This document shows, in pieces, positions 1 through 64,000 of a stretch of DNA of 64,000 bases. Each line of letters opens with the position of its first letter. The stretch's first letter is position 1. Position numbers and translations under genes: made by a program. Below the pieces are notes generated by a model, which did not search any database, was not told the origin of the DNA, and was given only the letters and a program-made list of their open reading frames with translations. This DNA is from Romanomermis culicivorax (lineage: Eukaryota > Nematoda > Enoplea > Mermithida > Mermithidae): the NCBI GenBank assembly GCA_963922205.1, contig CAWUHX010000364.1, positions 186,001 through 250,000 on the forward strand, in the 5' to 3' direction.

Positions 1-1188
1 CGCCGGTACCATCTTTTTTGGGCTTTCACTTGTCATCATAGAGGACTTGACCATTGATTTCTTGTGTAATTCAAGTTAATTATGCTCTTGGATAGTTTGC
101 TAGAAAATTTGTTCAACAACGCTTGTAGATTAGGCTTTTAAGTCGAACATTTCAATTTTTTCTCCAATTTTAATGAATTAACTTCTCTAAAAACACCGGA
201 AGGCTTGAAAAAGCTCAAAAACAGTGCGATAAAGCGTCTGTGAGCATTTTTAAGCCAAAAAACGGATTTTAAGACGAAAAAAAATTTTTCCACATGTGGA
301 AAAAAAATTTGACCCCTTTCCACATTTGTGGAAAAAAGTTCGTGGAAAAAAAACAGTGGCTGTGTGTAAAAAAACCCCGCTCCAGAGAGTCCTGAGGTCT
401 ACAGTAAAAGAGTAATCAGTCGATCAACATAGCTGAAAATCAACAAATGACAATCTAATATCCGATTGAAACAGTGATGTTCTCATCTGTGACGTCAAGG
501 GCCGAAACTAGCCAGCAGTTAATCAGAAAAATGAATCGGTGCACATGTATAAACTGAACAGATACAAAACACTATACCCATCACCTGGTTGAAAAATGCA
601 ATGGATTGTCTTTCTCTATAAGAAGTCTTATAAATTGACAAATGGCACAAAAAAGGTACCGCCCTCGAAGTCATTTAGACAACGCCTCTACTGTAGGATT
701 TTTTTGTCAAAAATTGGTAAGAGTAGGTTGTTTAGGCTCAAAAATTTTCACATGCGACAAATGGTTAGCACGGAATAAAAAAACAAAATATGAAATAATA
801 TTTGCTTTCCACTATTCACTAGTAAGAAAAGTAGACTATGGATGATAGGTTGCATCCCTCAACCGTTCTACAACGGATCTACTTTTCTAACTGAAGTGGG
901 TGCTTGCTCCTACGAATTACAAAGATAACAATGATTCGGTCTGCGGCCAAGTCTGCATCTCAAACACCAGATTCATGCGGATGATGTGAATTCTGCACAC
1001 ATTTACAGTGTTTTCATACCATGCCTGTAAATTAAAAAAAGACAAAAATTAACAAAAAGAAAGATTTTACTCAGAAATAGCAGAAAATCGTAAGGATACG
1101 AAATATTTTTATAATGCTTGCTTTCTAGTTTAAATCTTACAGGCATCTCGAAAAAACAGATTATATACGTAAGATTAAATGAGTTATC
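1..1188. other. non-coding flank of Element 1
   Basis: No exon with coding character is visible. The stretch holds low-complexity A/T runs and a short inverted motif near 290-345 (CCACATGTGG and CCACATTTGTGG). Short open frames on both strands have no family resemblance and biased lysine/phenylalanine content, so I treat them as chance. Confidence 0.5.
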
Positions 1189-2620
1189 AGTCACCTGCAG
1201 ACGAATTTCGCCCAACGTCATGTGATTCACATCATATTTTTCCGTTACGTTTTTCACCACTTTTCGTTTACAGTAACTTACCTTAATTTTGCATTCCGTT
1301 TTTATATTTTTACATGCATTTTTCTGTGTGTACTTTTGCGTTTCGTTTCTGTTTCTGTTTTTGCACTTTTATTTCCATTACCATTTGTTATTTTTCTGTT
1401 GCGCATGTAGAATACCGTATGTAACCTGCTAGTCAGAATTTCCATTGAAGATAAGCTCTCTGAGCTCATCGCTGTAATTGGAGCACATTCTGCACCTCTT
1501 ATCAGTACAAAACTAGCGACGTTTTGCAACCTGAAATGACTAGTTTGGAGATTCTCACTAGATGACATTCATATGTTTAGCATGGAGAGTGAAACTCGCC
1601 CCAATGCTTAACGTAGTGAACTAAAAAATGTCTATGTGACCATAGGCATCTTCTGCAGTGATTTCCGCTGTAGAAGTTAGCTTGGGTGTGTCTTAGCTCC
1701 GCCCAAGGCATACTGTAGATTACAGGGCCCTTTAAAAGTGCTGGTTTCATTAATTTTGCACTCATTTTTGGGCCTAATCGTCTTTGCATTTGCAGCCTGC
1801 ATTCCCGCATTTGCTTGTGTTGTTTTATTATAAATTTGCATATTTTGCCTGCATCCGCCACCTTCTTAATAAATTTACATATTCCCCTTCGGTCTCCCTT
1901 GTGTTGCCCGAAACTGTAATCCAACCTTAGGAGCTTACCTCGTCGCCTGTTGATCAAGAACCCCCATCGCCTCCCCGAGGAACGTTTTGGTATCCTGGCT
2001 TGCCGATCCGCATTCACCGACCCTCCATGCTGAATCGCTTTCGTATTACTGTGCCCACTTCCCCGTCATCCTTAGAACCCACATTTGACCTGTGAACCCG
2101 TCACCCAGCACTGAGTACTTTGAGAAGAGGATCAAGTGAGTCTTCTCAGGGGTTATTATTGTTGAGGGTATATTTGTGGGAATCCTCCTTAAGCGAGTTT
2201 TCCCTCGAGAGTACCCTCAGTTAGAAAAGCCCTTGAACCCTTAAGGTCAGGGCCAATAAGGGGATTTAGGTTGACAATCTGGTCCCCTACAGTAAGCCAT
2301 TCCACCAATGGCACAGTCCCTCATTCTCAGTGAATGAGGACTATGGATTGCCACCCCTGACGCGGCTGCATTGTCCATTATTCTACAGCTGAACCCTAGG
2401 ACATGGCCGAGGTACACCATAGGTTTTCCTGTGGTAGTACCAGCTGGCTTAGGTTCCTGAACTGAATAATCTCATGGAGCCACCCAATGGGGTCACAGCA
2501 TGTCACTTACAGTGTCATGGTCGTATTTCTTACAGAAGATAGTATGGGGTTTTCCCATCAATGTGACTGATCACCTATTCGTTTAATGTGGCATGCCTCC
2601 CCAATTCAGTTAATATGAGA
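1189..2620 (+). repeat. 5' LTR of Element 1
   Basis: Near-identical in length and order to 12660-14090 and recognisably related to the solo copy at 31077-32380. A TATA-like TTTAAAAG lies at 1731-1738 and an AATAAA polyadenylation signal at 1868-1873, so U3-R-U5 order on the + strand is plausible. The start is set by aligning with the other two copies, which both begin TGTCA. Antisense open frames inside the LTR (for example 1577-2017) are not taken as genes. Confidence 0.88.
1731..1738 (+). promoter_or_regulatory. TATA-like core promoter of LTR
   Basis: TTTAAAAG sits in a G/C-containing context and recurs at the equivalent place in the 3' LTR (13201-13208) and, as CTTAAAAG, in the solo LTR (31571-31578). 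An AATAAA follows about 130 bp downstream. Conservation across three copies supports a promoter role; the assignment is by motif only. Confidence 0.45.
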
Positions 2621-2638
2621 TGGTGAGGCTGGAAAATC
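2621..2638 (+). promoter_or_regulatory. probable tRNA primer-binding site of Element 1
   Basis: Directly after the end of the 5' LTR the sequence begins TGGTGAGGCTGG. A TGG start, complementary to the CCA end of a tRNA, immediately 3' of an LTR is the normal position for minus-strand priming. The tRNA species was not identified. Confidence 0.55.
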
Positions 2639-3954
2639 GACCTTTAAGTCTGGCTTCACAGCTCCCAGGAACGAACTTTTACCCTTTTAAGTGGAGATAC
2701 CTCTATCAATTCGGTAAATTTCGGTTTGAGTGGGGAAACCTCTCTCAAATCATGAGAATCACCACTTGAGTGGGGAAACCTCTCTCAGGTCAGCTGATTC
2801 GCATTCTGAGTGGGACTACTGACCCTTAGGATGATCTTTTGCCCTCATGTAAGTCGGATACGCCCTTAAAGCAGGTATACTGTCCCTTAGGTTGGAAATG
2901 GCCCTTATGTTTGAGTTTTGTGGCCAACTCAAAATGGGCCCCATTTGAGTAGAGTTTATTACTGTATGTCGGGATTAGCCCTTAGGAGTGATCAAATTAA
3001 TGATTCTTGTGTGTAACTTATCGCCTTATGCGTTTTGTACAGCCCGTAAGCTTTAATAAATCCCCTGGTGTAAGGTTTTCCCCCAGAGTTGATCCCCAAG
3101 AGTCAAATTTCCCAGAGTTGAGTTTAAATAGAGTATTCTGCCTAACCTCCTCTGAGCTTTCTTCTTTTATTTTCTTTTTCCATTCTCTTTAAAATTGGGT
3201 CTCATTCCAGTGCTTGTGATCTAGCAGGTTACTGTACCGCCGTAGGGTTATTTGGATACGGTACGACTGCAATTTGCACATACTCTGACAACAGTATACC
3301 TGAGTAGGGGTATTTGAGTATCACAGTCTATGAGGCTTTACAGTCCCTGAAGGTTTCGGGATCTCCGATCACGAGATACAGCACCCCTTCCGCTCCTGAT
3401 TCTGGACGTCAAGTGTGGACGTGATTTGTTATCTGTGTCGGGTATTAGTGTCAACAAACTTTTTCAAATTTTTCTTATCTTTACTGAGCATTAGCCAAGT
3501 TGCTCATTTTCTGGCCAAAACAAACTAAATCATACAGTTGACACATATAACACCGTACTTAGTAGATCACATGCTTATCTCATCCACCTCAAATTTTATT
3601 TTATTTACTTTACTTTTTATTTTCTCGGTCATCTATACATAATGTGTGACACCAATTGTAATATTTTTTTCGCCCAATAAATTTTCTTATCTCAAAAATC
3701 AAATCAAATAAAAACTCATAACCTACTTTCTCTACTTTCTAAATAAACAAAATAAATTTTCTCCTTTCCCTTTCTACTAAATCAAACCTTCTCAATTCAA
3801 AAAAAAGAAAAAAAAAATTTTCGTGTCACACATACGTCATAGTTGGCAACCCTTCAGTAGGTCATTATTCTTATTTTATCCACCTACTGTATGGTCGTCT
3901 TTCTTGTCTGTCTCTGTGAGTTGTTGCACGTGGTAATGATTTCACAAATCGTAA
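2639..3954 (+). other. 5' leader of Element 1, proximal part
   Basis: Non-coding leader. Around 2690-2860 a short unit is repeated (GAGTGGGGAAACCTCTCTCA at about 2734 and 2769, with weaker relatives nearby). From about 3590 to 3830 the sequence is A/T-rich and simple. No gag-like reading frame is seen here. Confidence 0.5.
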
Positions 3955-4690
3955 CCACTGACGTCAGCAACAATAACATACCGTGTTGTTGTTATGAGAT
4001 GGTGTGTCTTGGTGACCCTACCCTCTGATGTCCACAACTGACTCACATGCTGCTGTTGCACTGAGGTACATGACTTTCTGAGTCATGCCTCTGACATCAG
4101 CAATGGCTGCATAGCACGTAGCTGTTCAGGGGTTGCTGGTTCTCTGTATCCTCCCCTGGCATCTGCAACAGCTGCATCCCTTGCTGTTGCTTTGAGGGGT
4201 GGGTGGCCCTCGGGCTCTACCTCTGACATCAGCAACAGCAACATAACATGTTGTTATTGGGGGATGGTGACCTTACGGCACCCTCTCTCTGACATCTGCA
4301 ACAGCAGAGGTTCGTGTTGTTACTTCAGGACTGGTCAGAGCACTGGTTCCAGTCCTTGACGTCAGCAACAACAATGCTACATGTTGTTGTTCGGAGATGT
4401 GAGGCCTTACAAACTGCACATCTGACGTCTGCAACAACTGTATCTTATGTCATTGCTGTAGGGTAGTTGATACTCAGCTATGGCCTTTTGACGTCAGCAA
4501 TGGCGACACTCCCTGTTGCCATAGCAGGGTTGCTGGTCTTAGGGCCCTATCTACTGATGTCTGCAATGATAACCTTTCTATTCCAGTATTGGAATTGAGG
4601 TTTTACAATCCTATTCTGGCGTACGCAATGGCAATGCTCCGTGTTGCCGTAAGGGGTTTGTGGCAAGATAAATTCCCTTCTGTGTCAGCC
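3955..4690 (+). repeat. degenerate tandem array of hairpin-forming ~66-bp units in the leader
   Basis: About eleven units begin with a TGACRTCWGCAACA-like box, near 3959, 4029, 4089, 4156, 4225, 4289, 4358, 4421, 4489, 4554 and 4617. In many units this box is followed about 20-25 bases later by a complementary TGTTGTTGTT-like run, so each unit could form a small stem-loop in RNA. The array lies in the leader just upstream of the gag-like frame, where packaging or translation signals occur in LTR elements; that role is inference. Confidence 0.7.
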
Positions 4691-4880
4691 TACTTTTCTG
4701 GCTGTTCTGAGAGCTAAAACCTTGTTTTTTTCTAGCCCCATCATCCAGGGGTCCCTAGTTACTGTAAAGAACAATTGTTAAAGCCTCAAAAATGCCATCG
4801 TGTAAACAATCTTGTAATTCCTGCACCTCTTTGCGGTGAGACCACAAGAGTAACACTTACCTTACTTTCACAAAATAGAG

Positions 4881-5689
4881 TTGCCTAGACGTTCCTGCCA
4901 TCTCAGTTCTAGTTCTAAAAAGACCAGTGAGCCTCTCTCTATTCAGTTTGATCGGATAGCTTCACAGGCACGATTATCAGTCTTAGCCACCTTACAGGAA
5001 GATGAACCCTCAACTATGAAGTCAGAAGTTGACCTACCTCCACAGATTGAGAATAAGGTCCAGGCTGCATTTGAGAATGCCCTTGGACCACTCAACCAAA
5101 AGCTGGAGGCCATGAAAGGCAGGAGGCGCCCTCCTGTGTCCAGCTTCATGGCCCCTCCTGCCTTTTTGGGTGCTTTTGGTGAGTCTATTACATATGGCTG
5201 CTGACTTGGTGCTTTCAGTGCCAGTGGCACTGCAGATATTGGGGCCCGAGGTCGCTCAAGGAGGGCTCGAGTTTATTGCCGATGGAACTATTCCCGCCAC
5301 TACGGTTAACAAGATCCTGTTGGACAGTGAACCATTGTTGCGAGCAGTGGATGCCATCTGCCGTGATGTGGAACAGGGGAGTCGCAACGGGCAGCCCACA
5401 GCAGTAGTTGCTGCACTATGATCAACAATGAGGACAGGAGCCCAGAAACTGGTGGCGAGTGCCCAGCAGCAATCAGTTGCCGCTGCAAAATTGCTGACCA
5501 AGGTCACCAATGCCTTTAGAGAGATGTTGCGCGCCGTCAACAACGACGTCAGCATCATCCAGGTGTGGCCTTTCCTGACGGCTACCACCCCCCAGTCCCC
5601 AAACATTGGCGTTCTTCGCGGAGTCCACCCTGGTCATTGACTTGCCTGGTGAGGAGCTGATATCATCCAATGATGATGACGAAGAATGA
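4881..5689 (+). pseudogene. gag-like gene of Element 1 (broken)
   Basis: Open frames 4881-5204, 5170-5640 and a short acidic tail ending with TGA at 5687-5689 lie in three successive frames and together span about 270 codons. One in-frame TGA (5419-5421) and two frameshifts (about 5170-5205 and about 5600) break it. The product would be hydrophilic, alanine- and glutamine-rich in the middle, with an acidic end (EELISSNDDDEE). No zinc knuckle or major-homology-like motif is visible, so the gag label rests on its position between leader and the other element genes. The end overlaps the ATG of the envelope-like frame (5670). I cannot name a start codon with confidence: the frame opens at a TTG, and a separate ATG frame at 4792 closes after 15 codons. 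Confidence 0.5.
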
Positions 5690-7484
5690 AACGGCCGGAC
5701 GGGCCGACGCTGTACATATTAGTGTATATTTACGAGCACCATTTGTAAATAGCTTGTACATAATAAATTGGGCCTTTGTGACATTAATGTTCTTAGGAAT
5801 GAGCTCTGCAATACATGCTACTCAGTACCATATTTGTGGTCTTTCAAGAAGCAGTCATCCACTTGAGCTACCTCAAAAAGTTGAATGCAAGCCACCAAAA
5901 TCTTCATGGAGTCCATGACGCATGAATGTTACAGTGTATGTTCCTAGTTCAGATCCAATCATTGCTTTAGTGTGAAAGTGCACTTTGCGTAACCATAAGG
6001 TGTGCACCAACACTGGTTTCTTTGGATTTAGGGGCATTACTGCAGACGTCATTACTACTCAGCATCTAGCGCCTGCAGCTTGTACGTTAGCACATTGCAC
6101 AAAGGTGTTTGGTTCACAAAAGCTTGTGGAAATACGCCCTGGCTTTTATAGCACTAACCAAACACTGGACATGATGTACTCATGGTGCTGCAGTGACATC
6201 TGCAAGACGGTGACCAACCTCTTCATCGAGGAGGGACACGTCGCTTTGTGGAATGGCACTACAGTTCTAAGTGCCTTAGGAGATGTAGGTGGATGCAGTC
6301 CCACTGCAGGTCAATGCACTACTCTAGACGGGGTAATTGTTTGGCCTGCAACAAACTTTACAGCACAGTGTCACTATCGTCCTCAAGGAAATTACACTGC
6401 ATCTGTGTCAGGGAACCATATCATCATCGATGATTTGCAGGTTGCCCTGAAGATCCCAGGAAACTCTTGCATCTTGCGGTTATGTCCCGACCTCTGGTTA
6501 AACACAGTGTGGATGGATCAGGGTCTTCTTCTACACATCCACGGAAGATTTAATATGACCCAAAGGTTGTTCAGATTTGCAGAGGACTCATGTCCTGACC
6601 CCATCAATGCCAAACTGAACTACCTGGCTCAGCAGGTCAAAGAGTCAGAAATTAACAATTTTCGGTCCATGTGGCTTGAGCTTTGCTCTCACGCTCGATG
6701 CTGCCTTGATCTGACTTGGCAGTTGCTTCGCTTTGACCCTACCCTGGGGGCCCGGGCATTTCTGCAAAGGAATGACCTGATGGCGGAATCCACGGGTGAA
6801 GCACTGATGATATGGTCGTGTCAAAAGGTCAATGCCACCTATGTCTACCACTCCTACCAGGTGGGAGACACCTGTTACAAGTATCTACCTGTACAGGTTG
6901 GCGGTACCATTTACTTTGCCACCCCCGGTGGCCCAGATCTCATTAAATTCAGCCCAAAAGTGCCATGTGATCACCACTTTTCAGGGATTTTCCAAAATCG
7001 CTTGGGCTGGTTTACTGAGTCCGGCACAGTCCATGTGAGCCCCATTCCGCTTGAACTTTTCTGGAAACAGCGCTCCAATGTCACGCACTTTGACGCCACT
7101 GCCTCTTCCATGATCAGTTGGCGATGACCCCTTTGCTTTCTTTAAACAATATGTTTACAGGACTGAGCAAATTGAAGCGGTCTTGAACTGGTTGGTAAAT
7201 TTTACCACTGGTCTATCCCTACTAACAATTCTCTCTATCAGGCAGTTGCAGGGGTAGGGACTGACATCAAGGCCTCTCTGGAATGTGTTGGTCTGGCAGC
7301 AAACCATGTGATTACTGGTCAGCAGCACAATCTCATACAAGGCTTACAGTCTCTTCTGAGTGGACCAGTGCAGCTGATCTTTAACACCCTCATCACCCTG
7401 GCAATGCTGGCTGGTACAGAATATCTCTGGGTTATCCTATTATCTCAGCTACTGCCTGTGGAAAAGACAGGTCCAGTTTGCTAG
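5670..7484 (+). pseudogene. envelope-like glycoprotein gene of Element 1 (broken)
   Basis: The frame starts with ATG at 5670. It is interrupted by TGA at 5916 and 5973, is then open to TGA at 7125, passes through one or more frameshifts (about 7130-7260), and ends with TAG at 7482-7484. Visible features are a hydrophobic segment near 5750-5815 that could be a signal peptide, a long cysteine-rich ectodomain with many N-x-T/S sites (several between 6160 and 7090), and hydrophobic stretches at about 7180-7240 and 7375-7460, the last fitting a membrane anchor. This is the layout of a class-I-like or related viral surface glycoprotein. I could not assign it to a known envelope family. It overlaps the start of the pol frame (a different frame), so env seems to be expressed ahead of pol. 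Too broken to make a full protein as it stands. Confidence 0.6.
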
Positions 7485-7497
7485 CCAATACTCTCCG

Positions 7498-8070
7498 TTG
7501 AGTCTTTTCTGTAAAGTCAAATGTTGGGTCAGTTTTCATTACATGCAGAATGATGTACCATCCCAGTTAGAGAGAATTACTCCATGTTTTGTCATGCTGG
7601 TCGATGCCAAGGAAACTCCAGCTTTCCTTGACACTGGTTGTCCACTGACTATCATTAGTCAACGTCTTCACAAGGCTTTGATTAAAAAAAGTCCGAAGGC
7701 TGTGATGGCCTTCCAGCAACATCACGACTTTAACCCGTTGATGAGTATCAATGGGAAGACTGTTCATATGCTCCTATCAAGACAGTATGAGATCATGTTG
7801 TCCTGAACCTGTCAGCCACACACACAAGTGGATGTACATCTCCATGTGTGTAAGACTACATCTCCTTTTTGGGCACTGGTAGATCTGATTCTTGGATTGG
7901 ACTTCCTGGAACAATTCAAGAATATCATGTTTAATTACCAAGGACACATCTGTCAGCTGAACATGGTAGAAATGCCACTTCTGCTGACAGCGGCTGAGAT
8001 TGATAAGGTCGAACCCTGGTGGGAGAGTGCACATTCACTATCAAGGGCCTCCCATAGGTCCGGGTCTTGA
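7498..8070 (+). pseudogene. pol segment: first retropepsin-like aspartic protease domain
   Basis: The same frame as the rest of pol. Upstream half: FLDTGCPLTIIS gives the catalytic D-T-G. Downstream half: ILGLDFLEQF matches the (I/V)-L/V-G-x-D/N-F-L segment that ends retropepsins. A TGA at 7804-7806 separates the two halves, and the frame ends with TGA at 8068-8070. It would process polyproteins if expressed. It is followed about 500 bases later by a second protease domain, which is unusual. The frame is still open upstream into the end of the envelope-like gene, so a true start is not evident. Confidence 0.65.
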
Positions 8071-8502
8071 TCAAGATCAAGGACTTCGTCCATTTCTTGG
8101 CCACCCTCGTGGGCTTCCTCCATTGCCTCATCACGTGGGTCGACCAGAGGTAGCCGGACCTCTTCCAGACGGGCCAGTCGTCATTTAATGGCCAGGTCAG
8201 GGTCAAGTTGCCCTCAACCGTCACCTCGAAACTCTCCGGTTACACTGGAGAAGGGCCGGTTCCATGAGCCTAGTGATTCAGATGCACCTGCGTCACCTGT
8301 GTTAGAGGTGCCACCACTCTCTGATACAGAATTTGAATCGCTAGGAACTACTTAGAGCTCAGGAGAGCGATGGGATCATGTGCTTACTGTGCAGGTTCAT
8401 CCCACTCCTGGGACTAATCCAGAATCATCTGTTGGTTATGCTCTGGTGGGGTTACTCTGGCGCACCAGTGTGCCGATACCAAGGCAGACCAATACGCCAT
8501 AG
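8071..8502 (+). other. pol linker between the two protease domains
   Basis: The pol frame stays open here except for TAG at 8353-8355 and TAG at 8500-8502. The encoded stretch is serine/arginine-rich, then acidic and proline-rich, with no recognised domain. It looks like a disordered linker between the two protease domains. Confidence 0.5.
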
Positions 8503-8910
8503 TTGAGTTTTGGGGATACTGCACCTGATCCAGGTCATGTAGTATCAGCCTTTTACCCCATTGAAATGAGGACCCCTCATATCAGAGTTCTCCTGAACAA
8601 TTGGGTGGAGGCCAAAGCTCTGATTGATACAGGAGCCATTTTCTCACTCCTGGATCACAAGTTGGCAGTCGAGTTACCGGACTTGGTGCTCACAGAGACT
8701 AGGGCTCGCCCCATAGCAGCCATTGGGTCTCCGATTCTACTGCTAGGCACCGCCTATGTCACAGAGACAGTAGCTGATGTCTCTGAACGGATTCAGGTCC
8801 AAATTCAAGAGAATTTTTCAGCTTAACTAGTCTTGGGGATGAACTTCCTCGGATGGTTCAATTGTGTCAGCTTGAACTGGGAGAAATCCTTTCTTCAGTT
8901 CAAGGAACTT
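8503..8910 (+). pseudogene. pol segment: second retropepsin-like protease domain
   Basis: ALIDTGAIFSLLD supplies the catalytic D-T-G at about 8617-8650. After a TAA at 8824-8826 the same frame continues LVLGMNFLGWF, the conserved C-terminal G-x-N/D-F-L of retropepsins. The domain is close to the usual ~110 residues and lies immediately before RT, where gypsy elements normally carry protease. It is therefore the more likely ancestral protease, with the 7498-8070 copy an extra one. The single stop makes this copy a pseudogene unless read through. Confidence 0.7.
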
Positions 8911-10461
8911 CGGGTTCCGTGTGAGGGCCTCTTTTACAATCCTCCCTCTGCTCGTGGTGCACTGCCCTTGCAGGAGTTGATTGTCCTTGAACCTCGCTCG
9001 CTGATGCAATTTACTGCACCTGTACCTTCACTCTATGGGAATGTGCCCGAGGTAGCTTTCTTCCCTAAGCCCCTCTTGGGACAGCAACGCAGCATATATT
9101 TTGCTGGTACTGTGAGTACTGTGACTAACGATTGCATACTCTTACAGGTAGTTAACCCGAGTACACACTCAGTGGTTCTCTACCCGCACATGACCATCGG
9201 TCATGTGCAGATGCACACTGATTCCTCATGGGGATCGGCGGTCAAGTCTGATACCATTCTTGATCAGAAGTGGGTTGAAGCGAATGCTGTGAAATCTCCG
9301 GATATTTCCTCACAGGACAAGACAGCATTACCCGACCTACTGGTTGCATTCACTGATCTCTATGCTATTGATGAGAAGGACACAGGTTGGACTGATCTCG
9401 TGCACCACGAGATCTGTATGGGTGATGCTCGCCCAGTCCGCTGTTTCCCTTACCCCACTGGGCCCAAGGAAAAGGACCTCATTATACAAGAAGTCAGAGC
9501 ACTCCAGGAAAAAGGTATCATCCCACCTAGGACTTCCCCCTGGGCTACGAATACCGTCCTGGTGCACAAGAAAAATGGGTCACACTGGATGTGTGTTGAT
9601 TTTCATGCTATTAACGAGGTCACAAAAAAGGATGTCTATCTTCTCCCAAGGATTGATGACATCCTCAACACACTCAAGGGTATGAAATACTTTACTACCC
9701 TTGATCAGGCTAATGCCTACTGGTCCATACCTATTGCCGAGGCAGACAAGGAGAAAACAGTGTTTAATACACCTATTGGACTTTATGAGTTCAACTATCT
9801 GCCTTTTGGTCTTTGCAACACCCCTGGGACATTCCAACGTCTCATGGACCTGCTTCTCACAGCATTGCAGTGGCGTACAGCATTGACCTATCTTGACGAC
9901 ATCTTGGTGTTCGGGAACTCTCACACCCAGATGCTTGAGCAACTGACGGATGTGTTCACGCGTCTCTGTCAGGGTGCAATGAAGCTCAGACTGAGCAAGT
10001 GCAAATTTTCGCACTCTGAGGTGGAATATCTAGGCTACCATATCTCACAGAACAGCCTAGAACCAGATAAAGTCAAATTGGCTGCTGTCCAGGATCTACC
10101 CATTCCACAGATTGCCAAACACATCAAGTCTTTCCTTGGTCTTGTGTCTTATTATAGGGGTTTCATCCCTGGTTGCACCCGGCACAGCGAGCCACTGACC
10201 AAGCTTTTACGGAAGGAAGTTACCTTCCTGTGGTCAAAACCTCAGCAAGCGGCATTCGACGAACTCCGAAGATTTCTGACGAACCCTCCTATTCTGCGCC
10301 ATCCGGACTTTACAAAATATTTCATCCTTCAAACTGATGCAAGTATTTCAGGGATATCAGCAGTTCTGAGCCAGTTAGATGATGATGGACACGACCATCC
10401 TGTCCTGTACGCCAGTAGAGGGTTAAGGGCAGCTGTTGTCCATTTCATCAAGCACTTTTGA
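8833..10461 (+). pseudogene. pol: pol segment: reverse transcriptase and start of RNase H
   Basis: 542 codons without a stop. RT blocks are in order: SPWATNTVLVHKKNG (fingers), RIDDILNTLKG and YFTTLDQANAYWSI (first catalytic Asp), LPFGLCNTPGTFQRLM, then YLDDILVFG with the catalytic Asp pair (about 9892-9903). The connection is followed by FILQTDASISG (about 10321-10353), the first RNase H Asp. A TGA at 10459-10461 cuts RNase H in the middle; the same frame continues afterwards without an indel. The sequence is Ty3/gypsy type. Confidence 0.85.
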
Positions 10462-11757
10462 CCTTACCTCTTTCAACATGAGGTGGTCCTTCAGACTGAT
10501 CATACTGCTGTTAAGGCTGTGTTGGAGAAACCTAACCCTTCAGTCCAGATAGCTCGGTGGGGCCTTGCGCTCACTAAATTCAAACTGACAATTTGGCCGC
10601 GAAAAGGTCGGTCTAATGGTAATGCTGATGCATTATCAGGCCTGCCTGATCCTAATTCCCTTGCCGGGGAGAGTATCAACAATACTCCCCTATACAGACC
10701 CGAGGGAGAAGTAATGATGATCTCCTATGGAGCTCAGCGCATGGTGAGGTCATCTCAAATGACCACCAATGGTGTGCAGCACTTGATGAGGTCAGAGTCT
10801 TATGCTGAGATATCAAAGGATGCACAGCACCATGACCTTCTCCCAGCTCAATTTGAGGATCTGGATCAAGCCTCCATTCTCAGGTCACTAAAACCCTTCA
10901 GTGACCAGAATGATGTTAATGGCTACCACCTCTTGGATAACATCCTTCAGAAGTGGACAGGCGAGTCCAACAAGATTGTCATTCTCCGATCCATGGTTAC
11001 TACCATTATTGAGGCTCACCATAATGACATTCTTGCTGGACACTCTGGTGCTAAATGTATGGCGAGGCTTATAGCCCGCAGGTACTACTGGCCTTCCCTC
11101 AGTACGGACGTAAAGTCATTTTGTCAGTGGTGCGATCTTTGCCAATGGAATAAACCCGCATTACAAAAGACCCGAGCAGCTCTGAAACCGATCACCATAA
11201 CAGGGCCCTTTCATCGAGTAGGTGTGGACTGTTTGGGACCCATGATCACTATTGAGGCTGGCAACCTTTTTATTGTGGTCTTTATCCACTACTTTACCAA
11301 ATGGGTTGAGGCTTTCGCTACTCCGGACATTACTGTGCAAACCATAGCTCACCTTTTTGTTGCTCAAATTGTCTGCAGACATGGGGCACCGCAGATTCTT
11401 CAGTCTGATCATGGCACTGATTTCACATCCAAACTGAATACTGAAATCACTTCCATTTGTTTGACTAAGAAAATCCACTCCACCACTTATCACCTGATGA
11501 CAAATGGAGAAGTGGAAAGAGCTAATCAGATGCTAGCTACACAGCTATGTATGTATGTCCACCAAGGTCATACTGATTGGGATGAACACCTGCCATATTC
11601 TGTGTTCCTGGTCAACATTAGCATGAATGAGTCCACAAGATATTTCCCCTTTGAACTCATGTATGATCATAGGCCCATGCTACCTGTTGATGCAGCGCTC
11701 TCATTCAACCCTCCAGCCCATATCATTGATATTTCCACATATGATATGGAGGTTTAA
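10462..11757 (+). pseudogene. pol: pol segment: end of RNase H and integrase
   Basis: The frame continues from 8833-10461. The RNase H part ends with NADALS (NGNADALSGL). Integrase follows: a zinc-binding HHCC region (HHNDILAGH and FCQWCDLC, about 11007-11145), then the catalytic core with Asp in GVDCLGP (about 11227), Asp in SDHGTDF (about 11404) and Glu in GEVERAN (about 11510). The frame is closed by TAA at 11755-11757, inside what should be the integrase C-terminal part. Confidence 0.85.
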
Positions 11758-12186
11758 CTGCATTTTACAAATGCCTTGACCTTAATCCACAGTCGGATTG
11801 AGAGATCACAGGTGGCCTATGATTGGTCTTACAATCACATGACATGAGATGTCTCTTATGAAGTTGGGGATCAGCTGCTCAAACTGCGCACCACTGGCAA
11901 ACCTGGTCTTACGCCAAAATTGCTGCCCATTTACGATGGGCCATACTTTGTAATGAATGTGGCATATCCCATTGTCACCATTCGGCTTGAGGCAGATCAA
12001 GAAGATACTGTGCATGTCAATCAGCTTAGACGCTACGTGTCACCTGATCAGCCTACTGAAGCAGAGGAGATACCTTCCACTTCACAGGTAGTCGAGACGG
12101 CACCCTTGTTGATTCCATCAACAAACGGAGATTTTACACAAGATCTTGTGGACCCACATCTTGATGCAGAGGTAACCAACCCGTAA
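11758..12186 (+). pseudogene. pol segment: integrase C-terminal GPY/F module
   Basis: The same frame is still open after the TAA at 11755, interrupted once by TGA (11845-11847), and ends with TAA at 12184-12186. It encodes YDGPYFVMNV, the GPY/F signature of Ty3/gypsy integrases, followed by HVNQLRRY, the usual tail motif. No chromodomain is seen. Confidence 0.75.
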
Positions 12187-12659
12187 TTAAGTAGCTCTTC
12201 TCTTCTTTAGTCGACTTACGGACGAGGTCGTCCTTTTTCCAAAAGACTGTCCTGCCCCTCATGGAATACCCGCTCCTGCTCCATGCTGGATCAGCAGTGT
12301 AAAGAAGAGAATGAGCAGTGATTAATGCATCTAAACTAGGGTATTGCTTCATGTCATGGGGTATTGCTTCAAGTCCTATGATAGCCTACATCTCGCCCCT
12401 AAAATTTTTTTCTTTCAATCTCGTTATAGATCTCACAGATCAGTCAACAAATGGCAACTCCACACATCACCATATGGATCAATTGACATCAGCAACTTCA
12501 TGCATTGTTGACACAACTCCATGAGTCAGAATGCGCCAAAAAACCATACAACCATTGACCGCCCGCGATCACCTCCACTTAAACAATTGACCTCCATGGA
12601 CATGCCGCATAAACCTCAACAACACAAGGACGAGGACGCCCTTTTTCAAAGGACTGCTG
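12187..12659 (+). other. 3' untranslated region of Element 1 with duplicated pre-LTR motif
   Basis: Non-coding. A motif GGACGAGGnCGnCCTTTTT-CAAA-GACTG occurs at 12220-12251 and again at 12628-12657, directly before the 3' LTR. It contains a small inverted repeat. Its position at the LTR border suggests it includes the plus-strand priming site. A second short duplication, GGGTATTGCTTCA, lies at about 12339 and 12359. Confidence 0.55.
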
Positions 12660-14090
12660 TGTCATGTGCTGACAAATTTCGCCTAACATCATGTGATTCA
12701 CATCATATTTTTCGGTTACGTTTTTCACCACTTTTCATTTACAGTAACTTACGTTAATTTTGCATTCTGTTTTTATATTTTTACATGCATTTTTCTGTGT
12801 GTACTTTTGCGTTTCATTTCTGTTTCTGTTTTTGCACTTTTATTTCCGTTATGATTTGTTATTTTTCTGTTGCCCACATAGAATAGGGTATGTAATCAGC
12901 TAGTCAAAATTTCGGTTCAAGATAAGCTCTCTGAGCTCATCGCTGTAATTGGAGCACATTGTGCACCTCTTATCAGTAAAAACTAGCGACGTTTTGCAAC
13001 ATGAAATGACTAGTTTGGAGATTCTCACTAGATGACGTTTATATGTTTAGCATGGAGAGTGAAACTCGCCCCAATGCTTAACGTAGTGAACTAAAAAATG
13101 TCTATGTGACCATAGGCATCTTCTGCAGTGATTTCCACTGTAGAAGTTAGCTTGGGTGTGTCTTAGCTCCGCCCAAGGCATACTGTAGATTACGAGGCCC
13201 TTTAAAAGGGATTGTTTCTTTAATTTTGCTCTCATTTTTGGGCCTAATCGTCTTTGCGTTTTACAGCCTGCGTTCCCGCGTTTGCCTGCGTCGTTTTATT
13301 ATAAATTTGCATATTTTGGCTGCATCCGCTGCCTTCTCAATAAATTTACATTTCGCCTTCCATCTCCCTTGCATTGCCTGACACCGTAACCCAACCTTAG
13401 GAGCTTACCCCATCGCCTGTTGATTGAGAACCCCTGTCGCCTCCCCGAGGAACGTTTTGGTATCGTGGCTTGCCGATCCACATTCACCGACCCTCCACAC
13501 CGAATCGCTTTTGGATTACTGTACCCGCTTCCCCATTGTCCTTAGAACCCATGTTTGACCCGTGAACCCGTCGCCCAGCGCCGAGTACTTTGAGAAGAGG
13601 ATCAAGTGAGTCTTCTCAGGGGTTATTATTGTTAAGGGTATATTTGTGAGAATTCTCCTTAAGCCAGTTTTCCCTTGAGAGTACCTTCAGTTAGAAAAGC
13701 CCTTGAACCCTTAAGGTCAGGACCAATAAGGGGATTTAGGTTGACAATCGGGTCCCCTGCAGTAAGCCATTCCACAAATGGCACAGTCCCTCATTCTCAG
13801 TGAATGAGACCTAGGGATTGCCACCCCTGACCCGGCCATGTTGTCCATTATTCTACAGCTGAACCCTAGGACAAGGCCGAGGTACACCATAGGTTTTCCT
13901 GTGGTAGTACCAGCTGGGTTAGGTTCCCGAACTGAATAACCTCAGGGAGCCACCTAACAGGGTCACAGCATGTCACTTACAGTGTCATGGCCGTATTTCT
14001 TACAGGATATGGTACGGGGTTTTCCCATTAATGTGACTGATCACCTATTCGTTTAATGTGACATGGCTCCCCAATTCAGTTAATGTGACA
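12660..14090 (+). repeat. 3' LTR of Element 1
   Basis: Aligns end to end with 1189-2620. It starts TGTCATGTGC and ends TTAATGTGACA, giving the expected TG..CA ends. TTTAAAAG lies at 13201-13208 and AATAAA at 13339-13344. Substitutions relative to the 5' copy are scattered along the repeat, consistent with age. Confidence 0.9.
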
Positions 14091-17000
14091 TCGTCTGTTC
14101 ATTTTTAATTGACAGATTTCACGAATCCATGAAAGCAAGTTAGTTCAAAAAAAGAAAAAAATGAAATTAATAAGAAAAAAAATTTGCGGCAAAAAAACAA
14201 ACTGGGAATTCGCGTCAGGTGGCGATACACTCACGGTAGCAGACATCACTATGCACCGCGGGTATTGTTCCAGGAGCAGTTCTATCAATCAAAAGTTTAA
14301 GGAAAATCCTGTCTCAGTAGTCAAATCCAACCTGATTAGTTTTCACTCCGTCCCCCATTTCTAAATTGCATACAGAAATCAGTGTATAACGTACACAGTA
14401 TCAAGTTTGTAGTAATTATTAGATCAATCATTCGGAACTGATTCTGGCCTTATAATCTGAGGACATATTTTCATTCTTTAATTCAGTCTTGTTTTCATCC
14501 CCCATTCATTCTTTAATTCAGTCTTGTTTTCATCAGTTATTCATGTCAAATCATGAATGACATTGTAGTTGAATATTTTTAATAAAGCTAGAAACTACTA
14601 TCTGAATATTATTTTAAAGGAAAATATCGTAAGCAAGAACAAACGACGGAGCAGGTTAGTGAGGTCATACCTTATGACCTTTTATTCCCCTTAAAGATGA
14701 CAGGTGATTATCTCGTGTAGTGGGGACGTTTTGTATTGTGTTACAGGCCTTCTTTAAGATGGTGTTCTGAATGAAATTGAAGCGATGAACTGCAAGAACT
14801 GACTTTTTTCCTACAATTTATGAGAAATAATGGCACAATAGCACTAAAGATCTTTTTCCTGTATAATTCAACATCTAGATTCTTCAATCTTGCATTCTTG
14901 ACATAGGCTGTATCAGAAAGCCGCATGGGTGATTATAATTTTGTTCACGTTGAAATAACAATTCAGTAGAGACTTAACGTATATTTCAATGAAGATCAAT
15001 TCGCGTACACTGATCTTAGTTCTACTGGATGGGCCTTTAACTCTTGCCTAACATTTTATTTGACGAGCTAGAAAGATGCTCCTAAAATCAAAAATGGCGA
15101 AAATACGCAGGTGGGATGAAAACCTTTAACGCAAAGCTTTCACTGCTGAATTTTTTACTCGAGAAATAGTGGTTACAAATTTTCGGCTCTGACGTGCCGC
15201 TCCACCAAAAATAAAAATGTTGAAAATATGAAATTACATCGGTTTTTGGATTCATTCTTTCGAAGTATTTCTAAAGAAACAGACTATAGTCGTGTTACTG
15301 TGAGAGAGCAAAAAACCAAGCCGAAGTAGAAAATTGGGTTCTCCAAGTCGTACTCCAAAGCTTAAATTCGCGATAATTCTTGCTCGAAGTCAGAAACTCT
15401 TGTACGCATATGGTACATCAGGAATTCAAAGTGAAGATTTTAGCAATGATTCCGTGTACCCCAGTTTGGCACCTCGAACATCGTGTGGAAAACTTTGATG
15501 AACGACAATGTTATAACATACAGAGTTAAGCTACAGCTCAACTGTAGCTTAATTTTCTCCATATGTTTTGCGTCCATGAGTTAAGCTACGGCTGACCTGC
15601 AGCTGAAGTCTCTTTGACGAAACCGGTCCCCAGTACAGTGCAACAGTTCTCTAGCAGACTGACTACACACGATGTGCGAGTTGGCTGAAACGACCAAAAT
15701 CTGAAGTAAAACTTGTTATTCATGGTATTTATTTTCTACAAGGATTTTACGAAAAATAGCGATGTATATTATGTTACGATAAAGGATATCACGTAAATTA
15801 GTACAGGTCACATCTCTTCAAATCGTGAGTTTCATAGTAAAAATTACAATGCTTCGTGCGGCTCGTCCTCCAATCGATCCCTCAACGGGTTCGTACGTTC
15901 CCCTCTCGACGTTCCCATGTCGCGCCATGACGCTTTAGGAGCAAGTTTTCTTTCGTCACCAGACAATCTGAAAATTTCAGGCGAAAAAACTGGCATGTCT
16001 CATATCCCATTTGTTGCACGCGCCCCGGAGAATGCTAGAGCAGCGCTTTAGGACAATAGGTAGTCCTGGGGTAAATTTTGGAGTAAGGTAAAAGTAATGA
16101 AAACACTATTGGTACTTGATCTACTTTCGTCTTATTATTTCTGTGAATGAGCTCAACTCGTTGATCTGCTTATATTTTATGAACATTCTTCTAAAAATCA
16201 TCTGTTATTCAAAATGGCCTGGGAAATCAAGAATAGGAAAAAATCATGACCTATCATACCTCATTTTGTAGAAACATACTGCTAAAAAATTCATTTTTCA
16301 AATGTCAATAAGATATGATTTATTAATTCGGTTCAGATGACGTTCAAAAATTGATTATTGATATCTTTCTCATGGTAAATCGGCTTTAGCAAATACCATG
16401 CACATGTCTGAGAGAGATAATTCATTTGACTAATTAGACTGATAGGTACACTTATGTAAAGTTCTATGGCATAGAAAATTGTCGTGGGATCAGGAGTTTG
16501 AGCTTAAAATATTTCTGCTCAAAACGACTAGTGAAATGGACGATAAAAATGATTTATCGTGCTTACTTTGACTGTCGAGTTTTGGTTCACATGTCTCGTG
16601 TTTTTTAACCAGATTTGGGATTAAATTCCATTCTAAACGAATTTCGCATTTTGCTCGATAAGCTAATCAGTGAACGAATCGGATGATTTATATTTCTCCA
16701 AGTAGGCATGGTTGTTCAAAGGAAGATTCGCTAATTTTTGAATAAGATAAAGAAATTAATCATGTCATTAAAATTATTAAAATCACACTAAAATAGTTAA
16801 AATTAATCTTTTGAAATTCCCGGACTGATCGATGTAGTTCAAAAAATTTTTTGAAAGATTCCAGACAAATTCGAATAAAAGTTCACTACCGAATCAAATC
16901 AATCACGCACAATCAGGCCATTATGGAAATTACCTTTAGATATATTTCGGATCAATCGACATGGCGGTTGTTTAAGAAAACTAAAAATTTTAGTATTTTC

Positions 17001-17392
17001 GCACGTGGTTATTAAATGCTCAGAGAACAAAAGCCAGAGGTTTATCGTATCTGTTCAGCTTTGGCCCCAAAACCCGCTAATTATTTTTTATGAAAAAAGT
17101 AAAAATTGGCATCGAAAAGCATCAGCATATTGTGAATGAATACAACTTAGTATATACGGTAGCTGAGGGAAGAAAGTATGAAGGTAACTAGATTACATGA
17201 GGTGACAAACCAAACCCAAACATTTTAGATTACCTTTTACATCGATAATCTGGGCTTTGCCAAGATATCAACTAAAGTATGATGTGATAATCCTGATTAG
17301 AAAATGATGAGACATATTTTATAAAGTAATTTCCGAATGATATTCTACCATTTACTCCTAGCCTCTACCGGGTGTATAAACTTTGTAGCATC
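14091..17392. other. non-coding stretch downstream of Element 1
   Basis: No convincing exon or RNA gene. AT-rich, with two small repeats: a roughly 30-bp direct duplication (TTCATTCTTTAATTCAGTCT...) at about 14471 and 14509, and a hairpin-rich segment at 15505-15625. It lies between Element 1 and the 3' end of the coiled-coil gene. Confidence 0.5.
15505..15625. repeat. short hairpin repeat
   Basis: Contains GTTAAGCTACAG..CTGTAGCTTAA as an inverted pair (15526-15552) followed by GTTAAGCTACGGC and GCAGCTGAAGTCTCTTTGACGAAACC. The last part recurs at about 30941-30966 next to a second, longer hairpin of the same style (30805-30905). This looks like a dispersed miniature element; family unknown. 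Confidence 0.4.
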
Positions 17393-17482
17393 TTACTGTA
17401 GAATCACACTTCGCTCCACTTCCAGCATCCGAGGGTCACCCTGTGGATTATGCTTCTCCGCCATCAACAGTTCGTGCTGGGC
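17393..17482 (-). CDS. candidate terminal exon of the coiled-coil gene
   Basis: On the - strand an acceptor (GTCTCAG) is followed by 29 codons and TAA (17393-17395), giving a charged peptide beginning AQHELLMAEKHNPQG. It reads like real protein. However, exon 6 of the neighbouring gene ends in phase 2 while this frame needs phase 0, so either an exon between them is missing or this frame is wrong. Spliced directly, exon 6 would enter another frame here that stops after six codons. Confidence 0.3.
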   Translation of the reverse strand, partial: AQHELLMAEKHNPQGDPRMLEVERSVILQ

Positions 17483-17736
17483 CTGAGACTTTTGCTATAA
17501 CGCCGGAGATTTTTTTTCATCAAGTTATGTAGATCCTATTGTAGATTTTGGTATAATGATTTCAGCACAAGAGTACGTTTTGAAAAATATTCATAATTCA
17601 TCAAATGCTGACCAACGTTGTGCCTGAGTCATGACAGCAATCGAAAGCTGTACATTTGACTAATTCCAATGTTGCTGACGTCAAAAAGTGCAGAACTCGT
17701 GAAAAGATACTTTATCCAAATCATGCATCTTTTTAC

Positions 17737-17982
17737 CTCTTTTTTAGGCTACGAAATTTATCCTGCACTTTATCAAGCATGGAACAGGCCTCTTTCAAAT
17801 CTTGGTCCAATTTTTCGTTGTATTTATCACCATTAACTAAATATTGTTCCAATGCGGATTTTTGCTCGCCGATCTGTTTCGTGTATAATTTGAGATCGTT
17901 CAAACATCGATTACTTTGCGAAAGAAAATTCTGCAATTCTAGAAGTTTGGCTTCCCCAACGGCTACTTCTTGTTTGAGACGT
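17737..17982 (-). CDS. coiled-coil gene exon 6
   Basis: Acceptor TTTTCCAG, donor GTAAAA. Encodes a strongly helical, leucine-heptad stretch ([20 protein letters not shown]...). It joins exon 5 across a 53-bp intron in phase 2. Without splicing it would stop one codon after the donor. Confidence 0.75.
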
Positions 17983-20900
17983 CTGGAAAAAAACGAAAAA
18001 GCGATACGTATTGTGAAGAGGTGTACATATTATACTTCACATTTTCCTTGATGGCTTGAAAATCGAAATTTTCCATCATAATTTCACGCTTCAATTTTTT
18101 CATTTTTTCACATTTTTCTTCGTAATCTCCTAATTCGTTCGCTTTTGCTAAAATTTCAAGAGCGAAGTTTTTATTCATTGATTCAATTTTGTCGTAATGT
18201 TCGGCCAATAATTGATTTATTTGATCATTTTCTTCGTGTTGCTTGTCCACGATTAGCCTCAATTTTTGTACCGATAGCAAAGTTTTGTTCATCAATTCTT
18301 TTTCCAAGCCTATTTCGTTTTGTAAGCAAGATTGGTCGGGAATTTGAGACGCCGATGTGATGGAAGAATCGAATTTGACTTTTTTCTTAGGAGGTTTCGA
18401 TAGTGCCTGAAACAGGATGCCATAAAATTCAGTAATACCGGACTTCGCGATTAAAAATCGTCAATTTGAACGTATCATATCTTGATATTTCATAAATGTA
18501 TTATTCTGTATAATTTACAGTAAATCGTCGCTCAAAAAAGGCATCGTTTTCGTGTTTTTCGAATGTATGATCATCAGAAATAATCTAAGTTTGATCCGTA
18601 TCAAAACCTCTCTGAATTTTCATATAAATAAACAATAGAGATCAAATACTTGAATAGAAATGGTAACACGCAGTTTTTGCACAACTTTCTAAATAACATT
18701 TATTATGTAATTATCAGTTTCACGAATTTTGGAATACTATAGAATTCTATAGGAATGTCCAGTTTTCATCGAAGAAGTCGAGTTGATCTGAAGTCAGCGA
18801 AATGTCAAAAGTGATGAACTAAAGGCTCATAACATTCACTGACGCGTTATAGTCGCAAATCCATCGTTACTGCAGTTGCTTTCTTGCTAGCATCAGCTTT
18901 TTGAGCGAGATAATACTAATTTTTTTTTTACTTTTTCAAATTCAGCTTTCAATCGAGCATTGAGCAGTTTGGCTTTTTCTAAATCGCGTTCTATCGTTTC
19001 GCATTCGAAACGCATTTTTGTAGCTTTTTGGTGAAAATTGGAGTCCACTTCGGCCAATGAAGAATTTGGATTTTTTCCAAACGACGGTTTGAGGACCAAG
19101 GCTGCTTTCAAGTGGTCGCTTCTTTCGATTTCGTTTTTTGCCCAATTGTACAAGTCGGTTAAAGAAGCGGAGAAAGCGGGTGTTATAGGCGGCAAACTGA
19201 AGAAAATGCGAAAATCTCCATTGCCTCAAGCCTCCTAAATGTACGACCTCAAAATAAGTAAATTTGAAAACACAGTAATTTGACGAGTGTTCAATCATAG
19301 GTGGCGCGATAGCGTCAACCTATAATATACTTGGCCCCTAAATTTCATGTCCCCCCTCTAGAGCCAAAACGGTAAGAGCTAGAACCTTCGGGTTTTTTGC
19401 ATAATATCGGGCATAGAGGCAAACTATGGGGTGCCTTTTGACATTTCGCCTCTATCTGCAAGTGGTGCTCGGTGGGGCCCCAAAAACATGAAAAAAACGC
19501 ACTTTTTAAGCCCACGCAGTTCTACCATGCCCAGCAATGGGGGTGGCATGTCCAAGCTTCATACTTCGGCCCGAGCATCTTGGGGGCGCAATCTCAAATG
19601 CGAATTTTAATTTTTTTTAAATACGGCCCCAATTCAATTATATGGTGGTCCAAAGTCCCAGAAAACGCCAAATTCCCCAATTTTGTTATATAATACTTAC
19701 GGCTTCAAAAGAATAATTTTTTGCAACATATGCACTACTAATTTTTTGCAGTTTCAACTGAACCGATAGCCTTATTGGGGTTTTTGGGCAGTAACGGTTT
19801 TCGACCTGGGAATTCGATGAACACGGTCACTTTACACGAATGTAAACAAGCGTACTTTCGTGATTTTTTTTGTGAAGGGGGTTTTCGACCATGGGGAATT
19901 TGATGAATACGATCACTTTACACAAAAAGATTATCCCGGTTGTAAACAAGCGTATTTTCGTGACTTTTTAGCGGAAGAAGTTATCGACCGCGGGAATTTG
20001 ATTAATTCGATTACTGTACACAAGAAATTATCTCGAGTGTAAACAAGCGTTTTAGTGAAAGGGGTTTTCGACCGCGGGAGCTTTAATGAATGTGATAACT
20101 TTACACAAAAAATTATACCGGGTGTAAACAGGCATATTTTCCTGATTTTTTGATGAAAGGGGTTTTCGACCACGGGAAATTTGATGAATGCGATCACATT
20201 ACTTAAAAAATTATCACTGGTGCAAACAAGTGTATCTTCGTTTTTTTTCGGGGACGGCTTTTTTGATACGAAGAATTTGATGAATGTGATCACTTTACGC
20301 AAAACTTATTCACAGTGTAAACATGCGTATTTTCGTGACTTTTTTGTGAAAGGGGTTTTCGGCTGTGGGAAATCAATGGATGTGTCACTTTACACAAAAA
20401 AATTATCTTGGGCGTACTCAAGCTTATTTTCGTGATTTTTTTGAAGGGGTTTTTGACGACGGGGAATTTAATGAATTCTATCACTTCTCACAAAATTATA
20501 TTGAGTGTATTTCAAATGTATTTCGGCGATTTTTGAGGGGAGGGGTTTCTGACCATGTGGAATTCAATCACTACACACAGAAAAATGTTCTGTGTGTAGT
20601 TAAAACAAAGGTACTTCTCTGGGTTTTTGGGTTGAGGGGTTCTTGTTTATGGGGAATTCAATGGGAATCTTCACTTTACACTCTGTTTACAACGTGTTTT
20701 AAGTTCTATGCGGTTTAAACATCTTTTACTTTCACTGAAAGTGAGAATTCGTAGCTTTAAGATTTTTTATTGTTTCTTCGATGTGAAGATGATCAAATTT
20801 AAAACTTCGATGCGGTTCTATGAAGGTTTTCTCGTATGGTTGAAGCCCACTAAAAAGAAGTGAACTAGTTTCTTAGAAAATGCCCCGACAGGGCAGAAAA

Positions 20901-23900
20901 AAGAAGAATATACTTGCTTGGATAGTTGTCAAGCTAGAAAAAGGATCGAACTAGATTTTTGAGAACTTGGGTTGGAGTTGGAAAAAATTCACTTTCGTTA
21001 TATTGGATTTTCATTCTTTCTCAAAAAAAATCTTCCATGTCTGTGAAAAAGTATATTCTGCAGCTGAGTGCATCAAAACACTTTCCAACCAAACATGTAG
21101 ATCTCCGGAATTTCGAGGAGAGTACAGGGCTGGACCTTTATTTTTTGGCGTTTTTTGAGACAAAAAATTCAAAAAAAGTTGACCAAAAATTTTTTTTCAT
21201 AACAAATTTTCCAGTTTCAAAACCTTTGGGTTAGTTTGTACCCCCATGTCCTCCCTCACACATGTGTGCTTCTAACTGCGTTGAACTTTTTTGCTAAATT
21301 TAGTGTCAATAAAACAGGAATCAACTGCAGAAAATTGGCACATGAAATTCCAGTCGGCTTTTTTAGAAAAAAAAGCTATATCATAAAGTCTTCTCAAAAC
21401 TAAATCGATTGTGCAAGATATGTTCAATTCACTTATTTTACATAACATATCGCATAGGATTCACTTTATAAGTTCTACTGATTACTAGCTATAAACAAAT
21501 TTATTCTCTTCTATACTATTCAACAAAATAGCATCATTCACAGTTTTTCGATTTAAACAGAAATTAGCAAAAAGAGCGCTTTTTGTGGGATTGCAGACGA
21601 GAAGCAATTTCCCTTATCTCTGTCGCTCTGGTCCTGCTCTCAAAAAAGTCGTACTGTTGCAGTGGGAGTGCGAGCAGGGTCGGGGAGAACCGGATACGGT
21701 ATTTGGCGCACACCCCTAATAGGCACGGCTGAACCAGGAGCATTTTTGTATGCTTTACCTTGTTCGCTTATTTGCAGATCGGTGCCAAATGACTGTAACC
21801 AAGGCCCAGTTGCACTAAAGGGGTCTGAGCTCGAGCTCAACATAATCTCGAACAAAAAAGCGACTAACATTTTCCCATAATTTTCTCATCTTTAGAGCAA
21901 ATAAATATAAAAATGTCTGCAATTCTCAAACTCGAACTTACACTTCAGTAGTAGTTAATCCTGAAATGAGTACTATTTGTACACTGGAAGAGAATACTTT
22001 GGACATTGCGATTAGCTCAAATTCAGGATCAGCAATTAAATCCCGATGTTGAGATTATCCTCATGTTGGGTTAGTGCAGCCAACCTCAGGTTTCTTTATA
22101 GTTCTGAAAATGACTATAATATGCCTGCCTCACTATTTTTCAGCTAGTGTGAGAGGCAGGAGTTTCGAATCGGTCGGGAGTTAGAAAGCTGTTGGTTTAC
22201 AATTTCTTTACATTTAAAATCATGTGCATATAATTTTAATATAGAAAAACTTTGCTGTGGTTAATGCCAGGGAAAGGAAAAAATGCACGATGCTGCAGAA
22301 TATACTTTTTCACAGACATGGAAAATTTTTTTTGAGAAAGAATAAAAATCCAATATAACGAAAGTGAATTTTTTCCAACTCCAACCCAAGTTCTCAAAAA
22401 TCTAGTTCGATCCTTTTTCTAGCTTGGCAACTATCCAAGCAAATCCTTTTTTCTGCCCTATCGGGGCATTTTCTAATAAACTAGTAGAAAGATATATTTG
22501 ATTTGCTTTGTTCGGCTAAGAAATGCGTGAATTACAGTAAGAAATTGCCATCAAAGGGCAATTTCTTACTGTAATTAACATAACAAGTGGTGGCTTCTAA
22601 CACTTGCATCATTGAAAAGCACAGAGTCACCCAGAGTTCTGATATGCCTGAGGGTTTCCCAAAAAGAAGGGAAGTTGAGATGCCAAGTAAGAAAAGTGTG
22701 CCCAATTCTGGAATCGATTATGATATTGCCGATCCATTTATGGCAAAGATTCCAGTCGATTATTGTGATCAACTGCAATCAAATTACGATTATTATCACC
22801 ATCGAAATTCGCCAAATTACCATGGATTTGATTACGATTGGTGCCAGAAAATCGATCAAAATATGGAGAAGATACAATCGATGATCAATTCATTATTTGC
22901 TATATTGTCCAAGATCAATGGCGACAAATGTCAGGAATCAATGGTGAGTGGTGAAAATCTGAGATCAGTAGTTATGAGTCAAGGTGATCTGCAAGGCAGG
23001 AGTGTGGCAGAAAATTTGCCAATGACGTCTGCAAAGGCAATTGCTGATGACCAAAAGTTGCAGCAGTCCAGAGTAGATGAGTCAGTGCAAAAAGTTATGG
23101 CATTGTCTAATACTGCTTCATCCACTGTTATTGTGAAAAAACCTCAAGCTAAAAGGCAAATCAGCCCAAAAGCTGAATGTCATACAGTGAGAGAAAACTT
23201 TCATGAAACAAGTGATGCAGCAACAGACAGTGATCAAGTTAGCAACAAAAAAGCTAGAAAGAGAAAGCATAGATCCAGGAAGATCAAAAGAGATATACCA
23301 GATTCTGATGGATCTGATTCCTCATTTGATGGATTTGAGCTTACTGTTTCAGATATAGCTAGAGCTGTTGAACCAAAGTTACTTCTTGATGACATGACAG
23401 AGCCACAAGTAGTCAGTTTTCTCAATGAGCTAGAAGGAGAATTTCTGTTGAATACCCCAGATAGGATCAAAATTGCAGCACTACGAAGACTTTCCAAAGG
23501 TGTACCAAAGAGTATAATCAAACACTGTACTTCTTACGGTATTGCCAGAAAGAAAATCATTCAAGTGTATGCACCAGGATACAATATCGGGATGCAGAAG
23601 AGAAAACTAGCTAATATTGAAATGAAACCTGATGAACATCCAGTTCAATTCCTCATGAGAATTAGTGAGTTGGTAGAAGCCATTTATGCTAATGAGTCAG
23701 AAGAGTTTAGAAATGGCTTGATTATTGAGACATTCATGTATAAGAGTTCAGAAGAGTTACAGATGGAGTTGCAAGATCAAAGTAATGAGTTTGAAAGCTG
23801 GCATGATCTTGCAGAAGAAGTTTATAAGATTGAGAAGCGGAAAAGTCTTGCTTCCAGAATTTATGAAGGAAAGAATGTTTCAAGTGTGGCAAAGGAGAAG

Positions 23901-26900
23901 AGGCAAGAAAGTGTAGCCAATGTGAACAGAAACATTTCGATTTACGCCCGAAAAAGGCAAAATCGAAGAAAAACTGATCTACAAAAAGCTAAATTGATAC
24001 TTCAAATGAGAATACCGCTATACAGGGGATTCGAAAGCATATTCCCCAATCAGGAATAAACTTAGATGAACCTAATAGTGAATCCCTCATACTGAAGATA
24101 TCTATATTGCTTGCCAAGATGATGCAAAGTTTCAAAAGTTTGTGTGAAAGGGCTATAGCTAACAGCCAAGCTTTAAAAGACTTGACTGCAACTGTTGAGG
24201 AGGGAAAAATCCTGAATCAACAAGGTAGAAAAGTCAAGAAGCCATACTGTAATTACCATAGGAATTACTCCCATGATACATCGGACTGTCGAAGCCTGAA
24301 TTTTATCAGGAACAGACAAAAGACAAAGTGGGAAAATGAATATGGTAGGGACAGTAGATTCAGTTGTGGTATACAGTCTAGACACACTGTAGGTAGTAAT
24401 GCAGCAAATGTTGAGAGAGTTAATATACTGGAAATACTGCAAATGGAATATTGCAGTATGAAATATACTGCAAATCAAGATAAACATCAATGGTCTGCAA
24501 ATTTTCAGGAATGTATCAGAGGAGAGAAGCTCAATATTCAGCATATGCAGCAATCACTACCTGTGAGTCAAAAGCTTAATTTCGTCAGTCCTATTTCAAA
24601 GCTGTCATCTGAGCCTCAGAAGCAATCAGTCACGTCTTTAGGGACAGATCTGAAAGCACATTGTGGTGAAAATGAGATAGCTAAGAAAGAAGACAAAGGT
24701 GAAAAAAAGAAGCCAGAGGTGATAAATAGCATCATTGTACAGGATCAAATGCCACAGAGTGTTAAAGTGAAGGTGAGGAATGTGAATGGGGAATTGTTAG
24801 AGAAAGAAAAGTGTAAATTTGAAGTTCACTTCAAGTCAAACTGGACTCAAACAGAAGAAGTTGAACATCTGAATATGGTAAAACAACCTCAGAAGTTATG
24901 AGATCAGATGATTTTTGAAGGAACTGAGAATTGTGATTTGGAAATAAATCACCTCAAGGTAAATGAGGTATTCATGTTCAAAAGGAACTTCAATGGTGAA
25001 AGGTGATATGAATGCCAAAGGTGCCATAATCATCTGAAAGGAGGAACAGCACCTTACGGCAGTTCATGCAGTTGACACAGCTGCATAGTATTTTTGCATT
25101 TTATTTTTGTATTGTTACACTTCAAATTTTTAAATATTTCTGCACTCAAAATCAAATTTTTTTTTCAACTCTCAAATTTTTCAAGATTGTCTTACTGCCT
25201 TAATTTTGTCATTAGAAATTTTTAGAAATTTAGATTTTTTGCAAATTGAAAAATGAGTGAACAATTTGCTCGATCATGAAAAAAATTGTATTGGACGAGC
25301 ACATCAGGCAAGTCAGCCAGGATATCGGCAATAAATTCAATTGTCTTTTCTATGCTGATGGTGAGTTTATTTTTTGAATTTTTTCAGCGGGAAGAGTCAG
25401 TCCATTTTAGGTGCTATGGGAATGATGACTTCATGCTCATACTGCTTAATGGGCGACCAAAGGGCAAATGAGAAATGAAGTGTATCAGATGGAGTATGCT
25501 ATGGAATAGTCAAGATGAAATTAAAGAGTCATGGCAGAAATGCCAGAACTTTAAATTTTGTCACTGACCAAACCATTTGCATTGTGGTGTTATATGTTTA
25601 AAGCCCTTAGTTTCAAATTTTCTAATTTCAAAATTGAACCTGAAAGGGTTCTATCAAAATCAATTTTTGGAATTCGGAGGCATGGAGTTGTCAATAGAAT
25701 GTTGGACAGAGACACTGCAGTCGAGTGGTAAGAGTTTGGATTGAGTGTGGGTATCCGTAAAGGTGGCATTCTCCTTATTTTCTTACTAGCCAACCAAATT
25801 CTGTGACTATGGCACCTACAAATCACAATTTTCCCCCGCATTGAAGTTGTTCATGGTGGAAAGTGATGTGTGTATGTCCATACAGATTTGAGTCAAATCT
25901 AAATGATAGTTATTCATGTTTATGGTAAGTCAAGCTGTAACTGCAGGTATACCTGCAAAGCGGCAATGAGCCCATCTGTGACCAGATGATCGCATCAAAC
26001 CAATAGGACTCTGCATAGCAACTATGGTTGCTTAGGGAACTCGATGTTTGGAGTGAAGTCTGTATCACATAGAATTTTGAATTCATGGAAGAGAAAAAAC
26101 TGCTCATGTTGAAAGGTTGAAGTGTACACCGGAAAATAGGCTATGGAGCTAGAATGGCATAACAAAGCTGAAAATAAGGTCGCAGATACCAGTATACAGC
26201 AGCAGTTTAAAGGCGGTGGACAACAGCAGTAATTTAACCGCAACAATTTTGGCCAAAAATTCAAATTTTCATTCAATTTTATTAACTTTTCATTCAAAAT
26301 TCATAAATTTTCAAATCCAAATTTCGAAACACTTTTTGATTTGCTGTTGATTTTTTAAAATTCATTTATGTGTACATCACACATTTATTCTTGATTTCAA
26401 ATTACTCGTATTTTAATACTTTCGTTGTTTTTCATGTGATTTGATGTCTATTTTATTTAGATTTTTTAAACTCAAAAATGTCACCCACTACACTGGCGGA
26501 GAGGACGATAACAACGCAATTATGCAGGATATATGGACCTGCTACCAAAGACACTCCACATCACTCAATGGGACGAAACGATCGACTGTGGAGGAAGGTA
26601 CCTAGGAGCCTCAAGGCACACTGGCAGAGCAAGGGAAAGTCAAGCCGGCGCAGAGTCGTCGATCCGTCAGATGCTGGATCAATGATCAATTGTGCCGCAG
26701 CATCTTAGTGGACAGACCTGGGTAACCTTGTAAAAGACTTGACGTTGGAGGTTGTCATGACCCGTACACCCTTCGGGGTCAGGTCATGAGGATTATGACC
26801 CGTACACCCTTCGGGGTCTGATCATAATCTTTTATGGAGTTGGGATCCAGTAGTAGGTCACACCGTAAAAGGTAAAAGTCCTGCTCATGGTTTCCTTCTT

Positions 26901-29900
26901 CACCTCCCGTTGGTCAGTTTCAAGGCCCGATGGATGTTGGGGATGCACTTACGGTAGCAGGCATCCCATCCATGCAAATTGTGAAAATGGCGAGAAGGCA
27001 TCATTATGTGGGCATGACTGCCTTTATAAGGCAATATGTGATACGTGGAGCCTTTATAAGGCAATATGTGATACATTATTCTTATAATTTTATGTTTATT
27101 TTGTGCGAGCCGCCCGTCCGTCAGCCTTTGTTATTGTCCTTTTATGCCAATAAAGTGGGACGGCCGATTGGTGTTTATTTATCGATTGTATAGTGGCAAT
27201 CAAGATTTATATTGGGCCCTATATACTTTTCTGCAGCAGCGTCTCACATCCCCGACTTTTACGAGAACTATTGGGTAAGGTTCTCTGGAGTATTCTGGTA
27301 GTTTTTCAGGTGCAAGCTGTTGGATTCCAGTTACTTATTAGTGACTGAAGGTTGTGTTTATTTCTGCTTAAGGACTGTTGCACTGTGTTTAGTTGATTGC
27401 TAATAGGAAGCTCCTTTGAGTGACCTACAGTAGTCGATTAGGTACAAGCCAATAGGACTTAAGTTATATTGCTGACATCTTCGGATCTAAGCAGAGATAT
27501 AAACATAACATCTGCCCTATCGGGGCATTTTCTAATAAACTAGTAGAAAGATATATTTGATTTGCTTTGTTCGGCTAAGAAATGCGTGAATTACAGTAAG
27601 AAATTGCCATCAAAGGGCCTAGTCGGTTTTCTCTGCAGAATCGCCCTTCATTGCCTATATCGAAGTAATCCGTATTTTTTCTGCTATACGTTTTTCGAGA
27701 TGTTTTACTTCAAAATTAACTATAAAATGTCAGTTGAGTCCTTCTATAGAGTTTTTCGGGTTTTCAATAAAAAAATTTCAACAGGAGTTGAAATTTTTTT
27801 GAATTTCAACCGTCTGAAGTTTATCTATAATATTTTTTCGCCAAATTTAGTCTATTAAGTGCTTTGTTACTATTTTGAAGTCGTAATCGGCTTGAAGCGC
27901 CGAAAACTTTTTGCGTTTTGTTTAACCGTCTTTGGTTTTTGACCAGTACCTCAACCCCAATGCCATGACACATTGAAATTTTCCACGACTTGTCCATATC
28001 ACTTTCGTAGATTTCTTTCACGATGCCAATTTAGGTAAAAAATTGTTGTAAAATTTTCAGAATTCATACAAATCTGAGTGAGTCTACGCCCCGGCCATGA
28101 TCTTATAAATTGCGCGATTAAGTCGCATGCTAAATAAAAATTAAAAGGAAAATGATTTGGCATCATCCAGATGCGTTTCGATTTTTTACTACAGTAATCT
28201 CATTCTTGTTCACGTCAAACTGGGTCGAAATTTCTCACTCGTATTTCAAGTTCAATAACGTCGGGTATCGACCGTAAAATCGTTGCCGCGATTGATTTTC
28301 TCGCACCAATTCGTCGTAGAAACGGTGCGATGACCGCAACAAACGATCGCGCGATTCAAGACGCGACGGTAAAAGTTGGTGTATCGAGTCGAAAAGGCGG
28401 GACGATTTTTCGAATCGCGAGCCCAAATCGTCGCGTTCACGTTTCAGGTCGTCGTAACGATTGATCAAAACTGATAATTTATTGAAAATCGCGCGACGAC
28501 TTTCGATAGGACCAGGATAAAATGTCGAATCGACCCTGAGATATAAAAAAGCCCGGCTACTTTTGACGTTAAAAATGACGACAGCAAGTTGAAATCCAGC
28601 GTCACTATGACAGTTAAAATACGGTTATCACGGAATGAAATTTATACGTTTTGAATTACGATATTGTTATTTCGTTCTTGCTGACTATAAGACAAGTTTG
28701 TGCCAAACCCAATGTCGTAACAAAGCAAAGAAGAAGATTTGATGTCAGCAAGATCAAGACAGCTGTTTGAGTTTCAAGTAAATTCGATTTTAAAATTTAA
28801 ACTGTATCGCGCTTATTGTGGCACAGAGTAAGTACTTTAAACATATCAACAAAGAACGGTACCTCCAATATATTCTGTAATTGAGAAACACGCTTGGAGA
28901 GTTTTTTGTTTTTTTGCTCATCCACCCGCCACCCCCTCGATGAAAAGTCCGGGGACCCTTCGCCTGAAAAATTCTCATAATGCATTACTGTAATAGAGTG
29001 CTCAATAAATCTTATCGTTATTTTTCTAACGTCTATCGCTTGAATTGCGTAAAATTTGTCAGTTTTGTTTCAACAGTTCAGGTGATCGTCACCTGATCCC
29101 ACCTGTTCTTAAACTTCCAAAAACTTGAAATTCTTCCACGATAAAGGTTTTCGATACTCAGAACTGCAACTTACTGTAGCAAGAATCATTGACATTTTAC
29201 ATACGGAGCATTCTCGAACAAAAACAAAAAGCTGCAGTAAGCGCAAGAACCGCTGATCAATTCTTCAATTTATTACTACTTCTGAGCACTCAAACCAAAA
29301 TTTTGTCAAATTTCTCACTCCATCAATTGCACCATATTTTCGATCCACATCTTTTCATCCAATAGCAACGCGTTTAACAATGTTTGGAAAGATCCGATTG
29401 GTCGTGCAGGGCCACTTTTCACCCCATCGGATGAAGAGGAGGACGGCGAAACGAGCGCCGGCGGGTTTTCCACCACGTTCTCCCAATGGGCCAACGACGA
29501 TTCGTCCCGTTCGACTTGCCGTTTCAATTCGTTCAACGTATTTTCCAAATTTTCTAGGCTAGCTTTCAAATTTTGTATGTCTAAAATAGCCACCGATTTC
29601 GTATCAACGGCGATGGCGGCGTCCGGCGTAGTCGTCGTCGCAGCAGGATTTTCGTCGGAAAAATGATACTCGGGCGGAACGTGATTTTCTAGAACGTAGC
29701 GGACCATTTGGTTGTTGATATGGAAGTTGCCGGCGAAATGGCGAATATTTTTACGCTTTACCTGAGAACGTGGATGGAATGTTATGCTAATTTGTGAGAA
29801 CTAATAAAAAAGTTTTACGCTAGGGCGAAAATGGCGGCAGATTTCAGTTCATTTTTGAACGATGTTCTGGGACGTGCTATGCCTTCAGGAAATGCACTGA

Positions 29901-32885
29901 GCATTGAAAAAGTTATGTCCAAAGTCATGCACATAGGATATTTTAAGCAATTTATTCAGAAATGAGTTTCTGATTTCGTTTCATAAAATTGGTATTTTTA
30001 TTTCCTGTTTAAACTATGAATACCAATTTTGGTACTCTGAATGTAGTTGATCGCTAATAACGTTGTGGTTTTTCGATAAGTTCTCTGTGGATATGTGAAT
30101 TATCACAGCACAATAATCTATATGTTTTGAAGTTGTGGATGACGCGAACCGATGAAAGTTAGTTCAATTCGGAAAAAATATTAAGTTCATTACTGTAATC
30201 AATGAGAAAAACTATGGACCGACGCACTTGGATGTCGATACAGTTCTATCCAAATCAAGATTGGATAAGCATTATGTTTTTTTTTTTATTTGGGCTTCCC
30301 CTTCTCATAGAGAAATTTATACTTCTCAACAAAATGGAACTTTTCATTCCATGAAAACTGCGTCAAATTAAACCAACTTCTTTGTCGCGACATATGTGTC
30401 GGAGATGGACATAGGTTTAAGATCCGAATCACTGAGCAAAAATACGTGGTAAAAATGCAGTAAAATTTGGAGAAAAAAAATCGTGAGTTCCATGAAATTT
30501 TGTCAGTAGGGTGGAGACATACGTAGGTTTGTTTTCAAAAACTTTGTGGGGTGTAGTTTTTTGGTACCCAGGAACTTTTTCAGCATCACCCTTCTTTGTA
30601 TAAATGAGGTTCAAGTTCGTAGCCAAAATCACAGTCATATATCATGTTCAGAGAGTGTCTAAAAGAGTTCGAATCAAAATCATCAATAATAAATAGTTTT
30701 GTGACTTCAAGAATTGCAGTTTACGTTTATTTATTATGCTGGAATATTAAATAGACTGCCGCGTAGAACCGGATTTGCATTATCAGTTTTTTCGACTGAG
30801 TTAAATATGTTATACCATTGCCGTAAAGGTGCAGCTCAGCTGGAGCTCAACTCATGCACACACCTGCAGCCGAGCTGCATCTTAATGGCAATGATATAAC
30901 ATATATAGCTGAGATAGGACAGCTTGAACTGCAGCTCAGCTGGAGCTTCAGTCTCTTTGATGAAACCATCTCGGACTTTTATTACTGATATGGTGGCAGG
31001 AAATTAAACTGGAACCAGGTTATTGTAGCATGGTGATCACTCAGATGACAATGTTTTATAATCATTTTGATGCTTTTGTCAAGTGCCGATCAATTTTGCC
31101 CAAATATCACATGATTTCCATCATGCTAATATTTTATGTTTTTCGCCACTTTTTATTTAACAGTTACTTACTTTCATTTCGTTTCGTTCATTATGTTTTA
31201 CATGCATTTTGTGTGTCATTTTTGTTGCATTTTTGTTGTTGTTCTTTCTGCATGTAGGCTACAGTGTACCCCTTTAATCAGAATTTCCGCCAGATAAGCT
31301 CTACGAGCTCATGGCCATAATTGGAGCATTACGTGCACCTCTTATCAGTAAAAACTAACAACGTTTTTGCAACCCGAAACAACTAGTTAAGAAGTTCTCA
31401 TTAAAGACGTTCATATGTTTAGCATGGGAATGAAACTCATTCCAAATGCTAAACGTATTCGAACTGGAAAATGTCTATGTGACCATAGGCATCTTCTGCA
31501 CAGATTTCCACTGCAGAAGTTAGCTTGGGTGTCATAAGCTCCCCCCAAGCCATACTGTAGGTCCGAGGTCCTTAAAAGGACCTGTTTTGTTAGTTTTTCA
31601 CTCATTCTCTGGGTTCTTTGCTCACGTCCGACTTTGTCATTCAGTCTGCATCCGCCGCTTTATTATTTTATAATAAATTTGAATATTCGCATTCCCCTTG
31701 CATCTGTCGCCAAATTTGAATAAACACCCATCACCTACGTTGTGCCAGGTCACCCCTGCCTTCCCAATGATTGAGTAGAGCGTCACTCTCCGACCTCCTG
31801 AGTTAACCCATCACCGAACCAAGTGGAATTTCCCCCCATTTGCCAACTGCTATCCGAAGCCACCAGGGACCCGTCGCCCCTTCGTCGAATCGTAGTTGAG
31901 AAGCAGGACTAGGTAAGTCTTCTCAGGGGATTATTATTGTTGAGGGTGTATTTTGGGGAACCCTTTCTTAAGTCAGTTTTCCCTTGAGTCTTCCCTCGGT
32001 TAGAAGGGCCGTTGTTCCTCTTGGGTTAGGGCTAGAAAGGGGATTTTGGTTTACAATCGGGTCCCCTATATCAGGTCATTCCTCGAGTGACCTTGTCCAT
32101 CTTTCATACTGAATGGGACCCCTGACCTGTCAGCGTTGTCCATTACTCTACAGCAGAACCGCAGGACAGCACCAGAGTACCCTGTAGGCCTTCCTATAGC
32201 CAGTACTAGCCGGATCAGGTTCCTGAAGTGGAAATAAGCGAGCCACCCAACAGGGTCACAGCATGTCACTCACAGTTACATGGCCGTATTTTTCTATCAA
32301 TATGGCATGGGTTCTCCCATCAATGTGATTGGCCACTTTTCGTTCAATGTGACATGGCTCCAATTTCACTTAATGTGACACTTTATTTTGAGCTCATCTG
32401 AGAGACCTGGGTATCCAATTTTTTCTGAGATCATTTTTTGATAGAAAATATTCAGAAGTGACCAGAGCGCTCACAACATTAAGGTGGAAACTTGGTATGC
32501 GATCACCAATTTTGCAGCAGATTTTCGATTCAAAAACTCTACAGTAAATTTTCCCGCCCATATTTACTACAATAATTGTGCGAATATAAAAAAAACATAA
32601 CAGTCTGATCATTAAAAATTTGAAAAATCAACTCACCCTCAATGCGACGCTCAAATCGGCCCTCTGTCGTACCGTTTTTGCCAACAATTTTTTCATTTTT
32701 GAAACGTCGACGACAATCTCAGATTCTTGACGTTTCACTTTTTCCAATAATCGTTCAATTTCGTCCGGGCGCTGGTCGATACCGAAGGCCATGCGACTTT
32801 TCGAAACGCGACGACAACCGGTTTCTCTTTTGACTTCTAATTTTAATTCTAGCTGATCAGAATTGGAATCTTTGATTTGAACCAT
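17737..32885 (-). CDS. large coiled-coil protein gene, six exons
   Basis: Exons on the - strand: 32637-32885, 29319-29761, 28239-28535, 18932-19196, 18036-18406 and 17982-17737. All junctions have GT donors and AG acceptors, and phases agree throughout (0, 2, 2, 0, 2), which strongly supports one gene. The product is about 625 residues so far. It starts with [11 protein letters not shown], is rich in long charged heptad-like helices, and has basic patches (KPPKKKVKF in exon 5). I do not recognise the family; cytoskeletal, centrosomal or kinetochore-type coiled-coil proteins look similar in composition. Introns 1 (2.9 kb) and 3 (9.0 kb) are swollen by transposable elements, whereas other introns are 53-783 bp. 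Exon 6 ends at donor AAGAG/GTAAAA, so more coding sequence should follow at lower coordinates. Confidence 0.75.
18036..18406 (-). CDS. coiled-coil gene exon 5
   Basis: Acceptor TGTTTCAG, donor GTATAA. Opens with [15 protein letters not shown], a basic nuclear-localisation-like patch, then changes to a long coiled coil ([20 protein letters not shown]...). Phase 0 in, phase 2 out. Confidence 0.75.
18407..18931. other. intron 4 of the coiled-coil gene
   Basis: 525-bp intron, AT-rich, no repeats or additional exon seen. Its flanking exons join in phase 0. Confidence 0.6.
18932..19196 (-). CDS. coiled-coil gene exon 4
   Basis: Acceptor TTCTTCAG, donor GTAAAA. Encodes [19 protein letters not shown] followed by a helical region rich in Glu and Lys. 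One base completes the split codon from exon 3, so the phase (2 to 0) fits. Confidence 0.75.
19816..20710. repeat. minisatellite, ~97-bp units, about nine copies
   Basis: Units start with TGTAAACAAGCGTATTTTCG-like sequence near 19841, 19941, 20038, 20120, 20220, 20317, 20414, 20505 and 20600 and contain GGGTTTTCGACC and GGGAATTTGATGAAT blocks. Most unit starts are 80-100 bp apart. Copies become less regular toward the right end. The repeats create overlapping open frames on both strands, which are by-products and not genes. Confidence 0.85.
20864..22485. mobile_element. foldback element with ~200-bp terminal inverted repeats
   Basis: 20864-21065 is nearly the reverse complement of 22286-22485. 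The outer ends are ACTAGTTT...AGAAAATGCCCCGA and its complement; the inner ends stop near CTGCAG. The 1.2-kb spacer (21066-22285) has no transposase-like frame, so this would be a non-autonomous DNA element. No clear target duplication is visible at the ends. The right arm was later partly duplicated together with Element 2 (see 22452-22559). Confidence 0.7.
22452..22559. repeat. 108-bp direct duplication, left copy
   Basis: Identical base for base to 27511-27618. It contains the last 34 bp of the foldback arm plus adjacent unique sequence. The two copies flank Element 2, in the place where a short 4-6-bp target duplication would normally be. Confidence 0.9.
22530..22576. repeat. perfect 20-bp hairpin at the left end of Element 2
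   Basis: Arms 22530-22549 and 22557-22576 are exact reverse complements around a 7-base loop. The left arm belongs to the duplicated flank, and the right arm takes the place of Element 2's missing 5' LTR. In the right copy of the flank (27511-27618) the second arm is absent. Confidence 0.85.
22586..22602 (+). promoter_or_regulatory. primer-binding site of Element 2
   Basis: AGTGGTGGCTTCTAAC starts right after the LTR end. The complement at Element 3's 5' LTR border (55595-55610) reads AGTGGTGGCTTTTAAC. With a 2-base gap the TGG would pair with a tRNA CCA end. The shared primer supports a close relation of the two elements. Confidence 0.65.
22644..24059 (+). pseudogene. gag: gag of Element 2, main frame
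   Basis: The first ATG in frame is at 22644. The region from about 23370 to 23860 aligns with the capsid-like part of Element 3 gag: blocks such as [12 protein letters not shown] versus [19 protein letters not shown] versus LLRLSKG, and [10 protein letters not shown] versus [10 protein letters not shown]. The N-terminal part is unrelated or fast-evolving, with a histidine/tyrosine/asparagine-rich stretch and a Lys/Arg cluster ([14 protein letters not shown]). The frame stops at 24057-24059, but homology continues in another frame from about 24040, so gag carries one frameshift. Confidence 0.75.
24040..24901 (+). pseudogene. gag: gag of Element 2, nucleocapsid part after frameshift
   Basis: Contains [18 protein letters not shown] (about 24236-24289), a C-x2-H-x4-H-x4-C knuckle of the same CHHC form as Element 3 ([17 protein letters not shown]). 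Downstream is a charged, glutamine- and lysine-rich tail to the TGA at 24899-24901. No protease D-T-G follows, so gag is the last coding gene of the element. Confidence 0.7.
24902..26752 (+). other. Element 2 interior without pol
   Basis: No frame here shows protease, RT, RNase H or integrase motifs. The region is AT-rich with scattered stops. The last bases before the LTR (GACGTTGGAGG) could serve as a polypurine tract. Its 1.85 kb would be the non-coding body of a gag-only element. Confidence 0.55.
26753..26831 (+). repeat. two palindromic units at the start of the Element 2 LTR
   Basis: TCATGACCCGTACACCC-TTCGGGGTCAGGTCATGA is followed by ATTATGACCCGTACACCC-TTCGGGGTCTGATCATAAT. Each folds on itself, and the two are near copies. 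Possible protein-binding or RNA structural elements of U3. Confidence 0.7.
27021..27079 (+). promoter_or_regulatory. duplicated TATA-containing segment in the Element 2 LTR
   Basis: GCCTTTATAAGGCAATATGTGATAC occurs twice in tandem. TTTATAA fits a core promoter, and the AATAAA lies about 100 bp downstream, so transcription start between them is plausible. Confidence 0.5.
27511..27618. repeat. 108-bp direct duplication, right copy
   Basis: Identical to 22452-22559. It directly follows the end of the Element 2 LTR and continues into unique sequence (CTAGTCGG...), so this side shows the original target. Confidence 0.9.
28239..28535 (-). CDS. coiled-coil gene exon 3
   Basis: Acceptor TATCTCAG, donor GTGAGA. 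99 codons, very rich in Arg, Ser and Asp ([20 protein letters not shown]...), with higher GC than the surrounding introns. Phase 2 in and out. Confidence 0.75.
28536..29318. other. intron 2 of the coiled-coil gene
   Basis: 783-bp intron, AT-rich, no recognisable repeat or exon. Confidence 0.55.
29319..29761 (-). CDS. coiled-coil gene exon 2
   Basis: Acceptor GTTCTCAG, donor GTGAGA. Begins [20 protein letters not shown], continues to a Thr/Ala-rich linker, then a heptad region ([20 protein letters not shown]) and a Ser-rich loop. Joins exon 1 in phase 0. Confidence 0.75.
30805..30966. repeat. hairpin miniature repeat
   Basis: ATATGTTATACCATTGCC.. and ..GGCAATGATATAACATAT are inverted copies (about 30805-30840 and 30874-30904) with CAGCTCAGCTGGAGCTC-like cores. 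A tail ending AGTCTCTTTGATGAAACC matches the segment at 15600-15625. Confidence 0.55.
31077..32380 (+). mobile_element. solo LTR of Element 1 family
   Basis: Aligns over its whole 1304 bp with the Element 1 LTRs but is clearly diverged. It starts TGTCAAGTGC, ends TTAATGTGACA, and is flanked by CTTT on both sides (31073-31076 and 32381-32384), a 4-bp target duplication that fixes both ends. No interior is attached, so it derives from LTR-LTR recombination. It sits in intron 1 of the coiled-coil gene. Confidence 0.88.
32637..32885 (-). CDS. coiled-coil gene exon 1
   Basis: ATG at 32885, 83 codons, donor GTGAGT in phase 0. Encodes [20 protein letters not shown], then [11 protein letters not shown] and a helix. 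Upstream codons in frame lack another ATG, which supports this start. Confidence 0.7.
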
Positions 32886-33410
32886 TTTGATGTAGTGAAT
32901 TTTGGGGGGAACAGAGTTTACGGACAATGCTCTCCAAAATTTATTGTGTAAATAAGATGTTGCAAATTGTTAATTTTCAGAAGTATTGCCATTTTGTGGA
33001 ACAACAAGCAGATTAACATATACAATCAGTCAATTTATGATATACAGTAAGGTGATCATACGTCGGTTTATTTTATGATACACGAACCAAGGGCGAAAAT
33101 TTCACATCAAAGACAGTATAAGTGAAGCAGTTTCAAGAAGAAAATTCTGAATCGTGAAATTTGCAATGGAAATTAGACTTGTGGTTAATTTTCAGTAGTA
33201 CCTATTCACTAAACCTAAACAATAAATTTCACCGTTAGAAATCTTTTAAGCTGTTCTAAACAATGTTGACAAGGCTAACCGCAGATAAAAGGGTAAAACA
33301 GAATACATGGAGTGATTGACGACTTTTTTCTGAACCTCCATCAAAAATACAAATACTTTTTCACAAGGTTTTTATCAATTTGTAAAAATAAAAAACAATG
33401 CAATAAAAAC
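32886..33410. other. intergenic, 5' of the coiled-coil gene
   Basis: AT-rich. Contains the presumed promoter of the coiled-coil gene and the 3' flank of the first secreted-protein gene. No further feature. Confidence 0.45.
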
Positions 33411-34298
33411 TCAACATGAAAACATTCTTCCTTTAACTCTTCTCCTTATTGAACCGTAGACGTTTCCGCAAAATCCGCCTGAAACATAGATATTTTTCTT
33501 CACAGACAAAGAAGATATACATTGAAGCTAAGATTCACATGGGAGAATTCGAAAGTCTCATCACAGTAACGGATCAGAAAATCAGGCTCAAGTTAAGAAG
33601 TTAGATATTGGGCTCACGCGTTTCAAAACTGCATTCAAAACTTAATGCGTAAATTTGCAGGACTGATTTACCATATTTCATTTCGGGCATCAAACCTTAA
33701 AGAGCTATTCCTACGAGTATAATTTTCATAACTGTTTCTGATATCTGTAGAAAATGGTAATATTGATCAAGAAATTCGTCGTTCAAATGTGACTTAAATT
33801 TCCTTTTTCATTTTTTAGATCACCTTCATATACGTCGAACTCCCCGTCAATATGATCTTGAATATTTCGACAGCCATACAGTTGTAGTTCGTTGCAGAAA
33901 TCACCCAGCTGATATTCACCTGCGCCACGCCGTGATCCGAAAGCAGTCAGAGCATCTCGAGATATGTAACTTCCTCGCATTGGTGAATAAGGACTGTTGC
34001 AGATGATGCAATCTAAAAAAAAGTTACTAACTATTTCAGATATGCTCGAAGATTTCAACGTGAACTATTATGGCTGTTCACTTCTCAGAATTTTGCGATG
34101 ATTTAACTCTCTTACGTTTCACAACTCACATCTCAATCTTTCACGTCCAAAATTATCGCATTCGTACCATGCGTAGCCGTTTATGTAAGCGTTGCTTCTT
34201 TCGAAAACGTTTGCACAATTGATGAACCTATTTGCATAAATTATATGTAACCTAATGATCAAAATTACCGCCGCTGCGATAGCATCAAACCTTAACAT
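33411..34298 (-). CDS. small secreted eight-cysteine protein, copy A
   Basis: Exons 34130-34298, 33824-34012 and 33411-33478 join in phase 1 at both junctions and give 141 codons plus stop. The first exon encodes a hydrophobic signal-like leader and then an INC...NAYINGYAWYECD block. The second carries CIIC, GSYIS, DFCN and HIDGEFDVYEG. The last has GFCGNV...IRRR and a final Cys. Copies B and C (35482-36396 and 37167-38921) share the spacing of cysteines, the D-G-E/R-x-x-x-I/V block and intron phases. Copy A lacks the second intron of B and C, so two exons are fused. The donor of exon 2 (GTGATC) is weaker than usual. Family unknown; a secreted, disulphide-bonded protein is the most I can say. 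It is transcribed away from copies B and C. Confidence 0.75.
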
Positions 34299-35481
34299 TT
34301 TATCACCTGTGAAAACAGTATAAAATTTAGTTTTGGTGTCATGAAATTTATGGCCTCATTTTGTACGCACTGGTCATCACTATGTGACCATGACCCAAAT
34401 ATAGTCATGTTTCTACGCCTACCCTTCTATTCTATTATCACCTGCCACCATCTGTGAAAATATGACCTGTTAAAGCTATGTTACGGTTTTCAGCGGAAAT
34501 CTGCGATAATTCAAATCAAGTTAGTTGATAAGAGATCAGAATCGAATTATTGCTAGCCAAGTATGAAAATCTTATTCTATTCGAAAACCGCTATTTTTCA
34601 GAAACTACCAAAAAAGAATTACAATGAAAACCCACTCTTCCCAAAGTTTAGGCTTATTCCAACGACTAGAAGTCGTGCATCAACTACAGAATCTGCTGAC
34701 GTAGAAAGTATTTTTAGCGCTATAATTATTTCCAATTATCAAACATCAGCAGCAATGTATGTTTGGCAACTCATTAGCTATAGAATACAATTTATTTGGA
34801 ATTCATTGTGTCATACCGTGAATGCCGATTTGTATTTATTTGCATTTTTCTAACCTTTCATTTTCACAGTATCAAGTGGTATGAGCAAACCTTTTAAACT
34901 CAAGTTCAACATGCAATATGGGAATGCATTCTAACCACAACAAATTTAGTGATGGAAATTTGTTTTTGCTCCTTTTTCACAATGTGCAAATCTATGGAGA
35001 AATTTCGAATTCCAGAGCAATGTTAACAATAAATTCAGTTCCTGAATGGCAATTTATTCTATCTTATCTTTCCATATTTTGAGTCCTGCTAGATATCTCA
35101 AAATCAACCATCACCTGGTCAGAATCACCTTAATCGCACTCTAAAACACAATGCTATTTCAATACTATTCTATAGATAGGCAGCCTCACAAAGAACATTT
35201 TAAAAAATTCCTTGATGAATTTGATTCTGGTCAAATTGTAGCTCACGGAAGTGAAGTTTCTTTTTGCAGTCGACATTTTGACCTAATGGGCTATGAATAC
35301 ATATCCAAATGGATAGAAATTTATACATTCTGGCAGGAAAAGTAGAGCTTTTGATATTCCACCATAGAACATTACGAAAAATTAATTCTACTTTGGTTAA
35401 GTCATGGTCAGTCTAAAATGCTAAACACTGTTAGTGATAGTCTAACCATTTTATAGAGCCAATTTTTAAGAAATTAATCGG
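34299..35481. other. spacer between divergent secreted-protein genes
   Basis: 1.2-kb region between two divergently oriented paralogues, likely carrying promoters for both. A frame at 35151-35345 has a weak EFDSG match to the family but no cysteine pattern, so it is not called. Confidence 0.45.
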
Positions 35482-36396
35482 ATGTTTCATGCATTTGTAT
35501 TTTTTACGTTATTAACTGCTCAAATTTCGAGTTACGAGCGTATCAATTGCGATGATCCACGAGAAATGAACGACATATACATCGAAAGCCACGCTTGGTT
35601 TGCGTGCGATGCTGCGAAATCTGAACGCCTGGAATGTAAGAATAAAATGATATTACTGTAATTGCATTTACTTGTTTTCTCGTATCAGCAGATTGTATAA
35701 TATGCAGTTCTCCAGAATTTCCATTTATTGGACAGTATATCGGAAAAATGACTTTGCAGAAATTCCTCGGAGCGACGAGATTGATCAGTAAGAATTTTAT
35801 GATTTAAAAAACTGATGAAGTTGAGTCTGACGCCAAAAGACGCTTCGGCGTCAGACCCATACACCGGCAAAGAAAATTGGGGGAAGGCAAACATACTTTA
35901 ATCAAACTTTAACCAACTCCTTTAAAAATGGTGACACACAATCTTAAATCATAGTTTTGGATATACCCCAACGATATCTCTTGAATTGACGCCCAGCTTG
36001 TTGCGTTTCAAAACAAAAAACATTGGTGATAGTCTTGAAAAACACTTTATGATCAAAGCGCTCAAACACTTTCGGAATGTGGCCTAATCCTCAGAAGCCC
36101 CATGCCGATTTATATTCAAATCTACTTTTTTGAGAGTTTAGATTTTTGCTTTTCTACAGATGATCGAGATCTCGGGAATTTTTGCAATAACCTGACGACG
36201 TCGTCAGAATCACAGTGTGAAAAAATTCTTAACTACATTGATGGACGCGGCTATATTCATAGTGGTAGAAAAGCGTGACTATGGGCACTGAATTCTTCAC
36301 ATTATTAGTCCTCTTTCAGGTAATTTTTGTGCTCATGTTGGAAAGAGACTGATCAGACGATGGCTCGATAATCAACTATTTGTGAAGCAGTGTTGA
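35482..36396 (+). CDS. small secreted eight-cysteine protein, copy B
   Basis: Four exons 35482-35635, 35692-35787, 36160-36264 and 36320-36396, all junctions in phase 1, giving 143 codons plus stop. The leader MFHAFVFFTLLTAQISS is signal-peptide-like. Cysteines fall at INC, FACD, CIIC, NFCN, QCEK, NFCA and KQC (eight). Conserved blocks are AWFACD, GQYIG and NYIDGRG. Introns are 56, 372 and 55 bp with TTTCAG, CTACAG or CAGCAG acceptors. No catalytic motif is recognised. Tandem with copy C on the same strand. Confidence 0.8.
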
Positions 36397-37166
36397 TATT
36401 GCTGAAAAATTGATCATATGGAAGATGCAAAACTATGCCCAGTTTTTGTAGAAGGTGTTTTGCGTGATAAGGAATGTCTGAAGAATTTTCACAATCTGAA
36501 GGACGTTATATTACATATATCGTACTTTTCAGCATTGGAAAATGAAGTACTGATGGAGTTCATGACGTCAAAAAATTTGAATCAGAACTAAATCATCTTG
36601 ATTATTATCTTAAGATGCGGCAAACAACAATAATATAGCAAATTTGTGTTAAAAATACACTGGAAGGCAGGTATTGAATGCGATAAGTTTATTTGCCATT
36701 ATTTCAAAATCGACTTTTTATGACGAATTGTTCTAATGTGTAGAATAAAATTAAATTTGGAAGGATAAAATTCGTGGCATGGATCTATTTGAAGACTGGT
36801 TAGCATTAACTATCACACGCAAAACATTTCAGCACAAAATTACTTGCCTAAGAGTAACCAAAAATCGAACTTGGAAACTGCATTTTCAAAAATCGGAGAA
36901 TTTCTACCAAGCTGTGGATTATGTGAAAATCGTACTGTGCTATTCACTCTATGCTGTTCACCGTATGTTAATATACAAACGTACTGAAGATTCTCATAGT
37001 TCTGGTTGAAATTACGTGCTCTGCATTCTGTTATTTGTGCTCATCACATGAACCTTCAACTCATGTGAGATACACCCCTGTGCAAACAATAAATTAGCAC
37101 AACTCATTTTATTCCATACACGACCATACCAATCCATTGCATCGGAAATTCGATAATCGTACAAAA
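36397..37166. other. intergenic between copies B and C
   Basis: AT-rich. It holds the 3' end of copy B and the upstream region of copy C. A frame at 36779-37009 has no family resemblance and is not called. Confidence 0.45.
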
Positions 37167-38921
37167 ATGCTCCAGTTCTTCTTCATAGTGATTTCAACTC
37201 TGGTCGTTTTGAACGCCGACGGCTACCAATATATCAATTGCGATTATGAATCGGAAAAGAACGACATCTATATTAACAGCAACGCTTGGTTCGCTTGCGA
37301 TATCAGGAAAAAGGAACATTTCAGATGTATGAACATTTCAGCCAAAAAAGCTAGTTGATTTTGGATTTTCGAGCAACATTTTCCTTTTCAGATTGCGTCA
37401 TTTTCAATGATTCAATTTTTTCCGGAAAATATATTTCTAGAGATACCTTGGCCATGTTTCCAGGAGTTAGTGGGCCTATCAGTAAGTTAAATGCATATAC
37501 ACAGACATCTGCTCGTATATTCTCGCTGCTATGATTTATGGTATATTCCGACAGTACTTTTTTACTCAAGTTTGATAAGGTGCAACAAAATTAAAGGCAT
37601 ATAACATAGGCATAAAACCTCATCAAAGTGAAGATTTCATTTTTGAAAATATTAACTTTGATGAGATCTCTCGTTTAGTGCCCAATATGCGCCTCATTGC
37701 CTCAATGGGCCCATAAAAATTCGTTCAGAAAAATATGTCTTCATACTTACATCATCTTTCTGAGAAAATTTCTACGTGCAATTTTTGATAGAGAATAGCG
37801 CCATAAGTCCAATTTTGCGTATACTTTGATTCCATAGTAGAAGCAATACTGGTATCAAGAAATAAGAGAATTTTGGGCTACTACAGCAGAAAACTACTGT
37901 GGATCTGTTAAGTCTCCAATAAATAAACTAAAAAATTTGCTCGAATTGAAATGGACTTTAAAAATCCAAGACTGAAGTATGCTGATCAGATTCATGCATC
38001 GGCCGTGGGGCACAGCTAGTAGAGGTAGAAATTATCCAGAAACTTAAAATGACCTTTCCTTCGAAGTGTTTAAATGCGACAAAATGCCATTTACTGTGAA
38101 ATGGCAGATTCAGCGACGAAAAAAGAGTACGTTAAACTTGACACGTGATTTTCTTGGAGTGAAAAAACTCCATACTGTCGAAAAATATCAATTCCGTCAT
38201 AAAAAGGGCAGTTCAAAATTGAATGCTTATTAAGTATTGATTTTGGTAGAACTGTATAGAAATGCATAAGGACGTTTGATCAGATTACGGAAGAAAATCG
38301 CAAGCCGATTAGTTAGTGGCTGATGGATGAGAAAGTTTTTTATTGATTACAGTGATAGGCTTACTATGTAATAAATACATAAAGACAGGATTTGAACCAG
38401 TTCAAAAATAGAGTTTGCGATCAGTGATAATTTCGCTAGAGGTATGCCTTCGCAAAATTTCGGTCTTAGTTACGTACAATCGAGCACAAAAAAAATCTTT
38501 CTCATCTTTTAGAGATCATTTTGATGACATCGTTGAAATTGATATTTTTTGATGAAATAATCAGAGTTCAAAATTTGAGTTTTAGTTCCACGTTATTTCT
38601 CTTCTGTCGGTGCATGGTCAAACCCATGCAAAACATGCAATTCCACTTATTTTGCTCAAAGATGACAAGCACCTTGAACTTTTGTGTAACAATATAACGT
38701 CCCGTTATTCGTGTCAAGACATTGAAGATCAAATTGATGGCGAGTATGATATTTATCGCGGTGAGTCAAGTTTCCTTACACTACATGATTAACTTGTTTT
38801 CATTGACATATTTTTTGCAGGCGATTTTTGCGTCGGATCCAAAGGAAAAATCAGACGCTACATCAATGAACAAGTTATGATGAAGGACTGTAACAGGGCT
38901 GACATGTTGTACGGACACTGA
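37167..38921 (+). CDS. small secreted eight-cysteine protein family, copy C
   Basis: Exons 37167-37326, 37392-37481, 38662-38760 and 38821-38921, phase 1 throughout, 149 codons plus stop. The signal-like leader MLQFFFIVISTLVVLNADG is followed by INC, AWFACD, GKYIS, LLCNN, YSCQDI, QIDGEYDIYRG, DFCVG, IRRYINEQ and KDC. The second Cys of the CxxC pair is replaced (CVIF), so one disulphide may be lost. Intron 2 is 1180 bp, much longer than in copy B. The C-terminal end is longer by several residues than in A and B. Confidence 0.8.
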
Positions 38922-41556
38922 ATTTGTTTGTGAAATTGAAGTATTATACTTATTCTGAAAAATTGAACATGACAATTAATTGAAATTTGATGTATCATTG
39001 TATTTTTAAAAAGTCAGTATGCTTACTCCAATAATGTAAAGCAAACATTGCTGGTGATTCATGTTACAGGAAACGCAAGTTTTCAAGTCATAGATTCCAT
39101 ACAGTCATGTAAATGATTTGATCAATAAGCCAATGATGATTTCAATAAATAATCCGCCTACACATTGAATATCAGTTTTATAACCTCCTCACCAGGGCCT
39201 GGTTACATAAAAGACTAATATTAATAACTAATATTATTAGTTCCAATATGGTAATAAATATTAGTTCCATTAATTTTTGTTACATAAACGTTCGGATAAA
39301 TTTTTAGCACTAATTAGTGTTGGTAATAAATATTACTTCATTATTTTCTGTTACACAAGGCACTAATAAAAATTAGTAATATTATTGGTAATCTTTATTA
39401 GTAAGTCACATTTTTTGTGTGTTTAATTTCCCGAATTTGCTTGTTTCGTGCTGTTCTTTTGAAAATTTAGCCAATTTTAATTATGCCAAAAGACGAAGAG
39501 CAAAAATTTGTTTCCATTTTTTTATCGAGCAAGTGCTACGCAAAAAAGAGGTGTTGGCATTTTTACTATAGGTGGAAAAAACAATCGCGAGATATAAGAA
39601 TGATCAGATTTTGAGACCATCAAGACCACAAGTTTCTCAAGGATATTGTTTTCATAGTTGGCGGTCGAATAATTTTGGGTGGTACATGGCATAGTTTTTG
39701 CTAAAACTATTTTTCAACGCAGGAAAAAGTTTATTCCTAACCTCTTCGAATGTGAATACAATCCATATTGTCCATTTGAGCCTGGTTTTCATAATGGGAC
39801 TAGTTTAGTTAGTTATCAACTGGAATTTTTGCATGGTTTATTAAAATAAAGTTATAATAGTCATCTAAAACAACGTACTGAAGTCAACAATCAGTTTCTG
39901 AAAGAGAATTAGTTTGCTTCACTAATATATATACTACAGTCCGTTTCTTTTATAATGCTAGTAAATCGGAAAATGACATACAAAAGTCAGCAATGTTGTT
40001 GATATCATTCACATGAAGGTCACATTACGATAAGACTTTATACCCTTCAAAAGATTGTTAAAGGTCAGTTGAGTATGCTCGCAAATTTTCAGTCTTATGT
40101 GACATATTCGGCAAAAAATCGTTGAAAAAGTAAAATGTTACTTGTTTTCTTTTCATGAAAAAGGGTGCATATTGTTATTTCGTGTCAGAGTAAATCAGAA
40201 TGCAAAATTTTGATAGCTTCGACAGGTAACCTTTTACATATCTCCAAAGTATTTTTCTGAACCGCCCTGCGTGTATGTGTAACTATATTTTCCACAGCAG
40301 GGAGCAATCCGTGATCTAGTCATTTGCCAGTCCAACAGATTTATTCTTTTGAAAAAGATAAAAATGATTCGGGTCTCCCACTTTAATAGATTCCATTTTC
40401 GATGTTTGGTAAGAACAAATGTTGCTGGACCATAATCTTCCATTTTTGACAAGAAATGAAAAATAATGTCTAGCTCACAAGCAAGTTTTATAATAACCCA
40501 TAAATTTTTCTCATTTTATTAATAACATTAGTCGGAGAAAAGGGATGGTCAGGGGATAGAAATGGTCGGGGAAAACGGATGCTCGGGGAAAGAGATTTTT
40601 TGCATTTATTTTTAGCATTAGTTGGAAAAAAGGGATGGTCGGGGAAACGAGATGGTCGGGGAAAGGGCACACAATCGATGATAAACGGTTATTTTTTGGT
40701 AATAGTTTTATAATAAGCAGTGAAATGAGGGAACATTTTTCTGTGTATCCCCTTTCCCGTGAAAATTTTTAGACCAAAAGTAAAGTTCGAATTCAATGTA
40801 GGAAGTACACCCAAAGCTTTATTGGGTAATATTCAACTTCCATGAAGAAAGTACGCCCGCAGCTTCTACCAGTAAAATTAGACGCCTCGCCGACTCTGAC
40901 GTTAAAATTGATGATGCAATATCTTCCCCAAAAACTTTTAATGGGACTCTCAGAACCTAACGATCTAACAGTTTTACTCACTTTTTTACCAAATTTTCAC
41001 AATAGATTTTGTTCAGGACACAATTTTTACATATTCGAGACAGGTTTTCCACTGTTTCGGGATGCGACTTTTCATGCATTTTGTAAAAAAATGTGTCGCG
41101 AATAAGTGAAAAACGTGTCCTGAAAACAATGCTTCATCGTTAGATTCAAAGAGTTCGATTGTGTAGCGGGTGGCTGACCGTGCCGTCTGGCCGACTGTAG
41201 CTGCAGGCTGACTGTACCGGGTGGCCGACTGTACCGGGTGGCCGAATTGAATTTGAAATAGTTTATATGCATTTCGAAGCTTATGTAAAACGTTTTCGCA
41301 CGAAATGTGAAGAAAATGTTGCTACATATAAGTTTCAATGCACAAGATATAAAAAAGTGCAAGAACGGCTCAAACTAATTAAGCGCAGAAATATGCTCTT
41401 AGTAATTTTTTAATTCATTATAAACGCCTAGATTGATTGATTCTATTGACTTTTTCTGATATTTTTGTAGCAAAAAGTATGAATAAAATATGTTAGAACT
41501 TGGCAAAAAATAGAATTTTCAAGAAAGAAAGAATAACAACAAGGGAATTTCGACTT
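38922..41556. other. intergenic with small repeats, 3' flank of Element 3
   Basis: No gene recognised. 39195-39420 is an AT-rich patch of repeated ATTAGT/ACTAAT words after GGGCCTGGTTACAT, which might be the remnant of a small DNA transposon. 40529-40668 holds repeated GGATGGTCGGGGAAA-like words in two blocks. 41166-41247 holds GGCCGACTGTACCGGGT-type tandem repeats. The rest is AT-rich. Confidence 0.45.
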
Positions 41557-42173
41557 TGTTGTGCAGGTCTTTCCTTAAGAGGCGTAAGAAAAGATTGGGT
41601 CTGAACTGACCTGTTAGAACTGATCCCCTTGGCTAAGCCTCGGTGATTAGTGCAACAGTCCGGTTATCCCCAGACCTACAACAACAAAGATAAACTTTGT
41701 TCTAAATACGGGGGCCTTACCAAGGACCTCCGCAGTCTCCTAGCTGAGACAAGGAATCCCCTCAGGGATAAACTTACTTGGGTATAACCCGAAAGGGGTT
41801 TCCCAAAACTTACTTGATGTGAGCCGGCGCCTGGGCCTCTGGCCCTCCGCCTTCGTCGATGCGAATATTCTAAATAAACAAATGAATATATTAAACAATA
41901 TGTCCGACGAATTATGCAAAAAGAATGTGGGTATACCACAGTAAATAATGTATGAACAAAACACGTTGCTGGGAAAATTATATTTGGGGACGCCAGCAAA
42001 TATAACCAAAAATATAATAAAAACTCGAATATCGTGAACAATGATTTTCACTATCACTTTCGTTCTTTCTTTGGCGCTCCATTCTATGCAAATGTCTGCG
42101 CCGCTGGTCGTCCCTTTTGTTGATTTGCATGTCGATTTCCCCACACGAATTGGCATCAACAGGGTGCCCAACA
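41557..42173 (-). repeat. 3' LTR of Element 3
   Basis: 617 bp, TG..CA ends on either strand. Outer 115 bp (42059-42173) and inner ~300 bp (41557-41866) match the 5' LTR closely. The central ~200 bp are much more diverged, with indels. Confidence 0.92.
42086..42130 (-). promoter_or_regulatory. paired octamer motifs in U3 of Element 3
   Basis: ATGCAAAT at 42086-42093 and its inverted form ATTTGCAT at 42123-42130, conserved in the other LTR at 56138-56145 and 56175-56182. The octamer is the known binding site of POU-domain factors. Its conservation in both copies, within the conserved outer LTR part, suggests an enhancer function; binding is inferred from the motif only. Confidence 0.4.
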
Positions 42174-42183
42174 TCCCTCGCGC
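42174..42183 (-). promoter_or_regulatory. polypurine tract of Element 3
   Basis: Directly before the 3' LTR the - strand reads GCGCGAGGGA. Position and purine content fit the plus-strand primer. Confidence 0.5.
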
Positions 42184-42930
42184 GTCGAAACCGACCTATG
42201 GGAGGTAGAAAAAAAACTTTCGGCCGGGTTACCTCGGCATTAAAAAGAATTAATCAAAAAAGAAAAAAAAAATCTACAATTCCGGCTGACTCCTGATAAA
42301 CAGTTTGTCTCACTCGGACTCCCGTTTCACAGTCTGACCTAATAGGACTCCTGTGCTGGTCGTTGGACACAACGAATACCAAGGGCTTCGCCGCAATGGC
42401 TGGCAAGTGACGCCCATTTTGACCTCGGCGTTGATGGAATAACCTCCTGCCCTAAGGAGTACGACCTAGACGTCGGTGCCGAATGTGGTCGGCTTCGGGC
42501 TCGACCGCTCGGTCTGCATGCTGTGTCAATTCGTTGACGGTGGGTCTAACTGCATGCAAATCGATTTCCCGCGTCTCTATTTTTTCTAAATTAAACTAAA
42601 ATACGAGATTATATGACAATACAAAAAGACGACGCGGGAATGTACGGATATCACAAAATTTTAAAATGCGCTAAAAAATTTGAGCAAAATGTGGCCAAAA
42701 GTTTTAAAATATTTTTCACGGTTGCGTTTTGCACCGGTTTTGTCAAAAAAGAAATTTTTGATGGCCAGCAGCACCGAAAATAATGTTTTTGGATTTTTTG
42801 TTTTTTGATTTTTTTTTGGGGTTTTGTGATTTTATTAGTGTTTTTGGATTTTGTGTTTTATGAAATAAGTAAAAATATATGTACGAAAAAGAAATTTTTG
42901 GGCCAAAATTTTTGCGGCTATTTACTGCTG
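42184..42930 (-). other. 3' untranslated region of Element 3
   Basis: Non-coding stretch between the stop of the second gene and the polypurine tract, partly GC-rich (42280-42540) and partly T/A-rich (42780-42900). No frame of note. Confidence 0.6.
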
Positions 42931-45900
42931 CTACCCGCCGCCTCGGTAACCTCCTCGAGGTCTACCTTGATAGTACCCCCTCTGACCTGGTTGGCCTCGG
43001 GTATGACCTCCATCTTGGCCTCGATTTTGGCCTTGTTGGCTCCCGCCGCGTCTACCTAGCGGCATAAAATTCGGATTATGGAATTGAGCATCCGGGTCTT
43101 GACCTTGGTGTTGCCAGGTTCCTCGGCCTCCGTAGGGTCGCTGAGGGCGCCCTCTGAAGCCTCCTCTGAGTTGACCTTGGTCATACCCCGGTCTAGCCCT
43201 ATACAGGGCCGGGTTTGAGAACATATCGTCTCTCCCCTGCTGCCTTTGACCACTGCTGGTGGAGCTGCTGCGTTGAGGTTTGTGTGTCCGATAAGTTGAG
43301 TTAAGAGATTTTGATGATATTGATTTTGATCGAGAAAGCGGACTTTTATAAGAAGTGCTAGCAGCCTCACTATATGACCTCTGGCTGGTCGTAGCCGATG
43401 ATTGTTGTACCATCGGCGGTTGTTTCTTAGCCGGAGGGAGTCTAGGCACCTTGAACTTACCTGGGCTCTTGGCAGCCGTTCGCTGATATTTATCAGCTTG
43501 CGACCTGTCATCGCCTGGTGCCTTCCTCTTAACACCCATCTGGTTTAACCTTTGCGAGCCCATAAAAATATATTGATTAAAGGCTGCAATGTAGACATCG
43601 TCTACGGGGTTTCCCTGGGCCTCAACGACTAGTTGTCTGTTCGCAAACGAACACGCCTGGGCATACCACCTACCAATTGCCGTTGGCGTGATCGGAGCGA
43701 AGTCCAACTGTAGAAAGATCATTAGGGTCACATACCTAATGGCCGTAAAGACGTCTGAGGCATCGTAGTCCTGAAGCCATCTGGGGATGAGAATTAAAAT
43801 GATCCATTCCCAAATTTCCTCAGGGATGCACTCTCCGTCAAACATGAAACCACCTTGCATTTCAAACTGCTGGCGGTAATTATCATGAATTTCGGCCATA
43901 GCATCATTGACCATTCTGTAAATGATCGGCCGTTCTTGGTGATCAAAGGCGAAATAATTGGCGACCTCTGGATTTTCGAATGAGATCGGCCCAATTAAGC
44001 GCCTTTGTTCCCGTTGCCACTCCCAATAGTCAATCAGAGTTTCGGCTAATTGACCAGGAGTGACAAACTGCTGTGGTTCCCTTTCGGGTCTACTAGCTAC
44101 CACATTCAGTTTGACCTTCTTGATCAATTTCTCCTCCGATTCAAGATCGGGCTTCACCAATACACTTCCCGCAGGTTTGCTACTTCTTGCAGTATAGCTG
44201 GAGGGCACGGATTTGCTTTTGCCAGATGAAGTACTAACCTCTCCGCCGGTTTTCGATACTGTTCGCGTCTGAGTGTACGAAGTTGTCGCAGTGGACCCTG
44301 TTGTCCTATCCGATTTTGTCTGGCCTTTGGAGGTCTCCGTTCGCGTCTGACTTTTTGAAGTCTCCGTCCTCGTCTGACTCTTCGAAGTCTCCGTTCTCGA
44401 CTTTTGACTCGTCGAGTATTGTGGGGTCGTTGTTTCTTCGGCCGTATCGTAGGCGTCGTTTTCAGATCCGGTGGCGGCCGCTCCTTGTTGCTGCTGTCCT
44501 TGAGCTGCAAGTCTGCGTCGTTTGGCCTTACCTATCCTCTTTCTGCGCCTTACCTTTTCCTTGGCCAAGTGTCGGATAAATTTTTCCGACATACCTTCAG
44601 CTAACATCTGCTGAACTTTGTCTGGGGAATAAATTCCAGGAATACCTTCCTCGGCAATTCTTCCCCTCCTCATCAGCTCTGTCGCTGCAATGGCTGAATC
44701 TGAGCTATCATCGGCTAGTGCCTGCTCCTTCAGCTTCCTTTGGATTGCCCTCTGACGCAGGAATTCCTGCTGCGTCAGCCTTCTCTGTTCTTGAATTTTG
44801 GCCTGTAGGGCCTCTTGCTTCGCTTGTCGGTCGTGATCCTTAGGATCTGTGGCCTTCACAGGTATCTCCTGGGATGCTTCCTGCATCTTCTCCAGTCTGA
44901 CATCGATCCCTGACATTTTAGTGACTGCTTCGTCAATTTGAGTCTGGATTTTTTCCTCCTCAATAGCCTGTTTCTGAGTCTTGGCCTCCATCGCATCCTT
45001 ATTTTCTGATGTCTGGCCCTCAGATTCCAGAATTTCACCCTCTTCTTCTTCTTCAACATCCTCCTCTGAACTGGACTCAGAGTCTGAATTTCGTATCTTC
45101 GGCAAGAGCTGTTTTACTTTAGCTGGTAACACAGCTGGTGCCGGAGGTACAGACTGCATAATGGTGACAACCTCTGGCTCAGGCTCGGCCGGTTGCTGTA
45201 CTTGAGGTACTTGAGTCGGCTGTGCCACCGCTGGTTGCGTTGGCGGCGGCACCACGATTATTACTGCAGCTGCCTGCGTAGCAGCAGTGTCCAAAGCTGG
45301 TGTAGCTTTGACCACTGGCGCTAGCGCTTGCGGCTGCGTTTTAACCTGTCCCGTCCCTCCGGCTTGCGCCATTTGGGAAGTAGAGGGACGATTTACCGGT
45401 ACCTTAGATATTAACTCACCGGCTGGGGTATATGTTAATGTATACCCGGGCATCTCCGAAGCGATTGTTCTCTCCCGGAAACTTTTGCTAACAAACTCCG
45501 GTCTGAGCTGGAGCGGATTTCTCGGTGCGTACGTAATTGGGTAATCGGTCGGCGATGCGTCTTCCGTCATCGGATACCGCAGTCCCGGCGTCAAAGTCTC
45601 GAAGCCTACGTAGTAAAAAGTTACATAAAAATAAGGATTTACCTTGTAGGCTCCGTCCTTCAATAACGATTTGTCGTCGCCGATTTGCAAAATTTCCTCG
45701 GCTTCTCGAAATCGTAAGGGGACAAATCCGAACCGATTCTGCCACGCGTATACCCCTTTTTTAGATGGAAAGCGGGGTTCCGACGGCGGTAGCGTTGCTG
45801 CTAACTCTAAATAATAAGCCAGGCGGTCGCCTGACTTCCAGGACATATGTTTTATCATTTCCTGGCCTTCCCTAGTATAACTATTTAGGAAGTTATAGTT

Positions 45901-47450
45901 CAGCAAAGGGCTAGTTTCATAATCGCACTCCGCTCTGGAATGAGGCCATGCCAAATGATAGGCCAATGGCATAAATTTAAAGATGACCTCTAACTCCGCA
46001 AAGTTTCGCTCATCTAGCATACCTGAAATTTTTGCCAAGTTTGGCGTATAAAAATTGGTCTTGTAGGCCTGTCTATGACCCTCGATACCCACTGGGTAGT
46101 GGTTGTTTGCTGAAAACACCTCTTCAGGTATTTGATCGGGCTTCCCGGCCTGTTGCCAGTATAGCTTGGCGTTTTCGTATAAAGTCAAAGAAATTTTCCC
46201 GTCTAAATCCCAATAGGTTCCACCTGATTTGAGATTTTCCAGGATATCTTTTGAAATATTAACCCAGTCTGGTATCTGGACGTCCTGGATTTCGTCGGGA
46301 TCACTATCTGTAGTGTATCCATCGTCCTTCATCAGTTTGTTATCTCTTGGAAGCAGTGGATAGAAGCCACTTGGCAGCTGAACTCCCTGAGGACGAACTG
46401 GATTACACTCCGTGGGCGCGGTATAATAACCTGTGTTATTTCCCTGCATCTGTACAGCCCAACGGTTATACATTTCACACTTCATCATGTGATAGACCAT
46501 ATTCGGCTGTACCTGATCGGTTTCCATAACTGGGGTACCTAGCCCCATTTCTCTATTCACATTGCCCGGGATCATTAGATATTGTTGATAAAAATGTAGG
46601 GCAACGGTGTTGATCTGTTTGGGATCCACCTTGTCATGGTCGAAAATCTGCATTTGCATAAGCAGTTGATCGGCCATGCCATAGTGAATGGCGGCAAACA
46701 TGACCAATAAGGAGTAGTATGCGTCTAGAGCCGCGTACCTAAGCTCTTCCGGCAATATACCCCTTTTGGCAAACCGATCACGGTTCGCCTTTAATGAAAA
46801 GTCATACTGGTAGGGGCCCACGTCTATCAGGTAGAATTCCGTGAACAGTCCCTTTAACCGAAAGGTTTCGGGACAGATACCTGTCTGAAAGCATTTTTTC
46901 TCCAGGTTTACTCCTACCATGGTGAGAGCGAAACGGTCTAAGTCAAAGTATCGACCCTTGGTCTTTCTCAGAAATTCCCGTAAGGGGACAGTTTTGTCCC
47001 TGTCCTTATTGTCTCGCCCTGCACCACATACGTTATAGATACTTACCAGGTCCTCCAATACGGAATATCCGGCGAAGAGCATGTCGGAGTTCAAGAAGTC
47101 GTGGAGGCTGGTCCACTCTTTGAGCATCATCGACGTTGTATCAATAACGTAGGTTTGACCATTCGTTAGCGCGAAGCTGACGTATCGGGCAAACTGCTTT
47201 CCCATTGGATTGTCGACCTCTCTTGTTTTAAACAAGGCGGCGACCTTATCCTGGTTGACTTTTTCAACATCGAAGCCACAAACTGGTTGTCCTCTGAAGA
47301 TTGATACTTCTCGGATAAAATGGAGTGTCTGGCTGACTTTCCCGATGTCTACCAATTTTGGTTCCTTGGGATTAGCCGGCCAGTACCCAAATGTGGCTTT
47401 AAACCACTGATCCAGTTCATGGATTCGTACGGCCCGTTTGACGTTATAAT
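42931..47450 (-). CDS. second gene of Element 3: DEDDy 3'-5' exonuclease domain plus long RGG-tailed protein
   Basis: Open from an acceptor at 47450 to the stop at 42931; the part from 47355 is 1474 codons (numbering from there). Residues 25-225 look like an RNase D/WRN-type exonuclease: CGFDVE (D29, E31; Exo I), [10 protein letters not shown] (D102; Exo II), [10 protein letters not shown], and [15 protein letters not shown] (Y207, D211; the Y-x3-D of Exo III). This family removes nucleotides from 3' ends of DNA or RNA with two metal ions. Then come a ~450-residue region of no known fold, a Pro/Ala-rich linker (~670-760), an acidic run, a Glu/Gln-rich coiled coil (~785-885), a basic cluster ([13 protein letters not shown]), three 9-residue TETSKSQTR repeats, a second globular part (~1085-1265), and a Ser- and RGG-rich tail likely to bind nucleic acid. 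No Met codon occurs in frame before Exo I, so translation must start in an upstream spliced exon. Function in the element (proof-reading, RNA trimming, defence evasion) is unknown. Confidence 0.85.
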
Positions 47451-47465
47451 CTAAACATAAGATAC
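47451..47465 (-). promoter_or_regulatory. splice acceptor for the second gene of Element 3
   Basis: The - strand reads GTATCTTATGTTTAG followed by the open frame. The frame upstream of this AG is not usable, the frame downstream needs two bases to complete a codon (phase 1), and no ATG precedes the exonuclease motif. A donor in the first codons of gag (GT at 55489-55488, after 25 coding bases) has the same phase. Confidence 0.55.
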
Positions 47466-48677
47466 TATTAATTTTAATGTTTATTCCCCTTTTTTCAGCG
47501 CATTTTCGGGTCTATACTACACCAGCACCACAACACCAAGCGGGTTAAGTTTCGCAGAAAATTAAATTTAGTGCAGGTTGTTAGGTGAGCCACTGATATA
47601 CAAACATTGAGCTGGTAGGCAACTAACACCTTACCAAATCTTACCCTTGCTACCTCTATATGTTGGGGAGGGTAGACCTGATCCGATTGTCCACCACTTG
47701 ATCGGACACCAATCTCTGACCAGCTGCTTGAGCGACCAACTACGCTCCATTTATGGCGCTGTATTTACAATTTTTATAGCGCTCGAGATTGATAATTTTT
47801 AATAATTTTGATATCGAAAAAGTGATATAATTTGATTTGATTTGAAAATAAATAATTTTTGATAAATTTTTGATGATAAAACTTTAAAACGGGCTGAACC
47901 CAAGGTTCTAGGTTTCCCTTGAATCGTATAGCTCTCGGTGGTATCAGGTATATTTCCAAGTTTGGAAATTCCCTGCTTGGCTTCGAGCTTCCGCTTCTCA
48001 GTACTCCCATTTTTCGTTCCCTCTAAGTTCTAACCTCGTCTGCCCTTTGGGGCGCCGAGCTGGTCTTCCAGTGACTTCTGGGCATTACCTGCGGTTTCCA
48101 AGAATATTTGATAAAAATAAGTTCGAAACTTACCGTCGATGAAGAAAAAACGATTATCTTGGCGGTGCTGGGCCCTGCCATATTCGACGTGGCGCTCTGT
48201 GTGCGACCACTCGCGCGTCGGAGCTTGTTGGCGGTTCCGCGCGCCCTTTCCCATTTCTTTTCGTTTCGAAATGTTTTTCTTTTTCGAATAATAAATTTAA
48301 AAATTAAAAATTTTTGAACGCTGAAAAAGTTTAATATAGCAGTTCTGCTAATTTCCTTTTTATCGTGATTTGGGGAATATTTTACTTCTTCCTTCCGATG
48401 GAAGTTTAGAATTCAGATAAGCGGGGGCAGCTATAGTTTGATTTTAGAAAAAATGAAAAGTTTGAAAATTAATTTTTTGGAAAAAATGTCGGAAATATTT
48501 TGGGTTGTCACTTTGGTCTAAAATTCCGAAGAATTTTTCCCAAAGTCTGAAATAAATATGAAAAATTTACAAAATTAATACGAATAATACATAAACGCGA
48601 TAAATATTACAAATTAATACATTTTTAATTAAAATTAGTACCTACGCGCGCGAGATATGTACACAAAATAAAAAAAA
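47466..48677 (-). other. spacer between gag-pol and second gene
   Basis: 1.2 kb, AT-rich, no long frame on the - strand. It would be intronic or untranslated in element transcripts. Confidence 0.6.
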
Positions 48678-51600
48678 TCAGCGCGAGATCGCGCATGGAT
48701 TCGCCTTGAGCGAATTTCCAAATGATTTCATTTGGTTTGGCACTCCAGTCATAACTGTTTGTGCCATATTGGAAAGTGACATATTTTCGTCACGTGGCGC
48801 GTCCTGATTGGCTCGCGCTATTCGCGGCAAGACCCTAGTGGTCTCGTAACGAAAATGTTTCAACCTGCTGATTGAAACAGTTTGGCGATTTAGCGGGTTG
48901 TCCCAATGTACAATGGTGACAACGTTCTCTGCTTCTCGCGAAATGTCCGTAACTATGAACGGACCGGACCATGGTAGTCCTAATTTTTTCTGCTTGTCTA
49001 CTTTGAGCAGAACCCAGTCCTTTTCTTTAAACCCATTTTGTTTGGACTTTTTATCGAAGTATTTCTTCGATTTTTCGGCAGCACTCTGGATATTTTTGGC
49101 AATATCCTCGTAAAGGTTGACTAAATGATTGGTCAACACGAATTTGTATGCCTCTGCATTGCTGTCCGGCATTACAATATCGTATGCTTTCGATAAGTTT
49201 AACCCGAAGGTTGCCTCGTGACCTCTAAGCAATGAAAATGGGGATTGCCCCGTGGCTGCATGTGGTGTGGCATTGTAAGCAAACACCACGGCTCTCAAGT
49301 ATCTCGGCCAGTTATCTTTTTCCTCGATGGCCACCTTTCTGAGCTGTTTAATGAGTGTCTGGTTGAACCTTTCTACCATACCATTTCCTTGTGGATGGTA
49401 GGCTGTTGTAAAAATTTTCTGACACTCTAATAACTTGCAGATCTCTTTCATCAGATCTGAGGTAAAACAACCTCCTCTATCGCTGAGTAGTCTCCGTGGA
49501 GTCCCGTGTCTAAATACAATAGCTTGTAGAAAAGTATCTACAACGGTGCTAGCTGACTGATCCGGGATCAGTTCAGCTTCAACCCACTTTGTAAAATAGT
49601 CTTGAAAGACTATGACATACGGTCTCTTCTCACTGAGTGGAGAAATACCCACGATATCCACTGATACTATGTCAAAAGGACCTTGTGGAATAATTGGTAT
49701 CAGTGGCGGAATTTCTGTGTTTCCCTGATTAGCCATTTGACAAACTGGACAAAACTTGATCCAGTGCCTGACATCCTTTTCAATTCCAGGCCACCAGAAC
49801 CGTTTTTTAATCATAGCAAGGGTCCTTTTGAACCCCTGATGAGTCATCATTACGGCACCGTGGTACTGGTGCAAAGTATTGTCCCTAAGGCAGGATGGGA
49901 CGACCACTTGATCGTCCGACCCCTGTCCGGCTTCCCGGTATAACACTTCATTCTGGATATAAAATCCACTGTGATACTTGGTTGTCCCATTTGGACCCAA
50001 TCTATCAAAGTATGATCGTAGTACCTCATCTTTTCTCTGCAAGAGGGCCATGAGATCATCTCTAATTAACCCTTTTGGCAATTCATCTTCTTTGGGGTCT
50101 GCCAAAGTAAACTCCTGTTCTTTCTCTGGGTATAACCAGGTTACTCTTTTTTCCTTACCTTTGTCCTGGTTTCCCCTACTTACCTTTTCGTTGACCTGAT
50201 TGCCATCAGGCTGGATCTGAGCCTGATTACTCTTCTCCGCTTCTTTCGCCATGCTCCTTGTAGTTACGGCATTCACCAAGTCTGCAGGCGAGTTTGATTC
50301 TGGATCACCCTCAGAATCTTCTGGATATATCTGGGTGAATCTCGGACTTATTTCAGTCCTCTGATTATTCTTACCTTTTGGCTCCGGATATAACGGAGTA
50401 CCGTCTTCAGGATTCCGATCTGTCAGAATTCTGAATCTCTTTACCAAATTGAGATGCTTTTTCTCAATAAGCTGTGCCTCAAGATCTTTCAGATTTTCAG
50501 ACTCTCGTTTATCCTTTGAGAACATATGTTCCCATTTTGGCGGTATCTTTTCCGCTTGATCGTCTGGTTCATCCATCCTGGACAAAAAGTCTGCCATGGC
50601 ATTTTGTTTTCCAGGCACATACTCTAGCTTATGGTTGAATTGAGAGATGAATGAGTACCATCTCTTCAACTTACCATTGGTCATGGCATTGACCTTCATT
50701 GACAACAAAGGTTTGTGATCAGTTCTTATGATCACTCTATGACCTACTAAGTAGTGCTTGTATAACTTTAAGCCATACACAATTGCCAAGCACTCCCTTT
50801 CCGTGGCTGACCACTTTTTCTCATCCGCTTTTAAAATTCTGCTATTATAAGCAATTACCCAGCGGTCTGACTTGGTCTCCTGGTAAAGGACTGCTCCTAG
50901 TGCCGTTCCGCTGGCATCTGTCTGAAGGACAAAGTCCGCAGACCCATCCAAAACCGGATACCTAAGGAATGGCACTGACAATAGTGCTTCTTTCAGGCTC
51001 CTAAAAGCCTGATGGTGAACCTCCGTGACTTCCCAAACACAGTTCTTCCCAGTTAATTTATACAATGGTTCAGCATGTTTAGCTAAACCCGGTATGAACT
51101 TCTTACACCACTGCAACATACCTAAAAACCTTTGCAGTTTACGTTTAGACTCTGGGAATGGGAAATCATTTATAGCTTTGACCTTTTTCGGATCTGGGGA
51201 AACTCCATCCGAATTTAAGATATGTCCTAAAAAATGAACTCTCTCAGGCAGGAATTCACACTTCTCCGGCTTCAAGGTCAAATGAGCCTTTCTTAGAGCT
51301 TGCAGGACTAGCTCTAGATTAACTATGTGTTCCTCAAACGTATTTGAGAACACAATTATATCGTCTATATAGACTAGACAGATTTTCCAAACATATGGAT
51401 GCAAAACTCTTTCCATCATACGCTGGAATTCGGCTGGCGCATTTTTTAGGCCAAAGGGCATGACTTTAAATTGATAAAGCCCTTCTTGGCATATGAAAGC
51501 AGTTTTCTCCTTGCTTTCTTCATCCATTGGCACTTGCCAATATCCTGATTTGAGATCTAGGGTAGTATAAAACTTGGCTTTACCTAAACAGTCTAGATAG

Positions 51601-54600
51601 TCATCCATTCTAGGAATGGGATACTTATCATCCTTGGTAACATCATTTATACCCCTAAAGTCCACTACTGGTCGCTTGGTACCATCCTTTTTACCTACAA
51701 GGAATAACGGAGCTGCCCAAGGCGACTTTGATGGCTCAATTACACCCTTTCTGAGCATATCTTGCACATGCTCACGAACATGTGGCCGTAAATTTATAGC
51801 AGTCCTGTGGTACCTTTTTGCCACAGGGGCCGCATCGCCTGTATTGATTTTACAGGTCAGGTAGGGTGTAGTAGTTGGCGGATCATTGGGCAAGCTGAAC
51901 ACGTCTCTATATTTTGCGAGACATCGTAGAGCTTGTTCCAATTGTTCAGATGGTATGTTGGATTTAGCCAGCATATTGTACAAAGCTTCCTTGAATGCTT
52001 TCTCATCCGATTGAGGAGCTTCAGGTCTAGCTTGGACTGCACAAGTTTGCAGCTTCTCCAGATCCTCAACTATTTTCCCCTTGAGTTGATCTTGGTTATC
52101 AGTATCACACAACACTGAATTAGTATGGCCAATTATTTGATTTCTTTTCAAATGGCATCCTGATCCTGTGTTGTTGGATACCATAACAACAAAATCATCT
52201 TTTGTACCATCTACTATGGTACTATCAATGTGGAACCTTTCTTCATTCTCTTCAGACTCTATTATGATTCCATTAAGGCGATTTTCGCCTACCTTATCCC
52301 AAAGCTTTGCCCTCAGAAGTATATCAGTACCACTAGGTAAGTAGATGGGGTTCACACTCACCACTGGCACCGAAACCTTTAGCAGGCAAATCTTTGGCTG
52401 GTATTGGTCGGCCGCGCTCATCGTGGATTCCGCAGCGGTCGTGGTCATGACCTCTCCACAATTTGATTGGGGCTGGTCCGGCGTCACGTATATCCGTTGT
52501 TGATGGTTGTTGAGCGTCATCGTCCTATTCCTGAAATCTATTATGGCTCCTACCTGAGGATGAGCCAAAAAGTCTGTACCTACTATAACATTTTCACCTG
52601 CTTCAGGAATTACAATTGCTTTAACGGGGAACTGTCCACACAATGTATCCATCCTAAATTGGATATACCCATGGGCTTGGACTGTCTTACCGTTGGCTAC
52701 AGTGACATTTAATATCCTGGGATATTCAGTGTACTCCGGGCCCAAAGTTTCTTTCAGAAACTTAGCCGACATGACAGTGCACTGAGCTCCTGTGTCAATT
52801 AAAGCCATTGTCTTACGACCTCCTATAACAACCTCAATGTGGAATGGGGCTGTTCTGGGGTACATATCCAGCAAATGTTGTTCCTGAGGACTAGCTGGTG
52901 TGCCTCTCCTTATTACTTGTACTGATGGTACTATAGGTTGTGGTGCAATTGCATTCATTTGCACAATGCTACCTAATACAACATTTGGGCAATTCACTCT
53001 CTGGTTTACTTCACCTGAAGGACTCATTTGAGATTGCCTTGCAACCATAACACTCGAATAATCCTTCTGAGGTGGCTGATTTGTGAATTGACCCTGCTGA
53101 AGAGTCTGAGTCGGTCCCATAATAGCCTGAGGCGGCTGAGGTTGCTGTAATGCAGCTTGTTGTTGATATTGCTGCATCTGTTGGAACTGCTTCTGCAGCT
53201 CCTTCTGTTTTTTAAACTCCAGAAATTCATTATAATCTGAATTCTGTTGGTAATTCTCGTGGCTATCCTGATAACCTGAATAGCCTACATTATACGCACC
53301 TCTACCTCTGCTATTATAGTTGGCATTTGGGTAACCTCCTCTACCTCTATAGTTACCTCTAGCAAAAGTGTTGAAGCCTCCCCTGTTGAAGGTAGGGAAG
53401 CTGGCTCTACCTCTGCTCCTGCGCTCGGACAATACTCTCAATGTCCTGCAGTCTGCAGTATTATGTGTTATGTTCTTGTGGAACTCACACCATGGCTTTG
53501 TCGGATCTCGGGAAACTTGACCTCCCTGACTGGTACTAGGTATGGCCAGATCAGACCGATTTTCCATTTGCCTGTTATCAACCTTTTGCTGGAGCTGGTC
53601 GAACCTTTCGACCAGTTGTACCATCTCCTTAGATATTTTTAATAGAAGGGATTCCTTCTTACCTTTTTCGGTCTGAGCCCTAGGGGCTTCCCAAACTGGA
53701 ATCTCCTCTATCTCAGGAGAATCACTCCTTGACCTTTGGGTTTGGGCCTGTACCTGATTACCTACAGTTTGATATGGTTGCCGAAACCTTTGCCTCTGGC
53801 CTTGTTGATATCCTTCTGACTGGTTCCTGGCAACTACGGCAATTTCAGGATCATGCCCACTAGGCATACCTACTTCATTAATTACAATAGGATCCTGTTG
53901 TGTACCCTTGGGTCCATATCTCTGAAGGGCATTCTTATATCTCCGTTCAATGTCATGAACTTCAACTGCTAGATCATACCAAGTTCTAAAGGTATGTTTT
54001 GAATTCTTAAGTTCAGACTGGAACGTGGGGTCACTCTTATATATGAAGGTGTCAATGATCAGCCTCTGTTTAGACTGATAGTCCAAATCACCTTTAACTA
54101 GTTCCACTAATATACTGACCCTTTTTAAAAACTCTACGGCCTGTTCATTGGGTCTTTGTTGGATCTCAAATAACTCCCTGGTTAACATTTCCAGGTTGCA
54201 CTCAGGTGCAAAGACATTAATGATGGCTCTCCTGGCCTCCCTATAGGTCATGTTGTCTCCTGCAACGGCCTTCGGTCTACCTTTAGAAAGCCTCAGCAGT
54301 GCTTCATACTTAGCTGATTCGGGTGTATCCCTACGGAATTCCCCTTCAAGTGCTGTTAAGAAGCTAAGCACCTGCTGATTTACCATACCCTCATCTAAAA
54401 GTTTGGGTAACACACCTTTAACGATATTCCTGACTACAATCTCTTGTGCCAAATTATTTGATGGCACTTCCCTCTGATCATAAGCTGCTGTTAATACTGG
54501 GTCAAGATCAGAGTTCAGAGATTGCAGCATAACTCTATTTGGATCTCGTTGAGGTGGTACACCTCCTTGATATGATGGCATATTGTCTTTGTCAAACCTG

Positions 54601-55514
54601 TAATCCCTATATGGGAAACATGCCAATTGATCTGGTCTAAGGGTATTTGGATCAACTATATTTCCTCTACCGTCATAGACCACTCTAGTTAAAGTTGGAT
54701 GCTGCGAAGCTATCTGATTTTGATTCCTGAAGTCTGCCGATTGCTCAGCTCCTTCGAATCGAAGATCTCTAGCTGGACCTCTCCAACTTTTGGGCTCAAA
54801 GTTAAGCCTTTGCCCTTCATCAATATCAGGCCTATTACTAGGCCCTGCGCCTGCACTTATTTCAGCAGCGAGACGGTTGTCTCTTTCTGCACCCCTATTA
54901 CATGGTCTAACCTGTCTATCCGGCTCCTGTCGGCGCCTGTCGGCTTCCCTTTTATTGTCCTCTGTGGCGGCATTCATGATTATATCGAACAAGGCTTCGA
55001 CGGTCCCTTTCAATTCGCGTAGCTGCGTCGCCAACTCTTGATTGGACATCTCGGGAGCTCTTTCCTGCGGTTGGAATCGCTCTTGTTCCTGGGGAATCCT
55101 CTCTAATCGTTGATCAATTTCCGGGTCCCTTTCTTCCAAATTTGGTCGAATTTCGGGCGTAACGACGTCCCTTTTTGGTCCTGCTAATTCGACCTTTGGC
55201 GGTGGTGACCTTTTGAAATTTTGCTGCGGGGGTCCATCGGCGTCTGGGTTCGGATTCGCCGGGCCTGCCTCCTGCGGATCGATGGCAATCGCTGGTGGTC
55301 GGTCAATTGGTACGCCTGCATCTTGAGGCGTAAAATGCATTGCATTTTGCTGCAATGGTTGAACCCTCGTGGGAGTTTGATCTGGGATCACTGGGTCCGG
55401 AGCAGCCTGCCGTTGCTGATCTCTGTCTCCCAAATTGACTAGATTCCCAGCACTCGCCACTCTGGGTGGTGATCTACGTAAAGTATTACCTCTTGGTATC
55501 CTTTCGTTAGGCAT
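48678..55514 (-). CDS. gag-pol: gag-pol polyprotein of Element 3, intact
   Basis: 2278 codons from ATG at 55514, no internal stop or frameshift. Residues 1-250 are Pro/Gln/Arg-rich. 355-530 form the capsid-like region shared with Element 2. 676-689 hold a C-x2-H-x4-H-x4-C knuckle, followed by an RG-rich stretch to ~740. Protease: ALIDTGA (D907) with IVGTDFL (~978). RT ~1230-1430 with FYTTLD and YIDD (1382-1385). RNase H: D1533, E1574, D1599. Integrase: HHCC (H1885, H1892, C1922, C1925) and D1953, D2012, E2048; GPF at 2184-2186. The element therefore fuses gag and pol in one frame, so gag and pol are made without a frameshift or stop between them. Extra unassigned segments lie between PR and RT (~1030-1150) and between RNase H and IN (~1650-1800). 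Confidence 0.95.
55488..55492 (-). promoter_or_regulatory. candidate splice donor inside gag start
   Basis: AAGAG/GTAATA on the - strand, with 25 coding bases between the gag ATG and the GT. The phase (1) equals that of the acceptor at 47450. Retroviral env messages often use a donor near the gag start in this way. Confidence 0.45.
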
Positions 55515-55610
55515 TTTAAATCCTGCTAACTTTCTGTAGAAACCTGGAGGATTTTCTTTTCTCCTAGTCTGACTACGAAGTTCCGTGGTAAGGAGTTAAA
55601 AGCCACCACT
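55515..55610 (-). promoter_or_regulatory. primer-binding site and short leader of Element 3
   Basis: Immediately inside the 5' LTR the - strand reads AGTGGTGGCTTTTAACTCC (PBS about 55592-55610). Only 96 bases separate LTR and gag ATG. The same PBS with one change is found in Element 2. The tRNA was not identified. Confidence 0.65.
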
Positions 55611-56225
55611 TGTTGTGCAGGTCTTTCCTTAAGAGGCGTAAGAAAAGATTGGGTCTGAACTGACCTGTTAGAACTGATACCTTGGCTAAGCCTCGGTGAT
55701 TAGTGCAACAGTCCGGTTATCCCCAGACCTACCACAACAAAGATAAACTTTGTTCTAAATACGGGGGCCTTACCAAGGACCTCCGCAGTCTCCTAACTGA
55801 GACAAGGAATCCCCTCAGGGATAAACTTACTTGGGTATAACCCGAAAGGGGTTTCCCAAAACTTACTTGATGTAAGCCGGCGCCTGGGCCTCTGGCCCTC
55901 CGCCTTCGTCGATCGCTAATAATATCTAAATAAACAAACGAATATATTAAGCAATATGTCCGGCGAAATATGTAAAAAGAATGTGGGTATACCACAGTGC
56001 AATACTCATAAAGAAAACAAGTTGCTGGGAAAATTGTATTTGGGGACGCCTGCAATAATGTCAAAATATAATAAAAACGATATAAAGTGAAGAATAATTT
56101 TCACTATCTTTTTGGTCTTTTTGTGGCGCTCCATTCTATGCAAATGTCTGCGCCGCTGGTCGTCCCTTTCGTCGATTTGCATGTCGATTTCCCCACACGA
56201 ATTGGCATCAACAGGGTGCCCAACA
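55611..56225 (-). repeat. 5' LTR of Element 3
   Basis: 615 bp, TG..CA ends. Two strong donor-like words CAAGTAAGTTT lie on the - strand at about 55829-55839 and 55860-55870, near the 3' part of the LTR where R/U5 would be; both are also present in the 3' LTR. Octamer pair at 56138-56145 and 56175-56182. Confidence 0.92.
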
Positions 56226-56767
56226 TGGATATTCTGGTTTGTACATATGAAAATGTGATAGTGAAATTTGATTTGATGGCTCCTTTGATCCCTCATTCAT
56301 TATCTCATTTACGTCCAAAAATTGTTTGTTTTCTCAGTGTTATATAAGGACATTGAAATATGGCGTCACCATACCTAGACAAATTCTATCGGTTTATCTG
56401 ATCTCAGTCAGCCCAGAAAGTTCTAAAGAAAGTTCCCAAATCGATTTCGTAGTTGCTAAGCCAAATTAGTGTAGGAAACCGGATTTTAGTACATCTGTTT
56501 TGTAGAAAATAGACACAGTGCAGTCATTTTTGAGCTTACTTTTGTACCCTTTTTAAAATGAAGTAAAAAAATCAACATCAATCTGTTGAAGATAATGCAC
56601 TTTTGTATTAACCCTGACATGAACTGATTTGGTTCTGGGAGCTAGGCCATCTGCTACCGAAGTTACTTCATATGGTACTGTGTTACATCAAGTTAAATCT
56701 TTTGTCCAGCTATGTGCATCACTACTGTAGACGCAAAGATTATTCAAGTCGTTAACGCTTTTCTCAG
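56226..56767. other. right flank of Element 3 (intron of downstream gene)
   Basis: No exon visible. It ends at the acceptor of the docking-like gene's first visible exon, so Element 3 probably lies upstream of or within an intron of that gene. Confidence 0.45.
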
Positions 56768-59700
56768 ATCATTGTGATGACATTTTGGTCGATGCGTCGA
56801 AATTCCCGCTGCCCCGGCGCCCTCAGTTATCGTCGACTAACGGTAGCGTCATCAGCACGCGTAGTGAATCATCTTCGTCGTTCCGTAATAACAACGATAG
56901 AAATAATATCGCCGTTATTCCTCCCGCGTCGTCGTTATTCACTGATCGTCATGTATACAGAAATCAATTGCCGTCTATCCAGCGTCAACAAAACCATCGA
57001 CGACCGCCGGCCTCGGCGCCGCCCGCGTCAGCCGAGACGGCTTTGATTGGGACATTTTTCAAGTAAGCCAATTTATATTCGAACTAGCGTATGCATCAAG
57101 GGCTCTCTATATTTTTGAATCAAAAACGACCACTCTTCCAGTGCGACTGAGATTGAAATTCAGTTTTTTGAAAAAATGCAAGTGAAAAATCGTTTCTGAA
57201 GACTTTCATTTTGACGCCACGTGTTTTTGTGCACTTGATTTACTTTTTGATTATTCTTGATGTGTCGAAAGTTTTATAGTTTTATGTTTATCGTTAGATT
57301 TATGACTCCCAAATTGTATTCATTGAATTTCTGTTCTGACCTGTTTCATTGATTTCTTCTGTCACCTTTGTTCGTTTTCAACTCCGTCTAGATTTTTTAT
57401 AGCATTTAATAGCATTTTTACTTACATTCAAGTAGTTCCAAACATTTATCTTGATTGACTATGTCAAAGTTGCCTCGCCTCAAAATGTTCCAGTCCTAAA
57501 ATTTAGTGATTATTTATCTGCTATGATAAGCTTGAATCTGTTATTAATCCAGTTGGAAATTCGAGTTCCCCATTTTTTCTCTCATTTTTAACACACTGAT
57601 TTAATTAGTACGAAAACGCTTTTAGACCCTTGAATAAAAGAATTGGACGCATTTAAGGATGTATTATTTTTTACTTTTTTTCATACAGTAATGCGTACGA
57701 AGCAAAAAATGTTCGTTTTTTCATTTTTGCATGATTAAAGGAAGCATTTCAACTTTTTCAGCTTCCCTTCATCGGAACATAGTGACTCTCCGCCGTCTTC
57801 ACCGCCTTCACCTTTCACGGATGGCGGTGGCAGCACCGCCACCGATTTCCAAATCAATTACTGCGAAATCGCCCCCAATGTCGGAGCAATAACGCCATCG
57901 TCGTTGTTACGCAACGGCAGTTTACCTCCGTTTTTATCGGGATTTCGGCAAAACTGCGATCATCCGATTTCCTCGACAAGTACTTTACATCTTTCGTCCG
58001 CCAAGAGCAACAGCGCCTGCGTTTCGCGACGTAATTCGAAAGAAGAAGACGACGACGAGGAACAACAATATTACCGGAATCATAATTGTACAACGTTCCA
58101 AACAGCGGCGCCGCCGTCGTCGTTTCAACATTCGCCGCAAACACGCGATCAAAAAATACCTAAAACGCTGGATTCTGCGCGCTTCGAATACGCCAAAATT
58201 GACGAAGTGGCCACTAAAGCCATATCCAAGGTAGAAATTCTAGTTCACAACAAATCCTCATGTTTATCGATATGAACATTTCGCTAAAAAGTGTATGCGC
58301 TCTCTTCTAAGAGCAAGACAAATAAAAAATTTCGATGCTTCAGCACAGCATTCTATCAAGCAAAAATTGAATGTTTCGACCTTTTAATTAAAAAATTGTG
58401 CTCATTGATGATTATAGGATATTCGTCAGCTGACTCCAGATATTTGATTACAAAGTTAAAGTATACATAACAAACCTCACTTCAATGAACAGCTTGAAAA
58501 AAACGTAGCAAGTGTTCTTTGCATGATTAGACGCGAAGCGCCGGCAAATTTAGGCGTTTTCAGCCTATAGAAAATGCTGCATCTATAACTGTTTGTATCT
58601 ATGATCGCAGAGATGTTGATAGACTCATTTTTCGAAATCGCGTTATTAAGCTCTAAATTGGTTGTAGGAATAGATTTTTACTGTATTCAGCATGATAAGA
58701 CCTAAAACTAGGAAGTTCCATTTTTCCTCATTTTTTGATTCACTATTGACTACGGAAGTATCAGAATGTTCGGAGCAAAGACTGACTGTGGGGAAAACGA
58801 CGGAAAGAGCTTGATTTTTTCTGCCATTTGGAAAAAGTGCACGAAAAAACCGTACTTCGTACGTGAAGTACAAAAAGCCTGTCAAACTATACATCGCTAA
58901 AAGTTTTTACACCGTTCTCAATTTTCGCAGATGTTTTTGTAGAACCTTTCGTCGTTTTGGAGGAGCTTGTTGAACTAATTAAAATCGAAGATGCCATAAA
59001 ATACACATCCGTACTATTCTATATGTATTATACCGAATAATGATTCTGATCAAACATTGTAAATTTAATTTTAGGTTAGTTTTAGTTTAAGGAATTTTTC
59101 CACCCCCTTTGACAAAGTATATTTCGTATTACTATTTCAACTGTAAAATGTGCGGATTTGGCGAGAATCACTCTTGTTTTCATCAATAACCTCCATTTTG
59201 TGTCTATTTTGGTGCAGTTTTTTACATGACATCCGGGAGAAAATTCAACATTCAGTGTTAGTTCTAGCTAAGGTAATTCAACATCAGCGTTTTAATCAAT
59301 GCTGTACGATTAGATGAAAAAGCTAAAAAACGTGATTCCCGACGTAAAAAGTGACGTGATTCTAAAGGCCCTGTCATACTTCGCCGCGAGGTACCGCGCG
59401 GTGTCGTAAGGCGCTGCTTTTTTACTTTTGGATTTTGCTCTTCTCAAAAAATGCGTATTGCTCGTCTCGACAAATGCAAAATACGAAAAATGCGAAAAAG
59501 ATGAAGAATACGAAAAAAATCGAAAAATAAATAGCGCAAAAGAAAAATAAAAATCAATCATTCCTGCACTGTGCAGATAGAAGCTTGCAAAAAAGCCTAG
59601 TCTAAAGATTTTGGGCTCTTGCTTCAATTTGCTTCCCATTCCAACGATTAATAGCTCTTGAACTGCTGAGAAATATCAATTTATACAAATTGATTTTGAA

Positions 59701-61693
59701 AAATTAAATATATATTCACGATTATTCATTCACATATGTGCTATATACAGGATCCAGATCTGATCTGGGTCCGGTCGGGCCTGCTGTTTAGGACTCAGAT
59801 TCAAAGTGGATCCATCTCCTTTCCCTAGTACTCAGGAAATCGGGACGTTCAGGGAATAAAGACCAATGCATTTTTCGGAGAAATAAAAAATTTATTCATT
59901 ATTCGTGGAATCGGAACCTACGGGGAATATGAACTTTCGCACAATTGGGATATTTGCGGAAAAACGACGTTGGGAGAATAAAGACACAGTCGAAATGGAG
60001 TACACTTGCTGTAGGAACATGTTTACACCTACTTTGCATATTCATAATTTTTACACGTTATAATGTCTTCATTGCAAATTAAGTGATCAACTTCTTAGTA
60101 AATCTTCACTGAAAATTAAGTAATCAATTTGGTAAAATAATTTGACAAGTGTCAGAATTTACCGTTCAAGTGAAAATATGATTCAACTACATGTATAGAT
60201 GTCACAGTATGCAACAATATGTTATAACAACAGTATGCTGCAACTTTAGAACACATAACTTGTTCGAAAATTTCGATTCAGTCGAAACTTGATGGCGGCG
60301 CCGCAAAAATTACAAAAACCTATTCATACTTCAAAGGTGGTCGATAGGACAACCGGCGCCCCTCTATCCATACTGAAAAGCGGCGCCGCGCGGTACCACC
60401 TTTGAAGTATGAATAGGTTTTTGTTGTTATAACATATTGTTGCATACTGCGACATCCATACATGTGGTTGAATCATATTTTTCACTTGATAAATTCTGAC
60501 ACTTGTCAAATTATTTTATCAAATTTATTACTTCATTTTCAATGAAGATTTACTAAGAAGTTGATCACTCAATTTGCAATGAAGACAATAATGTGTAAAA
60601 ATGATGAATATGCAAAGTAGGTGTAAACATGTTCCTACAGCAAGTGTACTCGCACATTTCGATTGTGTCTTTATTCCCCCAACGTCCCTTTTCCGCAAAT
60701 ATCCGGATTGTCCGAAAGTCCATATTCCCCGTAGGTACCGATCCCCCAATAATGAATAAATTTTTTATTTCCCCGAAAAATTCATTAGTCCCTATTCCCT
60801 GAACGTCCCGATTTCCCAAATGCTAGAGAAAGGATGGATCCACGTTGAATCTGGTTCCTAAACAGCAGATCCGACCAGACCCAGATCAGATCTGGATCCT
60901 GTCTATAGCACATATGTGAATGAATAATCGTCTCAGCAGTTCAAGAGCTATTAATTGTTGGAATGGGAAGCAAATTGAAGCAAGAGCCCAAAACCTTTAG
61001 ACTAGGCTTTTTTGTAAGCTTCTACCTGCACCGTGCAGGAATGATTGATTTTTATTTTTCTTTTGCGCTTTTTATTTTTCGATTTTTTTTCGTATCTACC
61101 ATCTTTTTCGCACTTTTTCCTATTTCGTATTTGTCGAGACGAGCAATACACATTTTTTGAGAAGAGCAAAATCCAAAAGTAAAAAAGCGGCGAAGTATGA
61201 CAAGCCACCGCGCGGCGAAGTATGACAGGGCCTTGAGGCTCAAAAATGCCTGCATGAGTCGGAAAGTATATTGTTGGACTGAAGATGTTGAAAAATGTTC
61301 TACGCTTTGTACCAAGAGTTCGAATTTCAACAGATTTCTAGACTATAATCCCCCAATCGTATGTGATAGTAAATTCAGATTAAATCGCGTAAAAAAAGAA
61401 AAATATTCAGACGAGAGTAGTAAGTTTTAAGATCAGTTTTTTGTGGTTGAATCTTTTCAGTATTTCCTTATTTGAGTGTTTGTAAACAAAGCTCGCTCAA
61501 TTTTTGACAGAATTTTATGGTGCGATCAAGATTTGAACAACCGCTTATATCGAGCCAGACGTTGCCAAGAAACGCCTGCGGTCGAGATACATTACCGTCA
61601 ATCAAGGCTACTCAAAAAGGCGGTAAATTGCTTCGTAAGGGCGCCAACTTATTACGCCGGCGAACGAGTTTGACAAGTTTGTTGAACCAGTAG
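56768..61693 (+). CDS. proline/serine-rich protein, possible GAB/IRS-type docking protein, C-terminal exons
   Basis: Exons 56768-57062, 57762-58230 and 61511-61693 have matching phases (2 bases in, then 2/1, then 0) with AG acceptors and GTAAGC or GTAGAA donors, and end with TAG at 61691-61693. The gene must start further upstream. The product is Ser/Pro-rich and disordered, with LPRRPQL and PPSSPPSP stretches and YCEIAP. Near the end it has YAKIDEVATKA, resembling the Y-x-x-[IV]-D-x-x-x-T-x-A segment near the C-terminus of GAB/DOS or IRS-like adaptors, where a phosphotyrosine would bind SH2 proteins. The last exon is basic (LLRKGANLLRRRTSL). No PH or PTB domain is in view, so the family call is weak; that these are exons is firmer. 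The last intron (3.3 kb) contains the palindromic element. Confidence 0.55.
57063..57761. other. intron of docking-like gene
   Basis: 699-bp intron, AT-rich, no repeats noted. Confidence 0.5.
58231..59364. other. left part of the last intron of docking-like gene
   Basis: No repeat or exon recognised; AT-rich. Confidence 0.45.
59365..61234. mobile_element. 1.9-kb palindromic foldback element
   Basis: Left arm 59365-60341 and right arm 60395-61234 are imperfect reverse complements, with the outer ends AAGGCCCTGTCATACTTCGC and its complement. The innermost part is an almost exact pair (AAAACCTATTCATACTTCAAAGGTGGT) around a 53-bp loop. The arms differ by substitutions and a longer insertion in the left one. 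No transposase frame. Open frames on both strands in the arms mirror each other and are not genes. No clear target duplication. Confidence 0.8.
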
Positions 61694-62312
61694 GTTTGTA
61701 TCGCATTTTAATTTTCACTTGTTTTCCCTCGGAAATCTCTATGAATCGTTGAAAATTTGACATTTTTTGTTCATTTTATTACTTTTTCTTGTTAATTCAA
61801 CGCATTTAAAGCATTATTACTTGCTTATTTTTTCGATTTCTACATACATAAATATGCTGTGTGCACTTACCATGATTTTGTGCGATTTATAACTCCTCGA
61901 GACTAAACGCACGCGTTGTGGAGCATGTGTTGTGCCAAAATCATGTCGAGATTTTGTAAAGTTCAGTACGCAATGTGCACTTCTGTTGCCGTGGTCAATT
62001 TTGATTCTTTTCTGAGCATTGGACAGAAAATTCTTCCCAAAGTCTGGACAGCCTAAACACTGAGTTGTTATGTTTCGTTCGTTTTGTGGTAAACATACTG
62101 CAAACCGTCCTCTTGCCGTTTTCGCACGTCATGCAAATGACGTCCTTTTTTATTGATATTCTAGAAGTCTGTGCCTTCCATATTAAGCCATAATTTTTGC
62201 GGCTAACCTATAGCGCTGGTTGTGATCATGTAAAAGTGTTGCCGATTCTTTTTATTGAACCAAATCCGTATGTATTGTATTAATATAACATCATAAATAA
62301 ATTTGTGAATGA
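61694..62312. other. spacer between convergent genes
   Basis: 619 bp between the 3' ends of the docking-like gene (+) and UFSP2 (-). AT-rich, likely the 3' UTRs and polyadenylation signals of both (AATAAA on + is absent close to the stop; an AATAAA-like word on - lies near 62290). Confidence 0.45.
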
Positions 62313-63930
62313 TCAAAACATATTTTTGGGTCTTTGTGGTAATAATAAATTGTAGAAGGTGTCGCTAGTCCAAAAACTGGAAGGTTTCCAGCCGCACCAA
62401 CCCTGGAAAATGTAAAAAGTAATTATAATTTGATGAATACTTTTTCCGGATTGGAAACTTGATGCGGTAGACAAATGTTTTTGCTCATAACAACGATAAC
62501 GCCAAAATCACCAAAATTTGGATCGAACTGTGTCGATGCGTTAACGCTACACTAAAAATTGTGACTACCTAACCAGATTATTGAAGGAAATTTTCAGCTG
62601 TTCTCTTTGCCGCTCACTAAAGAAAATTTTTTTCATCTATTACAGTAATTAACAGTTTTTCTATGTTGAATTTAATTACCGGATTGGATCTCAGAATACA
62701 CGGACTATAGTACAAAAACAGGCAATATTTGATCTCTTGCTTAGTTATAAAGTATTTCCTAAACCATGGTTTCCTTTTTAGCTCAGATGCACATCTTGAA
62801 GCAAATATCGACGGGTCGAAGGAGCCATTTAAAACATATTTTTTGTTTGCATACTGTTTCTGGAATTTGCTTCTATAAAAATGCTTGTTCATAATGAGAA
62901 TAGTTACGCCGTTTGGGATACACGCCAGACGTATAACACTTGAGAAGCCGGTTATTTCTGAATTAATTTACTTTGTCAACAATAGTCTTTGCATTCTCTT
63001 CACCGACATAGTGAGGATCGAGAACAAGATATTTGACGTCACCCGTTTCTTCACAAAAATGTACGCCGAGAATAGTGTGGGCCAAAACTCCACCACCTGC
63101 AGAAAATGAAGATTCAATCGAGACAACGTCTTAGATATAAAGTTGAGTTTTAATGGTGAGACCAGAATCAGCATCAAATATAAAAACCAAGCTTTTACGC
63201 GAAAAAATAAAGCTTCTTTGTCAATCCTAGGCTTTGAGAGAACACCACTTTGCTTCGTTTATGCTTAACATTTGACGATATAAAATTAAAATTAAGCTTT
63301 GTTCTGATCATGAGGCACTGGCTTTTAGGAAAAATTTATATAGTTTTGGTAATTCGGTTTCCAACGATTCTTACCAATCATAATAGGAGTTCCTTCTATT
63401 TCAAAATGAGCAATTAATTCGCGCACCTTTTGCGTCAATTCACTGCCACTTGACACGTTTAAAATTTTGGACTCTACCTGTTTTAGAAACAGACAAATGT
63501 TTAATTCCGGATGCAACCAACGAATTTTTACCTGGAGTAAATGGGATAAGCAATAGCTTAACTCTAACGAGCCGATCCATTGCTTTGTACCGAAAAAATT
63601 TTGCGGTCTGTCTCCGATATCGATTAACGCCTAAAAATGACAAAAAATTAATGTGCAAAAAAGGCAAACAATTTCGCTGTGGAAGTCTGTCATTTGTGAG
63701 AAAAGAATCTTTATAAAAAAATTTCCTAATCACCTGCTGTATTTGTCCATGGCTAGGTACTGGCTTTGCCGTATAACCTTGCAACAAAAACCAAGACCAA
63801 ATGGTTTGAAAACTACGGTAAGCGCAGCCCCAACCCTTATCGTCGAAATTATCTTGCATGTAATGATGGTACTGATAATTACCGTACACCGTCGCTTGTA
63901 TTCCTCTTGAACCTAAAAAATCATTCAAAA
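62313..63930 (-). CDS. UFSP2: UFM1-specific protease 2, C-terminal catalytic part
   Basis: Exons on the - strand: 63734-about 63930, 63532-63630, 63375-63477, 62972-63096 and 62313-62402, all in phase, ending with TGA at 62313-62315. Cysteine protease (peptidase family C78) that matures UFM1 and removes it from targets at the ER. Catalytic residues are visible: Cys in [11 protein letters not shown], and Asp and His in LDPHYVG. Family blocks [40 protein letters not shown] and LPQRP occur in order, so the catalytic domain is complete. The 5' boundary of the first exon is unclear (TTTTTTAG at 63914-63920 is one option); another exon piece may lie at 63950-63999 and the N-terminal half is beyond the window. 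Introns are 50-570 bp. Confidence 0.9.
62403..62971. other. last intron of UFSP2
   Basis: 569 bp. The frame at 62617-62892 in this intron does not match the UFSP2 family, which resumes exactly at 62402. Confidence 0.65.
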
Positions 63931-64000
63931 TCTTACGTTGCGCACAGAAAACAGTTCAGAGCGGCCATTGGTACGACGAAATCCGATTCCCGATTCTAGC

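Follow-up and report, generated by a model that had tools for sequence, protein, structure and literature searches.

The element described here lies on the minus strand of contig CAWUHX010000364.1 of Romanomermis culicivorax, a nematode parasite of mosquitoes, and all coordinates are positions in the window, the whole 64,000-nt stretch of assembly GCA_963922205.1 that was analysed (Table 1). Judged by its sequence, it is a Ty3/gypsy-type LTR retrotransposon, an assignment made from the LTR pair, the target-site duplication of family copies and the order protease-reverse transcriptase-RNase H-integrase. The gag-pol frame was matched by the Pfam families RVT_1 (4.4e-39), RT_RNaseH (1.7e-30), Integrase_H2C2 (1.3e-18), rve (8.8e-15) and gag-asp_proteas (2.8e-9), and the 24 bases that follow the 5' LTR show no difference among the 20 fetched copies. 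A further frame, ORF3, is placed between the integrase and the 3' LTR on the same strand as gag-pol. The preliminary description had reported at this place of an LTR-bounded element an intact frame of about 1500 codons, which was confirmed at 1506 residues, and the frame end that it had given, 47450, falls exactly at a splice-acceptor-like site.

Table 1. Features of the ORF3 element in window coordinates
Feature	Position	Strand	Basis
5' LTR, 615 bp, TGTT...AACA	55611..56225	-	LTR-pair alignment; boundaries match other fetched copies
Primer binding site candidate, two bases past the 5' LTR end	55591..55608	-	Read from sequence
First coding exon predicted for the ORF3 mRNA, 25 bases beginning with the gag ATG	55490..55514	-	Donor GAG/GTAATA at 55490/55489
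gag-pol, single open frame, 2278 aa: protease, reverse transcriptase, RNase H, integrase	48678..55514	-	ORF table, Pfam
ORF3, predicted second exon, 1506 residues including the junction codon	42931..47450	-	Acceptor TTTAG/ATTAT at 47451/47450
DEDDy-type exonuclease domain of ORF3, about residues 38-259, limits approximate	46675..47340	-	Profile and other alignments, motifs
RG/RGG-rich C-terminal tail of ORF3	42939..43167	-	Read from translation
PPT candidate, purine-rich, adjoins the 3' LTR	42174..42183	-	Ten bases and LTR start identical in 20/20 copies
3' LTR, 617 bp	41557..42173	-	LTR-pair alignment, copy comparison

Family copies and selection on ORF3

Further copies were looked for in the genome, as had been proposed, and 32 of 6262 candidate loci were scored. 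The family comprises at least 32 copies, the window copy included, and ORF3 is common to it rather than a one-off capture, with no stop codon in 30 of the 32 scored copies. The pooled dN/dS of ORF3 over the 20 fetched copies was 0.058-0.059, which is strong evidence that the gene is under purifying selection. Selection on the family had been surmised earlier from a frame that stayed open while the LTRs diverged, and that argument is not supported. The LTRs of the window copy differ by 6.7 % and no target-site duplication was found at this copy, whereas, among the 19 copies in which the two LTRs could be delimited, 16 show a perfect 4-bp duplication together with an LTR divergence of 0-1 %; the divergence of the window copy thus most probably stems from recombination between elements, not from age, and its LTRs are no clock. 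The retrotransposon family carrying ORF3 is young.

Reading frame and predicted splicing of ORF3

Read from a TTG, ORF3 occupies 47355-42931 of the minus strand (1474 codons), and the frame is open upstream as far as the acceptor-like site at 47451/47450, yielding the 1506 residues given above. The acceptor is invariant in 20/20 copies, 1-nt indels between copies shift the frame just upstream of it, and in none of the 20 does an in-frame ATG lie between the acceptor and the stop codon that precedes it. Nine of the 20 copies have no ATG ahead of the active site; in the other 11 an in-frame ATG stands at residue 32, upstream of Exo I, and could serve as an unspliced start. The donor GT and its phase, just inside gag, are kept in all 20 copies, and the donor at 55490/55489 is the nearest to the gag ATG among the in-phase ATG/donor pairs that reach the top score of 6 of 9. 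The invariant acceptor and the in-phase donor inside gag suggest a spliced ORF3 mRNA, and ORF3 is likely made from such an mRNA, taking its start codon from gag. Among 24 fragments of public gene models, at least 10 have differing upstream residues joined at the acceptor point. At the other end of the protein, the RGG-rich tail noted earlier was found, with nine RG dipeptides spread over residues 1429-1503.

Relation of ORF3 to DEDDy exonucleases

The DEDDy motif set is present in the correct order near the N terminus of ORF3, as the preliminary description had read it: D61-x-E63 (47271-47263), the Exo II aspartate D134 (47052-47050) and Y239-x3-D243 (46737-46723), with the catalytic residues invariant in 20/20 fetched copies. 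Direct searches with the single sequence yielded nothing significant in Pfam, NCBIfam, PHROGs or the PDB sequences; in Pfam there was no match at E<=10 for the exonuclease part or at E<=1 for the whole protein, and when the full-length protein was searched against 5.8 billion proteins, none of 3225 candidates reached E<=10. No match was found in viral contigs (ORF3, gag-pol) or in bacterial and archaeal genomes (ORF3), collections with few eukaryotes and hence weak evidence of absence. Two AlphaFold models of ORF3 were poor (pLDDT 48 and 53), and a Foldseek search with a model of such low pLDDT listed no exonuclease among the best 50 of 712 matches.

The connection was made through a second retroelement family of the same genome, family B (loci L042-L071). 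Its DEDDy ORF, like ORF3, follows the integrase, lying behind it on the same strand at 26 of 30 loci, but differs in scoring directly as PF01612 DNA_pol_A_exo1 (E to 4.6e-14), in its shorter frame, open up to about 610 codons, and in having its own ATG. Of 21 family B copies, 20-21 carry each of the five catalytic residues, and dN/dS is 0.136. For one family B protein, the best matches of known structure were a MUT-7 homolog (6.7e-4) and the WRN exonuclease (0.0026). The integrase pieces of family B are 24-44 % identical to those of the ORF3 element.

When ORF3 was compared by hhalign with five DEDDy enzymes alone the match was weak (8 % probability), and profile comparison with family B gave 28 %. 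With a profile built from family B and five solved DEDDy enzymes, ORF3 scored 18.6 bits, the best of 500 shuffles reaching 7.2; this profile aligns residues 85-248, a span with Exo II and III but without Exo I, which is in register only in MAFFT and some BLAST alignments. BLAST alignments of ORF3 with family B span residues 11-248, the domain being about 24-28 % identical, and the best local alignment with one member, L042, covers just 28 columns around Exo III. Homology of ORF3 to DEDDy exonucleases is thus supported by way of the intermediate family B; ORF3 is predicted to be a 3'-to-5' nuclease, and we infer that it is catalytic. It is called homologous to PF01612 and not filed in it, because its score is below the curated cut-off. 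The DEDDy homology claimed at the outset stands through family B and the mixed profile; the direct Pfam search proposed with it found nothing.

Proposed function and comparison with known systems

On balance, ORF3 is probably an RNA-binding DEDDy 3'-to-5' exonuclease, likely made from spliced RNA, that would act at the ribonucleoprotein of the element itself and trim or degrade the 3' ends of RNA there, siRNAs being the favoured substrate. Spliced RNA with the gag start codon would give an ORF3 protein separate from gag-pol, the RG-rich tail would bind RNA, and the target favoured here, by a guess from context, is host small interfering RNAs. Penelope-like elements are not known to have an integrase of the LTR-element kind. 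RNA is favoured over cDNA ends because the same type of gene is reported in one such element, Athena (PMC5408684), because the ORF3 frame is separate from gag-pol, and because the host belongs to the clade I nematodes, which reportedly have no piRNAs and silence transposons by Dicer/RdRP siRNAs (PMC4323106). A bolder version, which we regard as unlikely, is that, in a nematode lineage without piRNAs, at least two retroelement lineages carry a DEDDy exonuclease destroying or trimming the 3' ends of the Dicer-made siRNAs directed against them, and that the rotifer DEDDy genes are the same device; if true, such a nuclease would be to transposons what silencing suppressors are to viruses.

Processing of the element's own nucleic acids, whether element RNA or the 3' ends of pre-integration cDNA, or proofreading, is a possible but doubtful role. 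Processing of retroelement RNA 3' ends was suggested by Rodriguez et al. (PMC5408684), and the same ORF type in Penelope-like elements, reported there, counts against the processing role. DEDDy enzymes act on the 3' ends of RNA and single-stranded DNA, and two bases separate the LTR end from the primer binding site candidate, so that some activity probably trims the cDNA ends. Trimming of two bases from cDNA ends is, however, ordinary integrase work, and ORF3 lies outside the gag-pol frame.

A post-integrase position and splicing from a gag-proximal donor form the env pattern of retroviruses and errantiviruses, which counts for an env-like gene bearing DEDDy motifs by chance. Such an identity was nevertheless rejected on hydropathy, no stretch being hydrophobic enough for a membrane span (highest Kyte-Doolittle mean over 19 residues, 1.5), and the RG-rich tail and the homology to the PF01612 family (profile residues 85-248; BLAST 11-248) leave it very improbable. 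An inactive ORF3 protein that binds nucleic acids or associates with an RNP and retains only the DEDD fold, of the kind reported in Maelstrom and EXD1, would suit the very divergent exonuclease region without a Pfam match, its share of just ~220 of 1506 residues, the RG-rich tail and the RNA-binding inactive DEDD derivatives cited in PMC5408684, but the five catalytic residues, invariant in 20/20 copies and kept in nearly all of family B, make this improbable. Little credence can be given to a captured gene hitchhiking without function: within-genome variation of rotifer env-like and GDSL-like ORF3s is mostly neutral, the DEDDy ORFs lying outside that test (PMC5408684), whereas here dN/dS is 0.059 with 30/32 copies open, and 0.136 in family B.

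The preliminary description knew of no LTR family that bears a DEDDy exonuclease as a separate gene, yet DEDDy ORF3s were published in 2017 from Vesta and Juno of bdelloid rotifers (Rodriguez et al. 2017, PMC5408684). By published description, the likeness is that of an LTR element with a DEDDy-type exonuclease gene as ORF3 after pol and more than one lineage per genome. The hosts differ, being rotifers there and a nematode here; a dUTPase lies between protease and RT in all Juno, Vesta and TelKA members (PMC5408684) and is not one of the 10 Pfam families that gag-pol matches here (E<=1); the catalytic set is DEED in Vesta/Juno (PMC5408684) and DEDD here; and the 1506 residues and RG-rich tail are unlike Vesta/Juno ORF3. 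The Penelope-like elements Athena/Terminon also carry accessory DEDDy exonuclease ORFs but are not LTR elements, reaching up to 40 kb at rotifer telomeres (PMC5408684, PMC6431247). With the cellular DEDDy enzymes MUT-7/Nibbler, WRN, RNase D and Rrp6, ORF3 has the motifs D-x-E, D and Y-x3-D in common, without a significant direct match to any of them. The nematode case is a variant of the published rotifer kind and not a first, because add-on DEDDy genes were already known from rotifer retroelements (PMC5408684). It widens the range of DEDDy exonucleases borne by retroelements from rotifers to nematodes, with two retroelement families of one genome holding the gene at the same place behind the integrase, and adds strong evidence of purifying selection on a DEDDy ORF, a class left out of the rotifer variation study (PMC5408684). 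The probable splice route and the selection make the enzyme's use to the retroelement testable, including that of nucleases against small-RNA silencing.

Anatomy of the element and other features of the window

The minus strand of the window carries an LTR retrotransposon of ~14.7 kb, in which gag-pol is followed by ORF3 and then by the 3' LTR; the preliminary description had correctly placed the extra gene between integrase and the 3' LTR. ORF3 encodes 1506 residues, comprising a predicted exonuclease domain (about residues 38-259; Exo I, D61-x-E63; Exo II, D134; Exo III, Y239-x3-D243), an extended central part in which no domain is known and a tail rich in RG, and hydropathy analysis of ORF3 gave no transmembrane-like segment.

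Features of the window and their coordinates
Feature	Position	Strand	Remarks
LTR element	41557-56225	-	LTR pair near-identical in 3' part, clearly divergent in 5' part; no target-site duplication
LTRs			615 and 617 bp; TGTT...AACA
gag + pol		-	single frame, 2278 codons; protease, reverse transcriptase, RNase H, integrase (gypsy order)
ORF3	47450 to 42931	-	followed by 3' LTR
ORF3 stop	42922-42933	-	TAG in window copy; CAG in 19 other fetched copies, with TAA three codons on
Predicted splice donor	55490/55489	-	just inside gag
Predicted splice acceptor	47451/47450	-
ORF	5985-7127	+	Pfam Monjiviricetes_fusion 2.5e-16; BDV_G 1.8e-4, below cut-off
Reverse transcriptase	8833-10461	+
Integrase	10483-11757	
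Nested inverted repeat	59402-61202		about 1.8 kb; arms 60-159 bp, 79-97 % complementarity
Inverted repeat	20902-22454		172-bp arms, 1.2 kb apart, 94 %
Direct repeat	22452/27511		108 bp, exact; adjoins inverted repeat 20902-22454
ORFs	22587-24059, 24107-24901		enclosed by direct repeat; no Pfam match at E<=0.01

Judged by its profile match, the plus-strand ORF beginning at 5985 is a captured mononegavirus-type fusion glycoprotein; it sits inside an LTR-bounded element and precedes the reverse transcriptase in the same orientation, which is not where an env-like gene is usually located. The large nested inverted repeat is a possible source of long hairpin RNA.

Family copies, probable recombination and purifying selection

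The genome (359,112,060 bases, 595 contigs) was searched for copies of ORF3, and the best 32 of 6262 candidates scored, a set including the window copy itself (100 % identity), all matched ORF3 across 1474 codons at 97-98 % identity; ORF3 is stop-free in 30 and carries one TAG in two. Twenty copies were fetched for closer comparison. The gag start and the start of the 5' LTR were at the expected place in every one, and a stop inside the first 316 gag codons of two (L002 and L010) indicates that not all copies are intact. Both LTRs could be delimited in 19 (the exception being L020); an exact 4-bp target-site duplication flanks 16 of these, and in 17 the two LTRs are 0-1 % apart, indicating that the family moved recently. 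LTR divergence reaches 6.7 % in the window copy and 6.0 % in copy L007; these two look like recombinants between elements, and the target-site duplication is missing in both, as it is in copy L011. For the window copy, the missing duplication together with LTRs that match closely in one part and poorly in the other is the signature of a recombinant.

The persistence of an open frame alongside LTR divergence had been taken as a hint of selection; this argument fails for the recombinant-like window copy, and the case for selection on ORF3 is made without it by dN/dS across the 20 copies. Pooled pairwise dN/dS, in which shared branches are counted many times, was 0.059 for ORF3 (dS 0.102, dN 0.0060), whereas the gag start of 20 copies (215-321 codons per copy) gave 0.242. 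Values across five ORF3 segments were 0.044-0.074, and the 32 codons adjoining the acceptor, where changes are few, gave 0.20.

Relationship of ORF3 to DEDDy exonucleases

Pfam returned no match to the whole of ORF3 at E<=1 or to its exonuclease part at E<=10, an NCBIfam search returned none and a PDB sequence search with ORF3 returned nothing meaningful; ORF3 is thus outside PF01612 (DNA_pol_A_exo1) by Pfam's own cut-off. Alignment to five solved DEDDy enzymes with hhalign gave a probability of 8 %. The two structure predictions of ORF3 had pLDDT values of 48 and 53, and Foldseek gave no sensible match among the 50 entries listed.

A PF01612 profile search of the genome listed 80 matches at E<=0.001, of which 30 loci of a repeated family (family B, L042-L071) were fetched. 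Four family B proteins matched PF01612 at 5.7e-11 to 4.6e-14, and the best solved relatives of one were a MUT-7 homolog and WRN. At 26 of the 30 loci the family B ORF is preceded, on its own strand, by a stretch homologous to the integrase of the ORF3 element (residues from about 1938), the match to which ends some 350-710 bases ahead of the ORF; no such upstream match was found in L044, L045, L064 and L071. By this arrangement family B is a second retroelement family, with a predicted DEDDy gene in the same position as ORF3.

BLAST alignments of ORF3 with the family B exonuclease domain extend to as many as 274 columns and show 24-28 % identity, with a best E of 1.7e-4 in the 30-sequence set and typically about 0.01. 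Smith-Waterman scores against six family B partners were reached by 0, 0, 1, 1, 1 and 9 of 1000 shuffles, the alignment with L042 covering 28 columns only, around Exo III. In a MAFFT alignment the D, E, D, Y and D of ORF3 and family B are in register. A combined profile of 21 family B copies and the five solved enzymes, with ORF3 left out, scored 18.6 bits against the first 290 residues of ORF3 (best of 500 shuffles, 7.2), and a family-B-only profile scored 10.0 (shuffles, 3.9); the profile alignment spans residues 85-248, with Exo I outside. With hhalign, ORF3 against family B gave 28 % and family B against the five enzymes 93 %. From these sequence comparisons it is concluded that ORF3 is homologous to DEDDy exonucleases.

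Predicted expression, proposed role and known systems

In 20/20 copies the interval from the preceding stop (33 or 63 nt ahead of the acceptor) to the acceptor contains no in-frame ATG; nine copies have their first one at residue index 82, past Exo I, and 11 have it at 32. One-base indels occur among copies in the bases ahead of 47450, and TTTAG/ATTATAAC is invariant. Public databases hold 24 protein fragments that resemble ORF3 at E<=10, and 23 bear the name of the mermithid nematode Romanomermis culicivorax, very likely the host; in at least 10 of the 24, these gene models being automatic and not transcripts, unlike upstream residues are joined at the acceptor point, and the phase-1 junction residue is D or N. 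The donor GAG/GTAATA, 25 bases into gag, is present in all 20 copies with phase continuing into ORF3, its modest score (6 of 9) being equalled by other in-phase candidates. Together, the acceptor and indel pattern, the absence of an ATG, the gene-model joins and the in-phase donor predict a spliced ORF3 mRNA that would start with the ATG of gag.

The invariance of the catalytic residues argues for ORF3 being an active enzyme. RNA 3' ends are the favoured substrate of its predicted exonuclease, and among RNAs host siRNAs, for which ERI-1, a DEDD exonuclease limiting RNAi in C. elegans, is a precedent; it is almost as probable that the enzyme would process RNA or cDNA of the element itself. Penelope-like elements are not known to have a retroviral-type integrase. 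Action on RNA 3' ends and host siRNAs is favoured, from context, by the reported presence of DEDDy ORFs also in Penelope-like elements (PMC5408684), by the separation of the ORF3 frame from gag-pol, and by the siRNA silencing of nematode clade I, which PMC4323106 lists, R. culicivorax included, without PRG-1/PIWI and reports to silence transposons with Dicer/RdRP siRNAs, the transposon data being from Trichinella. A further precedent (PMC7968707) is an arenavirus 3'-5' exonuclease that contributes to suppression of host innate signalling.

According to Rodriguez et al., 2017 (PMC5408684), LTR elements of bdelloids have gained DEDDy ORF3s at least twice, and a 2019 paper (PMC6338049) lists the DnaQ-like exonuclease as a well-known accessory domain of LTR elements. 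No report of DEDDy-type retroelement genes in nematodes was found in the open-access literature; public annotation already calls several family-B-related fragments 3'-5' exonuclease domain-containing proteins. What is new is the likely host phylum, the occurrence of the gene in two families of a single genome, the great size and divergence of ORF3, its predicted splice anatomy and how strong the purifying selection is. The env gene of retroviruses is expressed from a spliced mRNA, which the predicted splicing of ORF3 resembles.
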